A DNA stretch of 60,811 nucleotides, taken from the NCBI GenBank assembly GCA_030524135.1, contig JAUNHA010000009.1, positions 1-60,811 on the forward strand, given 5' to 3'. Numbering within the stretch: the stretch's first letter is position 1; every line of letters begins with the position of its first letter. Source of the DNA: Eubacteriales bacterium (GTDB lineage Bacteria; Bacillota; Clostridia; Lachnospirales; Lachnospiraceae). This document shows positions 1-60,811 of the stretch, piece by piece. The notes beneath the pieces are model-generated. The model was not told the origin of the DNA and did not search any database. It was given only the letters and a program-made list of their open reading frames with translations. A program made the translations under genes and the position numbers.

Positions 1-271
<271 letters not shown>

Positions 272-361
272 GCATTGCTTCGGAAGGTTTAAGAGGTTAC
301 CTTTTAATCATTGGTTTTCACTCTTTCCGTTCTCCGGTATTCGGTTTTGAAGGTACTTGAA

Positions 362-387
362 GCAGTCCAGTATGGACTGCTTTTTTC
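362..387 (+). terminator. Rho-independent terminator of the rRNA operon
   Basis: A perfect 8-bp stem (GCAGTCCA / TGGACTGC) with a 3-base loop is followed by six T residues. It lies about 90 bases after the 23S end, a stretch too short to hold a 5S gene. Confidence 0.9.
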
Positions 388-469
388 ATTTCTATAAAAG
401 TGTATATCTCATTTACAATATAGGAATCTGAAATCTTCCGGCTATGATCCGGAGAAAGAGGAGATACTG

Positions 470-1108
470 ATGCAAATCCGTTATAAAGAATACTGCGTCA
501 ATTACGCGCTGATCGCTGCAAATATCCTTTATTTTATCTTCCTGAGCTTTCAGGGACGCACGGAATATGACATGGATATGATGCTTCGTTTTGGTGCGAT
601 GTATGAGCCGCTTGTAATTGAAAACGGTGAATACTATCGCTTTCTCACGGCGTGCTTTATGCACTTTGGAATTGAGCATCTTGTCAACAACATGCTTGTT
701 CTCTTTGTGATCGGCGGATATCTGGAAAAAGCATTGGGACATTTGCGTTATCTCCTGTTTTATATACTGGCGGGAATTGGAGCGAATATTATTTCCTTTT
801 ACTGGCACCTCGGGACGGCTGATTTTGTCGTATCAGCCGGTGCGAGCGGCGCTGTATTCGGCGTCGTCGGCGGACTGATTTTTGCAATTCTCAGAAACCG
901 CGGCAGACTTGGTGATCTTTCCATGCGGCAGATCCTCGTCATGACGGTACTCAGCGTATATCTTGGTATGAGTGAGAGCGGAGTCGACAATGCTGCGCAT
1001 CTTGGTGGGCTTTTGTGCGGTTTTGTGCTGGCTGTACTCCTGTATCACCCGAAACGGCATCATTCCCAAAATACCGGGTGCATTCCCCGGCAGTGGGAAA
1101 TTAAGTAA
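470..1108 (+). CDS. Rhomboid family intramembrane serine protease
   Basis: A 212-residue polytopic membrane protein that should cleave transmembrane substrates within the bilayer. The nucleophile motif GASGAVFG begins at residue 124, making Ser126 the likely catalytic serine. The partner histidine is His177 in AAHLGGLLCG. An early HFGIEHLVNN segment matches the conserved region of rhomboid TM2. Length is typical of the compact six-helix bacterial form. The start is supported by AGAGGAG about 7 bases upstream. The gene stands alone after the rRNA terminator and about 100 bp before the sigma-factor operon. The physiological substrate cannot be read from the sequence. Confidence 0.9.
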   Translation: MQIRYKEYCVNYALIAANILYFIFLSFQGRTEYDMDMMLRFGAMYEPLVIENGEYYRFLTACFMHFGIEHLVNNMLVLFVIGGYLEKALGHLRYLLFYILAGIGANIISFYWHLGTADFVVSAGASGAVFGVVGGLIFAILRNRGRLGDLSMRQILVMTVLSVYLGMSESGVDNAAHLGGLLCGFVLAVLLYHPKRHHSQNTGCIPRQWEIK

Positions 1109-1125
1109 AATTAATTAAAATTTTG

Positions 1126-1154
1126 CGAAAGGTTTTTCCGGACCTCTCCGTATA
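1126..1154 (+). promoter_or_regulatory. Possible ECF-type sigma promoter
   Basis: GAAAGG followed by a T-run, then 17 bases, then CGTATA. This resembles the GAAAC / CGTATA (or CGTC) architecture of extracytoplasmic-function sigma promoters more than a housekeeping promoter, and it precedes an operon that encodes an ECF-like sigma factor. Autoregulation is inference. Confidence 0.4.
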
Positions 1155-1205
1155 TACTGTAGAAACAATGGAGGTTTTGTCTGCAGGAAACGGGGAGGTT
1201 TTATT

Positions 1206-2321
1206 ATGGAAAGAAAGGGAGAAGGAAGATACAGCAGTTTTTTGAAGCAATGGATGCTTGTGATGGCTGTAGCCGGAAGCGTTTTGCTTACAGCCTGTGG
1301 CGGAGCAAGTACAGCGTCATCGGCAGGATCGGCAGGCGAGCTGCCTGTAGCTGAAACGACTGCCGCAGCTGCAGATATGTCGTATATGGAAAACGGGATC
1401 GATCAGGCTTCGGGAACAGGCTTTCTTTCGGAGGATGCCGCGGCCGCAGCTGCATATGAAACGGAGGATGCAGGACATCAGGTCGCTGGTGATATTTCCC
1501 GGAAGCTGATCCGCACTGTAAGCCTAAACGGGGAGACAGAGCAGTTTGAGCAGGTTCTTTCGGATATCAGCGCAAGGGTTTCGGAGCTTTCCGGATATAT
1601 TGAATCGATGGACCGTTATGCGCCCGGCGGGACATCCGTTATTGCAGAGCGCAGAGCTCATATCGTGGCGAGAATACCGGCCGATCGTCTTGACAGCTTT
1701 CTCAATTCCGCCTTTACAGGCGTACACATCACGAGACAGAGCGAAAATGCGCAGGATATTACGCTGCAGTACACGGATATGGATGCGAGGGTAAGGGTGC
1801 TCAGAATAGAGCAGGAACGTCTGATGGAGCTCCTGGCAAAAGCGGAATCCACGGACAGCCTGATCGCGCTGGAACAGCGCCTTTCAGAGATCAGATATGA
1901 GCTCGAAAGCCTTTCCTCCCAGCTGCGACTCTATGACAATCAGGTAAGCTACAGCACAGTCGATATCAGCATTATGGAGGTAAAGCGGATTACAGCGACT
2001 GCAGAAGAGGGCTTTCTTGCGCAGGTTCGGAGCGGATTTTCTCAAAATGCGGACCGTATGGGCAATGCGTTCCGGAATATTGCGATCTGTGCGCTGACGG
2101 TACTTCCGATTCTTGTCCCGGTTGCGGTTTTCCTGTTTTTGGTATATAGTATCATTAAAATTGCCGTAAGGCGGAAAAGAAAAGGGACAAGCGCATCAGC
2201 CGAGACACATAAGCCTGGTAAAAAGAAGGACACCCCGGCGGACACGGATGAGACGCTGCCTGCAGGAAATAATTCGCAGCATGCAGATGACAAGGCAGGA
2301 GAAACTGAATTACATCGCTGA
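1206..2321 (+). CDS. DUF4349 domain-containing lipoprotein
   Basis: A 371-residue predicted lipoprotein with a positively charged N terminus, a hydrophobic stretch and lipobox LLTAC with Cys31. An Ala/Ser-rich linker follows, then a DUF4349 domain at about residues 97-290, including a helical region likely to form a coiled coil (about 190-245). A C-terminal membrane helix at about 292-318 precedes a basic, hydrophilic tail. The protein may therefore be anchored at both ends. The start has a strong GGGGAGG ribosome site. The 3' end overlaps the sigma-factor gene, implying translational coupling. The family's biochemical role is unknown; its position suggests an envelope-stress sensor or target of the sigma factor. 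Confidence 0.85.
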   Translation: MERKGEGRYSSFLKQWMLVMAVAGSVLLTACGGASTASSAGSAGELPVAETTAAAADMSYMENGIDQASGTGFLSEDAAAAAAYETEDAGHQVAGDISRKLIRTVSLNGETEQFEQVLSDISARVSELSGYIESMDRYAPGGTSVIAERRAHIVARIPADRLDSFLNSAFTGVHITRQSENAQDITLQYTDMDARVRVLRIEQERLMELLAKAESTDSLIALEQRLSEIRYELESLSSQLRLYDNQVSYSTVDISIMEVKRITATAEEGFLAQVRSGFSQNADRMGNAFRNIAICALTVLPILVPVAVFLFLVYSIIKIAVRRKRKGTSASAETHKPGKKKDTPADTDETLPAGNNSQHADDKAGETELHR

Positions 2322-2805
2322 TCACTATATGAAGGCTATGTGGGCCAAAGCCTATAGTGTTATTTCTGATGCGCATGAGGCGGAGGATGCCTGTCAGGAG
2401 GCATTTATTAAGATCATTAAGATAATAGATGAAATCGAAGATGTAACGGAACTGCGCAGCAGAGCACTTTGCTGTATGATTGCAAAAAACACGGCTATAG
2501 ATATGGCGCGGAAAAACGGACGCGCGGCTCCGACAGAGGATGTTTATATGGAGCTTGACGCGCCTGTTCCGGAACGGGACGGACCGGAGAGCATTGCGGC
2601 TTCCAATGAAGGTATCAAACAGCTTGCAGCGCTGATCGAGATGCTTCCGGAGAGCTACAGAGAGGTATTAAGGCTCCGGTGTGTTTATGAAATGAGTGCG
2701 GAGCGGACAGCAGAGATCTTAGGCATCAATGCCAATACAGTCAATATCCGGCTTTCGCGGGCGAGGAAGCTTTTGAAGGACCGGATGGATGCGGATGGCT
2801 CATAG
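2281..2805 (+). CDS. ECF-like sigma-70 family RNA polymerase sigma factor
   Basis: A 174-residue protein with sigma region 2 at about residues 5-75 (EDACQEAFIKI matches the core-binding segment) and region 4 at about 110-165. The LPESYREVLRLRCVYEMS stretch leads into a helix-turn-helix and the NTVNIRLSRARKLLK recognition helix. There is no region 1.1 or 3, as expected for ECF factors. ATGs at 2281 and 2287 are both possible; a longer reading from 2248 lies inside the lipoprotein gene and lacks a nearby Shine-Dalgarno. The gene overlaps DUF4349 by about 40 bp and is followed 50 bp later by a membrane protein that fits an anti-sigma factor. Confidence 0.88.
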   Translation: MQMTRQEKLNYIADHYMKAMWAKAYSVISDAHEAEDACQEAFIKIIKIIDEIEDVTELRSRALCCMIAKNTAIDMARKNGRAAPTEDVYMELDAPVPERDGPESIAASNEGIKQLAALIEMLPESYREVLRLRCVYEMSAERTAEILGINANTVNIRLSRARKLLKDRMDADGS

Positions 2806-2855
2806 AATGTAACAATGAAGCCGGAAATTTAAAAATGAGAGAAAGGAGAGACGGC

Positions 2856-4004
2856 ATGTCAGATCAAAAACATATCAAGTCAGACCGGGACAGCTTTGAC
2901 GAGCTGCTGAAGGCCGCACTTTCCTATCAGATGGAGGAAGAGGCAGAGCGGGAAGCGGAAGAGATGCTTCCGGAACATGTATTTTCCGAACAGTTCCGCA
3001 ATAATATCAATGAGCTGATCGCAAGGGCGGACGAGATTGCAGAGAGCACCGGGACATCCGGTGAAACATCAGATCCCATAAATGAAACATCAGATAAGAT
3101 GCCGGCGGAAGAAAAGGCAGAAGCGGCACAGGCGCGCATGGCAGGAAAAATCATTCCGTTTTCACTCCTTCGTGCACACCGCAAGGCATTTGCAAATGCC
3201 GCTTCGCTGCTTCTTGTATTTGGACTTGGCTTCTTTTTCCTGAAAGAAAGCGGGATTATGATGCCCTCAGGAGCAGCCAGTGCAAAAGCTGAGATAACAG
3301 AAACGACGGCAGCGGCGGTTCCGGCACCGGCGTCCGCAGACTTAAATGAAGCGGGGGCGGCGGTTCCGGATGCTGCAGCGGCGGCACCAAGGGCTGCATT
3401 GTTCAGCGCTGCTCCGAATGAAGATGAGCAGCGGGATGAAGGAAATGGTGCTGTTGCAGCGGAAACGGGAGTGGAGACGCAGATGGAGACAGAGGCGATG
3501 GCTGACAGTGCGGAAGAACGGGCTTCCGGTTCGTCAGAAAGCGGGAAGAGCGCGAGAATTGCCAATCCAGTCCAGGAAGTGAAGGACAGTGAGGCGATCT
3601 ATGAGATGCTGGGGATCAGACTTTCTGTTCCGGAAGCGCTCGGTACGGACTTCCAGTATCATGTGATTTCCGGAACGCTCGCAGAGATCGGGTATCTCAG
3701 CAGAGGGCTTGCCTCTCCGGTGACTTACCGGGCAGCGGCGTTTGCAGCAGACGGTGCGGAAACAGGAAGTGATATTTCGGGTATTTATTACAGCTTTGAC
3801 GAGACACGAACAGAGGTGTTTGCCGCGGATGAGGCGGATCCGGACAGTCCGGAGATGAAGCTTCAGTTTGCCGACAGCGAGAGCAGCAAAGGCGCGCTCG
3901 TGACCTGGAATGCAGACGGAAACGTATACAGCTTCTGGGTGGAGGATGCTTCAGCCGGAGCTGAGCCTGTAAAAGCGGAGGCAAGAGCTGCTTTCGCAGG
4001 CTGA
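2856..4004 (+). CDS. Membrane protein, probable anti-sigma factor (DUF4367-like C terminus)
   Basis: A 382-residue protein with an acidic cytoplasmic N terminus (about 1-105), one membrane helix at about residues 107-126, a long Ala/Glu-rich extracytoplasmic linker (about 130-240), and a folded C-terminal domain ending in LVTWNADGNVYSFWVE. That ending resembles DUF4367 domains found next to ECF sigma factors. The start at 2856 is chosen for the AAAGGAGAG site just before it. The topology (cytoplasmic N-domain, single helix, exposed sensor) and adjacency to the sigma gene support an anti-sigma role, but no zinc-binding ASD motif is visible. The assignment is by context. Confidence 0.65.
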   Translation: MSDQKHIKSDRDSFDELLKAALSYQMEEEAEREAEEMLPEHVFSEQFRNNINELIARADEIAESTGTSGETSDPINETSDKMPAEEKAEAAQARMAGKIIPFSLLRAHRKAFANAASLLLVFGLGFFFLKESGIMMPSGAASAKAEITETTAAAVPAPASADLNEAGAAVPDAAAAAPRAALFSAAPNEDEQRDEGNGAVAAETGVETQMETEAMADSAEERASGSSESGKSARIANPVQEVKDSEAIYEMLGIRLSVPEALGTDFQYHVISGTLAEIGYLSRGLASPVTYRAAAFAADGAETGSDISGIYYSFDETRTEVFAADEADPDSPEMKLQFADSESSKGALVTWNADGNVYSFWVEDASAGAEPVKAEARAAFAG

Positions 4005-4027
4005 TTAAAAAAATATGGAAATGAGAA

Positions 4028-4052
4028 GGCCGGGGCTGTCAGCTCCGGCTTT
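4028..4052 (+). terminator. Rho-independent terminator of the sigma operon
   Basis: A 9-bp GC-rich stem (GCCGGGGCT / AGCTCCGGC, one G-U pair) with a 3-base loop is followed by TTTT. Confidence 0.85.
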
Positions 4053-4130
4053 TGTAATGTTGCGCCTGGCGGCGTATGTTTTAATAAGACATATTTCATA
4101 AAACATATTTCAATATTCAATAAAATATAT

Positions 4131-4763
4131 TTAATGAAGCGGCTCGTAGGAAAGACCGAGGGATTCTGCGGTATAGTCCACGTCCATTGTAACGGACAGC
4201 AGCTTCCGCAGATATGCGAATGCGGCATCTTCCCCCTCATCGCGCATGATGACAAGACATTTTTCGAGTACGGCGCGGGTATCGGCATGCATGATGACAT
4301 ACCGGCGCGTACGCTCATAGTATTCCCAGGCATCGCCCTGACGGTAGTTCTCCCTGTGATAGGCCTTGCAGGCAGCTCTGCGGTCACAGACCATTTCGGC
4401 GACATAGCGCAGCGGCATTTTGCAGCCGTAGGCGATCAGGGGCTCATGAATGGAAAAATCGACCCAGTATTCGAAATGATGCCGGTTGCGGCCTTTGTGG
4501 TGCAGCCAGGCACGGGAACAGCCGTAGAGCTCGCGTTCCACAGCATTCGGAGAGCGGAAACCTTCATAGTAGCGGACGCTCGTGATGAATTCAGTCGGGG
4601 AAAACTTTGACAGATCGTGGAGAATTCCCTGCCTATAAAGACCGAGCTTAAAACAGCCCTCCGCCACATAACGCTTGTGCGTGAGCACGGTTCCCAGATG
4701 TCCGAAAAAACGCTGGGGAAAGGTTTTGTTTTGATATGCGTACGTCTCCATATGCCTTATCAT
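4131..4763 (-). CDS. DUF5662 family protein
   Basis: A 210-residue soluble protein of a family common in Firmicutes with no established function. Characteristic segments are FFGHLGTVLTHKRYV near the N terminus, a histidine-aspartate stretch GILHDLSKFSPTEF at about residues 47-60, and LHHKGRNRHHFEYW at about 92-105. These are reminiscent of a metal-binding HD-type helical fold, but no activity is assigned. Two in-frame starts are possible, at 4763 and 4751; both have weak ribosome sites (AAGG lies just before 4751). It is convergent with the sigma operon and followed by its terminator. Confidence 0.8.
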   Translation of the reverse strand: MIRHMETYAYQNKTFPQRFFGHLGTVLTHKRYVAEGCFKLGLYRQGILHDLSKFSPTEFITSVRYYEGFRSPNAVERELYGCSRAWLHHKGRNRHHFEYWVDFSIHEPLIAYGCKMPLRYVAEMVCDRRAACKAYHRENYRQGDAWEYYERTRRYVIMHADTRAVLEKCLVIMRDEGEDAAFAYLRKLLSVTMDVDYTAESLGLSYEPLH

Positions 4764-4768
4764 ACCAC

Positions 4769-4813
4769 AATCGCGGCATGCATTGAGAATCTTTTCACAA
4801 ACATGCCGCGATT
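4769..4813. repeat. 12-bp inverted repeat with a 21-base loop
   Basis: Arms AATCGCGGCATG (4769-4780) and CATGCCGCGATT (4802-4813) are perfect complements. The element lies between the DUF5662 start and the end of the sugar-transporter operon, so it could terminate the latter, although the minus-strand reading has no good T-run. An operator role is possible. An extended -10 like sequence (TGGTATGAT, minus strand) lies at about 4759-4767. Confidence 0.5.
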
Positions 4814-4879
4814 ATTTTGACGCTTTGATATTCGGTTGTACCTTGTCGTTTCGATTATCTGAGACGGCAGAAATATTCG

Positions 4880-5695
4880 TTATTCTTTTACTGCACCGCC
4901 CATGACGCCTGCGACGAACTGCTTCTGGAACAGCATGAAGATGATCAGGATCGGGAGCGTCGCGATCGCGGTTGCAAGCAGGATCACGGCGAAGTCCTTG
5001 TTTGTCGGGTTTCCGTCGAGTACGGCGAGCGCAACCGGGAAGTTGTACATGGACTTTGTTTCGAGTACGATCAAAGGCCACATGAAGTTATTCCACATGC
5101 TCGTAAACATATAGATAACGAGCGCGCTGAGTGCCGGCTTGATGTTCGGCAGTACGATGCGCAGATAGATCTGGAATTCGTTATAGCCGTCGATCCGGGC
5201 TGCTTCGATCAAAGCCGTTGGGAAATTCACCATGTTCTGCCGCATCAGGAAGATGCCGAAGGCATTTGCGAGCGACGGCAGGATAACGGATGCGTAGGTG
5301 TTCGTCATATTTGCAGAGATGAACATCTGGAATAACGGAACATACATAACCTGCGGCGGGATCATCATGGAAACCATGATAAAGCCAAAGATCAGACCCT
5401 TGCCCCTGAATTCAAACTTCGCCAGAACATAGCCGGCGGCTGAATACAGAAGTACAGCAAGCAGTACAAATAAAATGGACATGAACAGCGTGTTGAAAGC
5501 CACCCGGAAAATATCCATTTTTTCGATCAGAACAGAGAAGTTCTGTGCGAGCATGGAGCCCGGAATCAGGCGCGGCGGCGCTGAGAGAATGTCCGCATTT
5601 GTGTTGGTTCCGCTCACAAACATGAAATAGAACGGAAACAGCGAGAGGAAGGCTGCCAGGATCAACAGGAGATAAACGCCGATTTTCTTGATCAT
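4880..5695 (-). CDS. Carbohydrate ABC transporter permease (MalG/LacG type)
   Basis: A 271-residue integral membrane component of a CUT1-family sugar importer, with six predicted helices. The conserved cytoplasmic EAA loop at about 165-195 reads EAARIDGYNEFQIYLRIVLP and contacts the ATPase. The C-terminal signature QFVAGVMGGAVKE is typical of MalG-type subunits. The gene starts 2 bases after the partner permease ends, so they are co-transcribed and translationally coupled. No ATPase gene lies in the operon, which is usual for CUT1 systems that share an MsmK-type ATPase encoded elsewhere. Confidence 0.93.
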   Translation of the reverse strand: MIKKIGVYLLLILAAFLSLFPFYFMFVSGTNTNADILSAPPRLIPGSMLAQNFSVLIEKMDIFRVAFNTLFMSILFVLLAVLLYSAAGYVLAKFEFRGKGLIFGFIMVSMMIPPQVMYVPLFQMFISANMTNTYASVILPSLANAFGIFLMRQNMVNFPTALIEAARIDGYNEFQIYLRIVLPNIKPALSALVIYMFTSMWNNFMWPLIVLETKSMYNFPVALAVLDGNPTNKDFAVILLATAIATLPILIIFMLFQKQFVAGVMGGAVKE

Positions 5696-5697
5696 AG

Positions 5698-6567
5698 TTA
5701 TTTTTCCTCCTTCTCATTTGTCATTCTGAACTGTACCCAGGACAGGATGCCGATGATGATTACCATGACATAGCCGAGAGATGATGCAAAGCCGAACTTA
5801 AGGAAGGTGAAGCCGTTGTCATACAGATACTCTCCCAGTGTGATCGTTGCGTAGTTCGGTCCGCCCTGTGTGAGGATATACGGCTCGTCGAAGAGCTGCA
5901 GTGTTCCGATCGTGGAGGTGATCGTCGTAAACAGGATAACCGGCTTGATCGACGGGATTGTGATGTAGCGCAGCTTCTGCCAGAAGTTTGCGCCGTCGAG
6001 CGAAGCGGATTCATACATTTCGGTCGGGATCGCCTGAATACCTGCCAGAAGAATGATCATGTTGTAGCCAACCCAGCGCCAGGTGATCGAGATGATAATG
6101 GATGCCCGTGCCGGCCATGCGGAATAGATCCACTGAATCTTTTCCCCGCCGAAGAGCTGTACAACATAGTTGATCAGACCGTGGTCGGTATTAAAGAGTA
6201 CCTTGAAGATCAGGGCGTATGCCACGAGCGAAGTGATCGTCGGCAGGAATGTCGCCATACGGAAAAAGCCGCGCCCACGTATGAATTTCTGCTCGATCAG
6301 AACAGCCAGAAGAAGCGCGAGGCTGATCATGACCGGAACCTGAATGATCAGGTAGAAAAAGGTATTAAACAAAGCCTTGTAAAAAACAGGATCCTTGAAA
6401 AGCTCGATATAATTGCTCAAGCCGACAAATGAGTATGTGCCGCCCGAAAAGTCCATGAAGCTCAGGTAAAACGAATAGATGATCGGATAGATCATGAACA
6501 GACCGAAAATGATCACGGTAGGCAGCAGCATTGCATAAGGAAAAAATGCGTGTTTTTTTAATTTCAT
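5698..6567 (-). CDS. Sugar ABC transporter permease (MalF/LacF type)
   Basis: A 289-residue permease partner of the MalG-type protein, with six predicted helices and an EAA loop (YESASLDGANFWQKLRYITIP) at about residues 190-210. The start at 6567 is chosen because a GGGGGA ribosome site precedes it; a longer reading from 6600 has no such site. It lies between the binding-protein gene and the second permease in the order binding protein - MalF - MalG. The divergent beta-galactosidase suggests that the imported sugar is a beta-galactoside, but specificity is not visible in the sequence. Confidence 0.92.
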   Translation of the reverse strand: MKLKKHAFFPYAMLLPTVIIFGLFMIYPIIYSFYLSFMDFSGGTYSFVGLSNYIELFKDPVFYKALFNTFFYLIIQVPVMISLALLLAVLIEQKFIRGRGFFRMATFLPTITSLVAYALIFKVLFNTDHGLINYVVQLFGGEKIQWIYSAWPARASIIISITWRWVGYNMIILLAGIQAIPTEMYESASLDGANFWQKLRYITIPSIKPVILFTTITSTIGTLQLFDEPYILTQGGPNYATITLGEYLYDNGFTFLKFGFASSLGYVMVIIIGILSWVQFRMTNEKEEK

Positions 6568-6659
6568 GCTGGTCCCCCATACTGGTATGCCCGCGGGCAT
6601 ATCCGGATCTGAAACTCTGGATTCGAATGCGCCTCGCGGACATTTTTTAAAAGAACTGA

Positions 6660-6678
6660 CTGATCGCTGTCGGATCAG
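6660..6678 (-). terminator. Weak hairpin between binding protein and permease genes
   Basis: On the minus strand CTGATC and GATCAG form a 6-bp stem followed by TCAGTTCTTTT. It may act as a partial terminator that lowers permease expression relative to the binding protein. The T-run is interrupted, so confidence is low. Confidence 0.35.
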
Positions 6679-6690
6679 GTGATATACGAA

Positions 6691-7986
6691 TTACTTTCCA
6701 AACTTGGAAACAAGGTCCTTCTGCAGATCGTCAAGTGCAGTCTTCGGATCTGCGCCCTCGAGGTAAACCTTTGCGCTGGCGGAGCCTGCAGCATTCAGAG
6801 CCTCGTTGAAGTTCTCAGTGTAGTTGATCGCCGGAACGGTCTCTCCGAGCTTGATGAAGGTCTGGTAAATGTTCTGGTTGCTGAAATACGCATCCGGCTC
6901 GCTGAAGGTCGGATCTTCATAGGACGGAATGTAGGACGGGAACAGACCGTAGTTTACGAAACCGTCTACCTGAAGCTGCGTATCGGTCAGAGCGAACTGA
7001 ACGAATTCCTTTGCGATATCCACATTAGCGGAAGCCGCCGGGATAACGATATCGGATCCTCCGTTTGTGGATCCCTGTGCTTCCTTGCCCGGGAATGCCG
7101 GAAGGTTCATAACGCCCCACTTTCCGGACTGATCCGGACCTTTGTCCTTGATGGTACCTGCCATCCATACAGCCTCCGGAATGGTTGCAACGCTCTGATT
7201 GACAACGGTTCCTTCGTACTCTCCCCAGTCGGAGTAATTGAGCGCGATACCGGAATCATAGATCTTCTTTGCGATCTCCATAGCTTCAACAGCTTCCGTT
7301 GAGTTAACGACCGTATTGCCTTCAGCATCGAAGAACGCGCCGTTGTTTTCCGTGAGGAGCAGTCTCCAGAAGCCGCTGCCGTTCGGTGAGATCGGGAACA
7401 TTTTAACCGGATCTCCGGACGGGGTCTTGCAGGTCTCGCCGATCTTTTTTCCGGCTTCGATGAAGTCGTCCCAGTCTTTGATATCGTCCGGGCTGATGCC
7501 GGCCTGCTCGAAGTAATCCGTGCGATAGAAAAGGGCTACAGGACCCGCATCCCACGGGAAACCAACAACTTTTCCGTTTACAGTGACCTCTCCCATCTTA
7601 ACCGGAAGGAAGTCGTCCGCATTTACGATGTCCGAAAGCTCGGAGAAGCCTTCCGGATATTTGGAAGCATAGCCGCTTACCTGTTCGCCCTCAAGCAGAA
7701 TAACATCTGCAAGTCCTTTTCCGGTGGAAAGCGTGGTTGCAAGCTTGGTGTAGATCTGATCCGTGCCCATCTCTTCAAAGGTGAACTCCACGTCCGGATG
7801 GGTCTCCTTGAATTTTTCAGATGCAGCCTGGAGCTGTTTTAATGCGACGTCCCAAGCCCATACGGTAATCGAGTTTCCTGCCGCCTCTTCCTTTGCTGCA
7901 CTGCCGCCTCCGCATCCGCTGAGTGAAAGCGCTGCTGCTGCGGATAAAGCGGCTGCTGAAATGAGAAGCTTGCTTCTGTTTTTCAT
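6691..7986 (-). CDS. Sugar ABC transporter substrate-binding lipoprotein (SBP family 1)
   Basis: A 431-residue extracellular receptor anchored by a lipobox (LSGC, Cys25) after a typical signal peptide. The body matches family 1 solute-binding proteins. AWDVALKQLQAASEKFKETHPDVEFTFEE follows the linker, a GFPWDAGPVALFYRTDYFEQAG segment lies in the middle, and a PAVWMAG-like EAVWMAGTIKD stretch follows. The start has a strong AAGGAGG site. It is the first gene of the minus-strand sugar operon and is transcribed from a promoter at 8128-8156, leaving a leader of about 135 bases that contains two palindromes. Confidence 0.92.
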   Translation of the reverse strand: MKNRSKLLISAAALSAAAALSLSGCGGGSAAKEEAAGNSITVWAWDVALKQLQAASEKFKETHPDVEFTFEEMGTDQIYTKLATTLSTGKGLADVILLEGEQVSGYASKYPEGFSELSDIVNADDFLPVKMGEVTVNGKVVGFPWDAGPVALFYRTDYFEQAGISPDDIKDWDDFIEAGKKIGETCKTPSGDPVKMFPISPNGSGFWRLLLTENNGAFFDAEGNTVVNSTEAVEAMEIAKKIYDSGIALNYSDWGEYEGTVVNQSVATIPEAVWMAGTIKDKGPDQSGKWGVMNLPAFPGKEAQGSTNGGSDIVIPAASANVDIAKEFVQFALTDTQLQVDGFVNYGLFPSYIPSYEDPTFSEPDAYFSNQNIYQTFIKLGETVPAINYTENFNEALNAAGSASAKVYLEGADPKTALDDLQKDLVSKFGK

Positions 7987-8000
7987 AACATGTCCTCCTT

Positions 8001-8015
8001 GTAAATATGATTTAC
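8001..8015. promoter_or_regulatory. Palindrome GTAAAT-N3-ATTTAC, candidate operator
   Basis: A perfect odd-length palindrome in the leader of the sugar ABC operon, just upstream of the ribosome site. Its half-sites match those of the 8185-8216 repeat and the 8023-8037 palindrome. Confidence 0.5.
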
Positions 8016-8022
8016 TGAATTG

Positions 8023-8037
8023 TAGTGAATTTTACTA
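8023..8037. promoter_or_regulatory. Near-palindrome TAGTGAATTTTACTA, candidate operator
   Basis: A 15-base palindrome with one mismatched pair, carrying the same TTTACT half-site as the repeats at 8001 and 8185. It lies in the leader of the minus-strand operon, downstream of the promoter. Confidence 0.45.
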
Positions 8038-8127
8038 AACGACATTCGGCATCTTTCCTAATAAATACAAAGGGAAACGTGGAAAAATGGCTGTATTTAG
8101 CTAAAACGCACGAAACTTAATATCAAT

Positions 8128-8156
8128 ACTATAGGTCTTTGTGCTAAAAAAGTCAA
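8128..8156 (-). promoter_or_regulatory. Promoter of the sugar ABC operon
   Basis: On the minus strand, TTGACT, a 17-base spacer and TATAGT form a strong sigma-A type promoter. Transcription would start near 8121. Confidence 0.75.
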
Positions 8157-8184
8157 TATATAATCGAATAAAACGTGTTAAAAT

Positions 8185-8216
8185 CACTAAGTAAATGTCT
8201 TGATTTTTACTTAGTG
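8185..8216. promoter_or_regulatory. Perfect 11-bp inverted repeat over the beta-galactosidase promoter
   Basis: CACTAAGTAAA (8185-8195) and TTTACTTAGTG (8206-8216) are exact complements separated by 10 bases. The -35 element of the plus-strand promoter (8200-8205) lies exactly in the spacer, as expected for a repressor or activator site. Confidence 0.65.
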
Positions 8217-8228
8217 CAACGATATAAT
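8200..8228 (+). promoter_or_regulatory. Promoter of the beta-galactosidase operon
   Basis: TTGATT, 17 bases, TATAAT. It overlaps the inverted repeat at 8185-8216. The start codon at 8332 leaves a leader of about 95 bases. Confidence 0.8.
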
Positions 8229-8244
8229 AAAACAAAAATGATAA

Positions 8245-12179
<3,935 letters not shown>

Positions 12180-12207
12180 TTGAAAAGAACAGTACAATGA
12201 CGGAAAA

Positions 12208-12284
12208 TAAAAGGGCGCTTTCCGCTCCGCGATCCCCGCAGGAAATATGAGGGACAGACGGAGCCGGAAGGCGCCTTTTTTCCT
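12208..12284 (+). terminator. Long-stem rho-independent terminator after the lacZ-EamA operon
   Basis: The left arm AAGGGCGCTTTCCGCTCCG pairs with CGGAGCCGGAAGGCGCCTTTT with minor imperfections across a loop of about 29 bases, and it ends in TTTTTT. The rest of the 12180-12408 gap holds only the leader of the next gene, with a possible -10 TATGAT near 12373. Confidence 0.85.
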
Positions 12285-12393
12285 GCTTTTCCATCCTTGA
12301 ATTATTTGGAATATATTTTCCGGTTTCAGCCGGTCTGCAGCAAAATTGTAACCTTGCGGTTGGATTGCGGATATGATAAACTTGATGCGGTGA

Positions 12394-13416
<1,023 letters not shown>

Positions 13417-13438
13417 TCAGGAAGGCAAAGAAAATACG

Positions 13439-14005
13439 ATGGCAAAGCTTTATTTCAGATACGGGGCGATGGGATCCTCCAAAACGGCAAACATCCTGAT
13501 GGTGCGTTATAATTATCTGGAAAAGGGCTTGCGGCCGCTTCTGGTAAAGCCGCTGATCGATACCCGCTATGGAGAGCGCACCGTGCAGTCGCGCATGGGA
13601 CTGTCAGCGGAATGCGTGCTGTTCCATGAACTTATGGCCATGTCGGAAACGGATATCCAGTGGTACGATTCGATCCTTGTGGATGAGGCGCAGTTTTTGA
13701 CGGCGGCAGAGGTGGATTTCCTTGCGGACATTGTGGACCGGCTTTCCATCCCGGTGCTCTGCTACGGGCTTAAGATCGACTTCACGGGACACCTCTTTGA
13801 GGGAAGCCGGCGGCTTCTGGAGGTGGCGGAGGTCATCGAAGAGGTTCCTACGGTCTGCTGGTGCGGAAAACGTGCGACCTTCAATGCGCGTTTTGATGAA
13901 AACGGAAGAGTGCTGCGGGAGGGCGAGCAGGTCGTCATGGGGGCGAATGAACAGTATACCTCGTTGTGCAGGCGGCATTATAAGGAAGGGAAAATCCGTC
14001 CGTAA
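13439..14005 (+). CDS. tdk: Thymidine kinase (type II)
   Basis: A 188-residue enzyme phosphorylating thymidine to dTMP in the salvage pathway. The P-loop GAMGSSKT occupies residues 9-16, with a Walker B-like ILVDEAQFL at about residues 77-85. The structural zinc site is represented by CWCGKRATFNARF and the later SLCRRHY. Length is usual for type II kinases. The start is the first ATG matching the family N terminus (MAKLYFRYG), with GGAAGG about 12 bases upstream. It is 22 bp after the LacI gene and may be read from the same transcript. Confidence 0.96.
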   Translation: MAKLYFRYGAMGSSKTANILMVRYNYLEKGLRPLLVKPLIDTRYGERTVQSRMGLSAECVLFHELMAMSETDIQWYDSILVDEAQFLTAAEVDFLADIVDRLSIPVLCYGLKIDFTGHLFEGSRRLLEVAEVIEEVPTVCWCGKRATFNARFDENGRVLREGEQVVMGANEQYTSLCRRHYKEGKIRP

Positions 14006-14100
14006 GCCACTCAAGGCGGTTTTGAAGCGGGGAAGTATCGTTTGTCTGACAGAATATTTAACAGATTATTTCACAGATTATTTTACGAAAAGAGGCAGTG

Positions 14101-15087
14101 ATGGAGGATATAAATCTTAAGGACCTGAAATTTGATCCGTTCAGTGCGGAGGATGTCAGAAACCTCCGGGAATATTTCTTTATGCGTCCGAATAAAAGCT
14201 GTGACAGCGCGCCGCTGGACAGCTTTATCTGGAGAAATTATTATGACGTGCGCCGCTGTGTTGTAAACAACGAGTGCCTTTTGATGCTGGAGAAGGAAGA
14301 TGCCGGATATGCCGGATGCATCCCGCTCTGCAGCGAGGAGAAGCTTCCGGAATATTTTAAACTGCAGGAGAGATACTTTAACGAGGTACTGGGAGAACCG
14401 TTCCAGATCTATCTTGCGGATGAAGAAGGCGTTGAGGTGCTTAAGAAAGCGGGACTTCTTGAAAATTATGAGATCCGGGAGGAAGAGGATCTGAAGGATT
14501 ATCTGTATGATGCAGAGGCGATGCGCACGCTTGCGGGAAGAAAGCTTGCCAAAAAGCGCAACCACATTCACAAATTTGAAGAAACCTATGCCGGTCGCTG
14601 GGAATATAAGACATTGACAACGGAAGACAAGCTGGATATTCTGTCTCTGCTTGCCTCCTGGAAGGAGCAGAAGGACGAGGTCGGCGAAGGCGCTGGCATA
14701 AACGCAAAGGAAGAGACTTTTGACGCGATGGAATCCCTTGACGCGGAAATCCTCGGCGTGCATGAGATCCTTAACAATGACAGCGTATTTGAAAATGTAA
14801 AGATCGGCGGCATTTATATTGACGGAAAGCTCTGCGCTTTTTCGATCGGAAATTATAATGAGCGCGAGAAGATGGCGATCATCGATATCGAAAAAGCGGA
14901 TCCGGATGTGATCGGTCTGTATCAGGTGATCAACCAGCAGTTTCTGATTCACGAATTTCCGGATGCACTGCTTGTAAATCGCGAAGACGATGTGGGGCTT
15001 GAGGGACTGCGCCGCTCAAAGATGTCCTATTATCCAATCGGTTTTGAGAGAAAATATATGCTCCGGCAGAAGGATTTTGTCAAATGA
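14101..15087 (+). CDS. DUF2156 domain-containing protein
   Basis: A 328-residue soluble protein of the DUF2156 family, related in fold to the GNAT-like C-terminal domain of lysylphosphatidylglycerol synthases. Typical segments are FDPFSAEDVRNLREYF at the N terminus, KLAKKRNHIHKFEE at about 150-163, and GIYIDGKLCAFSIGNYN at about 238-254. No membrane segments are present, so it is the stand-alone soluble form. It probably transfers an acyl or aminoacyl group, but the substrate is unknown. The start at 14101 is preferred over GTG at 14098 because of the AGAGG spacing. It overlaps the next gene by 4 bp. Confidence 0.85.
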   Translation: MEDINLKDLKFDPFSAEDVRNLREYFFMRPNKSCDSAPLDSFIWRNYYDVRRCVVNNECLLMLEKEDAGYAGCIPLCSEEKLPEYFKLQERYFNEVLGEPFQIYLADEEGVEVLKKAGLLENYEIREEEDLKDYLYDAEAMRTLAGRKLAKKRNHIHKFEETYAGRWEYKTLTTEDKLDILSLLASWKEQKDEVGEGAGINAKEETFDAMESLDAEILGVHEILNNDSVFENVKIGGIYIDGKLCAFSIGNYNEREKMAIIDIEKADPDVIGLYQVINQQFLIHEFPDALLVNREDDVGLEGLRRSKMSYYPIGFERKYMLRQKDFVK

Positions 15088-15590
15088 TAAGATTCTTAAA
15101 GGAAGATGAATATGGCAGAACGCGTGCGTTAAATGATCTGTGCTTTCCGGATGAGGAATTCTCTGCGGCATATTATGACGACGGGATCGTAAAAAAGAGC
15201 CGCATCGCGGTAAAGGAGATCGGAGGAGAAATCGTCTCGGAGGCACATGCCGCGCCGCGGAAGCTGTGGTACCGGGATCCGGATGGCAGACCGTACAGCG
15301 TGGAGGTGCCGTATATTTTCTGTGTGGCGACGCACCCTGCGTACCGTCATCGCGGCTATATGGATGAGGTTCTTAAGCTGATGCTGGATGTACTCAGAGA
15401 GGACGGTGCTCCCTTTGCTTTTCTGGTTCCCGTGGATCCGGCGATCTACAGGCATCTGGGATTTGTACATGACTGGACCTTTGGCGGAGAAGAGGCGGAG
15501 CTTCTGTATGCGGATGACGGGCTTACGGAATGCTCGGCGAAGCTTCTTTGCGCGGCGGAATTCCGGAAACCGGAACGAATCACGCTTTGA
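15084..15590 (+). CDS. GNAT family N-acetyltransferase
   Basis: A 168-residue protein with the acetyl-CoA binding motif A visible as VATHPAYRHRGYMDEVLKLML at about residues 77-97, preceded by the beta-strand YIFCVATHP. FAFLVPVDPAIYRHLGF further on resembles the Eis-like subgroup. It is translationally coupled to the DUF2156 gene (ATGA overlap). Two adjacent acyltransferase-fold proteins suggest they act in one pathway, but no substrate is visible. Confidence 0.85.
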   Translation: MIRFLKEDEYGRTRALNDLCFPDEEFSAAYYDDGIVKKSRIAVKEIGGEIVSEAHAAPRKLWYRDPDGRPYSVEVPYIFCVATHPAYRHRGYMDEVLKLMLDVLREDGAPFAFLVPVDPAIYRHLGFVHDWTFGGEEAELLYADDGLTECSAKLLCAAEFRKPERITL

Positions 15591-15648
15591 CAGAGAAGCA
15601 TAAAAAAGTACCCCAAAAGCGGATAAAAAAGAAATACGGAATACAGAA

Positions 15649-15677
15649 AAAAGCCCTTGCATCCCGGGGCTTTTTTT
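15649..15677 (+). terminator. Terminator after the GNAT gene, with a promoter element in its loop
   Basis: AAAAGCCC (15649-15656) pairs with GGGCTTTT (15667-15674), followed by further T residues. The loop contains TTGCAT, which can serve as the -35 box for the next operon. Confidence 0.8.
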
Positions 15678-15685
15678 GTTAAAAT
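15657..15685 (+). promoter_or_regulatory. Promoter of the rpsF operon
   Basis: TTGCAT (15657-15662), a 17-base spacer and TAAAAT (15680-15685) with an extended TGT just before the -10. It overlaps the preceding terminator, and transcription would begin near 15692, at the start of the S6:S18 leader. Confidence 0.6.
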
Positions 15686-15699
15686 AATAGCCCGTGACA

Positions 15700-15750
15700 C
15701 ATTAACCTTGCTCCCGTTTCGGACGGGGGCCGGATGACCACAAGGAGGTA
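15700..15750 (+). promoter_or_regulatory. S6:S18 ribosomal-protein leader (rpsF leader RNA)
   Basis: The leader folds as the known autoregulatory element bound by the S6-S18 complex. An outer helix CCTTG (15706-15710) / CAAGG (15741-15745) encloses an inner hairpin CTCCCGT / ACGGGGG, with an unpaired CCGGATGACCA carrying the conserved CCG at 15730-15732. The outer helix traps part of the AAGGAGG ribosome site. Binding of excess S6:S18 would block rpsF translation. Confidence 0.8.
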
Positions 15751-15756
15751 AACATT

Positions 15757-16044
15757 ATGAATAAGTATGAGTTAACAGTTATTCTTAGTGCGAAACTCGA
15801 TGACGAAGCAAGAGCCGCAGCCGTTGAGCAGCTGAAGGGTTATATCACCCGCTACAACGGAACTGTAGGCGAGATTGATGAGTGGGGCAAGAAGAGACTT
15901 GCTTACGAGATCCAGCATGAGATCGAGGGATTCTACTACATCATCAACTTCGAGGGCGATCAGAACACCCCGAATGAGCTTGAGTCACACGTTCGCATCA
16001 TGGAGCCTGTTCTTAGATACTTAGTAATCAGAAAAGAAGACTAA
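15757..16044 (+). CDS. rpsF: 30S ribosomal protein S6
   Basis: A 95-residue S6 protein with the family opening MNKYELTVIL, central GTVGEIDEWGKKRLAYEI and C-terminal RIMEPVLRYLVIRKED. It binds the central domain of 16S rRNA together with S18. First gene of the conserved rpsF-ssb-rpsR operon and preceded by its S6:S18 leader and a strong AAGGAGG site. Confidence 0.98.
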   Translation: MNKYELTVILSAKLDDEARAAAVEQLKGYITRYNGTVGEIDEWGKKRLAYEIQHEIEGFYYIINFEGDQNTPNELESHVRIMEPVLRYLVIRKED

Positions 16045-16067
16045 TTATTGAGAGAAAGTGTGAAAGT

Positions 16068-16538
16068 ATGAATAAAGTAATTATAATGGGCAGACTTACA
16101 AGAGATCCTGATATCAGATATACGCAGGGCGACAACAGCATGGCAATTGCAAGATATACCGTTGCCGTTGACAGAAGGATGCGCAGGGATGCCGCTGACG
16201 GACAGCAGACAGCAGACTTCATCGGATGCGTTGCATTCGGCAGACAGGCAGAATTTGCTGAAAGATACTTGCACCAGGGAACGAAGATCCTTGCTACCGG
16301 CAGGATCCAGACAGGCAGTTATGTAAACAAGGATGGTCAGAAGGTCTACACGACAGATGTGGTGATCGAGGATCAGGAATTTGCAGAGAGCAAGGCAGCA
16401 CAGGATGGAAGAGGCGCTTCAGGCGGCAGCTCCTTCGGCGGCGGTCATTCCTCTGCTCCGGATTTCGGCTCACCGGTCGGCGATGGCTTTATGAACATTC
16501 CCGAGGGAGTAGAAGACGAGGGTCTTCCGTTCAACTAA
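16068..16538 (+). CDS. ssb: Single-stranded DNA-binding protein
   Basis: A 156-residue SSB. The OB fold spans about residues 1-105, starting MNKVIIMGRLTRDPDIRYTQ and containing FIGCVAFGRQAEFAERYLHQG. A Gly/Ser-rich linker follows, and an acidic tail ends EDEGLPFN. The usual tail ends in DDDIPF; here Pro-Phe is kept but one residue (Asn) follows it, which may slightly alter docking of partner proteins. It lies between the two ribosomal-protein genes in the standard order. Confidence 0.96.
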   Translation: MNKVIIMGRLTRDPDIRYTQGDNSMAIARYTVAVDRRMRRDAADGQQTADFIGCVAFGRQAEFAERYLHQGTKILATGRIQTGSYVNKDGQKVYTTDVVIEDQEFAESKAAQDGRGASGGSSFGGGHSSAPDFGSPVGDGFMNIPEGVEDEGLPFN

Positions 16539-16592
16539 AGAGCGGGACCTCTGAGGCTGTACTCCGCAGAAGAATAACAGGAGGACTATACG

Positions 16593-16865
16593 ATGGCATT
16601 TCAGAAAGCTGAAGGCAAAGAGGCCGGCGCACGTCCAAGAAAGATGGGCGGTTTCCGCAGAAGACGTAAGGTATGTGTATTCTGCAGCGAGAAGGCTAAA
16701 CCGATCGATTATAAAGACGTTGCAACATTAAAGAAGTACATCTCTGAGAGAGGCAAGATTCTTCCGAGAAGAATTACCGGAAACTGCGCGGCTCACCAGA
16801 GAGAGCTCACCGTAGCGATCAAGAGAGCAAGACACGTTGCTTTCCTTCCGTACACGGTAGAATAA
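16593..16865 (+). CDS. rpsR: 30S ribosomal protein S18
   Basis: A 90-residue S18 with a basic N-terminal extension, a [15 protein letters not shown] segment and the conserved [20 protein letters not shown] block. The three cysteines (two in CVFC, one in GNCAAHQ) suggest a zinc-type (C+) S18 subclass. It pairs with S6 on the 30S platform and ends the operon. Confidence 0.97.
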
Positions 16866-16891
16866 GCTGACGCGATCAGACTGAAAAAACA

Positions 16892-16934
16892 CAGAGGGCT
16901 TCGTATGAGAAATCATCCGGAGCTCTTTTTTTGT
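16892..16934 (+). terminator. Terminator of the rpsF operon
   Basis: AGAGGGCTTCG pairs imperfectly with CGGAGCTCTT across a loop of about 16 bases and is followed by TTTTTTT. Confidence 0.7.
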
Positions 16935-17025
16935 CATGGATGACTGCGTTCGGTGACGGAATGAAATATATATATTTATTAAGAAAAAGAACGATTGAAA
17001 AATGATCTATTTGATTTCGTAATAA

Positions 17026-17067
17026 ATCAGACCCCTTAGACTGTATTGCTTGAGGGGGAAATCTGTT
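17026..17067 (+). promoter_or_regulatory. Leader hairpin overlapping the ribosome site of the fused permease
   Basis: CAGA-CCCCTT pairs with AGGGGG-AAA-TCTG (three-base bulge). The right arm contains the GAGGGGGA Shine-Dalgarno of the gene starting at 17069. Pairing would hide the ribosome site. No known riboswitch class is recognised. Confidence 0.4.
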
Positions 17068-17068
17068 T

Positions 17069-18823
17069 ATGATAAAGTTAAAAAGATTTGGGGTAATGGA
17101 AAATATGAGTAAGCAAAGCAGGTGCTTTGCGGGAGAAGGCATGGATTTTAAACGGGGAAGACAGAAAAATTCTACAGCGGATACATGGTATTACCGGGCG
17201 TTGGACCGCGGTATTTTTTACCTGATGGCGGCGCTTGTGCTTGTATTCGTTCTCTGGCCGCTCCTGTGCATCGCAGGAAAGAGCATACAGGCGGACGGCG
17301 GCATTAGCTTCCGTCACTATCATTCCCTTTTTACGGACAATTTCAAGCTGCTGAAGAACAGCTTTTTTGTGGCGATACCGGCAGCGCTTCTTTCGACGCT
17401 GATCGGTGTGGCGGTGGCATTTCGCGTCGCGCTTTCAAAGGGGCGCATCCGTTCTGTGCTGATGGCGATCCTGCTGATGACGATGGTATCGCCGCCGTTT
17501 ATTTCTTCGCTTGTCTATATTCAGCTTTTCGGAAGAAGAGGCTGGATCACGCACGGCCTGCTGGGGCTTATGATAAGTCCGTACAATCAATGGGGCATTA
17601 TTGCGATGCAGAGTCTGCACTTTGCTTCGCTGAACGCGATCTTTATGATCGGTCTTCTGAATAATCTGGATCACAACATGATCTATGCGTCCCGGGATCT
17701 CGGAGCTTCGCCGACCGAAACGCTGAAGGGGGTTGTTTTCCCGCTGATGCTGCCGGGAGCCGGTGTCTGCTTCATTCTGTCGCTGATCCGTTCGATCTCC
17801 GACTTTGGGACGCCGATCGTCATCGGCGGAAGATTTAATACGCTGGCGGCAGCCATTTACATGAAGCTGATCGGATACGCACAGCTGGAAGAGGCTTCCG
17901 CAATGAATATGCTGCTGCTGATCCCGGCGGTCATTGTATTTGTTCTGTTCCGCTGGCTGATGAAAAAGTCGGACGGCATGATCAGTACGGGCAATGCTGC
18001 AAAAACATCCGGGAGTCTGCCGATGAAGATCCGCGGACCGATCAGCTGGGGCATCAACCTGATTTCCTTTGTGTTTTACGGGATGATGGTGATGCAGTAC
18101 CTCTGTATTTTCCTGACGGGATTTCTGAAGTCAAAGCGCGGCGTATATTATTTTACGCTTGAAAATTTCAACAGCCTGTTTGCCTACAATATCGACAGTC
18201 TCGTGCGAAGCGTACAGTATTCGCTGCTCGTTGCGGTATTCGGAACGCTGTTCGCCATGCTCTTCGCCTATTATCTGGAGCGCAGAAAGGTGCGCTTCAA
18301 GGGATTTTATGATTTTGTCTCGACGATGCCTTATCTGCTCCCGGGAACCTGCTTTGGTATCGGCTATATCCTTGCATTTAACAAGGGACCGCTCAGGCTG
18401 ACCGGAACCGCGGCGATCATTGTGCTTAACATGATCTTTAAGCAGCTCCCCACGATCACAAAGCTGTGCGGAACTTCACTTGCACAGATGAATGCGCGGA
18501 TGGAGGACGCGGCGAGAGACCTCGGTGCGGGCAATTTCTTTGTGACAAAGGACATCGTGCTTCCGAATCTGACGCAGACCTTTGTGACCGGATTTATCTA
18601 CAATTTTACAAGCGCCATGACGACGGCGGGGGCGATCATGTTCCTGATCAGTTCCCGGCATAAGGTGGCGGTATACACACTGTTTGACGCAATCAATTCA
18701 GGCGAATACGCGGTGGCTTCCCTGATTTCCACGATGATCATAGTGATCACGCTGCTGGTGACTGGCGCGGTATCCGCAGTTATGCTGCGAAAGCCGGGAA
18801 ACAGAAGCCGGACGGCAAAATAA
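17069..18823 (+). CDS. ABC transporter permease, fused two-domain (FbpB/AfuB type)
   Basis: A 584-residue membrane protein made of two homologous permease halves (about 45-300 and 320-575), each with about six helices and its own EAA loop: ASRDLGASPTETLKG at about 210-224 and AARDLGAGNFFVTKD at about 480-494. This fused arrangement is typical of ferric-ion, 2-aminoethylphosphonate and sugar-phosphate importers of the AfuABC/FbpABC class. The start at 17069 has GAGGGGGA upstream; internal ATGs at 17096-17105 and 17141 are alternatives, since the first 25 residues look unconserved. First gene of a four-gene operon with ATPase, receptor and PHP phosphoesterase. Confidence 0.88.
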   Translation: MIKLKRFGVMENMSKQSRCFAGEGMDFKRGRQKNSTADTWYYRALDRGIFYLMAALVLVFVLWPLLCIAGKSIQADGGISFRHYHSLFTDNFKLLKNSFFVAIPAALLSTLIGVAVAFRVALSKGRIRSVLMAILLMTMVSPPFISSLVYIQLFGRRGWITHGLLGLMISPYNQWGIIAMQSLHFASLNAIFMIGLLNNLDHNMIYASRDLGASPTETLKGVVFPLMLPGAGVCFILSLIRSISDFGTPIVIGGRFNTLAAAIYMKLIGYAQLEEASAMNMLLLIPAVIVFVLFRWLMKKSDGMISTGNAAKTSGSLPMKIRGPISWGINLISFVFYGMMVMQYLCIFLTGFLKSKRGVYYFTLENFNSLFAYNIDSLVRSVQYSLLVAVFGTLFAMLFAYYLERRKVRFKGFYDFVSTMPYLLPGTCFGIGYILAFNKGPLRLTGTAAIIVLNMIFKQLPTITKLCGTSLAQMNARMEDAARDLGAGNFFVTKDIVLPNLTQTFVTGFIYNFTSAMTTAGAIMFLISSRHKVAVYTLFDAINSGEYAVASLISTMIIVITLLVTGAVSAVMLRKPGNRSRTAK

Positions 18824-18897
18824 TTGCAGCGAATGCGGTATGTGCAGATGCCTGTGAGGGCATCGCGCAGCGGAAAACAGGAAAGGGAACGGAAACT

Positions 18898-19911
18898 ATG
18901 GCTTATATCGAGCTTAAAAATCTGAATAAGGCATTTGGCGAAAAGGTGGTCGTAAACGATCTGAATCTCTCGCTGGAGCGCGGAAAGATCCTCTGCCTGC
19001 TGGGACCCTCCGGCTGCGGAAAGACGACAACACTTCGTATGATCGGCGGCTTTCTGGAGGCGGACAGCGGCAGCATTTGCCTGGATGGAGAAGAAATATC
19101 GGCACTTCCGCCGGAGGGACGGCCGGTTGCAACAGTATTTCAGTCCTATGCGCTCTTCCCCAATATGACCGTCATTGAGAATGTCATGTACGGTCTGAAA
19201 TTCAAAGGCATCAACCGTGCAAAAGCGCGGGAGATCGCGCTTTCGAAGCTTGAGGTAACGGGACTTGCGGATTATGCGGGTGCCCGTGTCAACGAGATCA
19301 GCGGAGGGCAGCAGCAGAGAGTGGCGCTTGCAAGAGCGCTCGCGGTGGAACCAAAGGTGCTGCTTCTGGATGAGCCGCTGTCGAACCTTGATGCGAAGCT
19401 CCGGATCAGAATGCGGGATGAGCTTAAGGAACTGCAGAAGCAGCTTGACATGACGATGATTTTTGTTACGCATGATCAGGAGGAGGCCATGGTGCTTGCT
19501 GACAGCATTGCGATCATGCATGACGGCTATCTCATACAGACGGGACCGCCGCGGGAGGTCTATGATCATCCGGCGACACAGTTTGCAATGGAATTCCTCG
19601 GAAGTGCCAACAGACTGACGCTTTCTTCCGGAGAGGTCATTTATCTGCGACCGGAAAAGCTGCGTATTCTCGGGGCTTATTCAGACGGGGCAATGCGGAC
19701 GGCGGAAACGGAGAAAAAAGCGGGAACGCATCTGATCTGTGCGGATGTTGTGCGGGGAGAATATCTTGGATTTTATACCCTGTATTTTGCGCGTACGGAT
19801 CAGGGGGAAGAGATCGTACTCAGAAGCGTGGATGGAAATTCTGTTCCGGAAGGGACAAAGCTGATTTTAGCGTTTGAAGACGCGGATGTGCTGATGAGAG
19901 GCGCACAGTAA
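18898..19911 (+). CDS. ABC transporter ATP-binding protein (FbpC/AfuC/PotA type)
   Basis: A 337-residue ATPase energising the fused permease. Walker A is GPSGCGKTT at residues 36-44, the signature ISGGQQQRVALARAL lies at about 135-149, Walker B with D-loop LLLDEPLSNLD follows at about 157-167, and the switch histidine is in FVTHDQEEAM. A C-terminal beta-rich region after about residue 235 corresponds to the regulatory TOBE domain, with YLRPEKLRI. Length is normal for importers with a TOBE domain. Ion or phosphorylated-sugar specificity cannot be deduced from this subunit. Confidence 0.92.
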   Translation: MAYIELKNLNKAFGEKVVVNDLNLSLERGKILCLLGPSGCGKTTTLRMIGGFLEADSGSICLDGEEISALPPEGRPVATVFQSYALFPNMTVIENVMYGLKFKGINRAKAREIALSKLEVTGLADYAGARVNEISGGQQQRVALARALAVEPKVLLLDEPLSNLDAKLRIRMRDELKELQKQLDMTMIFVTHDQEEAMVLADSIAIMHDGYLIQTGPPREVYDHPATQFAMEFLGSANRLTLSSGEVIYLRPEKLRILGAYSDGAMRTAETEKKAGTHLICADVVRGEYLGFYTLYFARTDQGEEIVLRSVDGNSVPEGTKLILAFEDADVLMRGAQ

Positions 19912-20027
19912 AACAGCCCTGAAACCGGGAACGGTTTTAAAATAAATAAGGGAAATAAGAATGATTTCCGGGATACGGCAAGTCCGTTCCCGGGCCGCGC
20001 AGAACGCGGCGGAAAAGGAGGAGAACT

Positions 20028-21143
20028 ATGAAATTAAAGCATTTGGCAGCCGGTATGGCAGCAGCAATGCTGCTGACAGCGTGCGGAAGCTCTGCACAGA
20101 CGGCAACGACGGCGGCACAGGCAGAGAGCACAGAGGCTTCTGCAGAGGAAACGACTGCTGCAGAGACTGCTGCGGAGGAGACAGAAGCGGCAGCAGCGGC
20201 AAGTGGTGAGCCGGTGAAGATCGTCTGCACCAGCGAGGATTATGTAAAGCTGTTTGACAAGTTCACGGCAGAGACCGGAATTCCGACAGAGCTGCTTTCC
20301 ATGTCTTCAGGAGAAGTACTTACGAAGATCAAGGCAGAAGGCGGCACGCCGATGGCTGACCTCTGGTTTGGCGGCGGAATTGACGCATTTATGGGCGCAA
20401 AGGACGACGGACTTCTGGAGCAGGTGAATTTTGACGGCGCTGATGCGCTTGCACCGGAGTATAAGGATGAGGAGAACTACTGGTTTGCAAAGGGCATTAC
20501 CGTAGTCGGCTTCCTTGTAAACAACGATATCATTGACGAGGCGGGTCTTACGGTTCCGCAGAGCTGGGATGATCTGACCGATCCGTCCTATAAGGGTGAG
20601 ATTCTGATGTCCAATCCGGCAATTTCCGGAACAAACTATGCTGTTGTAAATGCAATCCTTCAGACGAAGGGCGATGAGGACGGATGGGCTTATTTTGAGG
20701 CGCTCAACCAGAACATCGACTATTATTCCAAGCGCGGCAAGGATCCGAAGGTAAAGACGATGGCGGGCGAAGTTGCGATCGGTATCGTTCCGATGGACAA
20801 GGAAGTTGACAACATGCACGAGGAGCAGAATGTAACTGCGGTTTATCCGTCAGACGGCATTCCGTATGTTCCGGAGGGCGTTGCAGTATTTAAGAACGGC
20901 AGCAATTCAGAAGGCGCAAAGCAGTTCATCGAGTGGTTCTATAACAATGATGAGAACCTTCAGCTCGTTGCAGAGATCGATAACAAGGATACTGTAAAGA
21001 TGATCAAGCCGTCCATGGAAGGACTGGAGCTCACCTTTGATACTTCCAAGCTGATGAAAGAGGATCTCAGCCTCTTCGGCGCAAACAGAGATGACATTCT
21101 CGCAAAGTGGGAAGTACTCGCAGGCGACAAGTCAGAGGAGTAA
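20028..21143 (+). CDS. ABC transporter substrate-binding lipoprotein (AfuA/FbpA-like)
   Basis: A 371-residue lipoprotein with lipobox LLTAC (Cys19), an Ala/Thr/Glu-rich linker (about 22-63) and a periplasmic-binding fold of the COG1840-type class: VKIVCTSEDYVKLFDKFTAET after the linker, then DLWFGGGIDAFMGAKDDGLLE and GEILMSNPAISGTNYAVVNAI. Relatives bind ferric ion, aminoethylphosphonate or hexose phosphate. The classical Tyr-Tyr pair of ferric-binding proteins is not evident near residue 225 (NIDYYSKRGKD does hold YY but in another context), so a phosphorylated organic ligand is at least as likely. Preceded by AAGGAGG and a small CCGCG/CGCGG hairpin. Confidence 0.85.
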   Translation: MKLKHLAAGMAAAMLLTACGSSAQTATTAAQAESTEASAEETTAAETAAEETEAAAAASGEPVKIVCTSEDYVKLFDKFTAETGIPTELLSMSSGEVLTKIKAEGGTPMADLWFGGGIDAFMGAKDDGLLEQVNFDGADALAPEYKDEENYWFAKGITVVGFLVNNDIIDEAGLTVPQSWDDLTDPSYKGEILMSNPAISGTNYAVVNAILQTKGDEDGWAYFEALNQNIDYYSKRGKDPKVKTMAGEVAIGIVPMDKEVDNMHEEQNVTAVYPSDGIPYVPEGVAVFKNGSNSEGAKQFIEWFYNNDENLQLVAEIDNKDTVKMIKPSMEGLELTFDTSKLMKEDLSLFGANRDDILAKWEVLAGDKSEE

Positions 21144-21227
21144 TCAGGAGAGCTGCAGGGCGGATGCGGGTGATAAACCTGCAGAAGCCCGATGTAAATC
21201 GAGAATAACAGACCAGAGGGATAAGAC

Positions 21228-21899
21228 ATGCTGATCGATCTGCACATGCACGAAAAGACGTTTTCCAAAGACAGTTTTTTAAGTCTCGAAGAAATTGTAA
21301 CACTCGCAAAACAGCGGGGGCTTGATGCCGTCTGCATCACGGACCATGATGATATCGGAATTCGTGAGACAGCGGAGCGGTACTCGAAAGAAACCGGATT
21401 TCCGATCTTTGTCGGATATGAGTTTTACTCCCTGCAGGGCGATATCGTGGCTTTCGGCGCGCCGAAGGTTCCGCCGCAGCGTATCGATGCACAGCCGTTT
21501 ATCGACTATGTGAAGTCATGCGGCGGCGTCTGCATCGCGGCGCATCCCTTCCGGAATAACCGGAGGGGGCTGGAGGAGCATCTGCTGGAGGTGCATGGTC
21601 TCGATGCACTTGAAGTGCTGAATGGAAGCACGCTGCCGGATGCGACGGAGACCGCGCGGCAGTATGCGGAACGGCTGGGGCTTCAGACAGTAGGTGCAAG
21701 CGACTGTCATGTGCGTGGAAAAGTTGGTGTCTGCGCGACCTGGTTCCCGGAAGAGGTGCACACGATGGAGGAGTTTATCCGGGCATTCCGGACACAGAAG
21801 CTCTGTCCGGCGCTGTATCAAAACGGGAGATATGTGATCACGGACCGGCTCGCAGAGCCGATCGGCCAGATCGAAGAAGAAGTCGCAGAACTGGTTTAA
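21228..21899 (+). CDS. PHP domain phosphoesterase
   Basis: A 223-residue stand-alone PHP protein, expected to be a metal-dependent phosphatase or phosphodiesterase. Metal-ligand motifs of the family are visible: DLHMHEKTFS at residues 4-13, ITDHDDI near 38-44, an IAAHPFRNN histidine near 104-112 and GASDCHV near 162-168. It closes the operon 84 bp after the binding-protein gene. Coupling to an importer suggests that the imported solute is a phosphate ester or phosphonate degraded in the cytoplasm, which is inference from context. Confidence 0.85.
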   Translation: MLIDLHMHEKTFSKDSFLSLEEIVTLAKQRGLDAVCITDHDDIGIRETAERYSKETGFPIFVGYEFYSLQGDIVAFGAPKVPPQRIDAQPFIDYVKSCGGVCIAAHPFRNNRRGLEEHLLEVHGLDALEVLNGSTLPDATETARQYAERLGLQTVGASDCHVRGKVGVCATWFPEEVHTMEEFIRAFRTQKLCPALYQNGRYVITDRLAEPIGQIEEEVAELV

Positions 21900-21921
21900 G
21901 TAAGCTGTAATGAAATGAACG

Positions 21922-21954
21922 GGCGTACATCGGAAGATGTGCGCCTGTTTTGTG
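21922..21954 (+). terminator. Terminator after the PHP gene
   Basis: GGCGTACATC (21922-21931) pairs with GATGTGCGCC (21936-21945, one G-U pair) over a GGAA tetraloop, followed by TGTTTTG. Confidence 0.85.
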
Positions 21955-21963
21955 GGCATTTAT

Positions 21964-22028
21964 AAAGGAAATGAATTAAGTTTCATCACATTATAAAAAA
22001 TGCGAATGAAACTTCGTTCATTTCCTTT
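21964..22028. repeat. Long two-step inverted repeat upstream of peptide transporter 1
   Basis: AAAGGAAATGAA (21964-21975) pairs with TTCATTTCCTTT (22017-22028), and inside it AGTTTCAT (21979-21986) pairs with ATGAAACT (22006-22013). A TATAAT box lies just downstream at 22036-22041 with a poor -35 (TTCGTT at 22013-22018) inside the right arm. It could be an operator or a leader structure. The rest of the 21900-22129 gap shows only the terminator and the ribosome site. Confidence 0.6.
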
Positions 22029-22129
22029 TCCTTATTATAATAGATTCGCTGTTTTACAGCCTTCCAAAAACGGGATTTTGGAATGTGGAATGAGTTAAAA
22101 AGAAATAAAGATATAAGGAGAAGAAAAGT

Positions 22130-23785
22130 ATGAAGAAATTTATCAGTGCAGTGCTGGTTGCTGCTATGTCTGCGGGAATGCTCGCGGGCTGCGGCGGCGG
22201 ACAGTCATCCTCTGCCACAACCACAGCGGCAGCAGGCGAAACGGCAGCAGCAGACAATGGTGCAGGCGAAACAGCAGCGGCAGAGACTACCTCTGCAAGC
22301 AAGGTGTTTATCCTGCCGATCAACACCAACACGGTAGCATCCATTACCCCTTATAATGTATACGGAAGTGATGACCTTCTGATCGCAAGTGCACCGGCAT
22401 TTGATCCGCTGTTTGTTATCACAAAGGACGGCACCAGATGGTATCTGGCAGACAGCCTTGAGCAGACCGCTGATGACGGCTGCCATTATCAGCTGAAGCT
22501 GAAGGACGGTCTTACCTGGCATGACGGCGAGCCGATCACCGTTGACGATGTGATCTTTACCGTAGAGGCTCTTCAGGATCCGACCAATGGCGGTGCGATC
22601 CAGTATGTATCCTATAATGGAAAAGATATCGAGGTTACCAAGGTTGATGATCTGACTGCGGATATTACGCTGCAGGAGCCGTACAGCGCATTTGAGACCG
22701 AGCTCGGAAGAATGCAGATCTTCCCGGAGCATGTGTTTGATGGCAATACCAAGATCAAGGACAATGTGGAAGCGCTCAACAAGGGAATCGGTTCCGGTCC
22801 GTTCAAGCTTAAGGAGAACAATCCGGGACAGAGCATCGTTTACGAGAGATATGATGATTACTACAGAGGCAAGGCTGACCTTGACCAGGTCGTAATCAGG
22901 ATGATGCCGGACGAGAGCGCGCAGGAAGCAGCGCTGCAGAGCGGAGAGCTTTCCATGATGCGTATCACAAACCCGACGAAGCTTGCAAAATACAAGGCTG
23001 ACGAAAACTACACGGTATACAACATTCCGGAGGGACGCCTCAACTATCTCGCATTTAACTACCAGAGCCCGCTGATGAAGAACATCGACGCGAGAAAGGC
23101 GATCTGCCTCGCACTGAACGGAGAGGAGATCATCCAGGGAGCATATGGCTCTGAGGAGCTTGCGATCGTTGCGAAGAACTTCTGCTCACCGGAGAACCTG
23201 TACTACAACGATGAGATGGAAGGCTATCAGCAGAACATCGAAGAGGCGAAGGCGCTTGCAGAATCCTCAGGACTTGCAGGACAGACGCTTCATTACATTT
23301 ACAACCAGCAGCGTCCGAACATGAAGGAGACCGCGCAGATCGTACAGCAGCAGCTGCAGCAGATCGGCGTAAATGTAGAGATCGAGGGCATGGATGGTTC
23401 CGCGTTCTTCCCGCACCTCTTCGCTGCATGGATCTCTGGTTCGTTTACCGAGGATACTTCCTGGGATATCGCTTCAAATGGTATGGATCAGATGAATGCT
23501 GACCCGGCTACCAAGCTTACGAGCTGGACCGGAGACCCGCTTGACAAGGGCTTCTATGTAAGCGATGCTACCAACAAGCTCTGGACCGAGGCTTCTCAGG
23601 CGCTCACAACTGAAGAGAGGGAAGAGAAGTACAAAGAGCTCCAGGTACAGATGAACGAGGATTACTCCATGTATCCGATGGCAAATACCAACTACGTGAT
23701 CGTAGCAAGAAAAGAATTTAAGGGGCTTGACGATATCAAGAGAGTTCCGATCTTCGAGGATTATCTGAAGATTACGATGGAGTAA
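22130..23785 (+). CDS. Peptide ABC transporter substrate-binding lipoprotein 1 (SBP family 5)
   Basis: A 551-residue oligopeptide-binding-type receptor. Lipobox LAGC with Cys21, an Ala/Thr/Gly linker to about residue 58, then the three-lobed SBP_bac_5 body: PYNVYGSDDLL, the signature DGLTWHDGEPITVDDVIFTVEAL at about residues 124-146, and QEAALQSGELSMMRIT. It binds short peptides or related solutes and delivers them to the OppBC permease. It is followed 22 bp later by a near-duplicate receptor. Residues from about 240 to the end are almost identical in the two copies except for a patch at about 419-446, while the N-terminal third differs both in protein and in synonymous sites. Confidence 0.93.
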   Translation: MKKFISAVLVAAMSAGMLAGCGGGQSSSATTTAAAGETAAADNGAGETAAAETTSASKVFILPINTNTVASITPYNVYGSDDLLIASAPAFDPLFVITKDGTRWYLADSLEQTADDGCHYQLKLKDGLTWHDGEPITVDDVIFTVEALQDPTNGGAIQYVSYNGKDIEVTKVDDLTADITLQEPYSAFETELGRMQIFPEHVFDGNTKIKDNVEALNKGIGSGPFKLKENNPGQSIVYERYDDYYRGKADLDQVVIRMMPDESAQEAALQSGELSMMRITNPTKLAKYKADENYTVYNIPEGRLNYLAFNYQSPLMKNIDARKAICLALNGEEIIQGAYGSEELAIVAKNFCSPENLYYNDEMEGYQQNIEEAKALAESSGLAGQTLHYIYNQQRPNMKETAQIVQQQLQQIGVNVEIEGMDGSAFFPHLFAAWISGSFTEDTSWDIASNGMDQMNADPATKLTSWTGDPLDKGFYVSDATNKLWTEASQALTTEEREEKYKELQVQMNEDYSMYPMANTNYVIVARKEFKGLDDIKRVPIFEDYLKITME

Positions 23786-23807
23786 AATAACAGCACGAGG
23801 GAATAGC

Positions 23808-25466
23808 ATGAAAAAGTTTATTAATACGGTGCTGGTTGCCGCAATGTCTGCATCTATACTTGCAGGCTGCGGCGGCAGCCAGTCATCTTCCGCAACAACT
23901 ACAGCTGCAGCATCCGGAGAAACGGCAGCGGAAGACAACAGCGCAGCTGAGACAGCAGGAACAGAGGCAACAGCGACAAGCAAGGTGTTCATTCTGCCGA
24001 TCAATACGAATACAATCCCGTCTCTGACTCCTTACAATGTCTATGGAAATGATGACCGTTTGATTGCGACAGCGCCGGCATTTGATCCGTTATTCATTAT
24101 TACAAAGGATGGAACGAGATGGTATTTGGCAGACAGCCTTGAGCAGACCGCTGATGACGGCTGTCATTATCAGCTGAAGCTGAAGGACGGTCTTACCTGG
24201 CATGATGGCGAGGCGATCACGGCAGATGACGTTGTATTTACGGTTAATGCATTACTGGATGCAACTAATGGCGGATCACTTCAGTATGTATCCTACAATG
24301 GAAAAGATATTGTAGCAGAAAAAGCCGATGAACTGACAGTGGATATTACGCTGCAAGAGCCGTACAGTGCGTTTGAATCCGAGTTTGGAAGAATTCAGAT
24401 CTTCCCGGAACATGTATTTGGCGGAGATACGAAGATCAAGGATAATATTGAAGCGCTCAATTCCGGCGTAGGTTCCGGTCCCTTTAAATTAAAAGAAAAC
24501 AATGAGGGACAGAGCATCGTTTACGAGAGATACGATGATTATTACAGAGGCAAGGCTGACCTTGATCAGGTCGTAATCAGAATGATGCCGGACGAGAGCG
24601 CACAGGAAGCAGCGCTGCAGAGCGGAGAACTTTCCATGATGCGTATCACGAACCCGACGAAGCTTGCAAAGTACGAAGCTGACGAGAACTATACGGTATA
24701 CAACATTCCGGAGGGACGTCTTAACTATCTGGCATTTAACTACCAGAGCCCGCTGATGAAGAACATCGACGCAAGAAAGGCGATCTGCCTCGCGCTGAAC
24801 GGAGAGGAGATCATCCAGGGAGCATATGGCTCTGAGGAGCTTGCAATCGTTGCGAAGAACTTCTGCTCACCGGAGAACCTGTACTACAACGATGAGATGG
24901 AAGGCTATCAGCAGAACATCGAGGAAGCAAAGGCACTCGCAGAATCCTCAGGACTTGCAGGACAGACGCTTCATTACATTTACAATCAGCAGCGCCCGAA
25001 CATGAAGGAGACCGCACAGATCGTACAGCAGCAGCTGCAGCAGATCGGCGTGAATGTCGAAATTGAAGCGATGGACAGTGCTGCATTCTTCCCGCATCTG
25101 TTCGCTGCATGGAGAGGCGGTAATTTCACGGAGGATACTTCCTGGGAGATGGCATCAAATGGCATGGATCAGATGAATGCTGACCCGGCAACCAAGCTTA
25201 CGAGCTGGACCGGAGATCCGCTTGACAAGGGCTTCTATGTAAGCGATGCTACCAACAAGCTCTGGACCGAGGCTTCTCAGGCGCTCACGACAGAGGAGAG
25301 AGAAGAGAAGTACAAGGAGCTTCAGGTACAGATGAATGAAGACTACTCCATGTATCCGATGGCAAATACAAACTACGTGATCGTGGCAAGAAAAGAGTTC
25401 AAGGGACTTGATGATATCAAGAGAGTTCCGATCTTCGAGGATTATCTGAAAATCACCGTAGAATAA
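23808..25466 (+). CDS. Peptide ABC transporter substrate-binding lipoprotein 2 (SBP family 5)
   Basis: A 552-residue tandem paralogue of the preceding gene with the same lipobox (Cys21) and domain plan (DGLTWHDGEAITADDVVF signature). Long stretches match the first copy at the DNA level (for example about 24522-25060 against 22844-23380), while others have diverged, so the pair is a mosaic, as expected after duplication with partial gene conversion. Amino-acid differences cluster in the N-terminal third and around residues 420-447 (AMDSAAFF, RGGNF), the latter plausibly near the ligand pocket. It probably widens the range of peptides fed to one permease. Confidence 0.93.
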   Translation: MKKFINTVLVAAMSASILAGCGGSQSSSATTTAAASGETAAEDNSAAETAGTEATATSKVFILPINTNTIPSLTPYNVYGNDDRLIATAPAFDPLFIITKDGTRWYLADSLEQTADDGCHYQLKLKDGLTWHDGEAITADDVVFTVNALLDATNGGSLQYVSYNGKDIVAEKADELTVDITLQEPYSAFESEFGRIQIFPEHVFGGDTKIKDNIEALNSGVGSGPFKLKENNEGQSIVYERYDDYYRGKADLDQVVIRMMPDESAQEAALQSGELSMMRITNPTKLAKYEADENYTVYNIPEGRLNYLAFNYQSPLMKNIDARKAICLALNGEEIIQGAYGSEELAIVAKNFCSPENLYYNDEMEGYQQNIEEAKALAESSGLAGQTLHYIYNQQRPNMKETAQIVQQQLQQIGVNVEIEAMDSAAFFPHLFAAWRGGNFTEDTSWEMASNGMDQMNADPATKLTSWTGDPLDKGFYVSDATNKLWTEASQALTTEEREEKYKELQVQMNEDYSMYPMANTNYVIVARKEFKGLDDIKRVPIFEDYLKITVE

Positions 25467-25487
25467 ACAATAAACAGATCATCCGGG

Positions 25488-25527
25488 AGAGGCCGTTTTT
25501 GCAGAGCAGCTGCAAGACGGTCTTTTC
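25488..25527 (+). terminator. Hairpin between receptor and permease genes
   Basis: AGGCCGT and ACGGTCT with inner TGCAG/CTGCA arms, followed by TTTT. It is likely to attenuate transcription so that receptors outnumber permeases. Confidence 0.65.
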
Positions 25528-25551
25528 CGGCATACTGAGAGGAAAAAACCA

Positions 25552-26520
25552 GTGAAAAATTATATCATCAGGAGATTCTTACAGCTGATACCGGTCATCA
25601 TACTGGTCAGCATGCTGTCTTATCTGATCATACAGGCGGCTCCGGGAGACCCGATTGACAACTACTCGAAGCCTGGCATGACACAGGAACAGCTTGATGC
25701 CATTCGTCAGGAATACAATCTTGACGGCTCGGTGGTGCAGCAGTACCTGACCTGGGCGGGGCATGTTGTGAAAGGAGATTTTGGAACATCCCTGTATCAG
25801 AACCGACCGGTCGCGGAACTGATCGGAGAAAGACTTCCCGCTACGCTGATGCTGATGGGCTCGGCGTTATTGCTGTCTTTGATCGTATCCATTCCGCTGG
25901 GACTTTGGGCAGGACTTAAGAAAAATAAGCTGACGGACAATATTATCGGAATTTTGTCCTATCTGGGCATCTCCATTCCGCCGTTCTGGCTGGCTATGAT
26001 CTTTATCATTATCTTTGCACTTAAGCTTCACATCCTTCCCAGCGGCGGCATGCGGACAGTCAACGTGTATACGAATATCGACGTCATCAGGCATATGGTA
26101 ATGCCGGTCATTGTACTGAGCCTTAATAATACTGCGACCTTTACGCGATATATCCGTTCCAATACGATCTCACAGCTTGAGGAAGACTATGTGCTGACTG
26201 CGATCGCAAAGGGAACGAGCCGTCCGAAGGTGCTGTTCCGTCATGTCCTGAAAAACTGCCTGCTTCCGATTATTACGCTTGCGGGTATCAATATTGCGGG
26301 ACTGGTATGCGGATCGTTCGTCGTGGAAACTGTTTTTTCCTGGCCGGGCATCGGAAGACTGGCGATGGACGCGGTAAATTCCAGAGATTACCCGATCATC
26401 ATGGGCTTTACGATGTTCTCCTGCATCATATTGCTACTGGGTAATTTCATAGCGGATATCCTGTATGCAGTAGCAGATCCAAGAATCAGACAGGGAATGG
26501 GGAAGACAAATGGCAGATAA
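25552..26520 (+). CDS. Peptide ABC transporter permease OppB/DppB type (system 1)
   Basis: A 322-residue membrane protein with an N-terminal helix starting KNYIIRRFLQLIPVIILVSM, the TM1-proximal region PGDPIDNYSKPGMTQEQL, and the EAA loop VLTAIAKGTSRPKVLFRHVLKN at about residues 219-240. C-terminal ADILYAVADPRIRQG is diagnostic of the family. The start codon is GTG with GAGAGGA upstream. It overlaps OppC by 11 bp. Confidence 0.93.
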   Translation: MKNYIIRRFLQLIPVIILVSMLSYLIIQAAPGDPIDNYSKPGMTQEQLDAIRQEYNLDGSVVQQYLTWAGHVVKGDFGTSLYQNRPVAELIGERLPATLMLMGSALLLSLIVSIPLGLWAGLKKNKLTDNIIGILSYLGISIPPFWLAMIFIIIFALKLHILPSGGMRTVNVYTNIDVIRHMVMPVIVLSLNNTATFTRYIRSNTISQLEEDYVLTAIAKGTSRPKVLFRHVLKNCLLPIITLAGINIAGLVCGSFVVETVFSWPGIGRLAMDAVNSRDYPIIMGFTMFSCIILLLGNFIADILYAVADPRIRQGMGKTNGR

Positions 26521-27430
26521 TACTTATACAATCAATCAAAACAGCTTTCAGCGGACTAAGGCCGTTGAAAAGCAGGTGTCTGCCGATTATGAGCGCGGTC
26601 TGCTGAAAAATATTCTGAGAACACTTACGGAGAATAAGCTTGCGATGTTCTGTGCGGTTATGCTTTTTCTGATCGTACTCGTCTCGCTGCTTGCGCCGCT
26701 GAGCCCGCATGATCCGGATGCACAGGATTTCCTGAACAAGCTTCAGCCACCGTCCGCAGAGCACTGGTTCGGAACAGATGAGCTCGGCAGAGATTATTTT
26801 ACGAGAGCACTTTACGGCGGCAGAATCTCCCTTTCGGTGGGCTTCCTGTCCATGCTGCTCTCCACTGTGATCGGAACGCTGATCGGTACGACGAGCGGAT
26901 ATATGGGCGGCAAGGTCGATATGTTCCTGATGAGATTTACGGATATTTTTATGTCCGTACCGAGCTTCCTGCTGATGGTTGTCATCAACTCCCTGTTTCC
27001 GCCGAAGGTATACTCCATGGTCATCATTCTCGGATTGTTTGAGTGGTGTCAGATCGCCCGTATCACGAGAGCGGAGACCCTGTCCTTAAAGGAACGTGAC
27101 TTTGTACTTGCTTCGAAGCACCTCGGTGTAAGCAATATTCAGATCATGTTCCAGCACATTATTCCGAATATGAGCTCCTCGATCATCGTGGCGGGAAGCC
27201 TTGCGGTCGCACGTGCGATTCTTACAGAATCGGCTCTGAGCTTTATGGGACTCGGCGTACAGCTCCCGAAGGCATCCTGGGGAACGATGCTGCAGGGCGC
27301 ACAGGTTTATATCATGGATATGCCGTCCCTGGCGGTATTCCCGGGACTGTTCATCGTGATGACCGTGTTCAGCTTCAATATTCTCGGCGATGCGCTCAGA
27401 AATGCGCTCGAACCGCGCACATTAAAGTAA
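26510..27430 (+). CDS. Peptide ABC transporter permease OppC/DppC type (system 1)
   Basis: A 306-residue permease partner. An N-terminal cytoplasmic segment of about 40 residues precedes TM1, followed by the family signature HWFGTDELGRDYFTRALYGG at about residues 84-103 and the EAA loop VLASKHLGVSNIQIMFQHIIPN at about 203-224. It ends ILGDALRNALEPRTLK. Together with OppB it forms the translocation pore. Confidence 0.93.
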   Translation: MADNTYTINQNSFQRTKAVEKQVSADYERGLLKNILRTLTENKLAMFCAVMLFLIVLVSLLAPLSPHDPDAQDFLNKLQPPSAEHWFGTDELGRDYFTRALYGGRISLSVGFLSMLLSTVIGTLIGTTSGYMGGKVDMFLMRFTDIFMSVPSFLLMVVINSLFPPKVYSMVIILGLFEWCQIARITRAETLSLKERDFVLASKHLGVSNIQIMFQHIIPNMSSSIIVAGSLAVARAILTESALSFMGLGVQLPKASWGTMLQGAQVYIMDMPSLAVFPGLFIVMTVFSFNILGDALRNALEPRTLK

Positions 27431-27443
27431 GGAGGGGGATACA

Positions 27444-28463
27444 ATGGAAAAGATTTTGGAAGTTAAGAATCTGAAGGTCTCCTATCATACTTATGCGGGA
27501 GAGGTGCAGTCCGTAAGAGGTGTGTCATTTACGGCAAGAGAGGGAGAGACGCTTGCGATCGTAGGAGAATCCGGCTGCGGAAAATCCGTTACGGCAAAAA
27601 CGATCATGGGTCTTATCGCAACGCCGCCGGGCGAGATCAAGGCAGAAAGCAGCATTCTGTTCGAGGGGAAAGATATCCTGAAGCAGAGTGAAAAGGAGTG
27701 GCAGGCATATCGCGGCGCAAAATGCTCCATGATCTTCCAGGACGCACTGGCATCCTTAAATCCGACGATGACGATCGGAAAACAGATTCTGGAAAATATT
27801 ACGAATCATTTTAAAATGCCGCACAGGGATGCGGAGAAGAAAGCGGTAGAAATGCTGGAGCTCGTCGGCATTCCGGATGCAGTGCGCGCGATGCGGAAAT
27901 ACCCGCATGAGCTTTCCGGCGGAATGCGCCAGAGAGTGATGATCGCGATCGCTCTCTCCGGAGATCCGAAGCTTTTGATCGCAGACGAGCCAACGACCGC
28001 GCTGGATGTGACGATCCAGGCGCAGATCATGGATCTGATGCAGGACATCCAGAAAAAATTCGGTACGACGATCATCCTGATCACGCATGATCTCGGGGTT
28101 GTCGCTGACGTAGCCGACAGGATCGTCGTGATGTATGCGGGCCGGATCATGGAAAAGGGCAGCTGTGATGAAATATTCTACGGACACAGGCATCCTTATA
28201 CCTGGGCGCTTTTAAACGCTGCGCCGAGCCTTGACCTTAAGAAAAAGCAGAAGCTGATGTCGATCGAAGGCATGCCGCCGGATCTGATCGATCCGCCGAA
28301 GGGCTGCCCGTTCGCGGCGAGATGTCCTTACTGCATGAATGCCTGTGTGGAATGCTTCCCGCCGGAATATACGCTGGAGGAAGGACACAAGGTATCCTGC
28401 TGGCTGTATCATCCGGATTCGGGGTATCAGGATATTGAATTTGGAAGGGAGGCGGAGATCTGA
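27444..28463 (+). CDS. Peptide ABC transporter ATP-binding protein OppD/DppD type (system 1)
   Basis: A 339-residue ATPase with Walker A GESGCGKSVT at about residues 42-51, signature LSGGMRQRVMIAIAL, Walker B LLIADEPTTALD, and a C-terminal oligopeptide/dipeptide-transporter extension holding a cysteine cluster (CPFAARCPYCMNACVECF), which in DppD relatives can coordinate an iron-sulfur cluster. The AAGGAGGGGG site precedes the start. It ends with a one-base overlap with OppF. Confidence 0.93.
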   Translation: MEKILEVKNLKVSYHTYAGEVQSVRGVSFTAREGETLAIVGESGCGKSVTAKTIMGLIATPPGEIKAESSILFEGKDILKQSEKEWQAYRGAKCSMIFQDALASLNPTMTIGKQILENITNHFKMPHRDAEKKAVEMLELVGIPDAVRAMRKYPHELSGGMRQRVMIAIALSGDPKLLIADEPTTALDVTIQAQIMDLMQDIQKKFGTTIILITHDLGVVADVADRIVVMYAGRIMEKGSCDEIFYGHRHPYTWALLNAAPSLDLKKKQKLMSIEGMPPDLIDPPKGCPFAARCPYCMNACVECFPPEYTLEEGHKVSCWLYHPDSGYQDIEFGREAEI

Positions 28464-29428
28464 TGAGCGAAAAAACGCCGATCATGGAAGTGCAGAATTT
28501 GAAAAAGTACTTCCGCATTGATTCAAAGCATACGCTGAAGGCGGTAGACGACGTTTCCTTCCAGATTTACGAGGGAGAGACACTGGGTATCGTAGGGGAA
28601 TCCGGCTGTGGAAAAACGACCTGCGGGCGAACCTGCGTCGGCATTTACCAGGCAACAGAGGGAAAGGTGCTGTTCCGCGGAAAAGACATTGGAAAGATGA
28701 ATGCCGCTGAACGAAAGGAATATACACGCCATGTGCAGATGGTCTTCCAGGATCCATATTCCTCGCTGGATCCAAGAAAGACAGTCCATGAGATCATCGC
28801 GGAGGGAATGCGCGCGCATGGACTTGTGCATTCCAAAGCGGAAGAAATAGAAGAGGTGCAGAAGCTTCTTCAGCAGGTAGGATTGAATGCAGAGCATGCG
28901 AGCCGGTATGTGCATGAATTTTCGGGCGGCCAGCGTCAGAGAATCGGAATTGCGAGAGCGCTTTCCGTAAATCCTGAATTTATCGTCTGCGACGAGCCGA
29001 TCTCGGCACTTGACGTATCCGTTCAGGCGAGAATCGTAAACCTGCTGATCAAGCTGCAGAAGGAGCGTGAGCTTACGAGCGTGTTTATTACGCACGATCT
29101 TTCGATGGTAAAGTATATCTCTGACCGCATCGGAGTTATGTATCTCGGAAAAATGGCGGAGCTCTGCGAGGCGGAGCGCCTGTACGAAAATCCGCTGCAT
29201 CCGTACACAAAGGCACTGCTTTCGGCAATTCCGATCCCGGATCCGAAGGTGGAAAAGGAACGCAAACGCATCCATCTTGGGGGAGAGGTACCGAGCCCGG
29301 TGAATCCGCCGCAGGGATGCCGTTTCTGCGGGCGCTGCCCGTATGCAAAGGATGTGTGCAAAACAGTTTCACCGGAGCTTCGTGAGATCGAACCGGAGCA
29401 TTTCGTTGCATGCCATCTGTATGAATAG
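28463..29428 (+). CDS. Peptide ABC transporter ATP-binding protein OppF/DppF type (system 1)
   Basis: A 321-residue second ATPase with Walker A GESGCGKTT at about residues 43-51, signature FSGGQRQRIGIARAL, Walker B FIVCDEPISALD, and the C-terminal GCRFCGRCPYAKDVC cysteine region. It forms the heterodimeric motor with OppD and ends the transporter 1 operon. Confidence 0.93.
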   Translation: MSEKTPIMEVQNLKKYFRIDSKHTLKAVDDVSFQIYEGETLGIVGESGCGKTTCGRTCVGIYQATEGKVLFRGKDIGKMNAAERKEYTRHVQMVFQDPYSSLDPRKTVHEIIAEGMRAHGLVHSKAEEIEEVQKLLQQVGLNAEHASRYVHEFSGGQRQRIGIARALSVNPEFIVCDEPISALDVSVQARIVNLLIKLQKERELTSVFITHDLSMVKYISDRIGVMYLGKMAELCEAERLYENPLHPYTKALLSAIPIPDPKVEKERKRIHLGGEVPSPVNPPQGCRFCGRCPYAKDVCKTVSPELREIEPEHFVACHLYE

Positions 29429-29476
29429 GCCGATCAATAACACAAAGCAGTTATTTTAAAGAAGGGCTGTCAAAAC

Positions 29477-29514
29477 AGGGCTGCCGGAAAAAATAATCCG
29501 GCAGCTCTTGCTTT
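29477..29514 (+). terminator. Terminator of peptide transporter operon 1
   Basis: AGGGCTGCCGGA (29477-29488) pairs with TCCGGCAGCTCT (29497-29508, one G-U pair), followed by TGCTTT. The stem is strong but the T-tract is broken. Confidence 0.75.
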
Positions 29515-29599
29515 ACCGGGAGCGGACAGATAAAATAAAGTCAGTACGGAAACTTAAGATGCTAATCGTTGTGCAGCAGAATAAAGGAGGAGTTTCAAT

Positions 29600-30451
29600 A
29601 TGAAAATGGTTACACTTCCGGACGGAGTCCGGGTACCGGCGGTCGGTCAGGGAACCTGGTATCTTGGAGAAAATAAAGGCACGGAAGCGCAGGAGATCGA
29701 GGCGCTCAGAGCGGGAATTGACGCGGGACTTACGCTGATCGATACGGCAGAGATGTATGGAAGCGGCGCTTCGGAGCGCCTGATCGGAAAGGCGATACAG
29801 GGATTTGACAGAGAAAAGCTGTTTCTTGTGTCAAAGGTTTATCCGCATAATGCAGGACGTGCGCATATTTTCCAGAGCTGCGAAAACAGCCTGCGGCGCC
29901 TCGGAACAGATTACCTCGATCTGTATCTGCTTCACTGGCGCGGTTCCGTGCCGTTCCGGGAGACGGTGGAATGCATGCAGGAGCTCATCCGGCGTGGTCT
30001 CATTCGCAGATGGGGCGTTTCCAATCTGGACATCGACGATATGGAAGAGCTCTGGCGTGTTCCGGGCGGCTCCGGCTGCAGTGTCAACCAGGTGCTCTAT
30101 CATGCGGCATCCCGCGGTATTGAATACAGCCTGCTTCCGTGGATGCGCACCCATGGCGTACCGCTGATGGCATACTGTCCGCTTGCGCAGGCAGGGGATC
30201 TGGACTGGAAGCTTTATGAGAGCCAGGTGCTTCAGGAAATCGCCGATGCGCATCATGCAAGCATTGCGCAGGTGCTGATCGCATTTGCTATCAGGGATGG
30301 AAGCACGATCGCCATTCCGCGAAGCGGAAAGAAGGCACATACGCTTGATAATGCAAAAGCAGCAGCGCTCGTGCTGAGCGAAGCAGAACTTGCGCGTATC
30401 GATCAGGCATTCCCTGCACCGAGACGGAAGGAACCGTTGGATATTGTTTAA
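29600..30451 (+). CDS. Aldo/keto reductase
   Basis: A 283-residue NAD(P)H-dependent reductase with the TIM-barrel fold. The catalytic tetrad is visible as Asp48 and Tyr53 (DTAEMYG), Lys79 (LVSKVYP) and His112 (YLLHW). Cofactor-binding motifs appear near the C terminus (IAIPRSGKKAHT). The length is typical of single-domain prokaryotic members. It has its own AAAGGAGGAG site and lies between two peptide-transporter operons, with no sign that it is part of either. The substrate is unknown. Confidence 0.9.
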   Translation: MKMVTLPDGVRVPAVGQGTWYLGENKGTEAQEIEALRAGIDAGLTLIDTAEMYGSGASERLIGKAIQGFDREKLFLVSKVYPHNAGRAHIFQSCENSLRRLGTDYLDLYLLHWRGSVPFRETVECMQELIRRGLIRRWGVSNLDIDDMEELWRVPGGSGCSVNQVLYHAASRGIEYSLLPWMRTHGVPLMAYCPLAQAGDLDWKLYESQVLQEIADAHHASIAQVLIAFAIRDGSTIAIPRSGKKAHTLDNAKAAALVLSEAELARIDQAFPAPRRKEPLDIV

Positions 30452-30476
30452 TATTTCCCCGGGAGAGGACTGAAAG

Positions 30477-30956
30477 ATGCTGATTCTTCAATTAGCGCTG
30501 TACTGCCTGATATTTACCGGCATGGTGAGACTCTCTGCGGCAGGCGGCGCAATCAACTGTCTGTATTTTTATCCCAAAGATGTTCAGGACCGGGCAATTG
30601 CGCTCGGTCTTACAGACCGCGGGACGATGAACCGGAAGAAGCTGCGGTTCATGCCCTGGTTTTATGCGGTCATGCTGATATCACTTGTGCTGATCGTTGG
30701 TCTGTGGAATGGAAATACGGATTTTAAAAGCGCATACTGGCAGACACTTCTGTTTCTGGAGGTCATGAACTGGTATGACGGGGTCGGCATCGACAGATTC
30801 TGGGTAGGGCATAGCCCGTTCTGGATCCTGCCGGGGACAGAAGATCTTGCATATGTGCAGACCGGGAAGCAGATCCTGAAAAAAAGAGGCTGCCTGACGG
30901 TGATCATGTTTTTTGTGGCAGCGGTGGTGAGCGGCATTGTTGCGCTGCTGTTTTAG
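30477..30956 (+). CDS. Small integral membrane protein of unknown function
   Basis: A 159-residue protein not assigned to a known family. It has hydrophobic segments at about residues 3-28, 62-80 and 138-158, and possibly one at about 88-100. Between them is an aromatic-rich loop containing NWYDGVGIDRFWVGHSPFW. It follows the aldo/keto reductase by 25 bp with a GGGAGAGG site and is probably co-transcribed with it. No catalytic motif is seen. Confidence 0.6.
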   Translation: MLILQLALYCLIFTGMVRLSAAGGAINCLYFYPKDVQDRAIALGLTDRGTMNRKKLRFMPWFYAVMLISLVLIVGLWNGNTDFKSAYWQTLLFLEVMNWYDGVGIDRFWVGHSPFWILPGTEDLAYVQTGKQILKKRGCLTVIMFFVAAVVSGIVALLF

Positions 30957-31055
30957 GAATCATTCAGGTGTAATGCATCGTCAGGGGCAGAGAGACATAT
31001 ATTTCTGCAGAAAACAAGTATGTAGAGCTAAATTAAAATTATTCCAGGATGGAAT

Positions 31056-31084
31056 TTGACAAAATATACCAAAATTCATTTACT
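31056..31084 (+). promoter_or_regulatory. Candidate promoter for peptide transporter 2
   Basis: TTGACA, 17 bases, TTTACT. The -35 is perfect and the -10 moderate. A terminator-like hairpin begins about 35 bases after the expected start site. Confidence 0.5.
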
Positions 31085-31122
31085 TTATCAATTTAATACG
31101 ATTGATTTTCGTCAAACAACAC

Positions 31123-31150
31123 AAACTTATGCACTACGCATAAGTTTTTT
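31123..31150 (+). terminator. Perfect hairpin with T-tract in the leader of transporter 2
   Basis: AAACTTATGC (31123-31132) and GCATAAGTTT (31138-31147) pair perfectly over a 5-base loop, with the right arm running into TTTTTT. It may end transcripts from the upstream membrane-protein gene or attenuate the promoter at 31056. Confidence 0.75.
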
Positions 31151-31281
31151 CTATATTTCTATTATTCTCTATAATATTTTCCGAAGAATATACAGGTTCA
31201 CTGGTAATCGCTGATAAAATAAAATAGTAAGCTTTTGGTTATAAGAACTCTGTTATTTTGAAAATAAGAAAAGGAGAAAGT

Positions 31282-32907
31282 ATGAAAAAAATTGTTTCGT
31301 TGTTATGCGTGACTGCCATGGCGGTAGCGTCACTGGCAGGATGTGGCGGAGGCGGATCTGCTGCTGAAACAAGTGCTGCAGCCGGAACTGCTGCACAGAC
31401 TGCAGCCGCGGGGGGTACGGCGGAAAGTAGTGGTGAAAAAGTATTTTCCATTGCGATCGACTATATGCCGGAACGTCTGATTCCGAACCATGGAACGGAC
31501 AGTGTGACCGTTATGACACAGGCGATCTATGATCCGCTGTTTTATGATACGCTGGATGGCTTCATTCCGAAGCTTGCCGACAGTCTGGATATTTCGGAGG
31601 ATGGTCTCACCTATACGGTGCATCTGAATTAAAATGCCAACTGGAGCGATGGAGAGCCGATCACGGCAGACGATTTGCTGTTCTCGATTCGCTACAGCGA
31701 AGTAAGCGGCGGAGGAGTTTCCAATTTTTCCTCTTATAAGGGCCAGCCGATCGAACTTACGAAAATTGATGACAAAACGCTTGAGTTCAAGCTGCCGGTT
31801 GTAAATCAGCTTTTCATTTACAGACTTGCGAATATGAATGTGATTCCGGAGCATGGATTTGACGGAGATGCGACAATTGTAAAGACAAGTGATTATATGA
31901 TTACGCCGGGAATGGCTACCTCCGGTCCGTTCCAGGTAGCAGAGGTGAATGCAGACAGCATCGTATATACTGCGAGAGATGATTATTACGGCGGCAAACC
32001 AAAGGTAGATAAGGTCGTATGTAAGGTACTCGGTGCAGGCGGAACCAAGCAGGTGGCTTTTGAGAGCGGCGAGCTTTCCTATATGCGTGTCATCACAGCG
32101 GAAGATCTTGAGAAGTATTCTGCTGATCCGGACAACTACAACATTACTTCCATTTCCGAAGGCAGACTGAATTACCTGCAGCTCAATCCTTACGGACCGG
32201 TTATGTCCACGCTTTCCGATGATGCGAGAAAAGCGATTTTCCTCGCACTTAATCAGGAAGAGATCATTATGGCTGCATACGGAAGCGAAGAGCTTGCGCG
32301 TCCGGCAAACAGCATTCTTGTACCGGACCAGAGCATGTATGACCCTGATTGCCCGGGATATACGCAGAATATTGAAGAGGCAAAGGCGCTTGCCGAGAGT
32401 TCCGGTCTTGCAGGAAAGACGATCAATTATATTTACAATGCTGACAGAGCAGGAATGGATGCGGTCGCGATCGTTATCCAGCAGCAGCTCGCAAATATCG
32501 GTGTAAACGTTTCGGTAAGAGGTCTTGATTCTCCGACATTCTTCAGTACCTTCTGGGGCAAGGGATCAGGAAATGGTAATGAGAAGACCTGGGATCTCGG
32601 ATCAAACGGATGGGATTCTCAGTATGGACGCACGATCGTTCAGGCAGGCTTCTATCTCAACAGTGCCGAGCAGTGGGGCTGGAGTGAGAAGATCTGCAAT
32701 CTGACGGATCAGATCAACGAAACCAATGATCAGGACGAATATAATGAGTTGGCAAAACAGCTTCAGAGAGAGTGTCTGGAAGAGTATCGGATGTATCCGC
32801 TTCCGTATCCGAATTATGTGATGGTGTCACATAAAAACGTGAGCGGGCTTGATACGATCCCGATCGTTCCGGAATTTGCGGATTACGCATCGATTACGGT
32901 TGAATAA
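31282..32907 (+). pseudogene. Peptide-binding lipoprotein (SBP family 5) interrupted by an in-frame TAA
   Basis: The reading frame encodes a complete family 5 receptor of about 541 codons with lipobox LAGC (Cys21) and strong AAGGAGA site, but codon 117 (31630-31632) is TAA. The frame continues without shift: TYTVHLN, stop, NANWSDGEPITADD, which is exactly the conserved signature region. One base substitution (from GAA or CAA) would explain it. The C-terminal part resembles both receptors of system 1 (AYGSEELA, AKALAESSGLAG). Either the gene is a recent pseudogene, the base is a sequencing error, or the stop is read through. The rest of the frame shows no further damage, so the event is recent or artefactual. 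Confidence 0.88.
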
Positions 32908-32912
32908 GAGTG

Positions 32913-32941
32913 AGCCGCCTCACGATGTGAGGCGGCTTTTA
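32913..32941 (+). terminator. Terminator between receptor and permease genes of system 2
   Basis: AGCCGCCTCAC and GTGAGGCGGCT form a perfect 11-bp stem with a 3-base loop followed by TTTTAT. The permease genes downstream therefore depend on read-through or on a promoter of their own. Confidence 0.9.
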
Positions 32942-32995
32942 TAAACACTATTCTCGCTGTCTGAAAGCAGGCGAACAGTGTTTCGGAGGAGCAAA

Positions 32996-33949
32996 ATGCT
33001 GAAATATTCCATAAAAAGATTTGGACAGCTTGTTGTAATTATGCTGCTGATCTCCTTTTTTTCCTTTGCGGTGATTTATTTTGCACCGGGAGATGCGTCT
33101 TCGCTTTATATCTCGCCTGATATGACGGAGGAACAGAAAACGGCAATTATTGCAGATCTGGGTTTAAACCAGGGGATGCTGCAGCAGTATATCGGCTGGG
33201 CAAAACGTGCGATTCAGGGAGACTTTGGAATCTCCCTTGCAAATAAGACGCCTGTAACACCGCAGCTTTTAAACAAGCTTCCGGCTACGCTATTGCTGAT
33301 GGGAAGTTCATTGGTGCTGTCAGTCGTACTAGCAGTGCCGCTGGGGCTGATCGCGGGGCGGACAAAAAACTCCATATTGGATAATCTGATCAGTGGGATC
33401 GCATATGTTGGAATGTCGCTTCCGTCATTTGCTTTTGGCATGCTGCTGATCATTGTTTTTACGGCAAGGCTGCGACTGCTTCCCTCTTCAGGAATGAGAA
33501 CCGGAGGCGTTAATTCCACAATAGATCTGATCAGGCATATGATCATGCCATGTCTTACGCTCAGCATGGCAAACCTTGCAAGATATATTCGTTATATTCG
33601 TGCCAATGCGATCGGGCAACTAAGCGAAGAATATGTTCTGACAGCAAAGGCGAAGGGAACTTCCGATCTGAAAATACTGTTTCATCATGTCCTGAAAAAT
33701 ACGCTGCTTCCTATTATCACGCTGCTTGGTATGGATATTGCAACGCTGGTCTGCGGTTCGTTTATCGTTGAGACTGTATTTGGCTGGCCGGGTGTCGGCA
33801 TGACCGTTATGTCCGCGATCAATGCCCGGGATTATCCTGTGATCATGGCGTATGTGATGCTTTCCGGTCTTATACTCGTTGTCGGAAATTTTGCGGCGGA
33901 CATTTTATATGCAGTTGTGGATCCGAGGATCAGACGGGGGATGGAATAA
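32996..33949 (+). CDS. Peptide ABC transporter permease OppB/DppB type (system 2)
   Basis: A 317-residue permease close in plan to its system 1 counterpart, with MLKYSIKRFGQLVVIMLLIS opening, PGDASSLYISPDMTEEQ, the EAA loop VLTAKAKGTSDLKILFHHVLKN, and the ADILYAVVDPRIRRG ending. The start at 32996 is chosen for GGAGGAG; an ATG 18 bases upstream lacks a site. Stop and start of OppC overlap by one base. Confidence 0.93.
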   Translation: MLKYSIKRFGQLVVIMLLISFFSFAVIYFAPGDASSLYISPDMTEEQKTAIIADLGLNQGMLQQYIGWAKRAIQGDFGISLANKTPVTPQLLNKLPATLLLMGSSLVLSVVLAVPLGLIAGRTKNSILDNLISGIAYVGMSLPSFAFGMLLIIVFTARLRLLPSSGMRTGGVNSTIDLIRHMIMPCLTLSMANLARYIRYIRANAIGQLSEEYVLTAKAKGTSDLKILFHHVLKNTLLPIITLLGMDIATLVCGSFIVETVFGWPGVGMTVMSAINARDYPVIMAYVMLSGLILVVGNFAADILYAVVDPRIRRGME

Positions 33950-34863
33950 TGGTAAATGAACAGTACATCACAGATGATCTTTTTCAGCGGGAAAGAGATA
34001 CAGAGGCGGCTGATATCTACATCAAACACAGTCTGCTTCGTGATATAAAAAAGGAGTTCTGGAATAACAAGCCGGCACTGATCTGTGTGTTTTTGCTGGC
34101 GATCGTTGTAGTGGCAGCGCTGCTTGCACCGCTGAGCCCCTACGAGCCAAATGCGATCAATGCAATGCAGCGTTTAAAGCCCATGTCCGCGGAACACTGG
34201 TTTGGAACGGATGAGTTCGGTCGTGACTATTTTACCAGGATTCTCTACGGCGGAAGAGTATCGCTTGCGGTCGGATTTGCGTCCATGATCGTAACGGTTA
34301 TTATTGGAACGGCGATCGGCATTCTTTCCGGATACATCGGGGGAAAGCTGGATATGATGCTGATGCGTTTTACTGACATCTTTCTTGCGCTTCCGAGTAC
34401 GCTTTTGATGGTCGTTTTGAATACACTGCTTCAGCCGGGTCTGATAACGCTTGTCTGTGTATTAAGCCTGTTTTCCTGGGCTTCGGTTGCACGTATTACG
34501 CGGGCGGAAACCATTGCATTAAAGGAACGGGATTTTGTGGTTGCATCCAAAAATCTGGGTACCGGTAATCTGAAGATCGCGCTTGTTCACATTGTCCCGA
34601 ATATCTTGGGACCGATCACGGTTGCGGCAAGCCTGGGCGTTGCGAATGCGATCCTGACGGAATCGTCGCTCAGTTTTCTGGGTCTCGGCGTTCAGGTTCC
34701 GCAGGCTTCCTGGGGTAGTATGCTACAGACGGCACAGGGAAATATGATGAATAATCCTCTGCTTGCGATTTTTCCCGGAGCGTGTATTCTGATTACTGTA
34801 CTGAGCTTTAACCTGATCGGAGATGTACTCCGCAGCGCATTAGAGCCCAAAATCGTCAAATAA
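33949..34863 (+). CDS. Peptide ABC transporter permease OppC/DppC type (system 2)
   Basis: A 304-residue permease with HWFGTDEFGRDYFTRILYGG at about residues 82-101 and the EAA loop VVASKNLGTGNLKIALVHIVPN. It ends IGDVLRSALEPKIVK, matching the system 1 OppC ending, so the two operons look like an old duplication. Confidence 0.93.
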   Translation: MVNEQYITDDLFQRERDTEAADIYIKHSLLRDIKKEFWNNKPALICVFLLAIVVVAALLAPLSPYEPNAINAMQRLKPMSAEHWFGTDEFGRDYFTRILYGGRVSLAVGFASMIVTVIIGTAIGILSGYIGGKLDMMLMRFTDIFLALPSTLLMVVLNTLLQPGLITLVCVLSLFSWASVARITRAETIALKERDFVVASKNLGTGNLKIALVHIVPNILGPITVAASLGVANAILTESSLSFLGLGVQVPQASWGSMLQTAQGNMMNNPLLAIFPGACILITVLSFNLIGDVLRSALEPKIVK

Positions 34864-34882
34864 GACAGGAACGGAGAAAAAA

Positions 34883-35923
34883 ATGAATGCATTAGTAGAA
34901 ATCAAGGATCTTGCCGTTTCCTATCAGACTTATGGGGGAGAGGTGCAGTCCGTAAGGGGCGTTTCCCTGAAAATAGAAAGAGGAAAGACGGTGGCGCTTG
35001 TTGGAGAATCGGGATGTGGAAAGACCGTGACCTCCAAAGCAATTATGGGGCTTGTAGAAACCCCCGGGTATTTAAAACCCGGAAGCAGTATTCTTTATGC
35101 CGGAAATGAGATTACGGGTTTTACAAAAAAACAGTGGAACGCTTTCCGGGGAAAAGAATGCGGCATGATCTTCCAGGATGCGCTGGTTGCGCTGAATCCG
35201 ACAATGCAGATCGGCAGGCAGATTCTGGAAAACCTGAAGAATCATTTTCCGGAGATTGGAATGGATGAAATGAAAAAGCGTTCCGTTGAAATGCTGGGAA
35301 AGGTAGGGATTCCGGATGCGGAGCGATGCATGAAAAAATATCCGCATGAACTTTCCGGCGGCATGCGTCAGAGGGTTATGATTGCGATGGCAATGATTAC
35401 GAAGCCTTCTCTTCTCATTGCGGACGAACCGACGACGGCGTTGGATGTTACAATTCAGGCTCAGATTCTGAGACTGATGAAAGATCTGCAGAAAGAAACG
35501 AATATGGCAATTCTTCTGATCACGCATGATATGGGAGTTGTTGCAGAAATTGCAGACGAGATCGTCGTCATGTATGCAGGAAAGGTAGTCGAACAGGGAA
35601 ACAGCAGGGATATTTTCTATCATCCGCAGCATCCTTATACGAGTGCATTGCTTGCCTCCGTTCCGAGAATTGATGAAAGTGACGGAAGAGAGCTTGTAAC
35701 GATCGAAGGAAATGTACCGAATATGCTTCATCCGCCGCAGGGCTGCGGTTTTTACAGCCGCTGTCCATATGCGATGAAAGTCTGCAGACTATATCAGCCT
35801 GATGTAACAGATCTGGGCTGCGGTCATGAGACATTTTGCTGGATGCAGGACAGCCGTGCAAAACAGTGTATGGAAACTGCTGGACGGGCAGGCGGACAAA
35901 CGGAGACGGGAGGAGTAATATGA
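34883..35923 (+). CDS. Peptide ABC transporter ATP-binding protein OppD/DppD type (system 2)
   Basis: A 346-residue ATPase with Walker A GESGCGKTVT, signature LSGGMRQRVMIAMAM, Walker B LLIADEPTTALD and the C-terminal GCGFYSRCPYAMKVC cysteine region. The N terminus (YQTYGGEVQSVRGVSL) is strikingly like system 1 OppD. A hydrophilic tail of about 20 residues follows the usual end. Confidence 0.92.
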   Translation: MNALVEIKDLAVSYQTYGGEVQSVRGVSLKIERGKTVALVGESGCGKTVTSKAIMGLVETPGYLKPGSSILYAGNEITGFTKKQWNAFRGKECGMIFQDALVALNPTMQIGRQILENLKNHFPEIGMDEMKKRSVEMLGKVGIPDAERCMKKYPHELSGGMRQRVMIAMAMITKPSLLIADEPTTALDVTIQAQILRLMKDLQKETNMAILLITHDMGVVAEIADEIVVMYAGKVVEQGNSRDIFYHPQHPYTSALLASVPRIDESDGRELVTIEGNVPNMLHPPQGCGFYSRCPYAMKVCRLYQPDVTDLGCGHETFCWMQDSRAKQCMETAGRAGGQTETGGVI

Positions 35924-36927
35924 TGAGCGAACATTGTGCGGAATTAGAAGTAAAGCACTTGTGCAAGTATTTTCCTGCCGGGCGGAAAAAAGTGCTGCAT
36001 GCAGTCGATGATGTAAGCTTTCGCATTGAAAAAGGACAGACGCTTGGAATTGTGGGAGAGTCCGGCTGTGGAAAAACGACCTGCGGAAAAACGAGCATCG
36101 GCCTTCTGAGCAGGACCAGCGGAGAGGTGCTGTTCAGAGGCGTAGATATTCACAGTATGAGCAAACAGGAGCGCTTTGAACTGACTGGGCATGTACAGAT
36201 GGTCTTTCAGGATCCGTATGCCTCACTTGACCCGCATCAGCTGGTTTATGATATTATAGCGGAGGGAATCCGCAATCATAAGCGGGCAAAGAACCGGGAA
36301 GAAGAAAAACAGATGGTTCTTGAGCTTCTGGATATGGTTGGGCTTCGTCCGGAGCATGCTTCGAGGAATGTACATGAGTTTTCCGGCGGTCAGCGCCAGA
36401 GAATTGGAATTGCGAGAGCGCTGTCGGTCGATCCCGACTTTCTGTTCTGTGATGAGCCGGTTTCGGCGCTGGATGTTTCCATTCAGGCGCAGATTATCAA
36501 CCTTTTGATCCGGCTGAAAAAACAGCGGGGACTTACCATGATGTTTATTGCACATGATCTGTCTGTCGTAAGGCATATATCTGACAATATTGCTGTCATG
36601 TATCTGGGAAATATGATAGAATATTCTCCGGCGGCAGATCTGTATAAACATCCGTATCACCCATATACGGAAGCTTTGCTTTCTGCCATTCCGATTGCGG
36701 ATCCGGATCTTGCGCAGCAGCGGAAACCGATTATTCTGGAAGGGGATGCACCGAGTCCGGTCGATCCGCCGGAGGGATGCGGGTTCTGCGACAGATGCAG
36801 TAAACGAATGAATATCTGCAGAAAGAAACGCCCCGAGCTAAGGGAAATTGAAAACGGACACATGGTAGCGTGCCATTTATATAATGAAATTGAAATAAAA
36901 GAGGAGAAGAAAACCAATGAAGTATGA
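35923..36927 (+). CDS. Peptide ABC transporter ATP-binding protein OppF/DppF type (system 2)
   Basis: A 334-residue ATPase with Walker A GESGCGKTT, signature FSGGQRQRIGIARAL, Walker B FLFCDEPVSALD and C-terminal GCGFCDRCSKRMNIC. Two adjacent ATGs (35920, 35923) follow GGGAGGAG; the second has the better spacing and both overlap the OppD stop. The 3' end overlaps the next gene by 11 bp, tying the lyase to the transporter. Confidence 0.92.
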   Translation: MSEHCAELEVKHLCKYFPAGRKKVLHAVDDVSFRIEKGQTLGIVGESGCGKTTCGKTSIGLLSRTSGEVLFRGVDIHSMSKQERFELTGHVQMVFQDPYASLDPHQLVYDIIAEGIRNHKRAKNREEEKQMVLELLDMVGLRPEHASRNVHEFSGGQRQRIGIARALSVDPDFLFCDEPVSALDVSIQAQIINLLIRLKKQRGLTMMFIAHDLSVVRHISDNIAVMYLGNMIEYSPAADLYKHPYHPYTEALLSAIPIADPDLAQQRKPIILEGDAPSPVDPPEGCGFCDRCSKRMNICRKKRPELREIENGHMVACHLYNEIEIKEEKKTNEV

Positions 36928-38131
36928 TTTTACAAGCATCATTGACAGAAAAGGAAAAGACGCGATTGCGGTAGACGTAATTCCGGAGTGCATGACGCCT
37001 GCAGTGGGACATGAAATCAAGGTAAAGGAAGGCTTTGACATGATTCCGATGTGGATCGCCGATATGAACTTTGCGACGGTTCCGACCGTGGCGGAAGAGA
37101 TGATCAGGCGCGCGCAGCATCCGCTGTTCGGATACTTCAGACCGAGAGATGAATATTTTGCGGAGATCATTGACTGGCAGAAGCGCAGAAACGGTGTGGA
37201 AGGACTCGAGCCGGAGCATATCGGCTATGAAAACGGCGTGCTCGGAGGCGTGACCTCGGCGCTTCGTATTCTCTGCTCCCAGGGCGGCAATGTGCTTGTA
37301 AATTCCCCGACTTATGTGGGCTTTACCAATGTGCTTAACAACAACGGTTTCCATATCGTTCACAGCCCGCTCGTAAAGGATGCAGACAATATGTGGCGTA
37401 TGGACTTTGAGGATATGGAGAAGAAGATCGTGGACAACAACATCCACTGCGCGATCTTCTGCTCGCCGCATAACCCGACGGGACGCGTATGGGAGCGTGA
37501 AGAGATCGAGAAGGCAATGGAGATCTTCAAAAAGCATGAGGTCTTCGTTATCTCGGATGAAATCTGGTCCGACATCATTCTGTTCGGCAACAAGCACATC
37601 CCGACCCAGTCGGTTTCTGAGGATGCGAAAAACAGAACGATCGCATTTTATGCGCCGTCAAAGACCTTCAACCTGGCAGGACTGATCGGAAGCTATCACA
37701 TTGTATACAGCAAGCTTCTGCGCGACAGACTGCTGAAGGAGAGCTCGCTCTCACATTATAATTCAATGAACGTGATGTCCATGTATGCGCTGATTGGCGC
37801 TTACAGCGAAGCGGGTCACGAGTGGGTGGCAGAGCTTCGTGAGGTCATCGGTGAGAATGTAGCTTACGCATGCGACTTCATCGAGAAGAACTTTAAGGGC
37901 GTAAACGTATCCCGTCCGCAGGGAACCTACATGCTGTTCATCGACTGCGAGGAATGGTGCAGGGAGCACGGCAAGACGCTCGAGGAGCTGTTGAATGCAG
38001 GTTATGAGGTAGGTGTGTTCTGGCAGACCGGCAAGCAGTTCAATGGTCCGTGGAGCATCCGCATGAACCTCGCACTTCCGCACGAGCGCGTGAAGGAAGC
38101 GTTTGACCGCCTGCAGAAGTATGTATTTTAA
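36917..38131 (+). CDS. PatB/MalY-type PLP-dependent C-S beta-lyase
   Basis: A 404-residue class I/II aminotransferase-fold enzyme. The PLP lysine is Lys249 in APSKTFNLAGL. Other family marks are PMWIADMNFATVPTV near the N terminus, SPTYVGFTNVLNNNG, SPHNPTGRVWEREE and the ISDEIWSDI aspartate. Members cleave C-S bonds of cystathionine or S-conjugated cysteine to pyruvate, ammonia and a thiol; some have transferase activity. The ATG lies inside the OppF gene (11-bp overlap), so it is coupled to the importer. This suggests that the transported peptides carry cysteine or cysteine S-conjugates. Confidence 0.9.
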   Translation: MKYDFTSIIDRKGKDAIAVDVIPECMTPAVGHEIKVKEGFDMIPMWIADMNFATVPTVAEEMIRRAQHPLFGYFRPRDEYFAEIIDWQKRRNGVEGLEPEHIGYENGVLGGVTSALRILCSQGGNVLVNSPTYVGFTNVLNNNGFHIVHSPLVKDADNMWRMDFEDMEKKIVDNNIHCAIFCSPHNPTGRVWEREEIEKAMEIFKKHEVFVISDEIWSDIILFGNKHIPTQSVSEDAKNRTIAFYAPSKTFNLAGLIGSYHIVYSKLLRDRLLKESSLSHYNSMNVMSMYALIGAYSEAGHEWVAELREVIGENVAYACDFIEKNFKGVNVSRPQGTYMLFIDCEEWCREHGKTLEELLNAGYEVGVFWQTGKQFNGPWSIRMNLALPHERVKEAFDRLQKYVF

Positions 38132-38167
38132 AGAAATGAATTAACTGATACTGACGTACAGATAAAA

Positions 38168-38194
38168 CTCTGTGGGACAAACAGTCCCGCAGAG
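38168..38194. repeat. Perfect-stem inverted repeat after the C-S lyase gene
   Basis: CTCTGTGGGAC (38168-38178) pairs with GTCCCGCAGAG (38184-38194, one G-U pair) over AAACA. It lacks a plus-strand T-run (AAAAAA follows), so it would work as a terminator only on the minus strand or as an RNA-stabilising 3' end for the lyase transcript. Confidence 0.6.
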
Positions 38195-38218
38195 AAAAAA
38201 CACAGGAATAAAACCGAA

Positions 38219-39586
38219 ATGACACAACAGACAAACAGGAAGGATGAGCTGCTCGAGGGCGCCATCCTTCCGACTCTATTAAAACTTTCGCTTCCGATCA
38301 TGGCGACGGGCTTTGTACAGATGGCCTATAACCTGACGGATATGGCATGGATCGGTCTTCTGGGGGCAAATTCCGTAGCGGCAGTCGGCGCTGCGGGGAT
38401 GTTTATGTGGCTCGCCCAGGGCATCATGAATATCGCTAAAATGGGCGGACAGGTCACGGTCGGACAGTCGGTCGGGGCTGGAAACATGGAGGAAGCGCGC
38501 GGATTTCTGCGGACGGCTATGCGTATTGCACTTGTACTGGCACTCGTTTACGCGGCGATCTGCCTGTTGTTTGCCGACCGGCTGATCGGATTTTTTCAGC
38601 TGAACGGGGAGGCGACCGCGCGGGAGGCGGAGGTCTATCTGAGAATTACCGGAGGCTGTATTCTGTTCAGCTTTTTTAACCAGACGCTGACAGGCATTTA
38701 TACCTCGGTAGGAGATGCAAGGACGCCGTTTCTTGCAAACTGTATCGGTCTTTTTGGAAATATGCTTCTCGATCCCGTGCTGATCTTCGGACCGGGACCG
38801 GTTCCCGGGATGGGGGTGGCAGGTGCGGCGCTTGCCACGGTCTCGGCACAGGCAGTCGTGTGTGCCGTCCTGTTCGGCATGCGGAAACGAAGCGGGGCTG
38901 CGGTATTTACGGATAATCCGCTGTTTCGGAAGACGGAGCGATGGCAGTATCAGCGCGTGCTTCGCATTGGGCTGCCTGCTTCGGTACAGACGACGGTTTA
39001 CTGCTTTATCAGCATGGTTTTAACCAGACTGGTCGCTGGCTGGGGCGATGCAGCGATCGCGGTTCAGCGCGTAGGTTCACAGGTCGAATCGATCGGCTGG
39101 ATGACCGGAGATGGGTTTGCAGCAGCAGTCAATGCGTTTATGGCGCAGAATTTCGGTGCGGGAAACAAACAGCGTATCCGGCAGGGCTACCGGACTTCTA
39201 TCGTGCTCATGGTGATCTGGGGTGCGATCTCTTCGATCGTGCTGTATTTCGGTGCGGTACCGCTCGTGAGCCTGTTTCTGCATGATCCGGAGGTGATTCC
39301 TGCGGGAGCGGATTATCTGCGCATCCTCTCTTACGGGGAGATCCCGATGTGTCTTGAGATCATGACAGTGGGTGCTTTGTCCGGTCTCGGACTTACGGCG
39401 TTAAGCTCCGTGATCAGCATGACGCTTACGGGCGCACGCATTCCGATCGCACTTGCCTTGTCCGCTTCACCGCTCGGACTTAACGGTATCTGGTGGGCCT
39501 TTGTATTATCAAGTATTGCAAAGGGGGTAGTGTTTACTTGCGCATTTTTGCTTGTGCTCCACAGGCAAAACAGCCAAAAAGGTTGA
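38219..39586 (+). CDS. MATE family efflux transporter (first copy)
   Basis: A 455-residue protein with twelve predicted helices and two homologous halves. It opens with LKLSLPIMATGFVQMAYNLTDMAWIGLLG, the first-helix pattern of the family, and contains DARTPFLANCIGLFGNMLLDPVLIFG in the loop between helices 4 and 6. It exports cationic drugs or metabolites in exchange for sodium or protons. The ATG follows CAGGAA. A palindrome overlaps its stop codon. Confidence 0.92.
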   Translation: MTQQTNRKDELLEGAILPTLLKLSLPIMATGFVQMAYNLTDMAWIGLLGANSVAAVGAAGMFMWLAQGIMNIAKMGGQVTVGQSVGAGNMEEARGFLRTAMRIALVLALVYAAICLLFADRLIGFFQLNGEATAREAEVYLRITGGCILFSFFNQTLTGIYTSVGDARTPFLANCIGLFGNMLLDPVLIFGPGPVPGMGVAGAALATVSAQAVVCAVLFGMRKRSGAAVFTDNPLFRKTERWQYQRVLRIGLPASVQTTVYCFISMVLTRLVAGWGDAAIAVQRVGSQVESIGWMTGDGFAAAVNAFMAQNFGAGNKQRIRQGYRTSIVLMVIWGAISSIVLYFGAVPLVSLFLHDPEVIPAGADYLRILSYGEIPMCLEIMTVGALSGLGLTALSSVISMTLTGARIPIALALSASPLGLNGIWWAFVLSSIAKGVVFTCAFLLVLHRQNSQKG

Positions 39587-39620
39587 AATTTCAACGAATT
39601 GTTTATAAATTTCAAACAAT
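39582..39620. promoter_or_regulatory. Palindrome GTTGAAATTTCAAC plus GTTTATA element (copy 1)
   Basis: A perfect 14-base palindrome (39582-39595) overlaps the MATE stop codon and is followed after 5 bases by GTTTATA. A second inverted repeat ATTGTTT/AAACAAT (39598-39620) overlaps it. The element lies upstream of the giant GH2 gene and recurs at 47614. The rest of the AT-rich gap to 39745 has only weak promoter-like sequence. Confidence 0.5.
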
Positions 39621-39745
39621 ATATTTAAATTTCCTTACAAATATATTAAAATGCGATTGTAATAGTATGGCAAAGTGCACGAAGCGCATCGGGGTGAGGA
39701 AAAAACTTGTATTCAATGTGCACACAATGTATTTGGAGGGGTTAT

Positions 39746-42700
39746 ATGAAGAGGTATCCAAGAAGAGCAGCAGCTGCCTTCCTGAGCTTCGCTATGGGCA
39801 TGTCGTCTCTGTCCGGCACCGCATTCGGTGCACCGATGATGATGTCCATCGGAAGGAGCAGCGGAGACAGCGACACCCAGATGGTCTCTGAGAAGGAACG
39901 CGTCTACGTAAGCCGGTATGACGGCTCCGAGCGGTCGCAGGACTTCAATGACAACTGGAGGTTCTATCTGGGAGATGCAGGAAGTGCGGCGGGAGGAACC
40001 AGTTTTGATGATTCTGGCTGGGATAGCGTAACACTACCGCACGATTACAGCATCGAGCAGGAGTATTCCAAAAACATGGAGGCAGAGAGCGCATATCTGC
40101 CCGGCGGAACCGGCTGGTACCGCAAAACATTTACCGTACCGCAGAGTGCGGCGGGCATGCAGACGCGAATCGATTTTGACGGCGTCTACATGAATGCAAC
40201 GGTTTATATCAATGGCAGGGAAGTGGGATCACATCCTTACGGATATTCTCCGTTCTCATTTGATCTGACACAATATCTGAACTACGGCGGAGAAAACGTG
40301 ATCGCGGTCAAGGTCGATCATAAGACGCCGTCAAGCCGCTGGTATTCAGGAAGCGGCATCTACAGGGACGTGAAGCTTACCATGACACCGATGGTGCATG
40401 AAGCGCTGCACGGAACCCGCATCACAACGCCGGACATTGAACAAGGAAACGGTACCGTCCAGGTCAAGACGGAGATCGTGAATGATTCCGGCAATACCCA
40501 GGAAGCAACTGTAACATACAAGATCTATAAGAAGGGCGACAGTGAGAAGACAGCTGTTGCATCGGGCACGGCAGGTGCGGTTACACTTAGTGCAGGCGCC
40601 TCTGAAACCGTAACGGCAGAGCTCAGCGTGGATGCACCGGAGCTTTGGAACATTGATGATCCGAACCTTTATGTTCTGGAAACGAGCGTAACGACCTCTT
40701 CCGGTTCGGATGTGAGCGAAGCGGACTTCGGTTTCCGTTACTTTAAGTTTGATTCAAGCGAAGGATTTTTCCTGAACGGAGAGCCGGTCAAGCTGAAGGG
40801 CGTCTGCATGCACCACGATCAGGGATCCCTTGGCTCCGAGGCATGGACGAGAGCAATCGAGCGTCAGGTGGAGATCCTGAAGCAAATGGGCTGCAATGCG
40901 ATCCGTGTAACGCACAATCCGGCAGCACAGGCGCTGATCGATATCTGTAATGAAAAGGGAATGCTCGTGATCGAGGAGATGTTTGACGGCTGGACCGATG
41001 CCAAGAACGGAAACTCTCACGACTATTCCGAATGGTTCAGTGAAGAGATCGGCGCTTCCAATGCAATCCTTGGAAAAGAATCCGGATCCATGACCTGGGC
41101 GGAGTTTGATCTGAAGGCAGTTATCGCGCGTGATTACAATGCGCCGAGCATCATCTCCTGGTCGCTTGGAAATGAGATTATCGAGGGAACCTCCTCCGGA
41201 GGCGCAGGTTATCCGGAACAGGCGAAAAAGCTGATCACATGGGCACAGGAAATCGATACGACGCGCCCGATCACGACCGGCGATAATAAGATCAAGAGCG
41301 GTAATTCATACATGTGGTCGGTAGCAAATGCGCTGCATGAATCGGGAGGTATTGTCGGTTTTAACTATGCGAATATCGATAAGTACGATACTTACCACAG
41401 CACATATCCGGACTATAAGTTCTACGGCTCAGAGACAGCATCATCGATCAACAGCCGCGGCGTATATAATACCTCGAACTATAGTCAGGAGCTTACCTCC
41501 TATGATGAATCCGCGGTAAGCTGGGGTCATGTTGCGAGCCAGGCATGGTTTGATACGATTCGCAGGGATTTCCTCGCAGGTGAGTTCGTATGGACGGGCT
41601 TTGACTACCTCGGAGAGCCGACGACCTGGAACGGTACGGGAGCCGGTGTAGTAGGAACCTGGCCGTCTCCGAAGAATTCCTTCTTCGGCATTATCGACAC
41701 GGCAGGCTTCCCGAAGGACAGCTACTATCTGTATCAGAGCCTGTGGAACGACGATGTCAATACACTCCACATCCTTCCGGCATGGGAGAATGAGATCGTA
41801 AAGAAGGACAGCTCAGGAAACGTCAATGTCGTAGTATATTCTGACGCACCGACGGTAGAACTTTTCTTCACACCGGCAGGTTCGGAGGAAAGACAGAGCC
41901 TTGGCTCGAAGACGATGACGACGCTTAACAGCCAGGCAGACAGCGGAAAGACCAGTCATTATACTTATCAGATGTATCTTGAGAACGGAAGCGGTTCTGA
42001 TAATCACAAGAACCTCTATCGTACCTGGAGTGTACCGTATGCAGACGGAACGCTGACAGCAGTTGCAACGGATGAGAATGGAAATGAGATTACAGATACT
42101 GACGGCAGAAGTCAGGTAACGACATTTGGAGAGCCTGCACAGCTTGCGATCTCCGCAGACCGCGAAGCGATCGATGCGGACGGCAAGGATCTCGTCTATG
42201 TGACGGTAGATGTGCTGGATGAAAACGGCGAACCGGTAGCAGATGCGGAAAACCGTGTGACCTTCTCGGTAGAGGGCAACGGAAAGCTGCTCAGCGTGGA
42301 TAACGGCCGCTCACAGGATCATGATTCCTATCAGGCGGATAACCGCAGAGCCTTCTCCGGAAAGGTACTTGCGATCGTGCAGTCAACGGACGAAGCGGGA
42401 AGCTTTACCGTGACGGCTTCGGCAGACGGACTTGCGAGTGCTTCTGTAGACGTGGATACGGAAGCGGTTGAGAAGGCACCGGAGACAGAGCAGCAGATCA
42501 CAAGCTATGAGATTTCTAAGAATTACTATGTCAAGGTCGGAAACGCACCGGAGCTTCCGGATACGCTGACCGTATATTATTCGGATGGTGAGAGCGCAGA
42601 GCGTGAAGTGACCTGGGAGAGCGTAAATGACAGCCTCTATGAGCAGGAGGGAAGCTTCCTGATAAAGGGTACGGTAGAAGATACTGCGGTATCCGTCAGC

Positions 42701-45700
42701 ATCAACATGATGGATAATATTGCGGCAGTGCTGAATTATTCGACGACCGTACGCAAGGGCGAGGCTCCGATCCTGCCGCAGTCGAGACAGATCGTATCCG
42801 AGGATGGAGAAGTTCTTAACATCTCGCTGCCGGTAGAGTGGGAAGAGAAAGACGCGTCAGAGTTTGCGGAGGAAGGCATCGTAACTGTAAACGGTACGGT
42901 GACTGCCTTTGGTGAGCCTGTTGCGGTAACGGCATCCGTACGTGTACAGGAAGAGGAAAATACGATCACGGACAATGTTGCAACGAAGGCGAAGGTATCG
43001 CAGAATATACCGAAGGAATATCAGTCTGATACACTCTCTGCAATCAATGACGGAAGCACAGCGAGCACGGAGAGCCAGGACAGTAACTATAATAACCTTT
43101 CCCGTTGGAGCAACTGGAACTGGACTTATAAGGGAAATCAGGATACTGATCCGGCACAGCTTACCTTTACCTATGATACGCAGGAGGTACTCGGACAGGC
43201 AAAGATCTATTTCGTGGAGAATGGAGCGGATCTGAGGCTTCCGGATGCAGGTCAGACGAAGTGGTATATTTCCAATGATATGGAGACCTGGACGGAGCTC
43301 GCGACGGAAGAGACCATCGCTGATGCAACAACGTCACAGTATGTAACCTGCTACACCTATGACTTTGCACCGGTGCAGGCAACCTATCTGAGGATAGAGA
43401 TCCACAACTCAACGACTGCGGATGTGGCATCTGGTAAGAAACCGACCACGGGTATCACGGAGGTTGAGCTCTATCGTTCGGAAGGAAAATTTGTTGCAAA
43501 GAGCGATACGGGTCTTTCCAGACTGGTAGTGAATGGAACGGAAGTAAGCTCTTCGGCACTCAATGAAGGCAGCTATAACACGCCGATGGCGGTCATTGAA
43601 GAAATTGAAGCAGAAGGAAAGAACAATGCAGCGGTAACCATTCTTCCGGAGAAGGATGGCGTAGTCAGGATCCTGACTGAGGCAGAGGACCATTCTGAGC
43701 GGGATACGTTCCTGATCAACCTTGGTGCGGAAAGCGAGCTTGGAGCGGATGATGCATCCATGGATTATCCGTTGGATAAGCTTACAGTATCGGCAAGTAG
43801 TGAAGAGACAGTTGGCGAGCAGGCCGGAATGGCGAGAGCAATTGACGGCGATACGAGTACCTTCTGGCACACCAAGTGGAAAGACATTGCTTCCGATTAT
43901 GTGGACGAGCTCTGGCTTCAGGTAGAACTTGAAGATGATGACACAACGCTTGACGCGGTACGTTATCTACCGAGACAAACTAGCCACAATGGTCGTGTCA
44001 ACGGATATGAAGTAAGTGTCAGCGATGATGGAGAAACCTGGGAAATCGTAGCAACCGGAAACTGGGCAAGTGATACGCAGTGGGTGCTTGCAGAATTTGA
44101 CACACCGGTAAAGGCGAAGTTTGTAAAACTGCATGCGACAAGCACGTACGGAGATACGGCAAATAAGTTTATGTCAGCAGCGGAGTTCCGCGTACGTACG
44201 GGCAGGGAGACGACTGAACTGACAGAGGAAACAGCGACTGTTACGCTCGATCAGGATATTTACGAGCTTGGCGAGGACGGCGCAGCGGTGAAGCCGCAGG
44301 TGACCGTAGAACTGAAAGACGGCACGAAGCTGAGATATGGCATTGACTATACGCTTAGCTATGAAAACAATGATGAACCGGGTATTGCGACAGTTACCGT
44401 GAAGGGTATCGTCAACTATTCCGGTAAGATCACTGTAGAGTATAAGATCATCAGCGACAAGACGCAGGAGATCACAGTCGAAGGCGGAACGATCACAAAG
44501 ATCGACGGCGAAGCAGCTGAAGGTGAAAGCACGGCATCTGTAGAAAGCGGAAGAGAGCTTACGGTAACGGCAGAGGCAGCGGAAGGCAGGGTATTTGACC
44601 ACTGGCGTGCAGTTCCGGCAAATCTTCTGACAGAGGCGCAGACCACTGAAGAAGAAGTAAGCTTCATCGTACCGCAGAGCCGTGTACGTCTCGTAGCGGT
44701 TACCCGCGGAGAAGATGAAGAAAAGCTTCAGGAAGAGGCTTATTCGACGGCATCTCCGGCAGACTGGTTTGCTTATGCGGATGAAGCGGAAATGGCTGAA
44801 CTGCTGGAGGCAGCGCTGGATGATGACGACCGCTTTGCACTCAGCAAAGGCGGAACCGTAAGTCTTACAACGCAAATCAGCAGAACGGCAACTGCACCGT
44901 CAAAGCAGAAGGTATTTGCAAACTACATTGCAAACGCGGCAACCCCGTCTGATGCTAAGCGTGAAAACAGCGATGCGGATGACGAGCTTACGGCAACACC
45001 GTCTGCAGCAGCAAGACTGCGCCGTGCAGCACGTACAGCGTCAAATTCTGAGGCAGAGCGTGAGACAGAGACAGAAGGCATTAACTACAAGAGCCTGATG
45101 AGCGCAGCGCCGGCTCCGATGACTGCAGTAAAGGAAGAGCTCGGCATTGCAGAGGACAAGGAGCTTGCAAAGCAGATCAAGCTTGCATTCTGGGTTAGTA
45201 CGGAGACAGAAAAGACAACAAAATATAGTGGTAATACGAAAACTGTGAATCTGACGGATAAGAATCTCCCGACATATACGGTTACGATGGAGCTTCCGGA
45301 AAAGAACAGAGACATGGAGCATTACGGCGTCTACGCATATATGGTTGAAGAGGAAGACATTACCATTTCGACCGTAGCATGTGAGGTTGAGGGAGACCTG
45401 CTGAAATTTGAGGCATCTCCGGAAGGGCTGTATGCAGTAACCTATACGCAGTGCTATGACGTTATCTTTGAGGACTGGGACGGCACGGTGATTTCAAAGC
45501 AGCGTGTTCCGTACGGCATGGCAGCAGAAGCGCCGGAGGATCCGGTACGCGAAGGCTATGTATTTACCGGATGGAACAAGGACTTTGATGAGATCACGGC
45601 AAATCTGACTGTCAGGGCACAGTATGAGAAGGCAGAGGAAGAGAAGACAGCGGATAAGACAAAGCTGCAGTCGAAGATCAGAGAAGTAACAACGAAGCTT

Positions 45701-46306
45701 GAGACGCTCAAGGAAGAGGATTATACGGAAGAAAGCTGGCAGACGCTGATGGATGCGCTGACGGATGCGGAAGCGGTTGTTGAAGATGAGAACGCAACGC
45801 AGAAGGAAGTGAATAATGCGCTCAGCAGTCTTGCAAAGGCCCTCAGCGGACTTAAGAAAAATCCGGAAGAGGAAAAGCCAGGCAAACCGCACAGCAGCGG
45901 CGGAAGCTCCGGCGGCGGATCGAGCACGATGAGAAGAGCAGTACCTGAGTATTACACCAGCGGAAACTGGAGTGAAGGTGAAACAGGCTGGACTTTCCGC
46001 CTGACAGATGGTACGGCAGCGGTTTCCAGATGGATCTATACGAACTGGAACCGCGAGTACGGCTGGTATTTCTTCGACGAGAACGGGCTGATGAAGACCG
46101 GATGGATCGAGCTTGACGGAGAGACCTATTATCTCAATCCAGAGAGCGAGGGCATCCGCGGCAGAATGATAACCGGATGGAAGCAGATCGAAGGCAAGTG
46201 GTATTACTTCAGCGATGTTTCTGACGGAAAGCGCGGAAGAATGCTGAAAGGCACAGAGACCCCGGACGGATATCAGGTAGGTGCAGACGGAGTCTGGGTT
46301 CAGTAA
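39746..46306 (+). CDS. Giant secreted multidomain GH2 beta-galactosidase with cell-wall-binding repeats
   Basis: A 2186-residue exported enzyme. Signal peptide 1-30 (ends SGTAFGAP). GH2 sugar-binding domain about 65-200, Ig-like domain about 216-332, TIM barrel about 332-672 with acid/base Glu477 (WSLGNEI) and nucleophile Glu613 (GEFVWTG), then DUF4982-like and Ig-like domains to about 1070. Discoidin (F5/8C)-type modules at about 1075-1240 and 1342-1485 flank a beta-sandwich with GLSRLVVNGTEVSS. After further Ig-like modules come an InlB-type repeat (about 1904-1965), a FIVAR helical domain (about 1967-2042), a Ser/Gly linker and aromatic cell-wall-binding repeats (WYYF, YYLN) to the end. 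No LPXTG is present. The start at 39746 follows GGAGGGG. It resembles BgaA-type enzymes that trim host or dietary glycans. Confidence 0.92.
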   Translation: MKRYPRRAAAAFLSFAMGMSSLSGTAFGAPMMMSIGRSSGDSDTQMVSEKERVYVSRYDGSERSQDFNDNWRFYLGDAGSAAGGTSFDDSGWDSVTLPHDYSIEQEYSKNMEAESAYLPGGTGWYRKTFTVPQSAAGMQTRIDFDGVYMNATVYINGREVGSHPYGYSPFSFDLTQYLNYGGENVIAVKVDHKTPSSRWYSGSGIYRDVKLTMTPMVHEALHGTRITTPDIEQGNGTVQVKTEIVNDSGNTQEATVTYKIYKKGDSEKTAVASGTAGAVTLSAGASETVTAELSVDAPELWNIDDPNLYVLETSVTTSSGSDVSEADFGFRYFKFDSSEGFFLNGEPVKLKGVCMHHDQGSLGSEAWTRAIERQVEILKQMGCNAIRVTHNPAAQALIDICNEKGMLVIEEMFDGWTDAKNGNSHDYSEWFSEEIGASNAILGKESGSMTWAEFDLKAVIARDYNAPSIISWSLGNEIIEGTSSGGAGYPEQAKKLITWAQEIDTTRPITTGDNKIKSGNSYMWSVANALHESGGIVGFNYANIDKYDTYHSTYPDYKFYGSETASSINSRGVYNTSNYSQELTSYDESAVSWGHVASQAWFDTIRRDFLAGEFVWTGFDYLGEPTTWNGTGAGVVGTWPSPKNSFFGIIDTAGFPKDSYYLYQSLWNDDVNTLHILPAWENEIVKKDSSGNVNVVVYSDAPTVELFFTPAGSEERQSLGSKTMTTLNSQADSGKTSHYTYQMYLENGSGSDNHKNLYRTWSVPYADGTLTAVATDENGNEITDTDGRSQVTTFGEPAQLAISADREAIDADGKDLVYVTVDVLDENGEPVADAENRVTFSVEGNGKLLSVDNGRSQDHDSYQADNRRAFSGKVLAIVQSTDEAGSFTVTASADGLASASVDVDTEAVEKAPETEQQITSYEISKNYYVKVGNAPELPDTLTVYYSDGESAEREVTWESVNDSLYEQEGSFLIKGTVEDTAVSVSINMMDNIAAVLNYSTTVRKGEAPILPQSRQIVSEDGEVLNISLPVEWEEKDASEFAEEGIVTVNGTVTAFGEPVAVTASVRVQEEENTITDNVATKAKVSQNIPKEYQSDTLSAINDGSTASTESQDSNYNNLSRWSNWNWTYKGNQDTDPAQLTFTYDTQEVLGQAKIYFVENGADLRLPDAGQTKWYISNDMETWTELATEETIADATTSQYVTCYTYDFAPVQATYLRIEIHNSTTADVASGKKPTTGITEVELYRSEGKFVAKSDTGLSRLVVNGTEVSSSALNEGSYNTPMAVIEEIEAEGKNNAAVTILPEKDGVVRILTEAEDHSERDTFLINLGAESELGADDASMDYPLDKLTVSASSEETVGEQAGMARAIDGDTSTFWHTKWKDIASDYVDELWLQVELEDDDTTLDAVRYLPRQTSHNGRVNGYEVSVSDDGETWEIVATGNWASDTQWVLAEFDTPVKAKFVKLHATSTYGDTANKFMSAAEFRVRTGRETTELTEETATVTLDQDIYELGEDGAAVKPQVTVELKDGTKLRYGIDYTLSYENNDEPGIATVTVKGIVNYSGKITVEYKIISDKTQEITVEGGTITKIDGEAAEGESTASVESGRELTVTAEAAEGRVFDHWRAVPANLLTEAQTTEEEVSFIVPQSRVRLVAVTRGEDEEKLQEEAYSTASPADWFAYADEAEMAELLEAALDDDDRFALSKGGTVSLTTQISRTATAPSKQKVFANYIANAATPSDAKRENSDADDELTATPSAAARLRRAARTASNSEAERETETEGINYKSLMSAAPAPMTAVKEELGIAEDKELAKQIKLAFWVSTETEKTTKYSGNTKTVNLTDKNLPTYTVTMELPEKNRDMEHYGVYAYMVEEEDITISTVACEVEGDLLKFEASPEGLYAVTYTQCYDVIFEDWDGTVISKQRVPYGMAAEAPEDPVREGYVFTGWNKDFDEITANLTVRAQYEKAEEEKTADKTKLQSKIREVTTKLETLKEEDYTEESWQTLMDALTDAEAVVEDENATQKEVNNALSSLAKALSGLKKNPEEEKPGKPHSSGGSSGGGSSTMRRAVPEYYTSGNWSEGETGWTFRLTDGTAAVSRWIYTNWNREYGWYFFDENGLMKTGWIELDGETYYLNPESEGIRGRMITGWKQIEGKWYYFSDVSDGKRGRMLKGTETPDGYQVGADGVWVQ

Positions 46307-46339
46307 GCTGCAGACTTCAGAAGCGTGTAAAGGGGGAAA

Positions 46340-46463
46340 CGGGCATTCGAACGTTTGCCCGAAGGAAAAAATACTATATTGAATAAACGGCGGGGAAGAA
46401 ATTCCCTGCCGGGCAGAAAAGGCTGCCGCGAATCCGTGATAAGCGGATTTTGCGGCGGCCTTT
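46340..46463 (+). terminator. Terminator region after the giant GH2 gene
   Basis: A small hairpin CGGGCA/TGCCCG (46340-46361) is followed by a long stem, GGCTGCCGCGAATCCG against CGGATTTTGCGGCGGCC (46421-46460), running into TTTT. The remainder of the gap up to 46572 holds only a possible TATAAT-like box (near 46502) and the ribosome site of the next gene. Confidence 0.8.
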
Positions 46464-46572
46464 TGCCGCAATCGAAAGGCTTCGCATTATTCTGCTATAT
46501 CTGTTATAATGGAGCCATCAAAAACTCAATCCGTAAAACAAGATCAGGCGATAATTGATGGGAAGATATACA

Positions 46573-47601
46573 ATGGCTGAAAAGAAAAATAACAAACTGC
46601 AAATCCGAAATAGCACGGTGGATTTTCTTGTATTTACAAAAGACGCTCATGAGGACAGTATTGAAGTCCGTGTGCAGGATCACGATGTATGGCTGACACA
46701 AAAGGCAATCGGTCAGCTTTTTGATGTGGACAGAAGCGTTGTTACAAAGCACCTTAAAAATATATACGAAAGCGGCGAATTGTCAGAAGATTCAACTTGT
46801 GCAAATTTTGCACAAGTTGCGGATAACGGAAAAACCTATCGATACAAATTCTATTCGTTGTCTACTATTATCGCCGTCGGTTACCGCGTCAACTCTGGAA
46901 GGGCAACACAATTCCGGCAATGGGCAACAAAGGTGTTGGATACCTTTGTTAAGCAGGGATATGTTTTAGATAAAAGCAGGCTTATCAATGGTCAGATCTT
47001 CGACGAGGATTATTTTGACCATCTGATTTACGAAATACAGGAAATTCGGGCTAGTGAGCGGCGCTTTTACCAGAAAATCACGGACATTTATGCCACTGCT
47101 GTAGATTACTCTGTTGACAGCCAGATTACGAAAGATTTTTTTGCGACGGTACAGAATAAGATGCATTATGCCGTTCACGGAAATACCGCAGCTGAGGTTA
47201 TTGTCGCAAGGGCAGACCACACAAAGGAACATATGGGATTGACTTCATGGCGCAACGCTCCAAATGGAAAGATTGTGAAAGCCGATGTTTCTATCGCAAA
47301 AAACTACTTGTCCGTTGATGAGATGCAGGAACTAAACGAGATTGTTACGATGTATCTGGACTATGCTACAAGGCAGGCAAGACGGCATATTCCCATGACA
47401 ATGGTGGATTGGGCTTCTAAGCTGGATGCGTTTTTGCAATTCAACGATGCGGAAGTTTTGCAGGACAAGGGAAAGGTTACTGCGACAATTGCCAAAGTTT
47501 TTGCAGAAAGTGAATTTGAACAATACCGGCTTATCCAAGACCGATTGTATCAGAGTGATTTTGATCGTTTAGTTGCTGACACACAATTAAGTCAAAAATA
47601 A
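46573..47601 (+). CDS. rhuM: RhuM family protein
   Basis: A 342-residue soluble protein of the RhuM family (first named from a Salmonella pathogenicity island). Family blocks are EVRVQDHDVWLTQKAIGQLF with a helix-turn-helix-like DVDRSVVTKHLKNIYESGEL at about residues 50-70, the CANFAQVADNGKTYRYKFYSL region, and QFRQWATKVLDTFVKQGY. The middle (about 155-260) includes a Fic/KilA-N-associated-looking region with HGNTAAEVI. The function is unknown; homologues often sit in mobile or defence islands. The start at 46573 has GGGAAG upstream. Base composition is more AT-rich than the neighbours, suggesting acquisition. It contains a perfect 27-base palindrome at 46793-46819. Confidence 0.85.
   Translation: MAEKKNNKLQIRNSTVDFLVFTKDAHEDSIEVRVQDHDVWLTQKAIGQLFDVDRSVVTKHLKNIYESGELSEDSTCANFAQVADNGKTYRYKFYSLSTIIAVGYRVNSGRATQFRQWATKVLDTFVKQGYVLDKSRLINGQIFDEDYFDHLIYEIQEIRASERRFYQKITDIYATAVDYSVDSQITKDFFATVQNKMHYAVHGNTAAEVIVARADHTKEHMGLTSWRNAPNGKIVKADVSIAKNYLSVDEMQELNEIVTMYLDYATRQARRHIPMTMVDWASKLDAFLQFNDAEVLQDKGKVTATIAKVFAESEFEQYRLIQDRLYQSDFDRLVADTQLSQK
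46793..46819. repeat. Perfect 27-base palindrome inside rhuM
   Basis: CAACTTGTGCAAA (46793-46805), central T, TTTGCACAAGTTG (46807-46819). The arms are exact complements and lie within the codons for STCANFAQVA. Confidence 0.9.
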
Positions 47602-47613
47602 GATTTTAGGACA

Positions 47614-47638
47614 GTTGAATTTCAACATAAAGTTTATA
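47614..47638. promoter_or_regulatory. Palindrome GTTGAATTTCAAC plus GTTTATA element (copy 2)
   Basis: A perfect 13-base palindrome (47614-47626) followed after 5 bases by GTTTATA, the same layout as at 39582. It lies 70 bases upstream of the second MATE gene. Confidence 0.5.
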
Positions 47639-47696
47639 CGAGGTAAAAAGAGAAGTGCAGGCAGTGGGGAAGAGCAGGGAACGCAAGGAACGGAAT

Positions 47697-49037
47697 ATGA
47701 CGGAGGGATGCATCTGGAAGCATATCCTCTTTTTTTCGCTTCCGCTGATGATCGGCAATTTGTTTCAGCAGCTGTATAATACGGTGGACACCATCGTGGT
47801 GGGCAATTATGTGGGAAAGGAAGCGCTCGCGGCAGTCGGATCTGTAGACAGCATTATTTTTATGTTTATCGGATTGTTTTCGGGGCTTGCGACCGGTGCC
47901 GGCGTGGTCATCTCGCAATATTACGGCGCAAAAGACGAGAAGAATGTGTCAGAGGCGGTACACACGACGATTGCATTGACGATCGTTATGAGCATTGGCA
48001 CGACTATTCTGTCGCTGCTTCTCGTTCCATTTCTTTTAAATCTGATGAATACGCCGGATGATGTGTATGATCTGTCGGCCACTTATCTGCGCATTTATTT
48101 TTCCGGCATGGCGGGGCTTCTTTTTTACAACATGGGATCCGGTATCATGCGCGCGGTAGGGGATTCCAGGAGACCGCTGTATTTTCTGATCTTCTCCGCA
48201 CTGACGAACATTGTGCTGGATCTTCTGTTTGTGATGAAATATCAAATGGGCGTTGCAGGCGTTGGATATGCGACGATTATTTCGCAGGGGCTTTCAGCTG
48301 TTCTGATCCTGATCGTACTGTGCAGGGAAACGCACTGTTATAGGGTAGTACCGCGGAAGATCCGGATGAACCGTTCCATGCTGGAACGCATCATCAATAT
48401 CGGATTTCCAGCTGCCTTTCAGATGGCTGTCACTTCATTTTCAAACGTCTTTGTACATTCGTACATCAACAGCTTCGGATCGGCTGCCATGGCGGGCTGG
48501 TCCTCCTACGGCAAGGTGGATAAATTCTGTCTTTTGCCGATCCAGAGTCTTGCGCTCGGCGTGACGACCTTCACCGGACAGAACGTCGGAGCGGGACGGC
48601 TCGACCGCGTGCGCCGCGGAACGAAGACCGGGCTCATGATGTCGATTGCGGTATCGATATGCATCATTATTCCGGTGTGGATCTTTGCAGGGACCACGAT
48701 ACGGCTGTTCAGCAGCAGCGAGGACGTGCTTTCTTACGGAACCTTGTTTGTGCGGCTGATGATGCCATTTTATGTATCACTCTGCATCAATCAGATTTTT
48801 GCGGGAACGCTGCGCGGCGTAGGAAATACAAAGGCGCCTATGCTGATCATGATGGGAAGCTTCATCGTGTTCCGGCAGATCTATCTCTTTATTATTTCAC
48901 GGCTGTCAGATTCCATTATACCGATCGCACTTGGATATCCGTTTGGATGGATCCTGTGCAGTGCATGCCTCGTGTTCTATTACAGGAGGACGAAGCTGAC
49001 GCGGTATGCGGTGACGGGATCGGAAGAGACAGGGTAA
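47697..49037 (+). CDS. MATE family efflux transporter (second copy)
   Basis: A 446-residue twelve-helix exporter. It opens with LFFSLPLMIGNLFQQLYNTVDTIVVGNYVG, has GDSRRPLYFLIFSALTNIVLDLLFV between helices, and the second-half motif TGQNVGAGRLDRVRRG. It belongs to a different MATE branch from the 38219 gene, so the two are not recent duplicates. The start at 47697 follows AAGGAACGG; a GTG at 47655 would add a charged stretch that is not typical. Confidence 0.92.
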   Translation: MTEGCIWKHILFFSLPLMIGNLFQQLYNTVDTIVVGNYVGKEALAAVGSVDSIIFMFIGLFSGLATGAGVVISQYYGAKDEKNVSEAVHTTIALTIVMSIGTTILSLLLVPFLLNLMNTPDDVYDLSATYLRIYFSGMAGLLFYNMGSGIMRAVGDSRRPLYFLIFSALTNIVLDLLFVMKYQMGVAGVGYATIISQGLSAVLILIVLCRETHCYRVVPRKIRMNRSMLERIINIGFPAAFQMAVTSFSNVFVHSYINSFGSAAMAGWSSYGKVDKFCLLPIQSLALGVTTFTGQNVGAGRLDRVRRGTKTGLMMSIAVSICIIIPVWIFAGTTIRLFSSSEDVLSYGTLFVRLMMPFYVSLCINQIFAGTLRGVGNTKAPMLIMMGSFIVFRQIYLFIISRLSDSIIPIALGYPFGWILCSACLVFYYRRTKLTRYAVTGSEETG

Positions 49038-49078
49038 TCATAGAAAAGGGTAATAAGATTGTTTAAGAGGATTGGTGA

Positions 49079-49978
49079 ATGGACGTCAGGTCTCTAAAGT
49101 ATTTTATTGCGGTTGTAGAAGAAAAAAGTTATAGTCGTGCAGCAACCCGACTTTGTATGTCGCAACCACCACTCAGTCGAATGGTAAAGCAATTAGAAGA
49201 AGAGCTGCATACAGAATTATTTAAAAGAAATACCAGACATCTGGAATTAACAGATGCGGGATACCTTTTATATATGCGTGCCCATGATCTGGTAGAACTG
49301 CTGGCACATACAGAAAAAGAAGTTGTAGAACTTGGTAATGGATGCCGAGGTATTGTTAACATTGGAACATTAATGTCTCTGGGAAAAACATTGCTTCCAA
49401 CTTTATTAGCACCATTCTCTAAAGAATATCCGGAGATTAGTTACCATATTGAGGAAGGCAGAACAGTTAATATTGCTGACTGGATTGAAAAAGGTATATG
49501 TGATATAGGCTTTATTCGTTTCCCAATTAATGAAGAGCAATTTTGCTGTAAAGTAATTGGAGAAGAAAAACTTGCCGCAGTTTTCCATAAGGACCATCCT
49601 CTTGCGAGACGTGAAGGAACGAGCGTGTTAATGGAAGAAATTAAGGGTGAACGATTTATTCTCTCTAAAAAAATCGGGAATAGCTTGCAGGAGTATTACC
49701 ATAGACAGAACCATGAAATCCATATTATATGTAGTTGTTCAGATTTTGGACTTACTGCTTCTTATGTAGCAGAGGGTATGGGAACTGCAGTTTGTCCGGC
49801 AACAGAACAGAATGGTGCAGATAATCTGGATGTTGTTTATAAAACGATCGAAGATGCACCGTTTACCTCAACGATGGCGGTGATTTGGCGCAAAGAAAGA
49901 TGTTTGAATGGCGCATCAAAATCTTTTTTAAATTATGTACTGGAGCAACTAGAAGGAAATTTAACGGTTAGAATTTAA
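49079..49978 (+). CDS. LysR family transcriptional regulator
   Basis: A 299-residue regulator. The N-terminal winged helix-turn-helix (DVRSLKYFIAVVEEKSYSRA, AATRLCMSQPPLSRMVKQLE) is followed by an effector-binding domain (about 90-295). The gene is clearly AT-richer than those before it and shares that composition with the catabolic genes that follow. It is therefore probably their activator, responding to the imported compound or a breakdown product. It is co-directional with them but separated by a terminator, so it forms its own unit. The ATG follows GAGGATTGG. Confidence 0.92.
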   Translation: MDVRSLKYFIAVVEEKSYSRAATRLCMSQPPLSRMVKQLEEELHTELFKRNTRHLELTDAGYLLYMRAHDLVELLAHTEKEVVELGNGCRGIVNIGTLMSLGKTLLPTLLAPFSKEYPEISYHIEEGRTVNIADWIEKGICDIGFIRFPINEEQFCCKVIGEEKLAAVFHKDHPLARREGTSVLMEEIKGERFILSKKIGNSLQEYYHRQNHEIHIICSCSDFGLTASYVAEGMGTAVCPATEQNGADNLDVVYKTIEDAPFTSTMAVIWRKERCLNGASKSFLNYVLEQLEGNLTVRI

Positions 49979-50001
49979 ATTGAAAAAAGAGAATTGATTA
50001 A

Positions 50002-50046
50002 AAAGAAGTGATTTATACTTATATTGTATATATTGCTTCTTTTTTA
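50002..50046 (+). terminator. Terminator after the LysR gene
   Basis: AAAGAAG...TATAC pairs with GTATA...CTTCTTT around a TTATATT loop and ends in TTTTTT. The rest of the gap to 50192 is AT-rich leader with an AGGAGGAG ribosome site; no clear promoter was found. Confidence 0.75.
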
Positions 50047-50192
50047 GAATTGGTTATTTATATAAATGCGTGGTATCATCAGATTAAGGAATAAAAATTA
50101 ACAAAAAGAAACAAAGGCATCAAGCGGAGTTTGAGATTGGATTATTAAAATAACATATTAAATAAAGACCGGTCAGGAGGAGAATACGAACA

Positions 50193-51503
50193 ATGATACA
50201 AGAGACCCGGAGAGCAGATGGAATTTATATTACAGATGAAAATGGGAAGAGATATACTACTTTAAATGAGATTGCGAGCTGTCTTGGTTATCAAAATAAG
50301 AAATTTTTAGAAAAATTACATGTTTGTCTGGATAATTGCATGATTGGACATGTACCAGGAGTTGGAAAAGAAAAAAAACGTTTGCTGCAGAGACTTTTAG
50401 ACGAGGCAAATGGTGATTTTAATAAAGCGTATCTCATGGGAATTGGTGGTGAAGCAGTTGATTATGCGGTAAAGATTGCAAGGCGTGCAACAGGAAAAGA
50501 GGAAATAATTTCATTTTGGCATGCTTTGCATGGACGATCTTATGCGGGAGCCTCTTTAAGTGGTGTTGCACTTAGAAAGAGTGGTTTCGGAAATCCGATG
50601 CCAGGTATCATTATGGTTCCATATCCTTCAGAAGAAGCAGAACAATTTGCTGAAACAGAGGGGGTTTTAGGACCATTTGCATTTTTAGAAAAGCAGCTAC
50701 AGTATGCATCTGCAGGAAGTTTGGCAGCAATAATAATTGAACCGATACAAGCGCTTGGCGGAATGGTTAGTCCGTCAAAAGAAGCGATGCAGGATTTACG
50801 AAAATTGTGTGATGAGAAGGGCGCATTATTGATTTTTGATGAAATACAATGCGGATCCGGACGTTGTGGGAGTATGTATAGTTACCAACAATTTGGTGTT
50901 GTACCGGATATCGTGCTTCTTGGAAAGGGATTGTCAAATGGAATGGGTTATGGTGCCATGCTTTTAAATGAACGTGCATCTTGCGGGGTAATAGAAGCAG
51001 CGTTAAAAGGGGGATGCAGTGATAATGAATTTGCATGTGGAGTTACAAATGTTGTTCTTGATATATATCAAGAAGAAAAAGTGTTTGAAAATGTAAAAAA
51101 ACAGGGAAATCTATTTCAAACACAATTGTATCAGGGACTTTCGAAAAATCCCATTGTAAAGCAAATTTCAGGTCGGGGACTTGGAATTGGAATAGGACTA
51201 GAGGCAGGATACGCGGAGATAGTACAGCAGCAGCTTTTTGAGAAAGGAATACTAATTGGTGTTTCGGAAGATTATTTACTTATTCGTCCGCCATATATTA
51301 TTCGAGAAGAAGAGACAATGTATTGTGCAGATATAATCATTCAGACTTTAAATGAAGTATATCAAATCCAAAATGCAGAAACTAAAGAGAAGAAATATGA
51401 TTTAAACCAAAGACGGCCGGTATTAATACCGGAAACAACATATGCGAGCAATGAAATGATGCGGGAAGACATATCAAAAACTCGAAGAAAGGTTACTATA
51501 TGA
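50193..51503 (+). CDS. Class III PLP-dependent aminotransferase
   Basis: A 436-residue enzyme of the ornithine / 4-aminobutyrate aminotransferase class. GGEAVDYAVKIARRATGKEE at about residues 86-105, HALHGRSYAGASLSG, IFDEIQCGSGRCG (PLP Asp in the FDEIQ motif) and the Schiff-base Lys245 in LLGKGLSNGMGYGA are all present. A C-terminal extension of about 45 polar residues follows the usual end (after QTLNEVYQ). Class III enzymes transaminate omega-amino groups of non-alpha amino acids, amines or diamines. As the first gene of the operon it suggests that such an amine is released from the imported substrate. It overlaps the permease gene by 4 bp. Confidence 0.9.
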   Translation: MIQETRRADGIYITDENGKRYTTLNEIASCLGYQNKKFLEKLHVCLDNCMIGHVPGVGKEKKRLLQRLLDEANGDFNKAYLMGIGGEAVDYAVKIARRATGKEEIISFWHALHGRSYAGASLSGVALRKSGFGNPMPGIIMVPYPSEEAEQFAETEGVLGPFAFLEKQLQYASAGSLAAIIIEPIQALGGMVSPSKEAMQDLRKLCDEKGALLIFDEIQCGSGRCGSMYSYQQFGVVPDIVLLGKGLSNGMGYGAMLLNERASCGVIEAALKGGCSDNEFACGVTNVVLDIYQEEKVFENVKKQGNLFQTQLYQGLSKNPIVKQISGRGLGIGIGLEAGYAEIVQQQLFEKGILIGVSEDYLLIRPPYIIREEETMYCADIIIQTLNEVYQIQNAETKEKKYDLNQRRPVLIPETTYASNEMMREDISKTRRKVTI

Positions 51504-52417
51504 AAAAATATCTTTTAAAACGTTTAGTTTTTATTTTCATATCATTGTTTTTGCTAATTACAATAACATTTTTTTTGATGCATGCGGTGCCAGGGAATCC
51601 GTTTTCCCGAGAAGGAAAAACATCTGAGGCAGTCGAAGAAAAGCTTAATGAGCGTTTTCACTTAGATCAGCCGGCGACAGTACAGTATTTATACTATTTG
51701 AAGGGGTTAACAGAATTTGATCTCGGACCTTCAATTAAATTTGAGAATTATGATGTAACAGATTTAATTGGAAAGGGATTTCCTGTTTCGGCAAGATTGG
51801 GATTATTGGCAACAGCAGTGATGGTTATTTTTAGTATTCCAATTGGAATAGCGGCAGCAGTAAATCGGGGAAAAATAAGTGACAAGATATTACTTGCTCT
51901 GACAACGTTTGGCATAGGTGTTCCATCATTTGTAATGGCCTCTCTTTTAATTCGAATTTTTGCAATTGAATTGGAGATTCTCCCGGTATATGGTGTTGAT
52001 GAGTGGAAAGGATATGTTCTTCCGGCTGCAGCGCTTTCGGTGGGAGCAATTGCCAATTTAACAAGAAGAGTGAGAACATCTGTATCTACGGTGCTGTGTA
52101 TGGATTATATCGTCACGGCGCGTGCGAAGGGGGCTGGACGGTTTCGGATTTTATTTATCCATGCACTTAGAAATAGCTTAATTCCTATTGTAACGGTTTT
52201 GGGTCCGACGATTGCAAGCCTGGTGACAGGTACCTTTGTTATTGAAAAGATATTTGCAATTCCCGGGATGGGCAGATATTTTGTAGAGGCAATTAATAAC
52301 AGAGACTATACGATGATTATGGGAATTACTATTTTTTATGCAATTATTTTGAATGGAATGATGCTTGTAGTTGATATTCTGTATTCATTGATTGATCCGC
52401 GAATACGATATGAATAA
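51500..52417 (+). CDS. Peptide ABC transporter permease OppB/DppB type (system 3)
   Basis: A 305-residue permease opening MKKYLLKRLVFIFISLFLLI, with FLMHAVPGNPFSREGKTSE, the EAA loop IVTARAKGAGRFRILFIHALRN and a DILYSLIDPRIRYE ending. It is distinct in sequence from systems 1 and 2 and closer to classical oligopeptide permeases. The ATG overlaps the aminotransferase stop. Confidence 0.93.
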   Translation: MKKYLLKRLVFIFISLFLLITITFFLMHAVPGNPFSREGKTSEAVEEKLNERFHLDQPATVQYLYYLKGLTEFDLGPSIKFENYDVTDLIGKGFPVSARLGLLATAVMVIFSIPIGIAAAVNRGKISDKILLALTTFGIGVPSFVMASLLIRIFAIELEILPVYGVDEWKGYVLPAAALSVGAIANLTRRVRTSVSTVLCMDYIVTARAKGAGRFRILFIHALRNSLIPIVTVLGPTIASLVTGTFVIEKIFAIPGMGRYFVEAINNRDYTMIMGITIFYAIILNGMMLVVDILYSLIDPRIRYE

Positions 52418-52448
52418 TGGCGGTTAAGCAAGGGAAGAGAGGTATGGG

Positions 52449-53612
52449 ATGAATGAATTAAAGTTTCAGAAAGACGATTTTAAAAAATTAGATCTAAAAG
52501 ATCTTTCTGAAAATGAGACTCCGGCTTATGGAGTGAGTATGCGTAAAAGAATTATGCTTAGGTTTTTAAGAAATAAGCTTGCTATGGTCAGTCTTATTGT
52601 AATTATCTTATTACTTACGGCAAGTTTTGTTATTCCTCATTTTTATCCATACGAGTTGAACGATCAAAATTTAAAAATGCGTGATATTGGTCCTGTATTT
52701 AAAGCATATCGTATGTCAGATGGAAGGAAATATCATTTTAGCGTTGATATGAAAGTTTGGTTAATTAAGGATACAGATGGTTTTATGATTCCGATGAACC
52801 AAGTTGCAGAAAATTTGAAAAAAAAGGAAATATATTTTGAATATGGTGATGCAAAAGTAATGCTTAATTACAATAATAAACGGCTAAAACTTACGGATAT
52901 GAATGGACAAAAAGGGGAAGCCATTACAGTATTTAATAAAGAGCATATCTTTGGTACGGATGCCTTAGGAAGAGATTTGTTTATTCGTGTTTTATATGGG
53001 GTTCAGGTTTCTCTGGAGATTGCGGTAATTGCTACACTTGTAAATGTACTGATTGGAGTGAGTTATGGTTGCATTGCCGGTTTTTCTGGAGGAAATATTG
53101 ACAATGTTATGATGCGAGCAGTGGACATCATAGGAAACATCCCGTTGTTATTGTACGTTATTCTGCTTATGGTGGTAATCGGAGCGGGACTTAAGAGCAT
53201 CATTATTGCAATGTCTTCGGTATTCTGGATCGGAATGGCAAGGCTTGTGAGAGGACAGGTATTATCTCTTAAGAATATGGAATATATTCAGGCGGCGAAA
53301 AGTATTGGAACTGGAAATGCCAAAATCATACTGGGACATCTTTTACCTAATATTCTTGATCAAATTATTTTGAGTCTGATTTTAGCGATTCCGAATGCCA
53401 TTTTTACGGAAGCATTTTTAAGCTTTATTGGATTGGGAATACAGGAACCGCTTACGTCACTGGGATCACTTTGTAATGCAGGAATGGATGTACTTGTTAC
53501 CTATCCATATAGAATGTTTTTTCCGGCAGTATTTATCTGCGCGATTATTTTTTGTTTTAATTTTATTGGAGATGGTTTGCGGGATGCAATGGCTGTTAGA
53601 ATGGCTCGATAA
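52449..53612 (+). CDS. Peptide ABC transporter permease OppC type with an extra extracytoplasmic segment (system 3)
   Basis: A 387-residue permease, about 80 residues longer than the OppC proteins of systems 1 and 2. After an N-terminal cytoplasmic segment and TM1 (about 38-58), a stretch from about residue 65 to 165 forms an added polar, aromatic-rich domain (KAYRMSDGRKYHFSVDMKVW, YFEYGDAKVMLNYNNKRLKL) before the standard HIFGTDALGRDLFIRVLYG signature. The EAA loop IQAAKSIGTGNAKIILGHLLPN is normal. The segment would face the outside, where it could contact the receptor or ligand. Confidence 0.9.
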   Translation: MNELKFQKDDFKKLDLKDLSENETPAYGVSMRKRIMLRFLRNKLAMVSLIVIILLLTASFVIPHFYPYELNDQNLKMRDIGPVFKAYRMSDGRKYHFSVDMKVWLIKDTDGFMIPMNQVAENLKKKEIYFEYGDAKVMLNYNNKRLKLTDMNGQKGEAITVFNKEHIFGTDALGRDLFIRVLYGVQVSLEIAVIATLVNVLIGVSYGCIAGFSGGNIDNVMMRAVDIIGNIPLLLYVILLMVVIGAGLKSIIIAMSSVFWIGMARLVRGQVLSLKNMEYIQAAKSIGTGNAKIILGHLLPNILDQIILSLILAIPNAIFTEAFLSFIGLGIQEPLTSLGSLCNAGMDVLVTYPYRMFFPAVFICAIIFCFNFIGDGLRDAMAVRMAR

Positions 53613-53665
53613 TAAAATACTGAAGTAAACGTGCGAGGCAACAGCGTTTTGGTAGGGGGAAATAG

Positions 53666-54685
53666 ATGGATAAATATTTGCTCGAGGTCAAAAATTTAAA
53701 AACTTCTTTTTGGAGAGAAGACAAAAGTGAAATAAAAGCGCTTCGTGGAGTTAGTTTTGCCATTAAACCGGGAGAAATAGTGGGTATAGTAGGAGAATCG
53801 GGATGCGGTAAAAGTGTAACGATGAGAAGCGTTATGGGATTACTTCCATCAAACGGTAAAGTCACAGCAGGAGAAATTTTGTTTAATGGGCAGCAGCTTC
53901 TTACATTATCAGAATCTCAAATGAATAAGATCAGAGGAAATAATATCTCTATGATTTTTCAGGACCCGATGACTTCACTTAATCCGCTCCTGAGTATTGG
54001 ATATCAAATCAAAGAGCAGATTAAGCTCCATAGAAAAGCAGCGAGTAAAGAATTACTGCATGACGAGATAATAGCACTTTTACGGAGAGTTGGTATCCCG
54101 GAACCGGAAATGCGATTAAAACAATATCCATATGAGTTTTCCGGAGGAATGATACAGCGAATTATGATTGCTATGGCGATGTCAAATAATCCTCAGCTTC
54201 TTATCGCGGATGAACCTACAACGGCATTGGATGTAACGGTGCAGGATCAGATATTACAGCTTATGAAAGATATAGCGGAAAAACATGGAAGTTCGATTAT
54301 TTTAATTACACATGATCTGGGTGTGATTGCGCAGGTATGTAAGAAAGTGTTGGTGATGTATGCAGGAGAAATCGTAGAGCAAGGGGAAATTCACGAGATT
54401 TTTAAAAAACCATCACATCCATATACACAAGCGCTGCTGCGTTCGTTGCCTTCATATCAAAGAGATGAGGAAAAACTGTATTCTATTGCCGGTTTCCCTC
54501 CATCATTAGACCGGGAATTACCAGGATGTGGATTTGCGTCTCGCTGTCAGTTTGGAGTGAATTTATGTGCGAGGTGTTGTCCGGAAATGTATTCAGTTTC
54601 TGAAACTCATGCGGTGAAATGCCATAATTATGCTTCATCTGTATCAGGAAAACTGTTTTCACTGAGTGAGGAGGCAGTTGTATGA
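53666..54685 (+). CDS. Peptide ABC transporter ATP-binding protein OppD type (system 3)
   Basis: A 339-residue ATPase with Walker A GESGCGKSVT, signature FSGGMIQRIMIAMAM (Ile replaces the usual Arg or Gln after Met), Walker B LLIADEPTTALD and C-terminal GCGFASRCQFGVNLCARCC. The GGGGGAAATAG site precedes the ATG. It overlaps OppF by 4 bp. Confidence 0.93.
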   Translation: MDKYLLEVKNLKTSFWREDKSEIKALRGVSFAIKPGEIVGIVGESGCGKSVTMRSVMGLLPSNGKVTAGEILFNGQQLLTLSESQMNKIRGNNISMIFQDPMTSLNPLLSIGYQIKEQIKLHRKAASKELLHDEIIALLRRVGIPEPEMRLKQYPYEFSGGMIQRIMIAMAMSNNPQLLIADEPTTALDVTVQDQILQLMKDIAEKHGSSIILITHDLGVIAQVCKKVLVMYAGEIVEQGEIHEIFKKPSHPYTQALLRSLPSYQRDEEKLYSIAGFPPSLDRELPGCGFASRCQFGVNLCARCCPEMYSVSETHAVKCHNYASSVSGKLFSLSEEAVV

Positions 54686-55650
54686 ATAAAAGATTAAAAC
54701 AAGCAGATATTCCTATTCTGGAAACCAAAGATCTTAGAAAATATTTTCAGGTGCGCGGAAAGTATGTAAAAGCAGTAGATGGTATTAACATAGAACTCTA
54801 TAAAGGAGAAACGCTTGGGATTATAGGAGAATCAGGTTGTGGAAAAACAACTCTTGGGAAAACCATTATAGGACTACACAAGAAAACATCTGGAGAAATT
54901 CTTCTTGATGGAATAGAAGCTTGTCAAAAGGAGCCTTCATTTAAGCGTCGTGTTCAGATGATTTTTCAGGACCCCTATTCTTCGCTTGATCCGTCATGGG
55001 ATGTATATAAGATTTTGGAGGAACCTCTGGCAGCGCATTGTATAGGAACAGCAGCAGAACGGAAAGATATCATTGAACATTTTCTTGATAAAATGGGCCT
55101 GAAAGCATCAATGTTAAGAAGATTTCCTCATGAGTTTTCCGGAGGTCAGCGTCAGCGTATTGGTATTGCCAGAGCTTTAATTATGCGCCCTGAAATCGTG
55201 ATTTGTGATGAACCGATTTCGGCATTGGATGTGTCAATACAGGCACAAGTGATAAATCTTTTAAAAGAAATACAAAAGGAAATGAATCTTTCGTATTTGT
55301 TTATTGCGCATGATTTATCAATGGTGAAATATATTTCTGATCGTATTGTGGTTATGTATCTTGGAAATATTGTTGAAATGGCAGATAAAAGCGAATTAGT
55401 AAAGAATATGTGCCATCCATATACAAAAGCGCTATTTGAAGCTGAACCCGTGGCTGATCCGGATCATATTATGGAGCACAAAGGAATTAGTGGTGAAATT
55501 CCAAGCCCGATGAATCCGCCGTCAGGATGTAAATTTTGCACCAGGTGTCCATATGCAAATGAAGGGTGTATGCAGCAACAGCCAGAATTTACAGAGATTC
55601 AAACAGGTCATTGGGTGGCTTGTCACAGATGGAAAGAATTATCAGTATAA
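54682..55650 (+). CDS. Peptide ABC transporter ATP-binding protein OppF type (system 3)
   Basis: A 322-residue ATPase with Walker A GESGCGKTT, signature FSGGQRQRIGIARAL, Walker B IVICDEPISALD and C-terminal GCKFCTRCPYANEGC. It pairs with OppD of the same operon; translation is coupled through an ATGA overlap. Confidence 0.93.
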   Translation: MNKRLKQADIPILETKDLRKYFQVRGKYVKAVDGINIELYKGETLGIIGESGCGKTTLGKTIIGLHKKTSGEILLDGIEACQKEPSFKRRVQMIFQDPYSSLDPSWDVYKILEEPLAAHCIGTAAERKDIIEHFLDKMGLKASMLRRFPHEFSGGQRQRIGIARALIMRPEIVICDEPISALDVSIQAQVINLLKEIQKEMNLSYLFIAHDLSMVKYISDRIVVMYLGNIVEMADKSELVKNMCHPYTKALFEAEPVADPDHIMEHKGISGEIPSPMNPPSGCKFCTRCPYANEGCMQQQPEFTEIQTGHWVACHRWKELSV

Positions 55651-55680
55651 TAATTAATTTTACGAATAGGAGGAAACAGT

Positions 55681-57351
55681 ATGAAAAAGACACTATGGAA
55701 ACAATGCTTACGTATTGGATTGATGGGAATGCTATGCGTTTCACTTGTTGCTTGCGGTGGCGATGAAGATGACGGAGAGATTATTTTGGATGAAGCTGCT
55801 GATACAGCAGAGGCAGAAGAAGGCTCTGAAGCAGGCAGAGATACTTTAAAGTTTATCATGACTGCAGAACCGGATTCCATAGATCCAACTCTTGCAGCGG
55901 ATTCGGCGTCTCCTTATATTATTTCGAACTGCTTTGAAGGGTTGACGGTAATGTTAGAAGATGGTTCAGTCATGCCAGGGACGGCTGAAAGCTGGGAAGT
56001 AAGCGAAGATGGACTGGTATATACATTTCATTTAAGAGAAAATGCGGTCTGGTCAGATGGGAAAGATTTAACATCTGCAGACTTTGTGTATGCTTGGAAA
56101 CGCTTGCTCAGTCCGGAAGTGGCAGCAGATTATGAATGGTTTATGGGTCCGTATGTGCTGAATGGAGACAAGTTTTTTGCTGAAGAGTGTAATTTTGATG
56201 AAGTAGGAATAAAGGCGCCGGATGGAGATACAATTGTTGTAACGTTAGAGCATCCCTGTGATTATTTTCTTGAACTTTGTGCAACACCGGCGTACAGCCC
56301 GGTTCGGGAAGATATCGTAGAAGGAAATCCGTCATGGAGTACAAATCCCGAAACATATATTACGAATGGACCATTTTGCATTTCCCAAATTGCAATTGGT
56401 GAAGGCATAACGCTTGTAAAAAATGACCATTATTGGGATGCAGATAATGTGGCGCTTTCATCAGTGGAATATGATTTTGTCGCAGATGTAACCACCGCAT
56501 TGCAGGCCTATGAAAAAGGTGAAGTTGATGGAATGGACAAAGTTCCGGGTACAGAGTATTCGAGATTAAAACTGGAGGATGATGGATTTCAGGCGAGAGA
56601 TAAGATACAAACGATTTTCCTCAACTATAATGTTACAGATCCGGTACTTTCAGATGTTCGAATCAGAAAAGCTCTTAGTTTAGCCATTGATAGAGATGCA
56701 ATTGTAAATGAAATTAATAATGGAGTAGGTAAACCGGCATACGATCTTGTGGCTCCGGGTATTTCCGTTGATGGTCAGGATTTCAGAGAATATGTGGGTG
56801 AATCAGACTATGCATCTATGACCTACGAAGAGCGGTGTGATGAAGCAAGGAAACTGCTCGCAGAAGCTGGATACCCGGATGGAAATGGATTTCCGGAATT
56901 AGAGTTTCAGGACTATAATAGTAAGCTTCCGACGGCTATAATCAAAATGTGGGAAGATCAGCTTGGTATCTCTACGATTACATTAAATACAGTAGAATGG
57001 AAAGTCCATATTGCTGAAATGAAAAAGCTGGATATTCAAATTGCACGCGGTGGATGGACTGCAGATTTTCTGAGCCCTACAAGTTTTCTTTCTATGTATA
57101 TTGCAAATAGTGGAAATAACTATACTGGCTGGAAGGATTCAGAATATGATGCATTAATTGCGAAAGCTGAAACTGAAAGTGGTACACAGGCAATGGATGA
57201 TTTTGCAATAGCTGAAGAAGTTTTTATGGATGCTCAGCCAATTATACCGCTTTATTATAATGAGTTTACTTTCCTGATGAACAATCATTTAAAAGGGTGG
57301 TATATGACAGCAAATGGGTATCTCTCTTTGAAAGGCGCTTATTTTGAATAA
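55681..57351 (+). CDS. Oligopeptide-binding lipoprotein OppA type (system 3)
   Basis: A 556-residue receptor with lipobox LVAC (Cys25), an acidic linker (about 28-58, rich in Asp/Glu) and an SBP_bac_5 body closer to classical OppA (AEPDSIDPTLAADSASPYII, the DADFVYAWKRL-like SADFVYAWKRLLSP, PEVAADYEWF, VPGTEYSRLKLED). It is not a recent relative of the receptors at 22-33 kb. Unlike those systems it lies after the permease and ATPase genes. A strong AGGAGGAAA site suggests high expression. The 3' end overlaps the region just before the hydrolase gene. Confidence 0.92.
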   Translation: MKKTLWKQCLRIGLMGMLCVSLVACGGDEDDGEIILDEAADTAEAEEGSEAGRDTLKFIMTAEPDSIDPTLAADSASPYIISNCFEGLTVMLEDGSVMPGTAESWEVSEDGLVYTFHLRENAVWSDGKDLTSADFVYAWKRLLSPEVAADYEWFMGPYVLNGDKFFAEECNFDEVGIKAPDGDTIVVTLEHPCDYFLELCATPAYSPVREDIVEGNPSWSTNPETYITNGPFCISQIAIGEGITLVKNDHYWDADNVALSSVEYDFVADVTTALQAYEKGEVDGMDKVPGTEYSRLKLEDDGFQARDKIQTIFLNYNVTDPVLSDVRIRKALSLAIDRDAIVNEINNGVGKPAYDLVAPGISVDGQDFREYVGESDYASMTYEERCDEARKLLAEAGYPDGNGFPELEFQDYNSKLPTAIIKMWEDQLGISTITLNTVEWKVHIAEMKKLDIQIARGGWTADFLSPTSFLSMYIANSGNNYTGWKDSEYDALIAKAETESGTQAMDDFAIAEEVFMDAQPIIPLYYNEFTFLMNNHLKGWYMTANGYLSLKGAYFE

Positions 57352-57364
57352 GTATGGAGTAAAA

Positions 57365-58237
57365 ATGATAAAAAGAATTGAAGATATGGTAATGCTTCCG
57401 GAGATTTTAAAAATCTCCGGAATGTCTTTTCCGGACAATCTGAAGAAAACAGATTTTCCAAACGTAAAATTATTTCAACTACGATATAAAGTTGACGAAT
57501 ATGAGGTTGAAGGTTTAATTGCAGCTCCAACAGATTATATTGAAAAAGAATATCCAGTGCTTATTTTTAATCGCGGAGGAAATCGTGATTTTGGGAGGTT
57601 AAGAGAAGGAGTAATCATACGGTATGCATCGTATGGCTTTATTTGCATGGGATCTAAGTACAGAGGAAATGAAGGAGGAACCGGGAAAGAAGACTTTGGA
57701 GGAGAAGACGTACATGATGTAACAACGTTGATCGATATTGCAGAAAAACTCTCATTTGCAGCCGCTGGAGGTGTGTTTATGATTGGCCATTCCAGAGGTG
57801 GGATGATGACTTGGCGTGCAATTAAATTGTGCGGAGATAGAATTAAAGCCGCAGCTGTGAAAGCGGGGTTATCAGATTGTGTCGATATGTATGAGAGTCG
57901 GACAGAAGATATGAAAGATGATTTTTTTGAGCTTGTAGGAGGTGCACCGCAAGATTATCCGGCAGAGTATGCGCTGCGTAGCGCAGTATGTTTTGCAAAG
58001 CAACTGAAAGTTCCCGTTCTAATTGAGCATGGGACAGAAGATTGGCGGGTGAATTTAAGTCAAAGTGTTCGGATGCATGAACTTTTGGATAGATATGGAA
58101 CGAAAAACAAATTGATTATCTATCAGGGAGCGGACCATTCATTAAAAGGATATCCGGCTGATAAGGATATCATAGAGTGGTTTATTCAATATGGATATCC
58201 TAAAGAATTGCTGAGAAAAATGCCAAAAGAATGTTAA
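57365..58237 (+). CDS. Alpha/beta hydrolase, prolyl oligopeptidase (S9) type catalytic domain
   Basis: A 290-residue cytoplasmic protein with no signal peptide. The nucleophile is Ser143 in GHSRGG; the oxyanion-hole region FNRGGNRDFG lies at about 70-79 and the S9 signature RGNEGGTGKEDFGGEDVHDV at about 101-120. The acid is probably the Asp in EHGTEDWRV and the base the His in GADHSLKGY. It is only the catalytic domain; the beta-propeller that restricts classical prolyl oligopeptidases to small peptides is absent. The start at 57365 follows GGAG, 13 bp after the receptor stop; an upstream reading from 57344 overlaps that gene. It probably hydrolyses an ester or amide of the imported solute. 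Confidence 0.85.
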   Translation: MIKRIEDMVMLPEILKISGMSFPDNLKKTDFPNVKLFQLRYKVDEYEVEGLIAAPTDYIEKEYPVLIFNRGGNRDFGRLREGVIIRYASYGFICMGSKYRGNEGGTGKEDFGGEDVHDVTTLIDIAEKLSFAAAGGVFMIGHSRGGMMTWRAIKLCGDRIKAAAVKAGLSDCVDMYESRTEDMKDDFFELVGGAPQDYPAEYALRSAVCFAKQLKVPVLIEHGTEDWRVNLSQSVRMHELLDRYGTKNKLIIYQGADHSLKGYPADKDIIEWFIQYGYPKELLRKMPKEC

Positions 58238-58257
58238 TTTGAGAGGAGGAAGATAAA

Positions 58258-59001
58258 TTGGGAAAATTTTTAAATGAAATGACGTATGAAGAATGCGAAC
58301 AGGAAATCAATGAAAACACAATTATTGTAATTCCTTCTGCTGGTGGAACGAAAGAACATGGATATCATCTTCCAATGGGGACGGATATGTATGTAACAAA
58401 GTATATGGCACGCTGTGTGACAAAAGCATGTAATGTTATAACGCTTCCGATTGTATCTTATGCATACTATCCTGCATTTATTGAATGGAAGGGAAGCGTT
58501 TCTTTAGGATATGAGACATCGATTCGCGTTATACAAGATATTATCGAAAGCTATGTTCGATTTGGAGTAAAAAAATATCTGATTTTAGATGGCGGAGTAT
58601 CAACACAGGCTCCAATGCGTATTTTGTCAAGTGAGATGTTTAATAAACATCATATTCATGTTGCAATTTCCAGTGTGGCTGCGCTTTCTGCAAAAGGAGA
58701 CGCAGAAGTTTGTGAGCAGAAAAGTGGAGGGCATGGAGACGAGTCTGAAACGTCATGTATGTTATTTTTACACCCAGAACTTGTGCATATGGAAAAAGCT
58801 TTTGAAGAATACCGAAAAACGCTTCCGGGAATGTGTGAAAACGGGCAGCAACTCATTACAATGTGCTCTGCTATGGACACACCGCATGGAATTACTGGAA
58901 ATGCAAAACTCGCGACAGCAGAAAAAGGAAAAATAATTCTTGATTATATGGCGGAAGGACTTATCAGATTTCTAACGGAATTTGAGAAATGGAATGTGTA
59001 A
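58258..59001 (+). CDS. Creatininase family protein with altered metal-ligand positions
   Basis: A 247-residue protein starting at TTG with an AGAGGAGGA site. The fold is recognised from GTKEHGYHLPMGTD (residues 30-43) and GHGDESETSCMLFLHPELV near 161-179. Family members are binuclear metal amidohydrolases opening lactam rings or cleaving formamides. In the consensus EQHGPHLP the first Glu is a metal ligand; here that place is Lys32 and Glu occupies the next position (Glu33). The family NGHGGN motif, whose His is a ligand, reads DGGVST at 111-116. His34 and Asp43 remain. The protein may use a rearranged metal site or have lost activity. It sits between two hydrolase genes. Confidence 0.85.
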   Translation: MGKFLNEMTYEECEQEINENTIIVIPSAGGTKEHGYHLPMGTDMYVTKYMARCVTKACNVITLPIVSYAYYPAFIEWKGSVSLGYETSIRVIQDIIESYVRFGVKKYLILDGGVSTQAPMRILSSEMFNKHHIHVAISSVAALSAKGDAEVCEQKSGGHGDESETSCMLFLHPELVHMEKAFEEYRKTLPGMCENGQQLITMCSAMDTPHGITGNAKLATAEKGKIILDYMAEGLIRFLTEFEKWNV

Positions 59002-59004
59002 ACT

Positions 59005-60072
59005 ATGAATATACAAAAAGAATATGAGAAGGAATTGGAACTGTTTATGAAGGAAAAGCTTGAAAAAATCATAAACATACCAAGTCCGTCAGGGTACACA
59101 AAAGAATTAATCAGATATCTTAAAACGGAAAGCGAGGCATTAGGTTTTCAAACAGAATTAACACGGCGCGGAGCTCTTATTGTAACTCTTTCGGACAAAA
59201 CAAAAAACAAACGATTACTTGCGGCGCATTGTGATACGCTTGGAGCAATGGTGAGAACTGTCATGGAAGACGGTACATTAAAGCTTCTTCAGATTGGCGG
59301 ATATATGCTGGAAAGTGTTGAAGGCGAATATTGTACAATTCATACACGGAAAGGGAAAAAATATACAGGAACCATTTTGACATCAGCCCCATCGGTTCAT
59401 GCTTATCCGGATAGTGCCAGAGAATTAAAACGAACAGATGATGCAATGAGAATTCGATTAGATGAAGATGTTCATTCCAAGGAAGATGTTTTGAAAAAGA
59501 CAGAAATTAGACGAGGGGATTTTATTTCTTTTGAACCGAGATTCCAAGCTTTTGAAAATGGGTATATTAAATCAAGGCATTTAGATAACAAAGCAAGCGT
59601 AGCTGTGTTTATGGCTGTGATGAAAGCAGTAGCAGAAGCCGTGATTAAGCCAAAGATTGGAAGCCAAGTAATGTTTACCAATTATGAAGAGGTTGGTTTT
59701 GGTGCAAGTTATATACCGGACAATATTTATGAAATGATAGCGGTAGATATGGGATCCGTTGGAGATGACTTAGAAGGTGATGAGAAAAAAGTATCTATAG
59801 TAACTAAAGACATGCAAGGACCTTATGATTTTGATCTTGTAACAAAGTTAATAGATTTGGCTGAAAAAGAAGAATTGGATTATGTAGTGGAATGCTATCG
59901 GCGTTACAAATCAGATACAGCAGCCGCAATTGCAGGAGGCAGAAATATTCGCCATGGACTTGTAGGACAAGGTGTTCAAGCCTCGCATCATATGGAGCGC
60001 ACACACATTCATGGAATGATACAAAATTTCAAATTGCTTGCTTCATATATCGAGAGTGATAATGATTTTTAA
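59005..60072 (+). CDS. M42 family metallopeptidase
   Basis: A 355-residue glutamyl-aminopeptidase / deblocking-aminopeptidase type enzyme. Metal ligands and catalytic residues are visible as His75 and Asp77 (AAHCDTLGAMV), Asp194 (RHLDNKASV), Glu228-Glu229 (NYEEVGFG), an Asp in VDMGSVGDD and a His in ASHHMERTH near 328. Members remove N-terminal residues or acyl groups from short peptides and assemble into large tetrahedral shells. It begins 3 bases after the creatininase-like stop and ends the operon. Confidence 0.92.
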   Translation: MNIQKEYEKELELFMKEKLEKIINIPSPSGYTKELIRYLKTESEALGFQTELTRRGALIVTLSDKTKNKRLLAAHCDTLGAMVRTVMEDGTLKLLQIGGYMLESVEGEYCTIHTRKGKKYTGTILTSAPSVHAYPDSARELKRTDDAMRIRLDEDVHSKEDVLKKTEIRRGDFISFEPRFQAFENGYIKSRHLDNKASVAVFMAVMKAVAEAVIKPKIGSQVMFTNYEEVGFGASYIPDNIYEMIAVDMGSVGDDLEGDEKKVSIVTKDMQGPYDFDLVTKLIDLAEKEELDYVVECYRRYKSDTAAAIAGGRNIRHGLVGQGVQASHHMERTHIHGMIQNFKLLASYIESDNDF

Positions 60073-60223
60073 TTAGTTAATCGTTTATATTTTCTTAAGT
60101 ATTTAAAAACATTGGGGCATTTAGCTCTGCTGTTTTTGTTAAATAAACGAACAATTTAAAAATAGAATTGTAAGCATTTTAAAAGATATATAAAGTAATT
60201 GACAGACCCCACGCAGGCTTGGC

Positions 60224-60598
60224 ATGGAAGAGGCGATGCGATATAATACAAGAAAAATCCGGCACGTGGAAGCGATGCTGGAATTTCTAAAAACCTTTGC
60301 ACACTATGAGAGGTTTGAACAGATCAGGGAAGAGCTGATAGAGATAGCAGAAAAAGGAGGGGAAGTCAGGATGTGTAATCTGGTGGATCAGTGGATCGAT
60401 ATGGGCGTGAAACAAGGGCTTGCTGAGGGCATTGCATTGGGGCAGGCGGACGGACGTTACATTTCCCTGCAGAATATTATTAAGAACGGCATTTCAGAAG
60501 CGGAGGGGATTCGGCTTTTGAATTTCTCAAAGGAAGAGACGGAAGGGTATCATAGCTGGCTTTCGGGAGAGGGAGAAAAACAACTGCATACAGTTTAA
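60224..60598 (+). pseudogene. C-terminal fragment of an Rpn / PD-(D/E)XK transposase-type nuclease
   Basis: 124 codons whose second half (MCNLVDQWIDMGVKQGLAEG) matches the C-terminal tail of recombination-promoting nuclease / putative transposase proteins. The N-terminal nuclease domain with its catalytic motif is absent, and an in-frame TGA lies 24 bases upstream of the first ATG (60200-60202). No good ribosome site precedes that ATG. Its composition is less AT-rich than the island before it. It is probably a decayed remnant marking the island edge. Confidence 0.7.
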
Positions 60599-60626
60599 AT
60601 GCATCTAAACTCAATTAATAAATAAG

Positions 60627-60682
60627 AAAAGCCTGTGGATTAATAATGGTTTGTATCATTATTGGTCTGTAGGCCTTTTTGT
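60627..60682 (+). terminator. Long hairpin terminator near the window end
   Basis: AAAAGCCTGTGGATT..AATAATG pairs with CATTATT..GTAGGCCTTTTT with some mismatches. It can act in either direction because A-runs precede it and T-runs follow. Confidence 0.75.
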
Positions 60683-60752
60683 ATTTCCCGGGATTCTTTA
60701 CCTGAAATTTACAGAATGCCGCCACTTTTACCGATTCTTTACAAAACCCCGC

Positions 60753-60780
60753 TTGCGATTTTACATTGTGCCGATATTAT
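60753..60780 (+). promoter_or_regulatory. Candidate promoter reading out of the window
   Basis: TTGCGA, 16 bases, TATTAT. The gene it would serve lies beyond the window. Confidence 0.4.
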
Positions 60781-60811
60781 AAGGACGAACTCAGAAAGAG
60801 ATCATGATAAG

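What the first reader, a model, noticed from the sequence alone, without database searches (positions are those of the whole stretch)
49079..60072. AT-rich island encoding an apparent new uptake-and-dismantling pathway for a peptide- or lactam-like compound
Seen: LysR regulator, then nine packed co-directional genes (class III aminotransferase, OppBCDFA, prolyl-oligopeptidase-type hydrolase, creatininase-family protein, M42 peptidase), with overlaps or gaps mostly under 60 bp and a base composition clearly AT-richer than the preceding 49 kb. Known: each family acts on amide/peptide bonds or amines. Inference: the operon imports one class of compound, cleaves two or three amide/ester bonds, and transaminates the released omega-amine. 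No described operon that I know of has this gene set.
Basis: partly seen in the sequence, partly recalled or inferred. Interest (0 to 1): 0.75.

Follow-up and report, generated by a model that had tools for sequence, protein, structure and literature searches.

The report
Foreign peptide-uptake operon with altered enzymes
A bacterium carries a block of ten apparently foreign genes that probably import small peptides and break them down, and two of the enzymes have key parts of their usual active sites replaced, so what those two do is open.

Summary
Window 49079-60072 carries LysR plus nine packed co-directional genes (class III aminotransferase-fold protein AT3, OppBCDFA, S9-type hydrolase, creatininase-family protein CRE, M42 peptidase) at 38% GC against 50% upstream, with a sharp codon-usage switch at LysR. 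It looks acquired. AT3 had no other match in 397 family genomes (E<=1e-60) or 378 phylum genomes (E<=1e-50). CRE had none in the other 24 genus genomes (E<=1e-20); family relatives are distant (33% at best). No examined locus carries the gene set.

Importer and receptor are of the oligopeptide type, and M42 and S9 keep their catalytic motifs: peptide uptake and trimming is the best reading. "Transaminates the omega-amine" is not supported: AT3 keeps the PLP lysine but lacks most phosphate-site residues and the usual carboxylate arginine. CRE belongs to a clade otherwise found here only in Proteobacteria genomes, including Legionella-type ones. At two columns that bind metal in creatininase, all 8 clade members have Lys and Gly, where all 26 tabulated others have Glu and His. 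This conserved altered site is the most novel result. Substrate unknown; the CRE model is low-confidence exactly at the site.

The parts
49079..49978 (+). LysR-type regulator, first gene of the acquired block
   Evidence: Pfam HTH_1 and LysR_substrate; codon usage r 0.94 to the rest of the island, 0.50 to upstream genes
49992..50055 (+). AU-rich hairpin with a U-rich 3' arm between LysR and AT3, candidate terminator
   Evidence: RNA fold -18.4 kcal/mol, z -3.85, 0 of 200 shuffles as stable; not among the sites of the consensus scan, which asks for 3 G-C pairs
50193..51503 (+). AT3: class III aminotransferase-fold protein with altered cofactor pocket
   Evidence: PF00202 232.7 bits; keeps K245 and D216; deviates in 19 of 57 conserved columns; nearest identity in the alignment of 68 homologues 33%
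51500..52417 (+). OppB permease
   Evidence: PF00528; best NCBIfam Opp3B 328 bits, under its cut-off 480
52449..53612 (+). OppC permease (387 aa)
   Evidence: PF00528 and OppC_N; best NCBIfam Opp3C 321 bits, under its cut-off 450
53666..54685 (+). OppD ATPase
   Evidence: ABC_tran and oligo_HPY
54682..55650 (+). OppF ATPase
   Evidence: ABC_tran and oligo_HPY
55681..57351 (+). OppA receptor, peptide-binding type, lipobox-like N terminus (read by eye)
   Evidence: SBP_bac_5; NCBIfam OppA 288.6 bits against DppA 99.4 and NikA 96.2; best solved relative 8ay0 DppE, 291.5 bits; D462 aligns with D419 of the 1b05 chain
57344..58237 (+). ABH: single-domain S9-type alpha/beta hydrolase
   Evidence: Peptidase_S9 69.3 bits; Ser, Asp and His align with S9 peptidases 8wt1 and 4hxe
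58258..59001 (+). CRE: creatininase-family protein of the Lys/Gly clade
   Evidence: PF02633 155.7 bits; signature and clade
59005..60072 (+). M42 peptidase, nearest to the 2gre 'deblocking aminopeptidase'
   Evidence: PF05343 224.6 bits; 2gre 284.9 bits, next solved relative 62.9 bits; metal-ligand motifs aligned
60224..60598 (+). 124-aa ORF after the island, perhaps a fragment of a mobile-nuclease-like gene (by eye)
   Evidence: GC3 0.51; three paralogues in the same genome at 30-49% identity, none in three other genus genomes; no Pfam hit; codon usage r 0.56 to upstream genes, 0.73 to the island

Best explanation
A horizontally acquired operon with its own LysR gene takes up a small peptide (or peptide conjugate with a free amino end) through a complete Opp importer and takes it apart in the cytoplasm. 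An M42 aminopeptidase of the 2gre branch and an S9-type hydrolase cut it. Two relatives of known folds with rebuilt active sites then handle an unusual residue: CRE, of a creatininase-family clade that has replaced two of the family's metal ligands, and AT3, an aminotransferase-fold protein that keeps the PLP lysine but not the usual phosphate and carboxylate residues. Shown by sequence: gene order, foreign composition, peptide-type transporter, retained M42 and S9 catalytic motifs, altered CRE and AT3 sites. Inferred: co-transcription, LysR control, substrate class, order of steps, and that CRE and AT3 are active. If AT3 is active, a lyase- or racemase-type reaction is more likely than 2-oxoglutarate transamination.
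For: Gene packing. Families. GC and codon switch. OppA nearest to peptide receptors. M42 284.9 bits to 2gre with metal motifs aligned. S9 triad aligned. CRE: K in 8 of 8 against E in 26 of 26 at the Glu34 column, G in 8 of 8 against H in 26 of 26 at His120, T in 8 of 8 against N in 26 of 26 at Asn123, while the His36, Asp45 and HxxxxETS columns are kept. Clade support 99/98 (32 rows) and 97/91, 94% of 200 bootstrap trees, with the signature stretches removed (34 rows). AT3: 19 of 57 conserved columns deviate. Contig 42 of the same genome carries OppABCDF-like genes, a CapA-like gene (by eye) and two M42 genes in a row, so an Opp importer beside an M42 of this kind recurs.
Against: No second copy of the gene set was found, so association of these genes by selection is untested. 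CRE clade members elsewhere sit in other contexts, in three Legionella-type loci beside LysE- and LysR-like genes. Both trees warn of long branches, CRE among them. AT3 may be inactive; 13 of 68 homologues also lack the carboxylate Arg and 5 of 68 also have Leu at the aromatic position. There is no substrate evidence and transcription was not measured.
Confidence: 0.55

Rival explanations
1. An ordinary foreign peptide-scavenging operon: Opp, M42 and S9 hydrolase do the work, while AT3 and CRE are inactive or loosely related passengers (pseudoenzymes).
For: AT3 lacks most PLP-phosphate residues and is 4th of 69 in deviation; of the three above it, L184 and L186 are cut by contig ends. CRE has two metal-ligand columns changed. 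Opp beside M42 recurs in the same genome.
Against: All ten ORFs are open and uniform in composition. The CRE signature is shared by the window and Pseudomonadota genomes, with 41 invariant columns in six sequences, which decay would not preserve; this shows constraint, not catalysis. AT3 keeps K245, D216 and E217.
Confidence: 0.25
2. A self-defence or disarming operon: it imports a specific peptide antibiotic or signal and destroys it.
For: Foreign composition, a LysR gene, an importer with several hydrolases.
Against: No export, immunity or resistance-type family among the ten Pfam results.
Confidence: 0.1
3. A chimeric contig: the AT-rich block belongs to another organism and was joined to this genome by assembly or binning error.
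For: A sharp codon and GC switch at about 49.05 kb; CRE absent from the 24 other genus genomes; no junction found in relatives; 60073-60811 has no DNA match in the 24 other genus genomes, and the last ORF's codon usage is nearer the island (0.73) than the upstream genes (0.56).
Against: After a 128-bp stretch at 0.21 GC the contig rises to 0.434 (60201-60811), and its last ORF has GC3 0.51 and three paralogues in the same genome. LysR follows MatE by 41 bp.
Confidence: 0.1
4. About the CRE part only: the clade is still a two-metal enzyme with shifted ligands, Glu33, His37, Asp161 or Glu162 replacing Glu34 and His120.
For: One residue is inserted before the motif, and Glu33, His37, Asp161 and Glu162 are kept in 8 of 8.
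Against: Gly at the His120 column supplies no side chain, and the profile alignment to solved creatininases places Lys on Glu34 and Gly on His120. The AlphaFold2 model cannot decide: residues 33-36 have pLDDT under 50.
Confidence: 0.3

Closest known systems
OppABCDF oligopeptide importers (8ay0 DppE, 8are OppA, 1b05 OppA; organisms recalled as B. subtilis and Salmonella)
   Same: All five subunits, receptor of the peptide class, aspartate aligned with OppA Asp419
   Different: No listed NCBIfam model reached its cut-off (best 25 shown for OppD and OppF); embedded with AT3, S9, CRE and M42
Creatininase family PF02633 (creatininase, MftE, IolN)
   Same: Full-length Pfam match 155.7 bits; His36, Asp45 and HxxxxETS columns kept
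   Different: Glu34 to Lys, His120 to Gly, Asn123 to Thr; separate clade; below the TIGR04448, NF041098 and TIGR03964 cut-offs
Class III aminotransferases (ArgD, GABA-AT) and the related lyase PbfA
   Same: PLP lysine, ring Asp and full-length Pfam match
   Different: Phosphate loop, phosphate Thr, stacking aromatic and carboxylate Arg replaced (roles recalled); nearest identity 33% in the alignment of 68
M42 peptidases of the TIGR03106 / 2gre branch
   Same: 289.6 and 284.9 bits; metal-ligand motifs aligned
   Different: Below the TIGR03106 cut-off 397.75; no NAGGN-type synthesis family among the ten genes
Own-genome contig 42 locus: OppABCDF, CapA-like, two M42
   Same: Importer beside M42 genes 37-38% identical to the window's
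   Different: GC 0.52, like the rest of the genome; no AT3, S9 or CRE match in the 20-kb stretch

Membership tests
Opp-type peptide ABC importer | SBP_bac_5 receptor, two permeases, two ATPases with oligo_HPY | tested here: met
Opp-type peptide ABC importer | receptor nearest to peptide rather than nickel, opine or glutathione receptors | tested here: met
   OppA 288.6 against NikA 96.2, CntA 64.4, GsiB 76.2 bits, all below their own cut-offs; peptide-binding proteins lead the solved structures
Opp-type peptide ABC importer | transport of peptides | not testable with these tools
   needs binding or uptake assay
Creatininase family, canonical metal-dependent amidohydrolase | PF02633 match over the full length | tested here: met
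   155.7 bits, cut-off 31.3
Creatininase family, canonical metal-dependent amidohydrolase | Glu34 and His120 metal ligands (roles recalled) | tested here: not met
   Lys and Gly in 8 of 8 clade members; Glu and His in 26 of 26 others, and in the two further fetched rows by eye (L014, L220); columns anchored on solved creatininases
Creatininase family, canonical metal-dependent amidohydrolase | His36 and Asp45 ligands (roles recalled) | tested here: met
   8 of 8
Creatininase family, canonical metal-dependent amidohydrolase | bound metal and amidohydrolase activity | not testable with these tools
   model too uncertain at residues 33-36; needs metal analysis and assay
Class III aminotransferase (2-oxoglutarate-dependent) | PLP lysine and ring-nitrogen Asp | tested here: met
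   K245, D216; both 68 of 68 in homologues
Class III aminotransferase (2-oxoglutarate-dependent) | phosphate-binding loop and phosphate Thr (roles recalled) | tested here: not met
   GIGGE where most have NSG[TSA]E; G274 where 67 of 68 have Thr
Class III aminotransferase (2-oxoglutarate-dependent) | carboxylate-binding Arg three residues before PP (role recalled) | tested here: not met
   L363; Arg in 54 of 68, Ala or Thr in 13
M42 aminopeptidase | metal-ligand and catalytic-Glu motifs (recalled) | tested here: met
   aligned to 2gre
TIGR03106 NAGGN-system M42 | score above cut-off and NAGGN genes nearby | tested here: not met
   289.6 under 397.75; no such family among the ten genes

The most novel reading that the evidence does not exclude
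CRE represents an undescribed active clade of creatininase-fold enzymes in which a lysine and a Gly-x-Ser-Thr loop stand in for one metal of the two-metal site. Together with AT3, a PLP enzyme of a new class III lineage, it breaks down an unusual residue of imported peptides: a new catabolic pathway that moves between bacteria.
Probability: 0.3. Interest if true: 0.65.

Novelty: new variant of a known kind. Interest (0 to 1): 0.45.

Why it matters
Creatininase-family proteins are annotated by name as metal-dependent amidohydrolases. A clade shared by the window and Pseudomonadota genomes that has replaced two ligands suggests that such annotation is unsafe, and it offers a testable case of metal-site replacement in an enzyme fold. 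If the operon is active it points to a peptide-derived nutrient whose breakdown needs chemistry that is not yet assigned.

Tried and rejected
Lactam or creatinine pathway: rejected as the leading reading, since the receptor is of the peptide class and CRE lacks two canonical ligands. NAGGN osmolyte system: rejected, no partner genes and score under cut-off. Mobile-element boundaries: no tRNA in the window and no repeat pair of 18 bases or more at the two ends (shorter ones not excluded). Phage or plasmid origin by DNA match: none at megablast level. Empty site in the genus: not found; the RhuM gene beside MatE sits in other contexts in the relatives fetched. Donor: not identified. First genome-contig scan with CRE alone: nothing. 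Three viral-contig scans: two with nothing, one with two distant aminotransferases. CRE model: AlphaFold2 from the six-row alignment, mean pLDDT 71.9, pTM 0.73, residues 33-36 and three other stretches under 50; the fold search never ran, so the fold rests on sequence.

Counts and what was dropped. The CRE column table has 34 rows: 8 clade members and 26 others. Two further fetched rows, L014 and L220, were not returned by the ORF picker; by eye both are canonical, with Glu and NGHxxN. The scan kept the best 80 of 147 relatives; 82 loci were examined for neighbours, many cut by contig ends. AT3 columns use 68 of the 77 loci with an aminotransferase match. Five of the seven other clade members were found with exact peptide patterns taken from CRE, which favours that motif; the other two came from a profile search (3 of 53 genomes, the seed included). 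Column 122 is not diagnostic. Recalled, from no call: roles of the creatininase ligands, OppA Asp419, the phosphate Thr, aromatic and Arg of class III enzymes, M42 metal motifs, and organisms of PDB chains; the letters at those columns come.

Papers: search listings only for (empty); passages of PMC10885120; PMC5354501 not held. Searches showed no description of this gene set or of the CRE clade; most subscription papers are not in that library.
Full report
What is there. The block is AT-rich (0.381 against 0.502 for the first 49 kb), uniform in codon use and unlike 15 upstream genes, with the switch falling between MatE and LysR. Among 133 2-kb pieces from 18 other stretches of the same genome only two fall below 0.411 GC. 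The window is a whole contig of a 2.23-Mb, 89-contig, 92%-complete genome.

Foreign and rare. In the genus, 1 of 25 genomes has CRE at E up to 1e-20, the window's own. In the family, 15 of 397 genomes, the own included, have a creatininase-family match at that level, the best other at 33% identity, and 1 of 397 has AT3 at E up to 1e-60; in the phylum 1 of 378 at 1e-50; own only in both. Weaker aminotransferase matches exist everywhere and were cut off by those limits. The M42 gene is common: 59 of 391 genomes of the class at 1e-40, best other 51%. Around 17 creatininase loci and 20 M42 loci (two of them from the own genome) no other member of the AT3/ABH/CRE/M42 set matched at E up to 1e-8; a full Opp set lay beside one of the 17 and one of the 20, the latter in the own genome. 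Among 82 further loci (80, two), none carries AT3 together with CRE, ABH or M42; two have an OppA-like gene near an aminotransferase (L125, L176). These searches used samples or exact eight-residue patterns, and many loci are short, so an unsampled cluster remains possible. No similar DNA is in the plasmid or phage collections at megablast level.

Transport. OppA scores 288.6 bits against the OppA model and under 100 against the dipeptide, nickel and opine models, below every listed model's own cut-off. The best solved relatives are 8ay0 (DppE), 8are (OppA) and 1b05 (OppA), and Asp462 aligns with Asp419 of the last, which holds the peptide amino end (recalled). A small peptide is therefore the best guess for the cargo.

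Hydrolases. The M42 protein falls clearly with 2gre, labelled deblocking aminopeptidase (284.9 bits; next 62.9), and the metal motifs align. The S9-type hydrolase aligns Ser, Asp and His with S9 peptidases; at 297 aa it has no room for their propeller domain.

The creatininase-family protein. Aligned to solved creatininases, whose letters at 34, 36, 45, 120 and 122 are E, H, D, H and E (1j2t chain), the window protein and its relatives have K at 34, G at 120 and S at 122, and keep H36 and D45. Across 34 sequences the pattern is clean: K, G and T in 8 of 8 clade members against E, H and N in 26 of 26 others at columns 34, 120 and 123; two more fetched rows are canonical by eye. Position 122 is not diagnostic: the other 26 have G, S, A or P there. 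The clade is one side of a branch with support 99/98 (six members then known) and 97/91, 94% of 200 bootstrap trees, with the signature stretches removed (eight members). Both trees flag long branches, CRE among them, so the depth and the root are uncertain. In three such loci the gene follows a LysR-like gene divergent from a LysE-like exporter (Pfam was run on L119 only). Conservation over this distance says that the altered site is kept by selection, not that it catalyses. The AlphaFold2 model (mean pLDDT 71.9, pTM 0.73) is under 50 at residues 33-36, so the geometry of the site is untested.

The aminotransferase-fold protein. Against 68 homologues it keeps the PLP lysine, the ring Asp and the following Glu but deviates in 19 of 57 columns conserved at 80% or more: the phosphate loop, NSG[TSA]E in most, is GIGGE; the phosphate Thr (67 of 68) is Gly274; and Pro252 (65 of 68) is Gly. 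Two less conserved positions also differ: the aromatic before HG (62 of 68) is Leu112, as in 5 homologues, and the carboxylate Arg (54 of 68) is Leu363, where 13 homologues have Ala or Thr. Three homologues that look lyase-like by eye (L111, L135, L142) also lack the Arg and the NSG loop; the NCBIfam model of the lyase PbfA scores AT3 at 191 under its cut-off 525, and ArgD at 216.6 under 410. A transaminase reaction is therefore not supported; a lyase or racemase reaction, or loss of activity, fits better.

Mechanism. The best reading is import of a peptide, trimming by M42 and the S9 enzyme, and handling of an unusual residue by AT3 and CRE, probably under the LysR protein. Import class and hydrolase competence rest on sequence; the order of steps, the substrate, the control and the activity of CRE and AT3 are inference. 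An Opp locus on contig 42 of the same genome, with a CapA-like gene (by eye) and two M42 genes, shows that this importer type sits beside this kind of M42 more than once.

Verdict. The uptake-and-dismantling idea is supported in outline, its transamination step is not, and its conservation test failed within the sampling. The main new finding is the altered, conserved active site of the CRE clade.

Noticed in passing
L084 (contig 42 of the same genome) 9167-18868, minus strand: An operon-like row of OppABCDF-like genes, a CapA-like gene (by eye) and two M42 peptidase genes.
   Followed up: partly
window 22130-36927: Two more Opp/Dpp-type permease and ATPase sets (by similarity) with receptor-like lipoprotein ORFs upstream of the island.
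   Followed up: no
window 46555-47601: RhuM-family gene, GC 0.419, 82-93% identical at protein level in four other genus genomes (one match partial) and in other contexts there.
   Followed up: partly
window 39707-46306: Very large (2199 aa) secreted glycosidase-like protein, read from the ORF only.
   Followed up: no
L119, L236, L237: Creatininase-clade gene next to a LysR-like gene divergent from a LysE-like exporter in three Legionella-type genomes, hinting at a link to amino-acid export.
   Followed up: partly
L152 1914-6136: Creatininase-clade gene after genes with matches to glutamate-cysteine ligase family 2, a cyclic-nucleotide-binding domain and a class II glutamine amidotransferase.
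   Followed up: no
window 51351-51503: C-terminal extension of about 50 residues on AT3 beyond the Pfam domain, which ends at residue 386; no assigned role.
   Followed up: no
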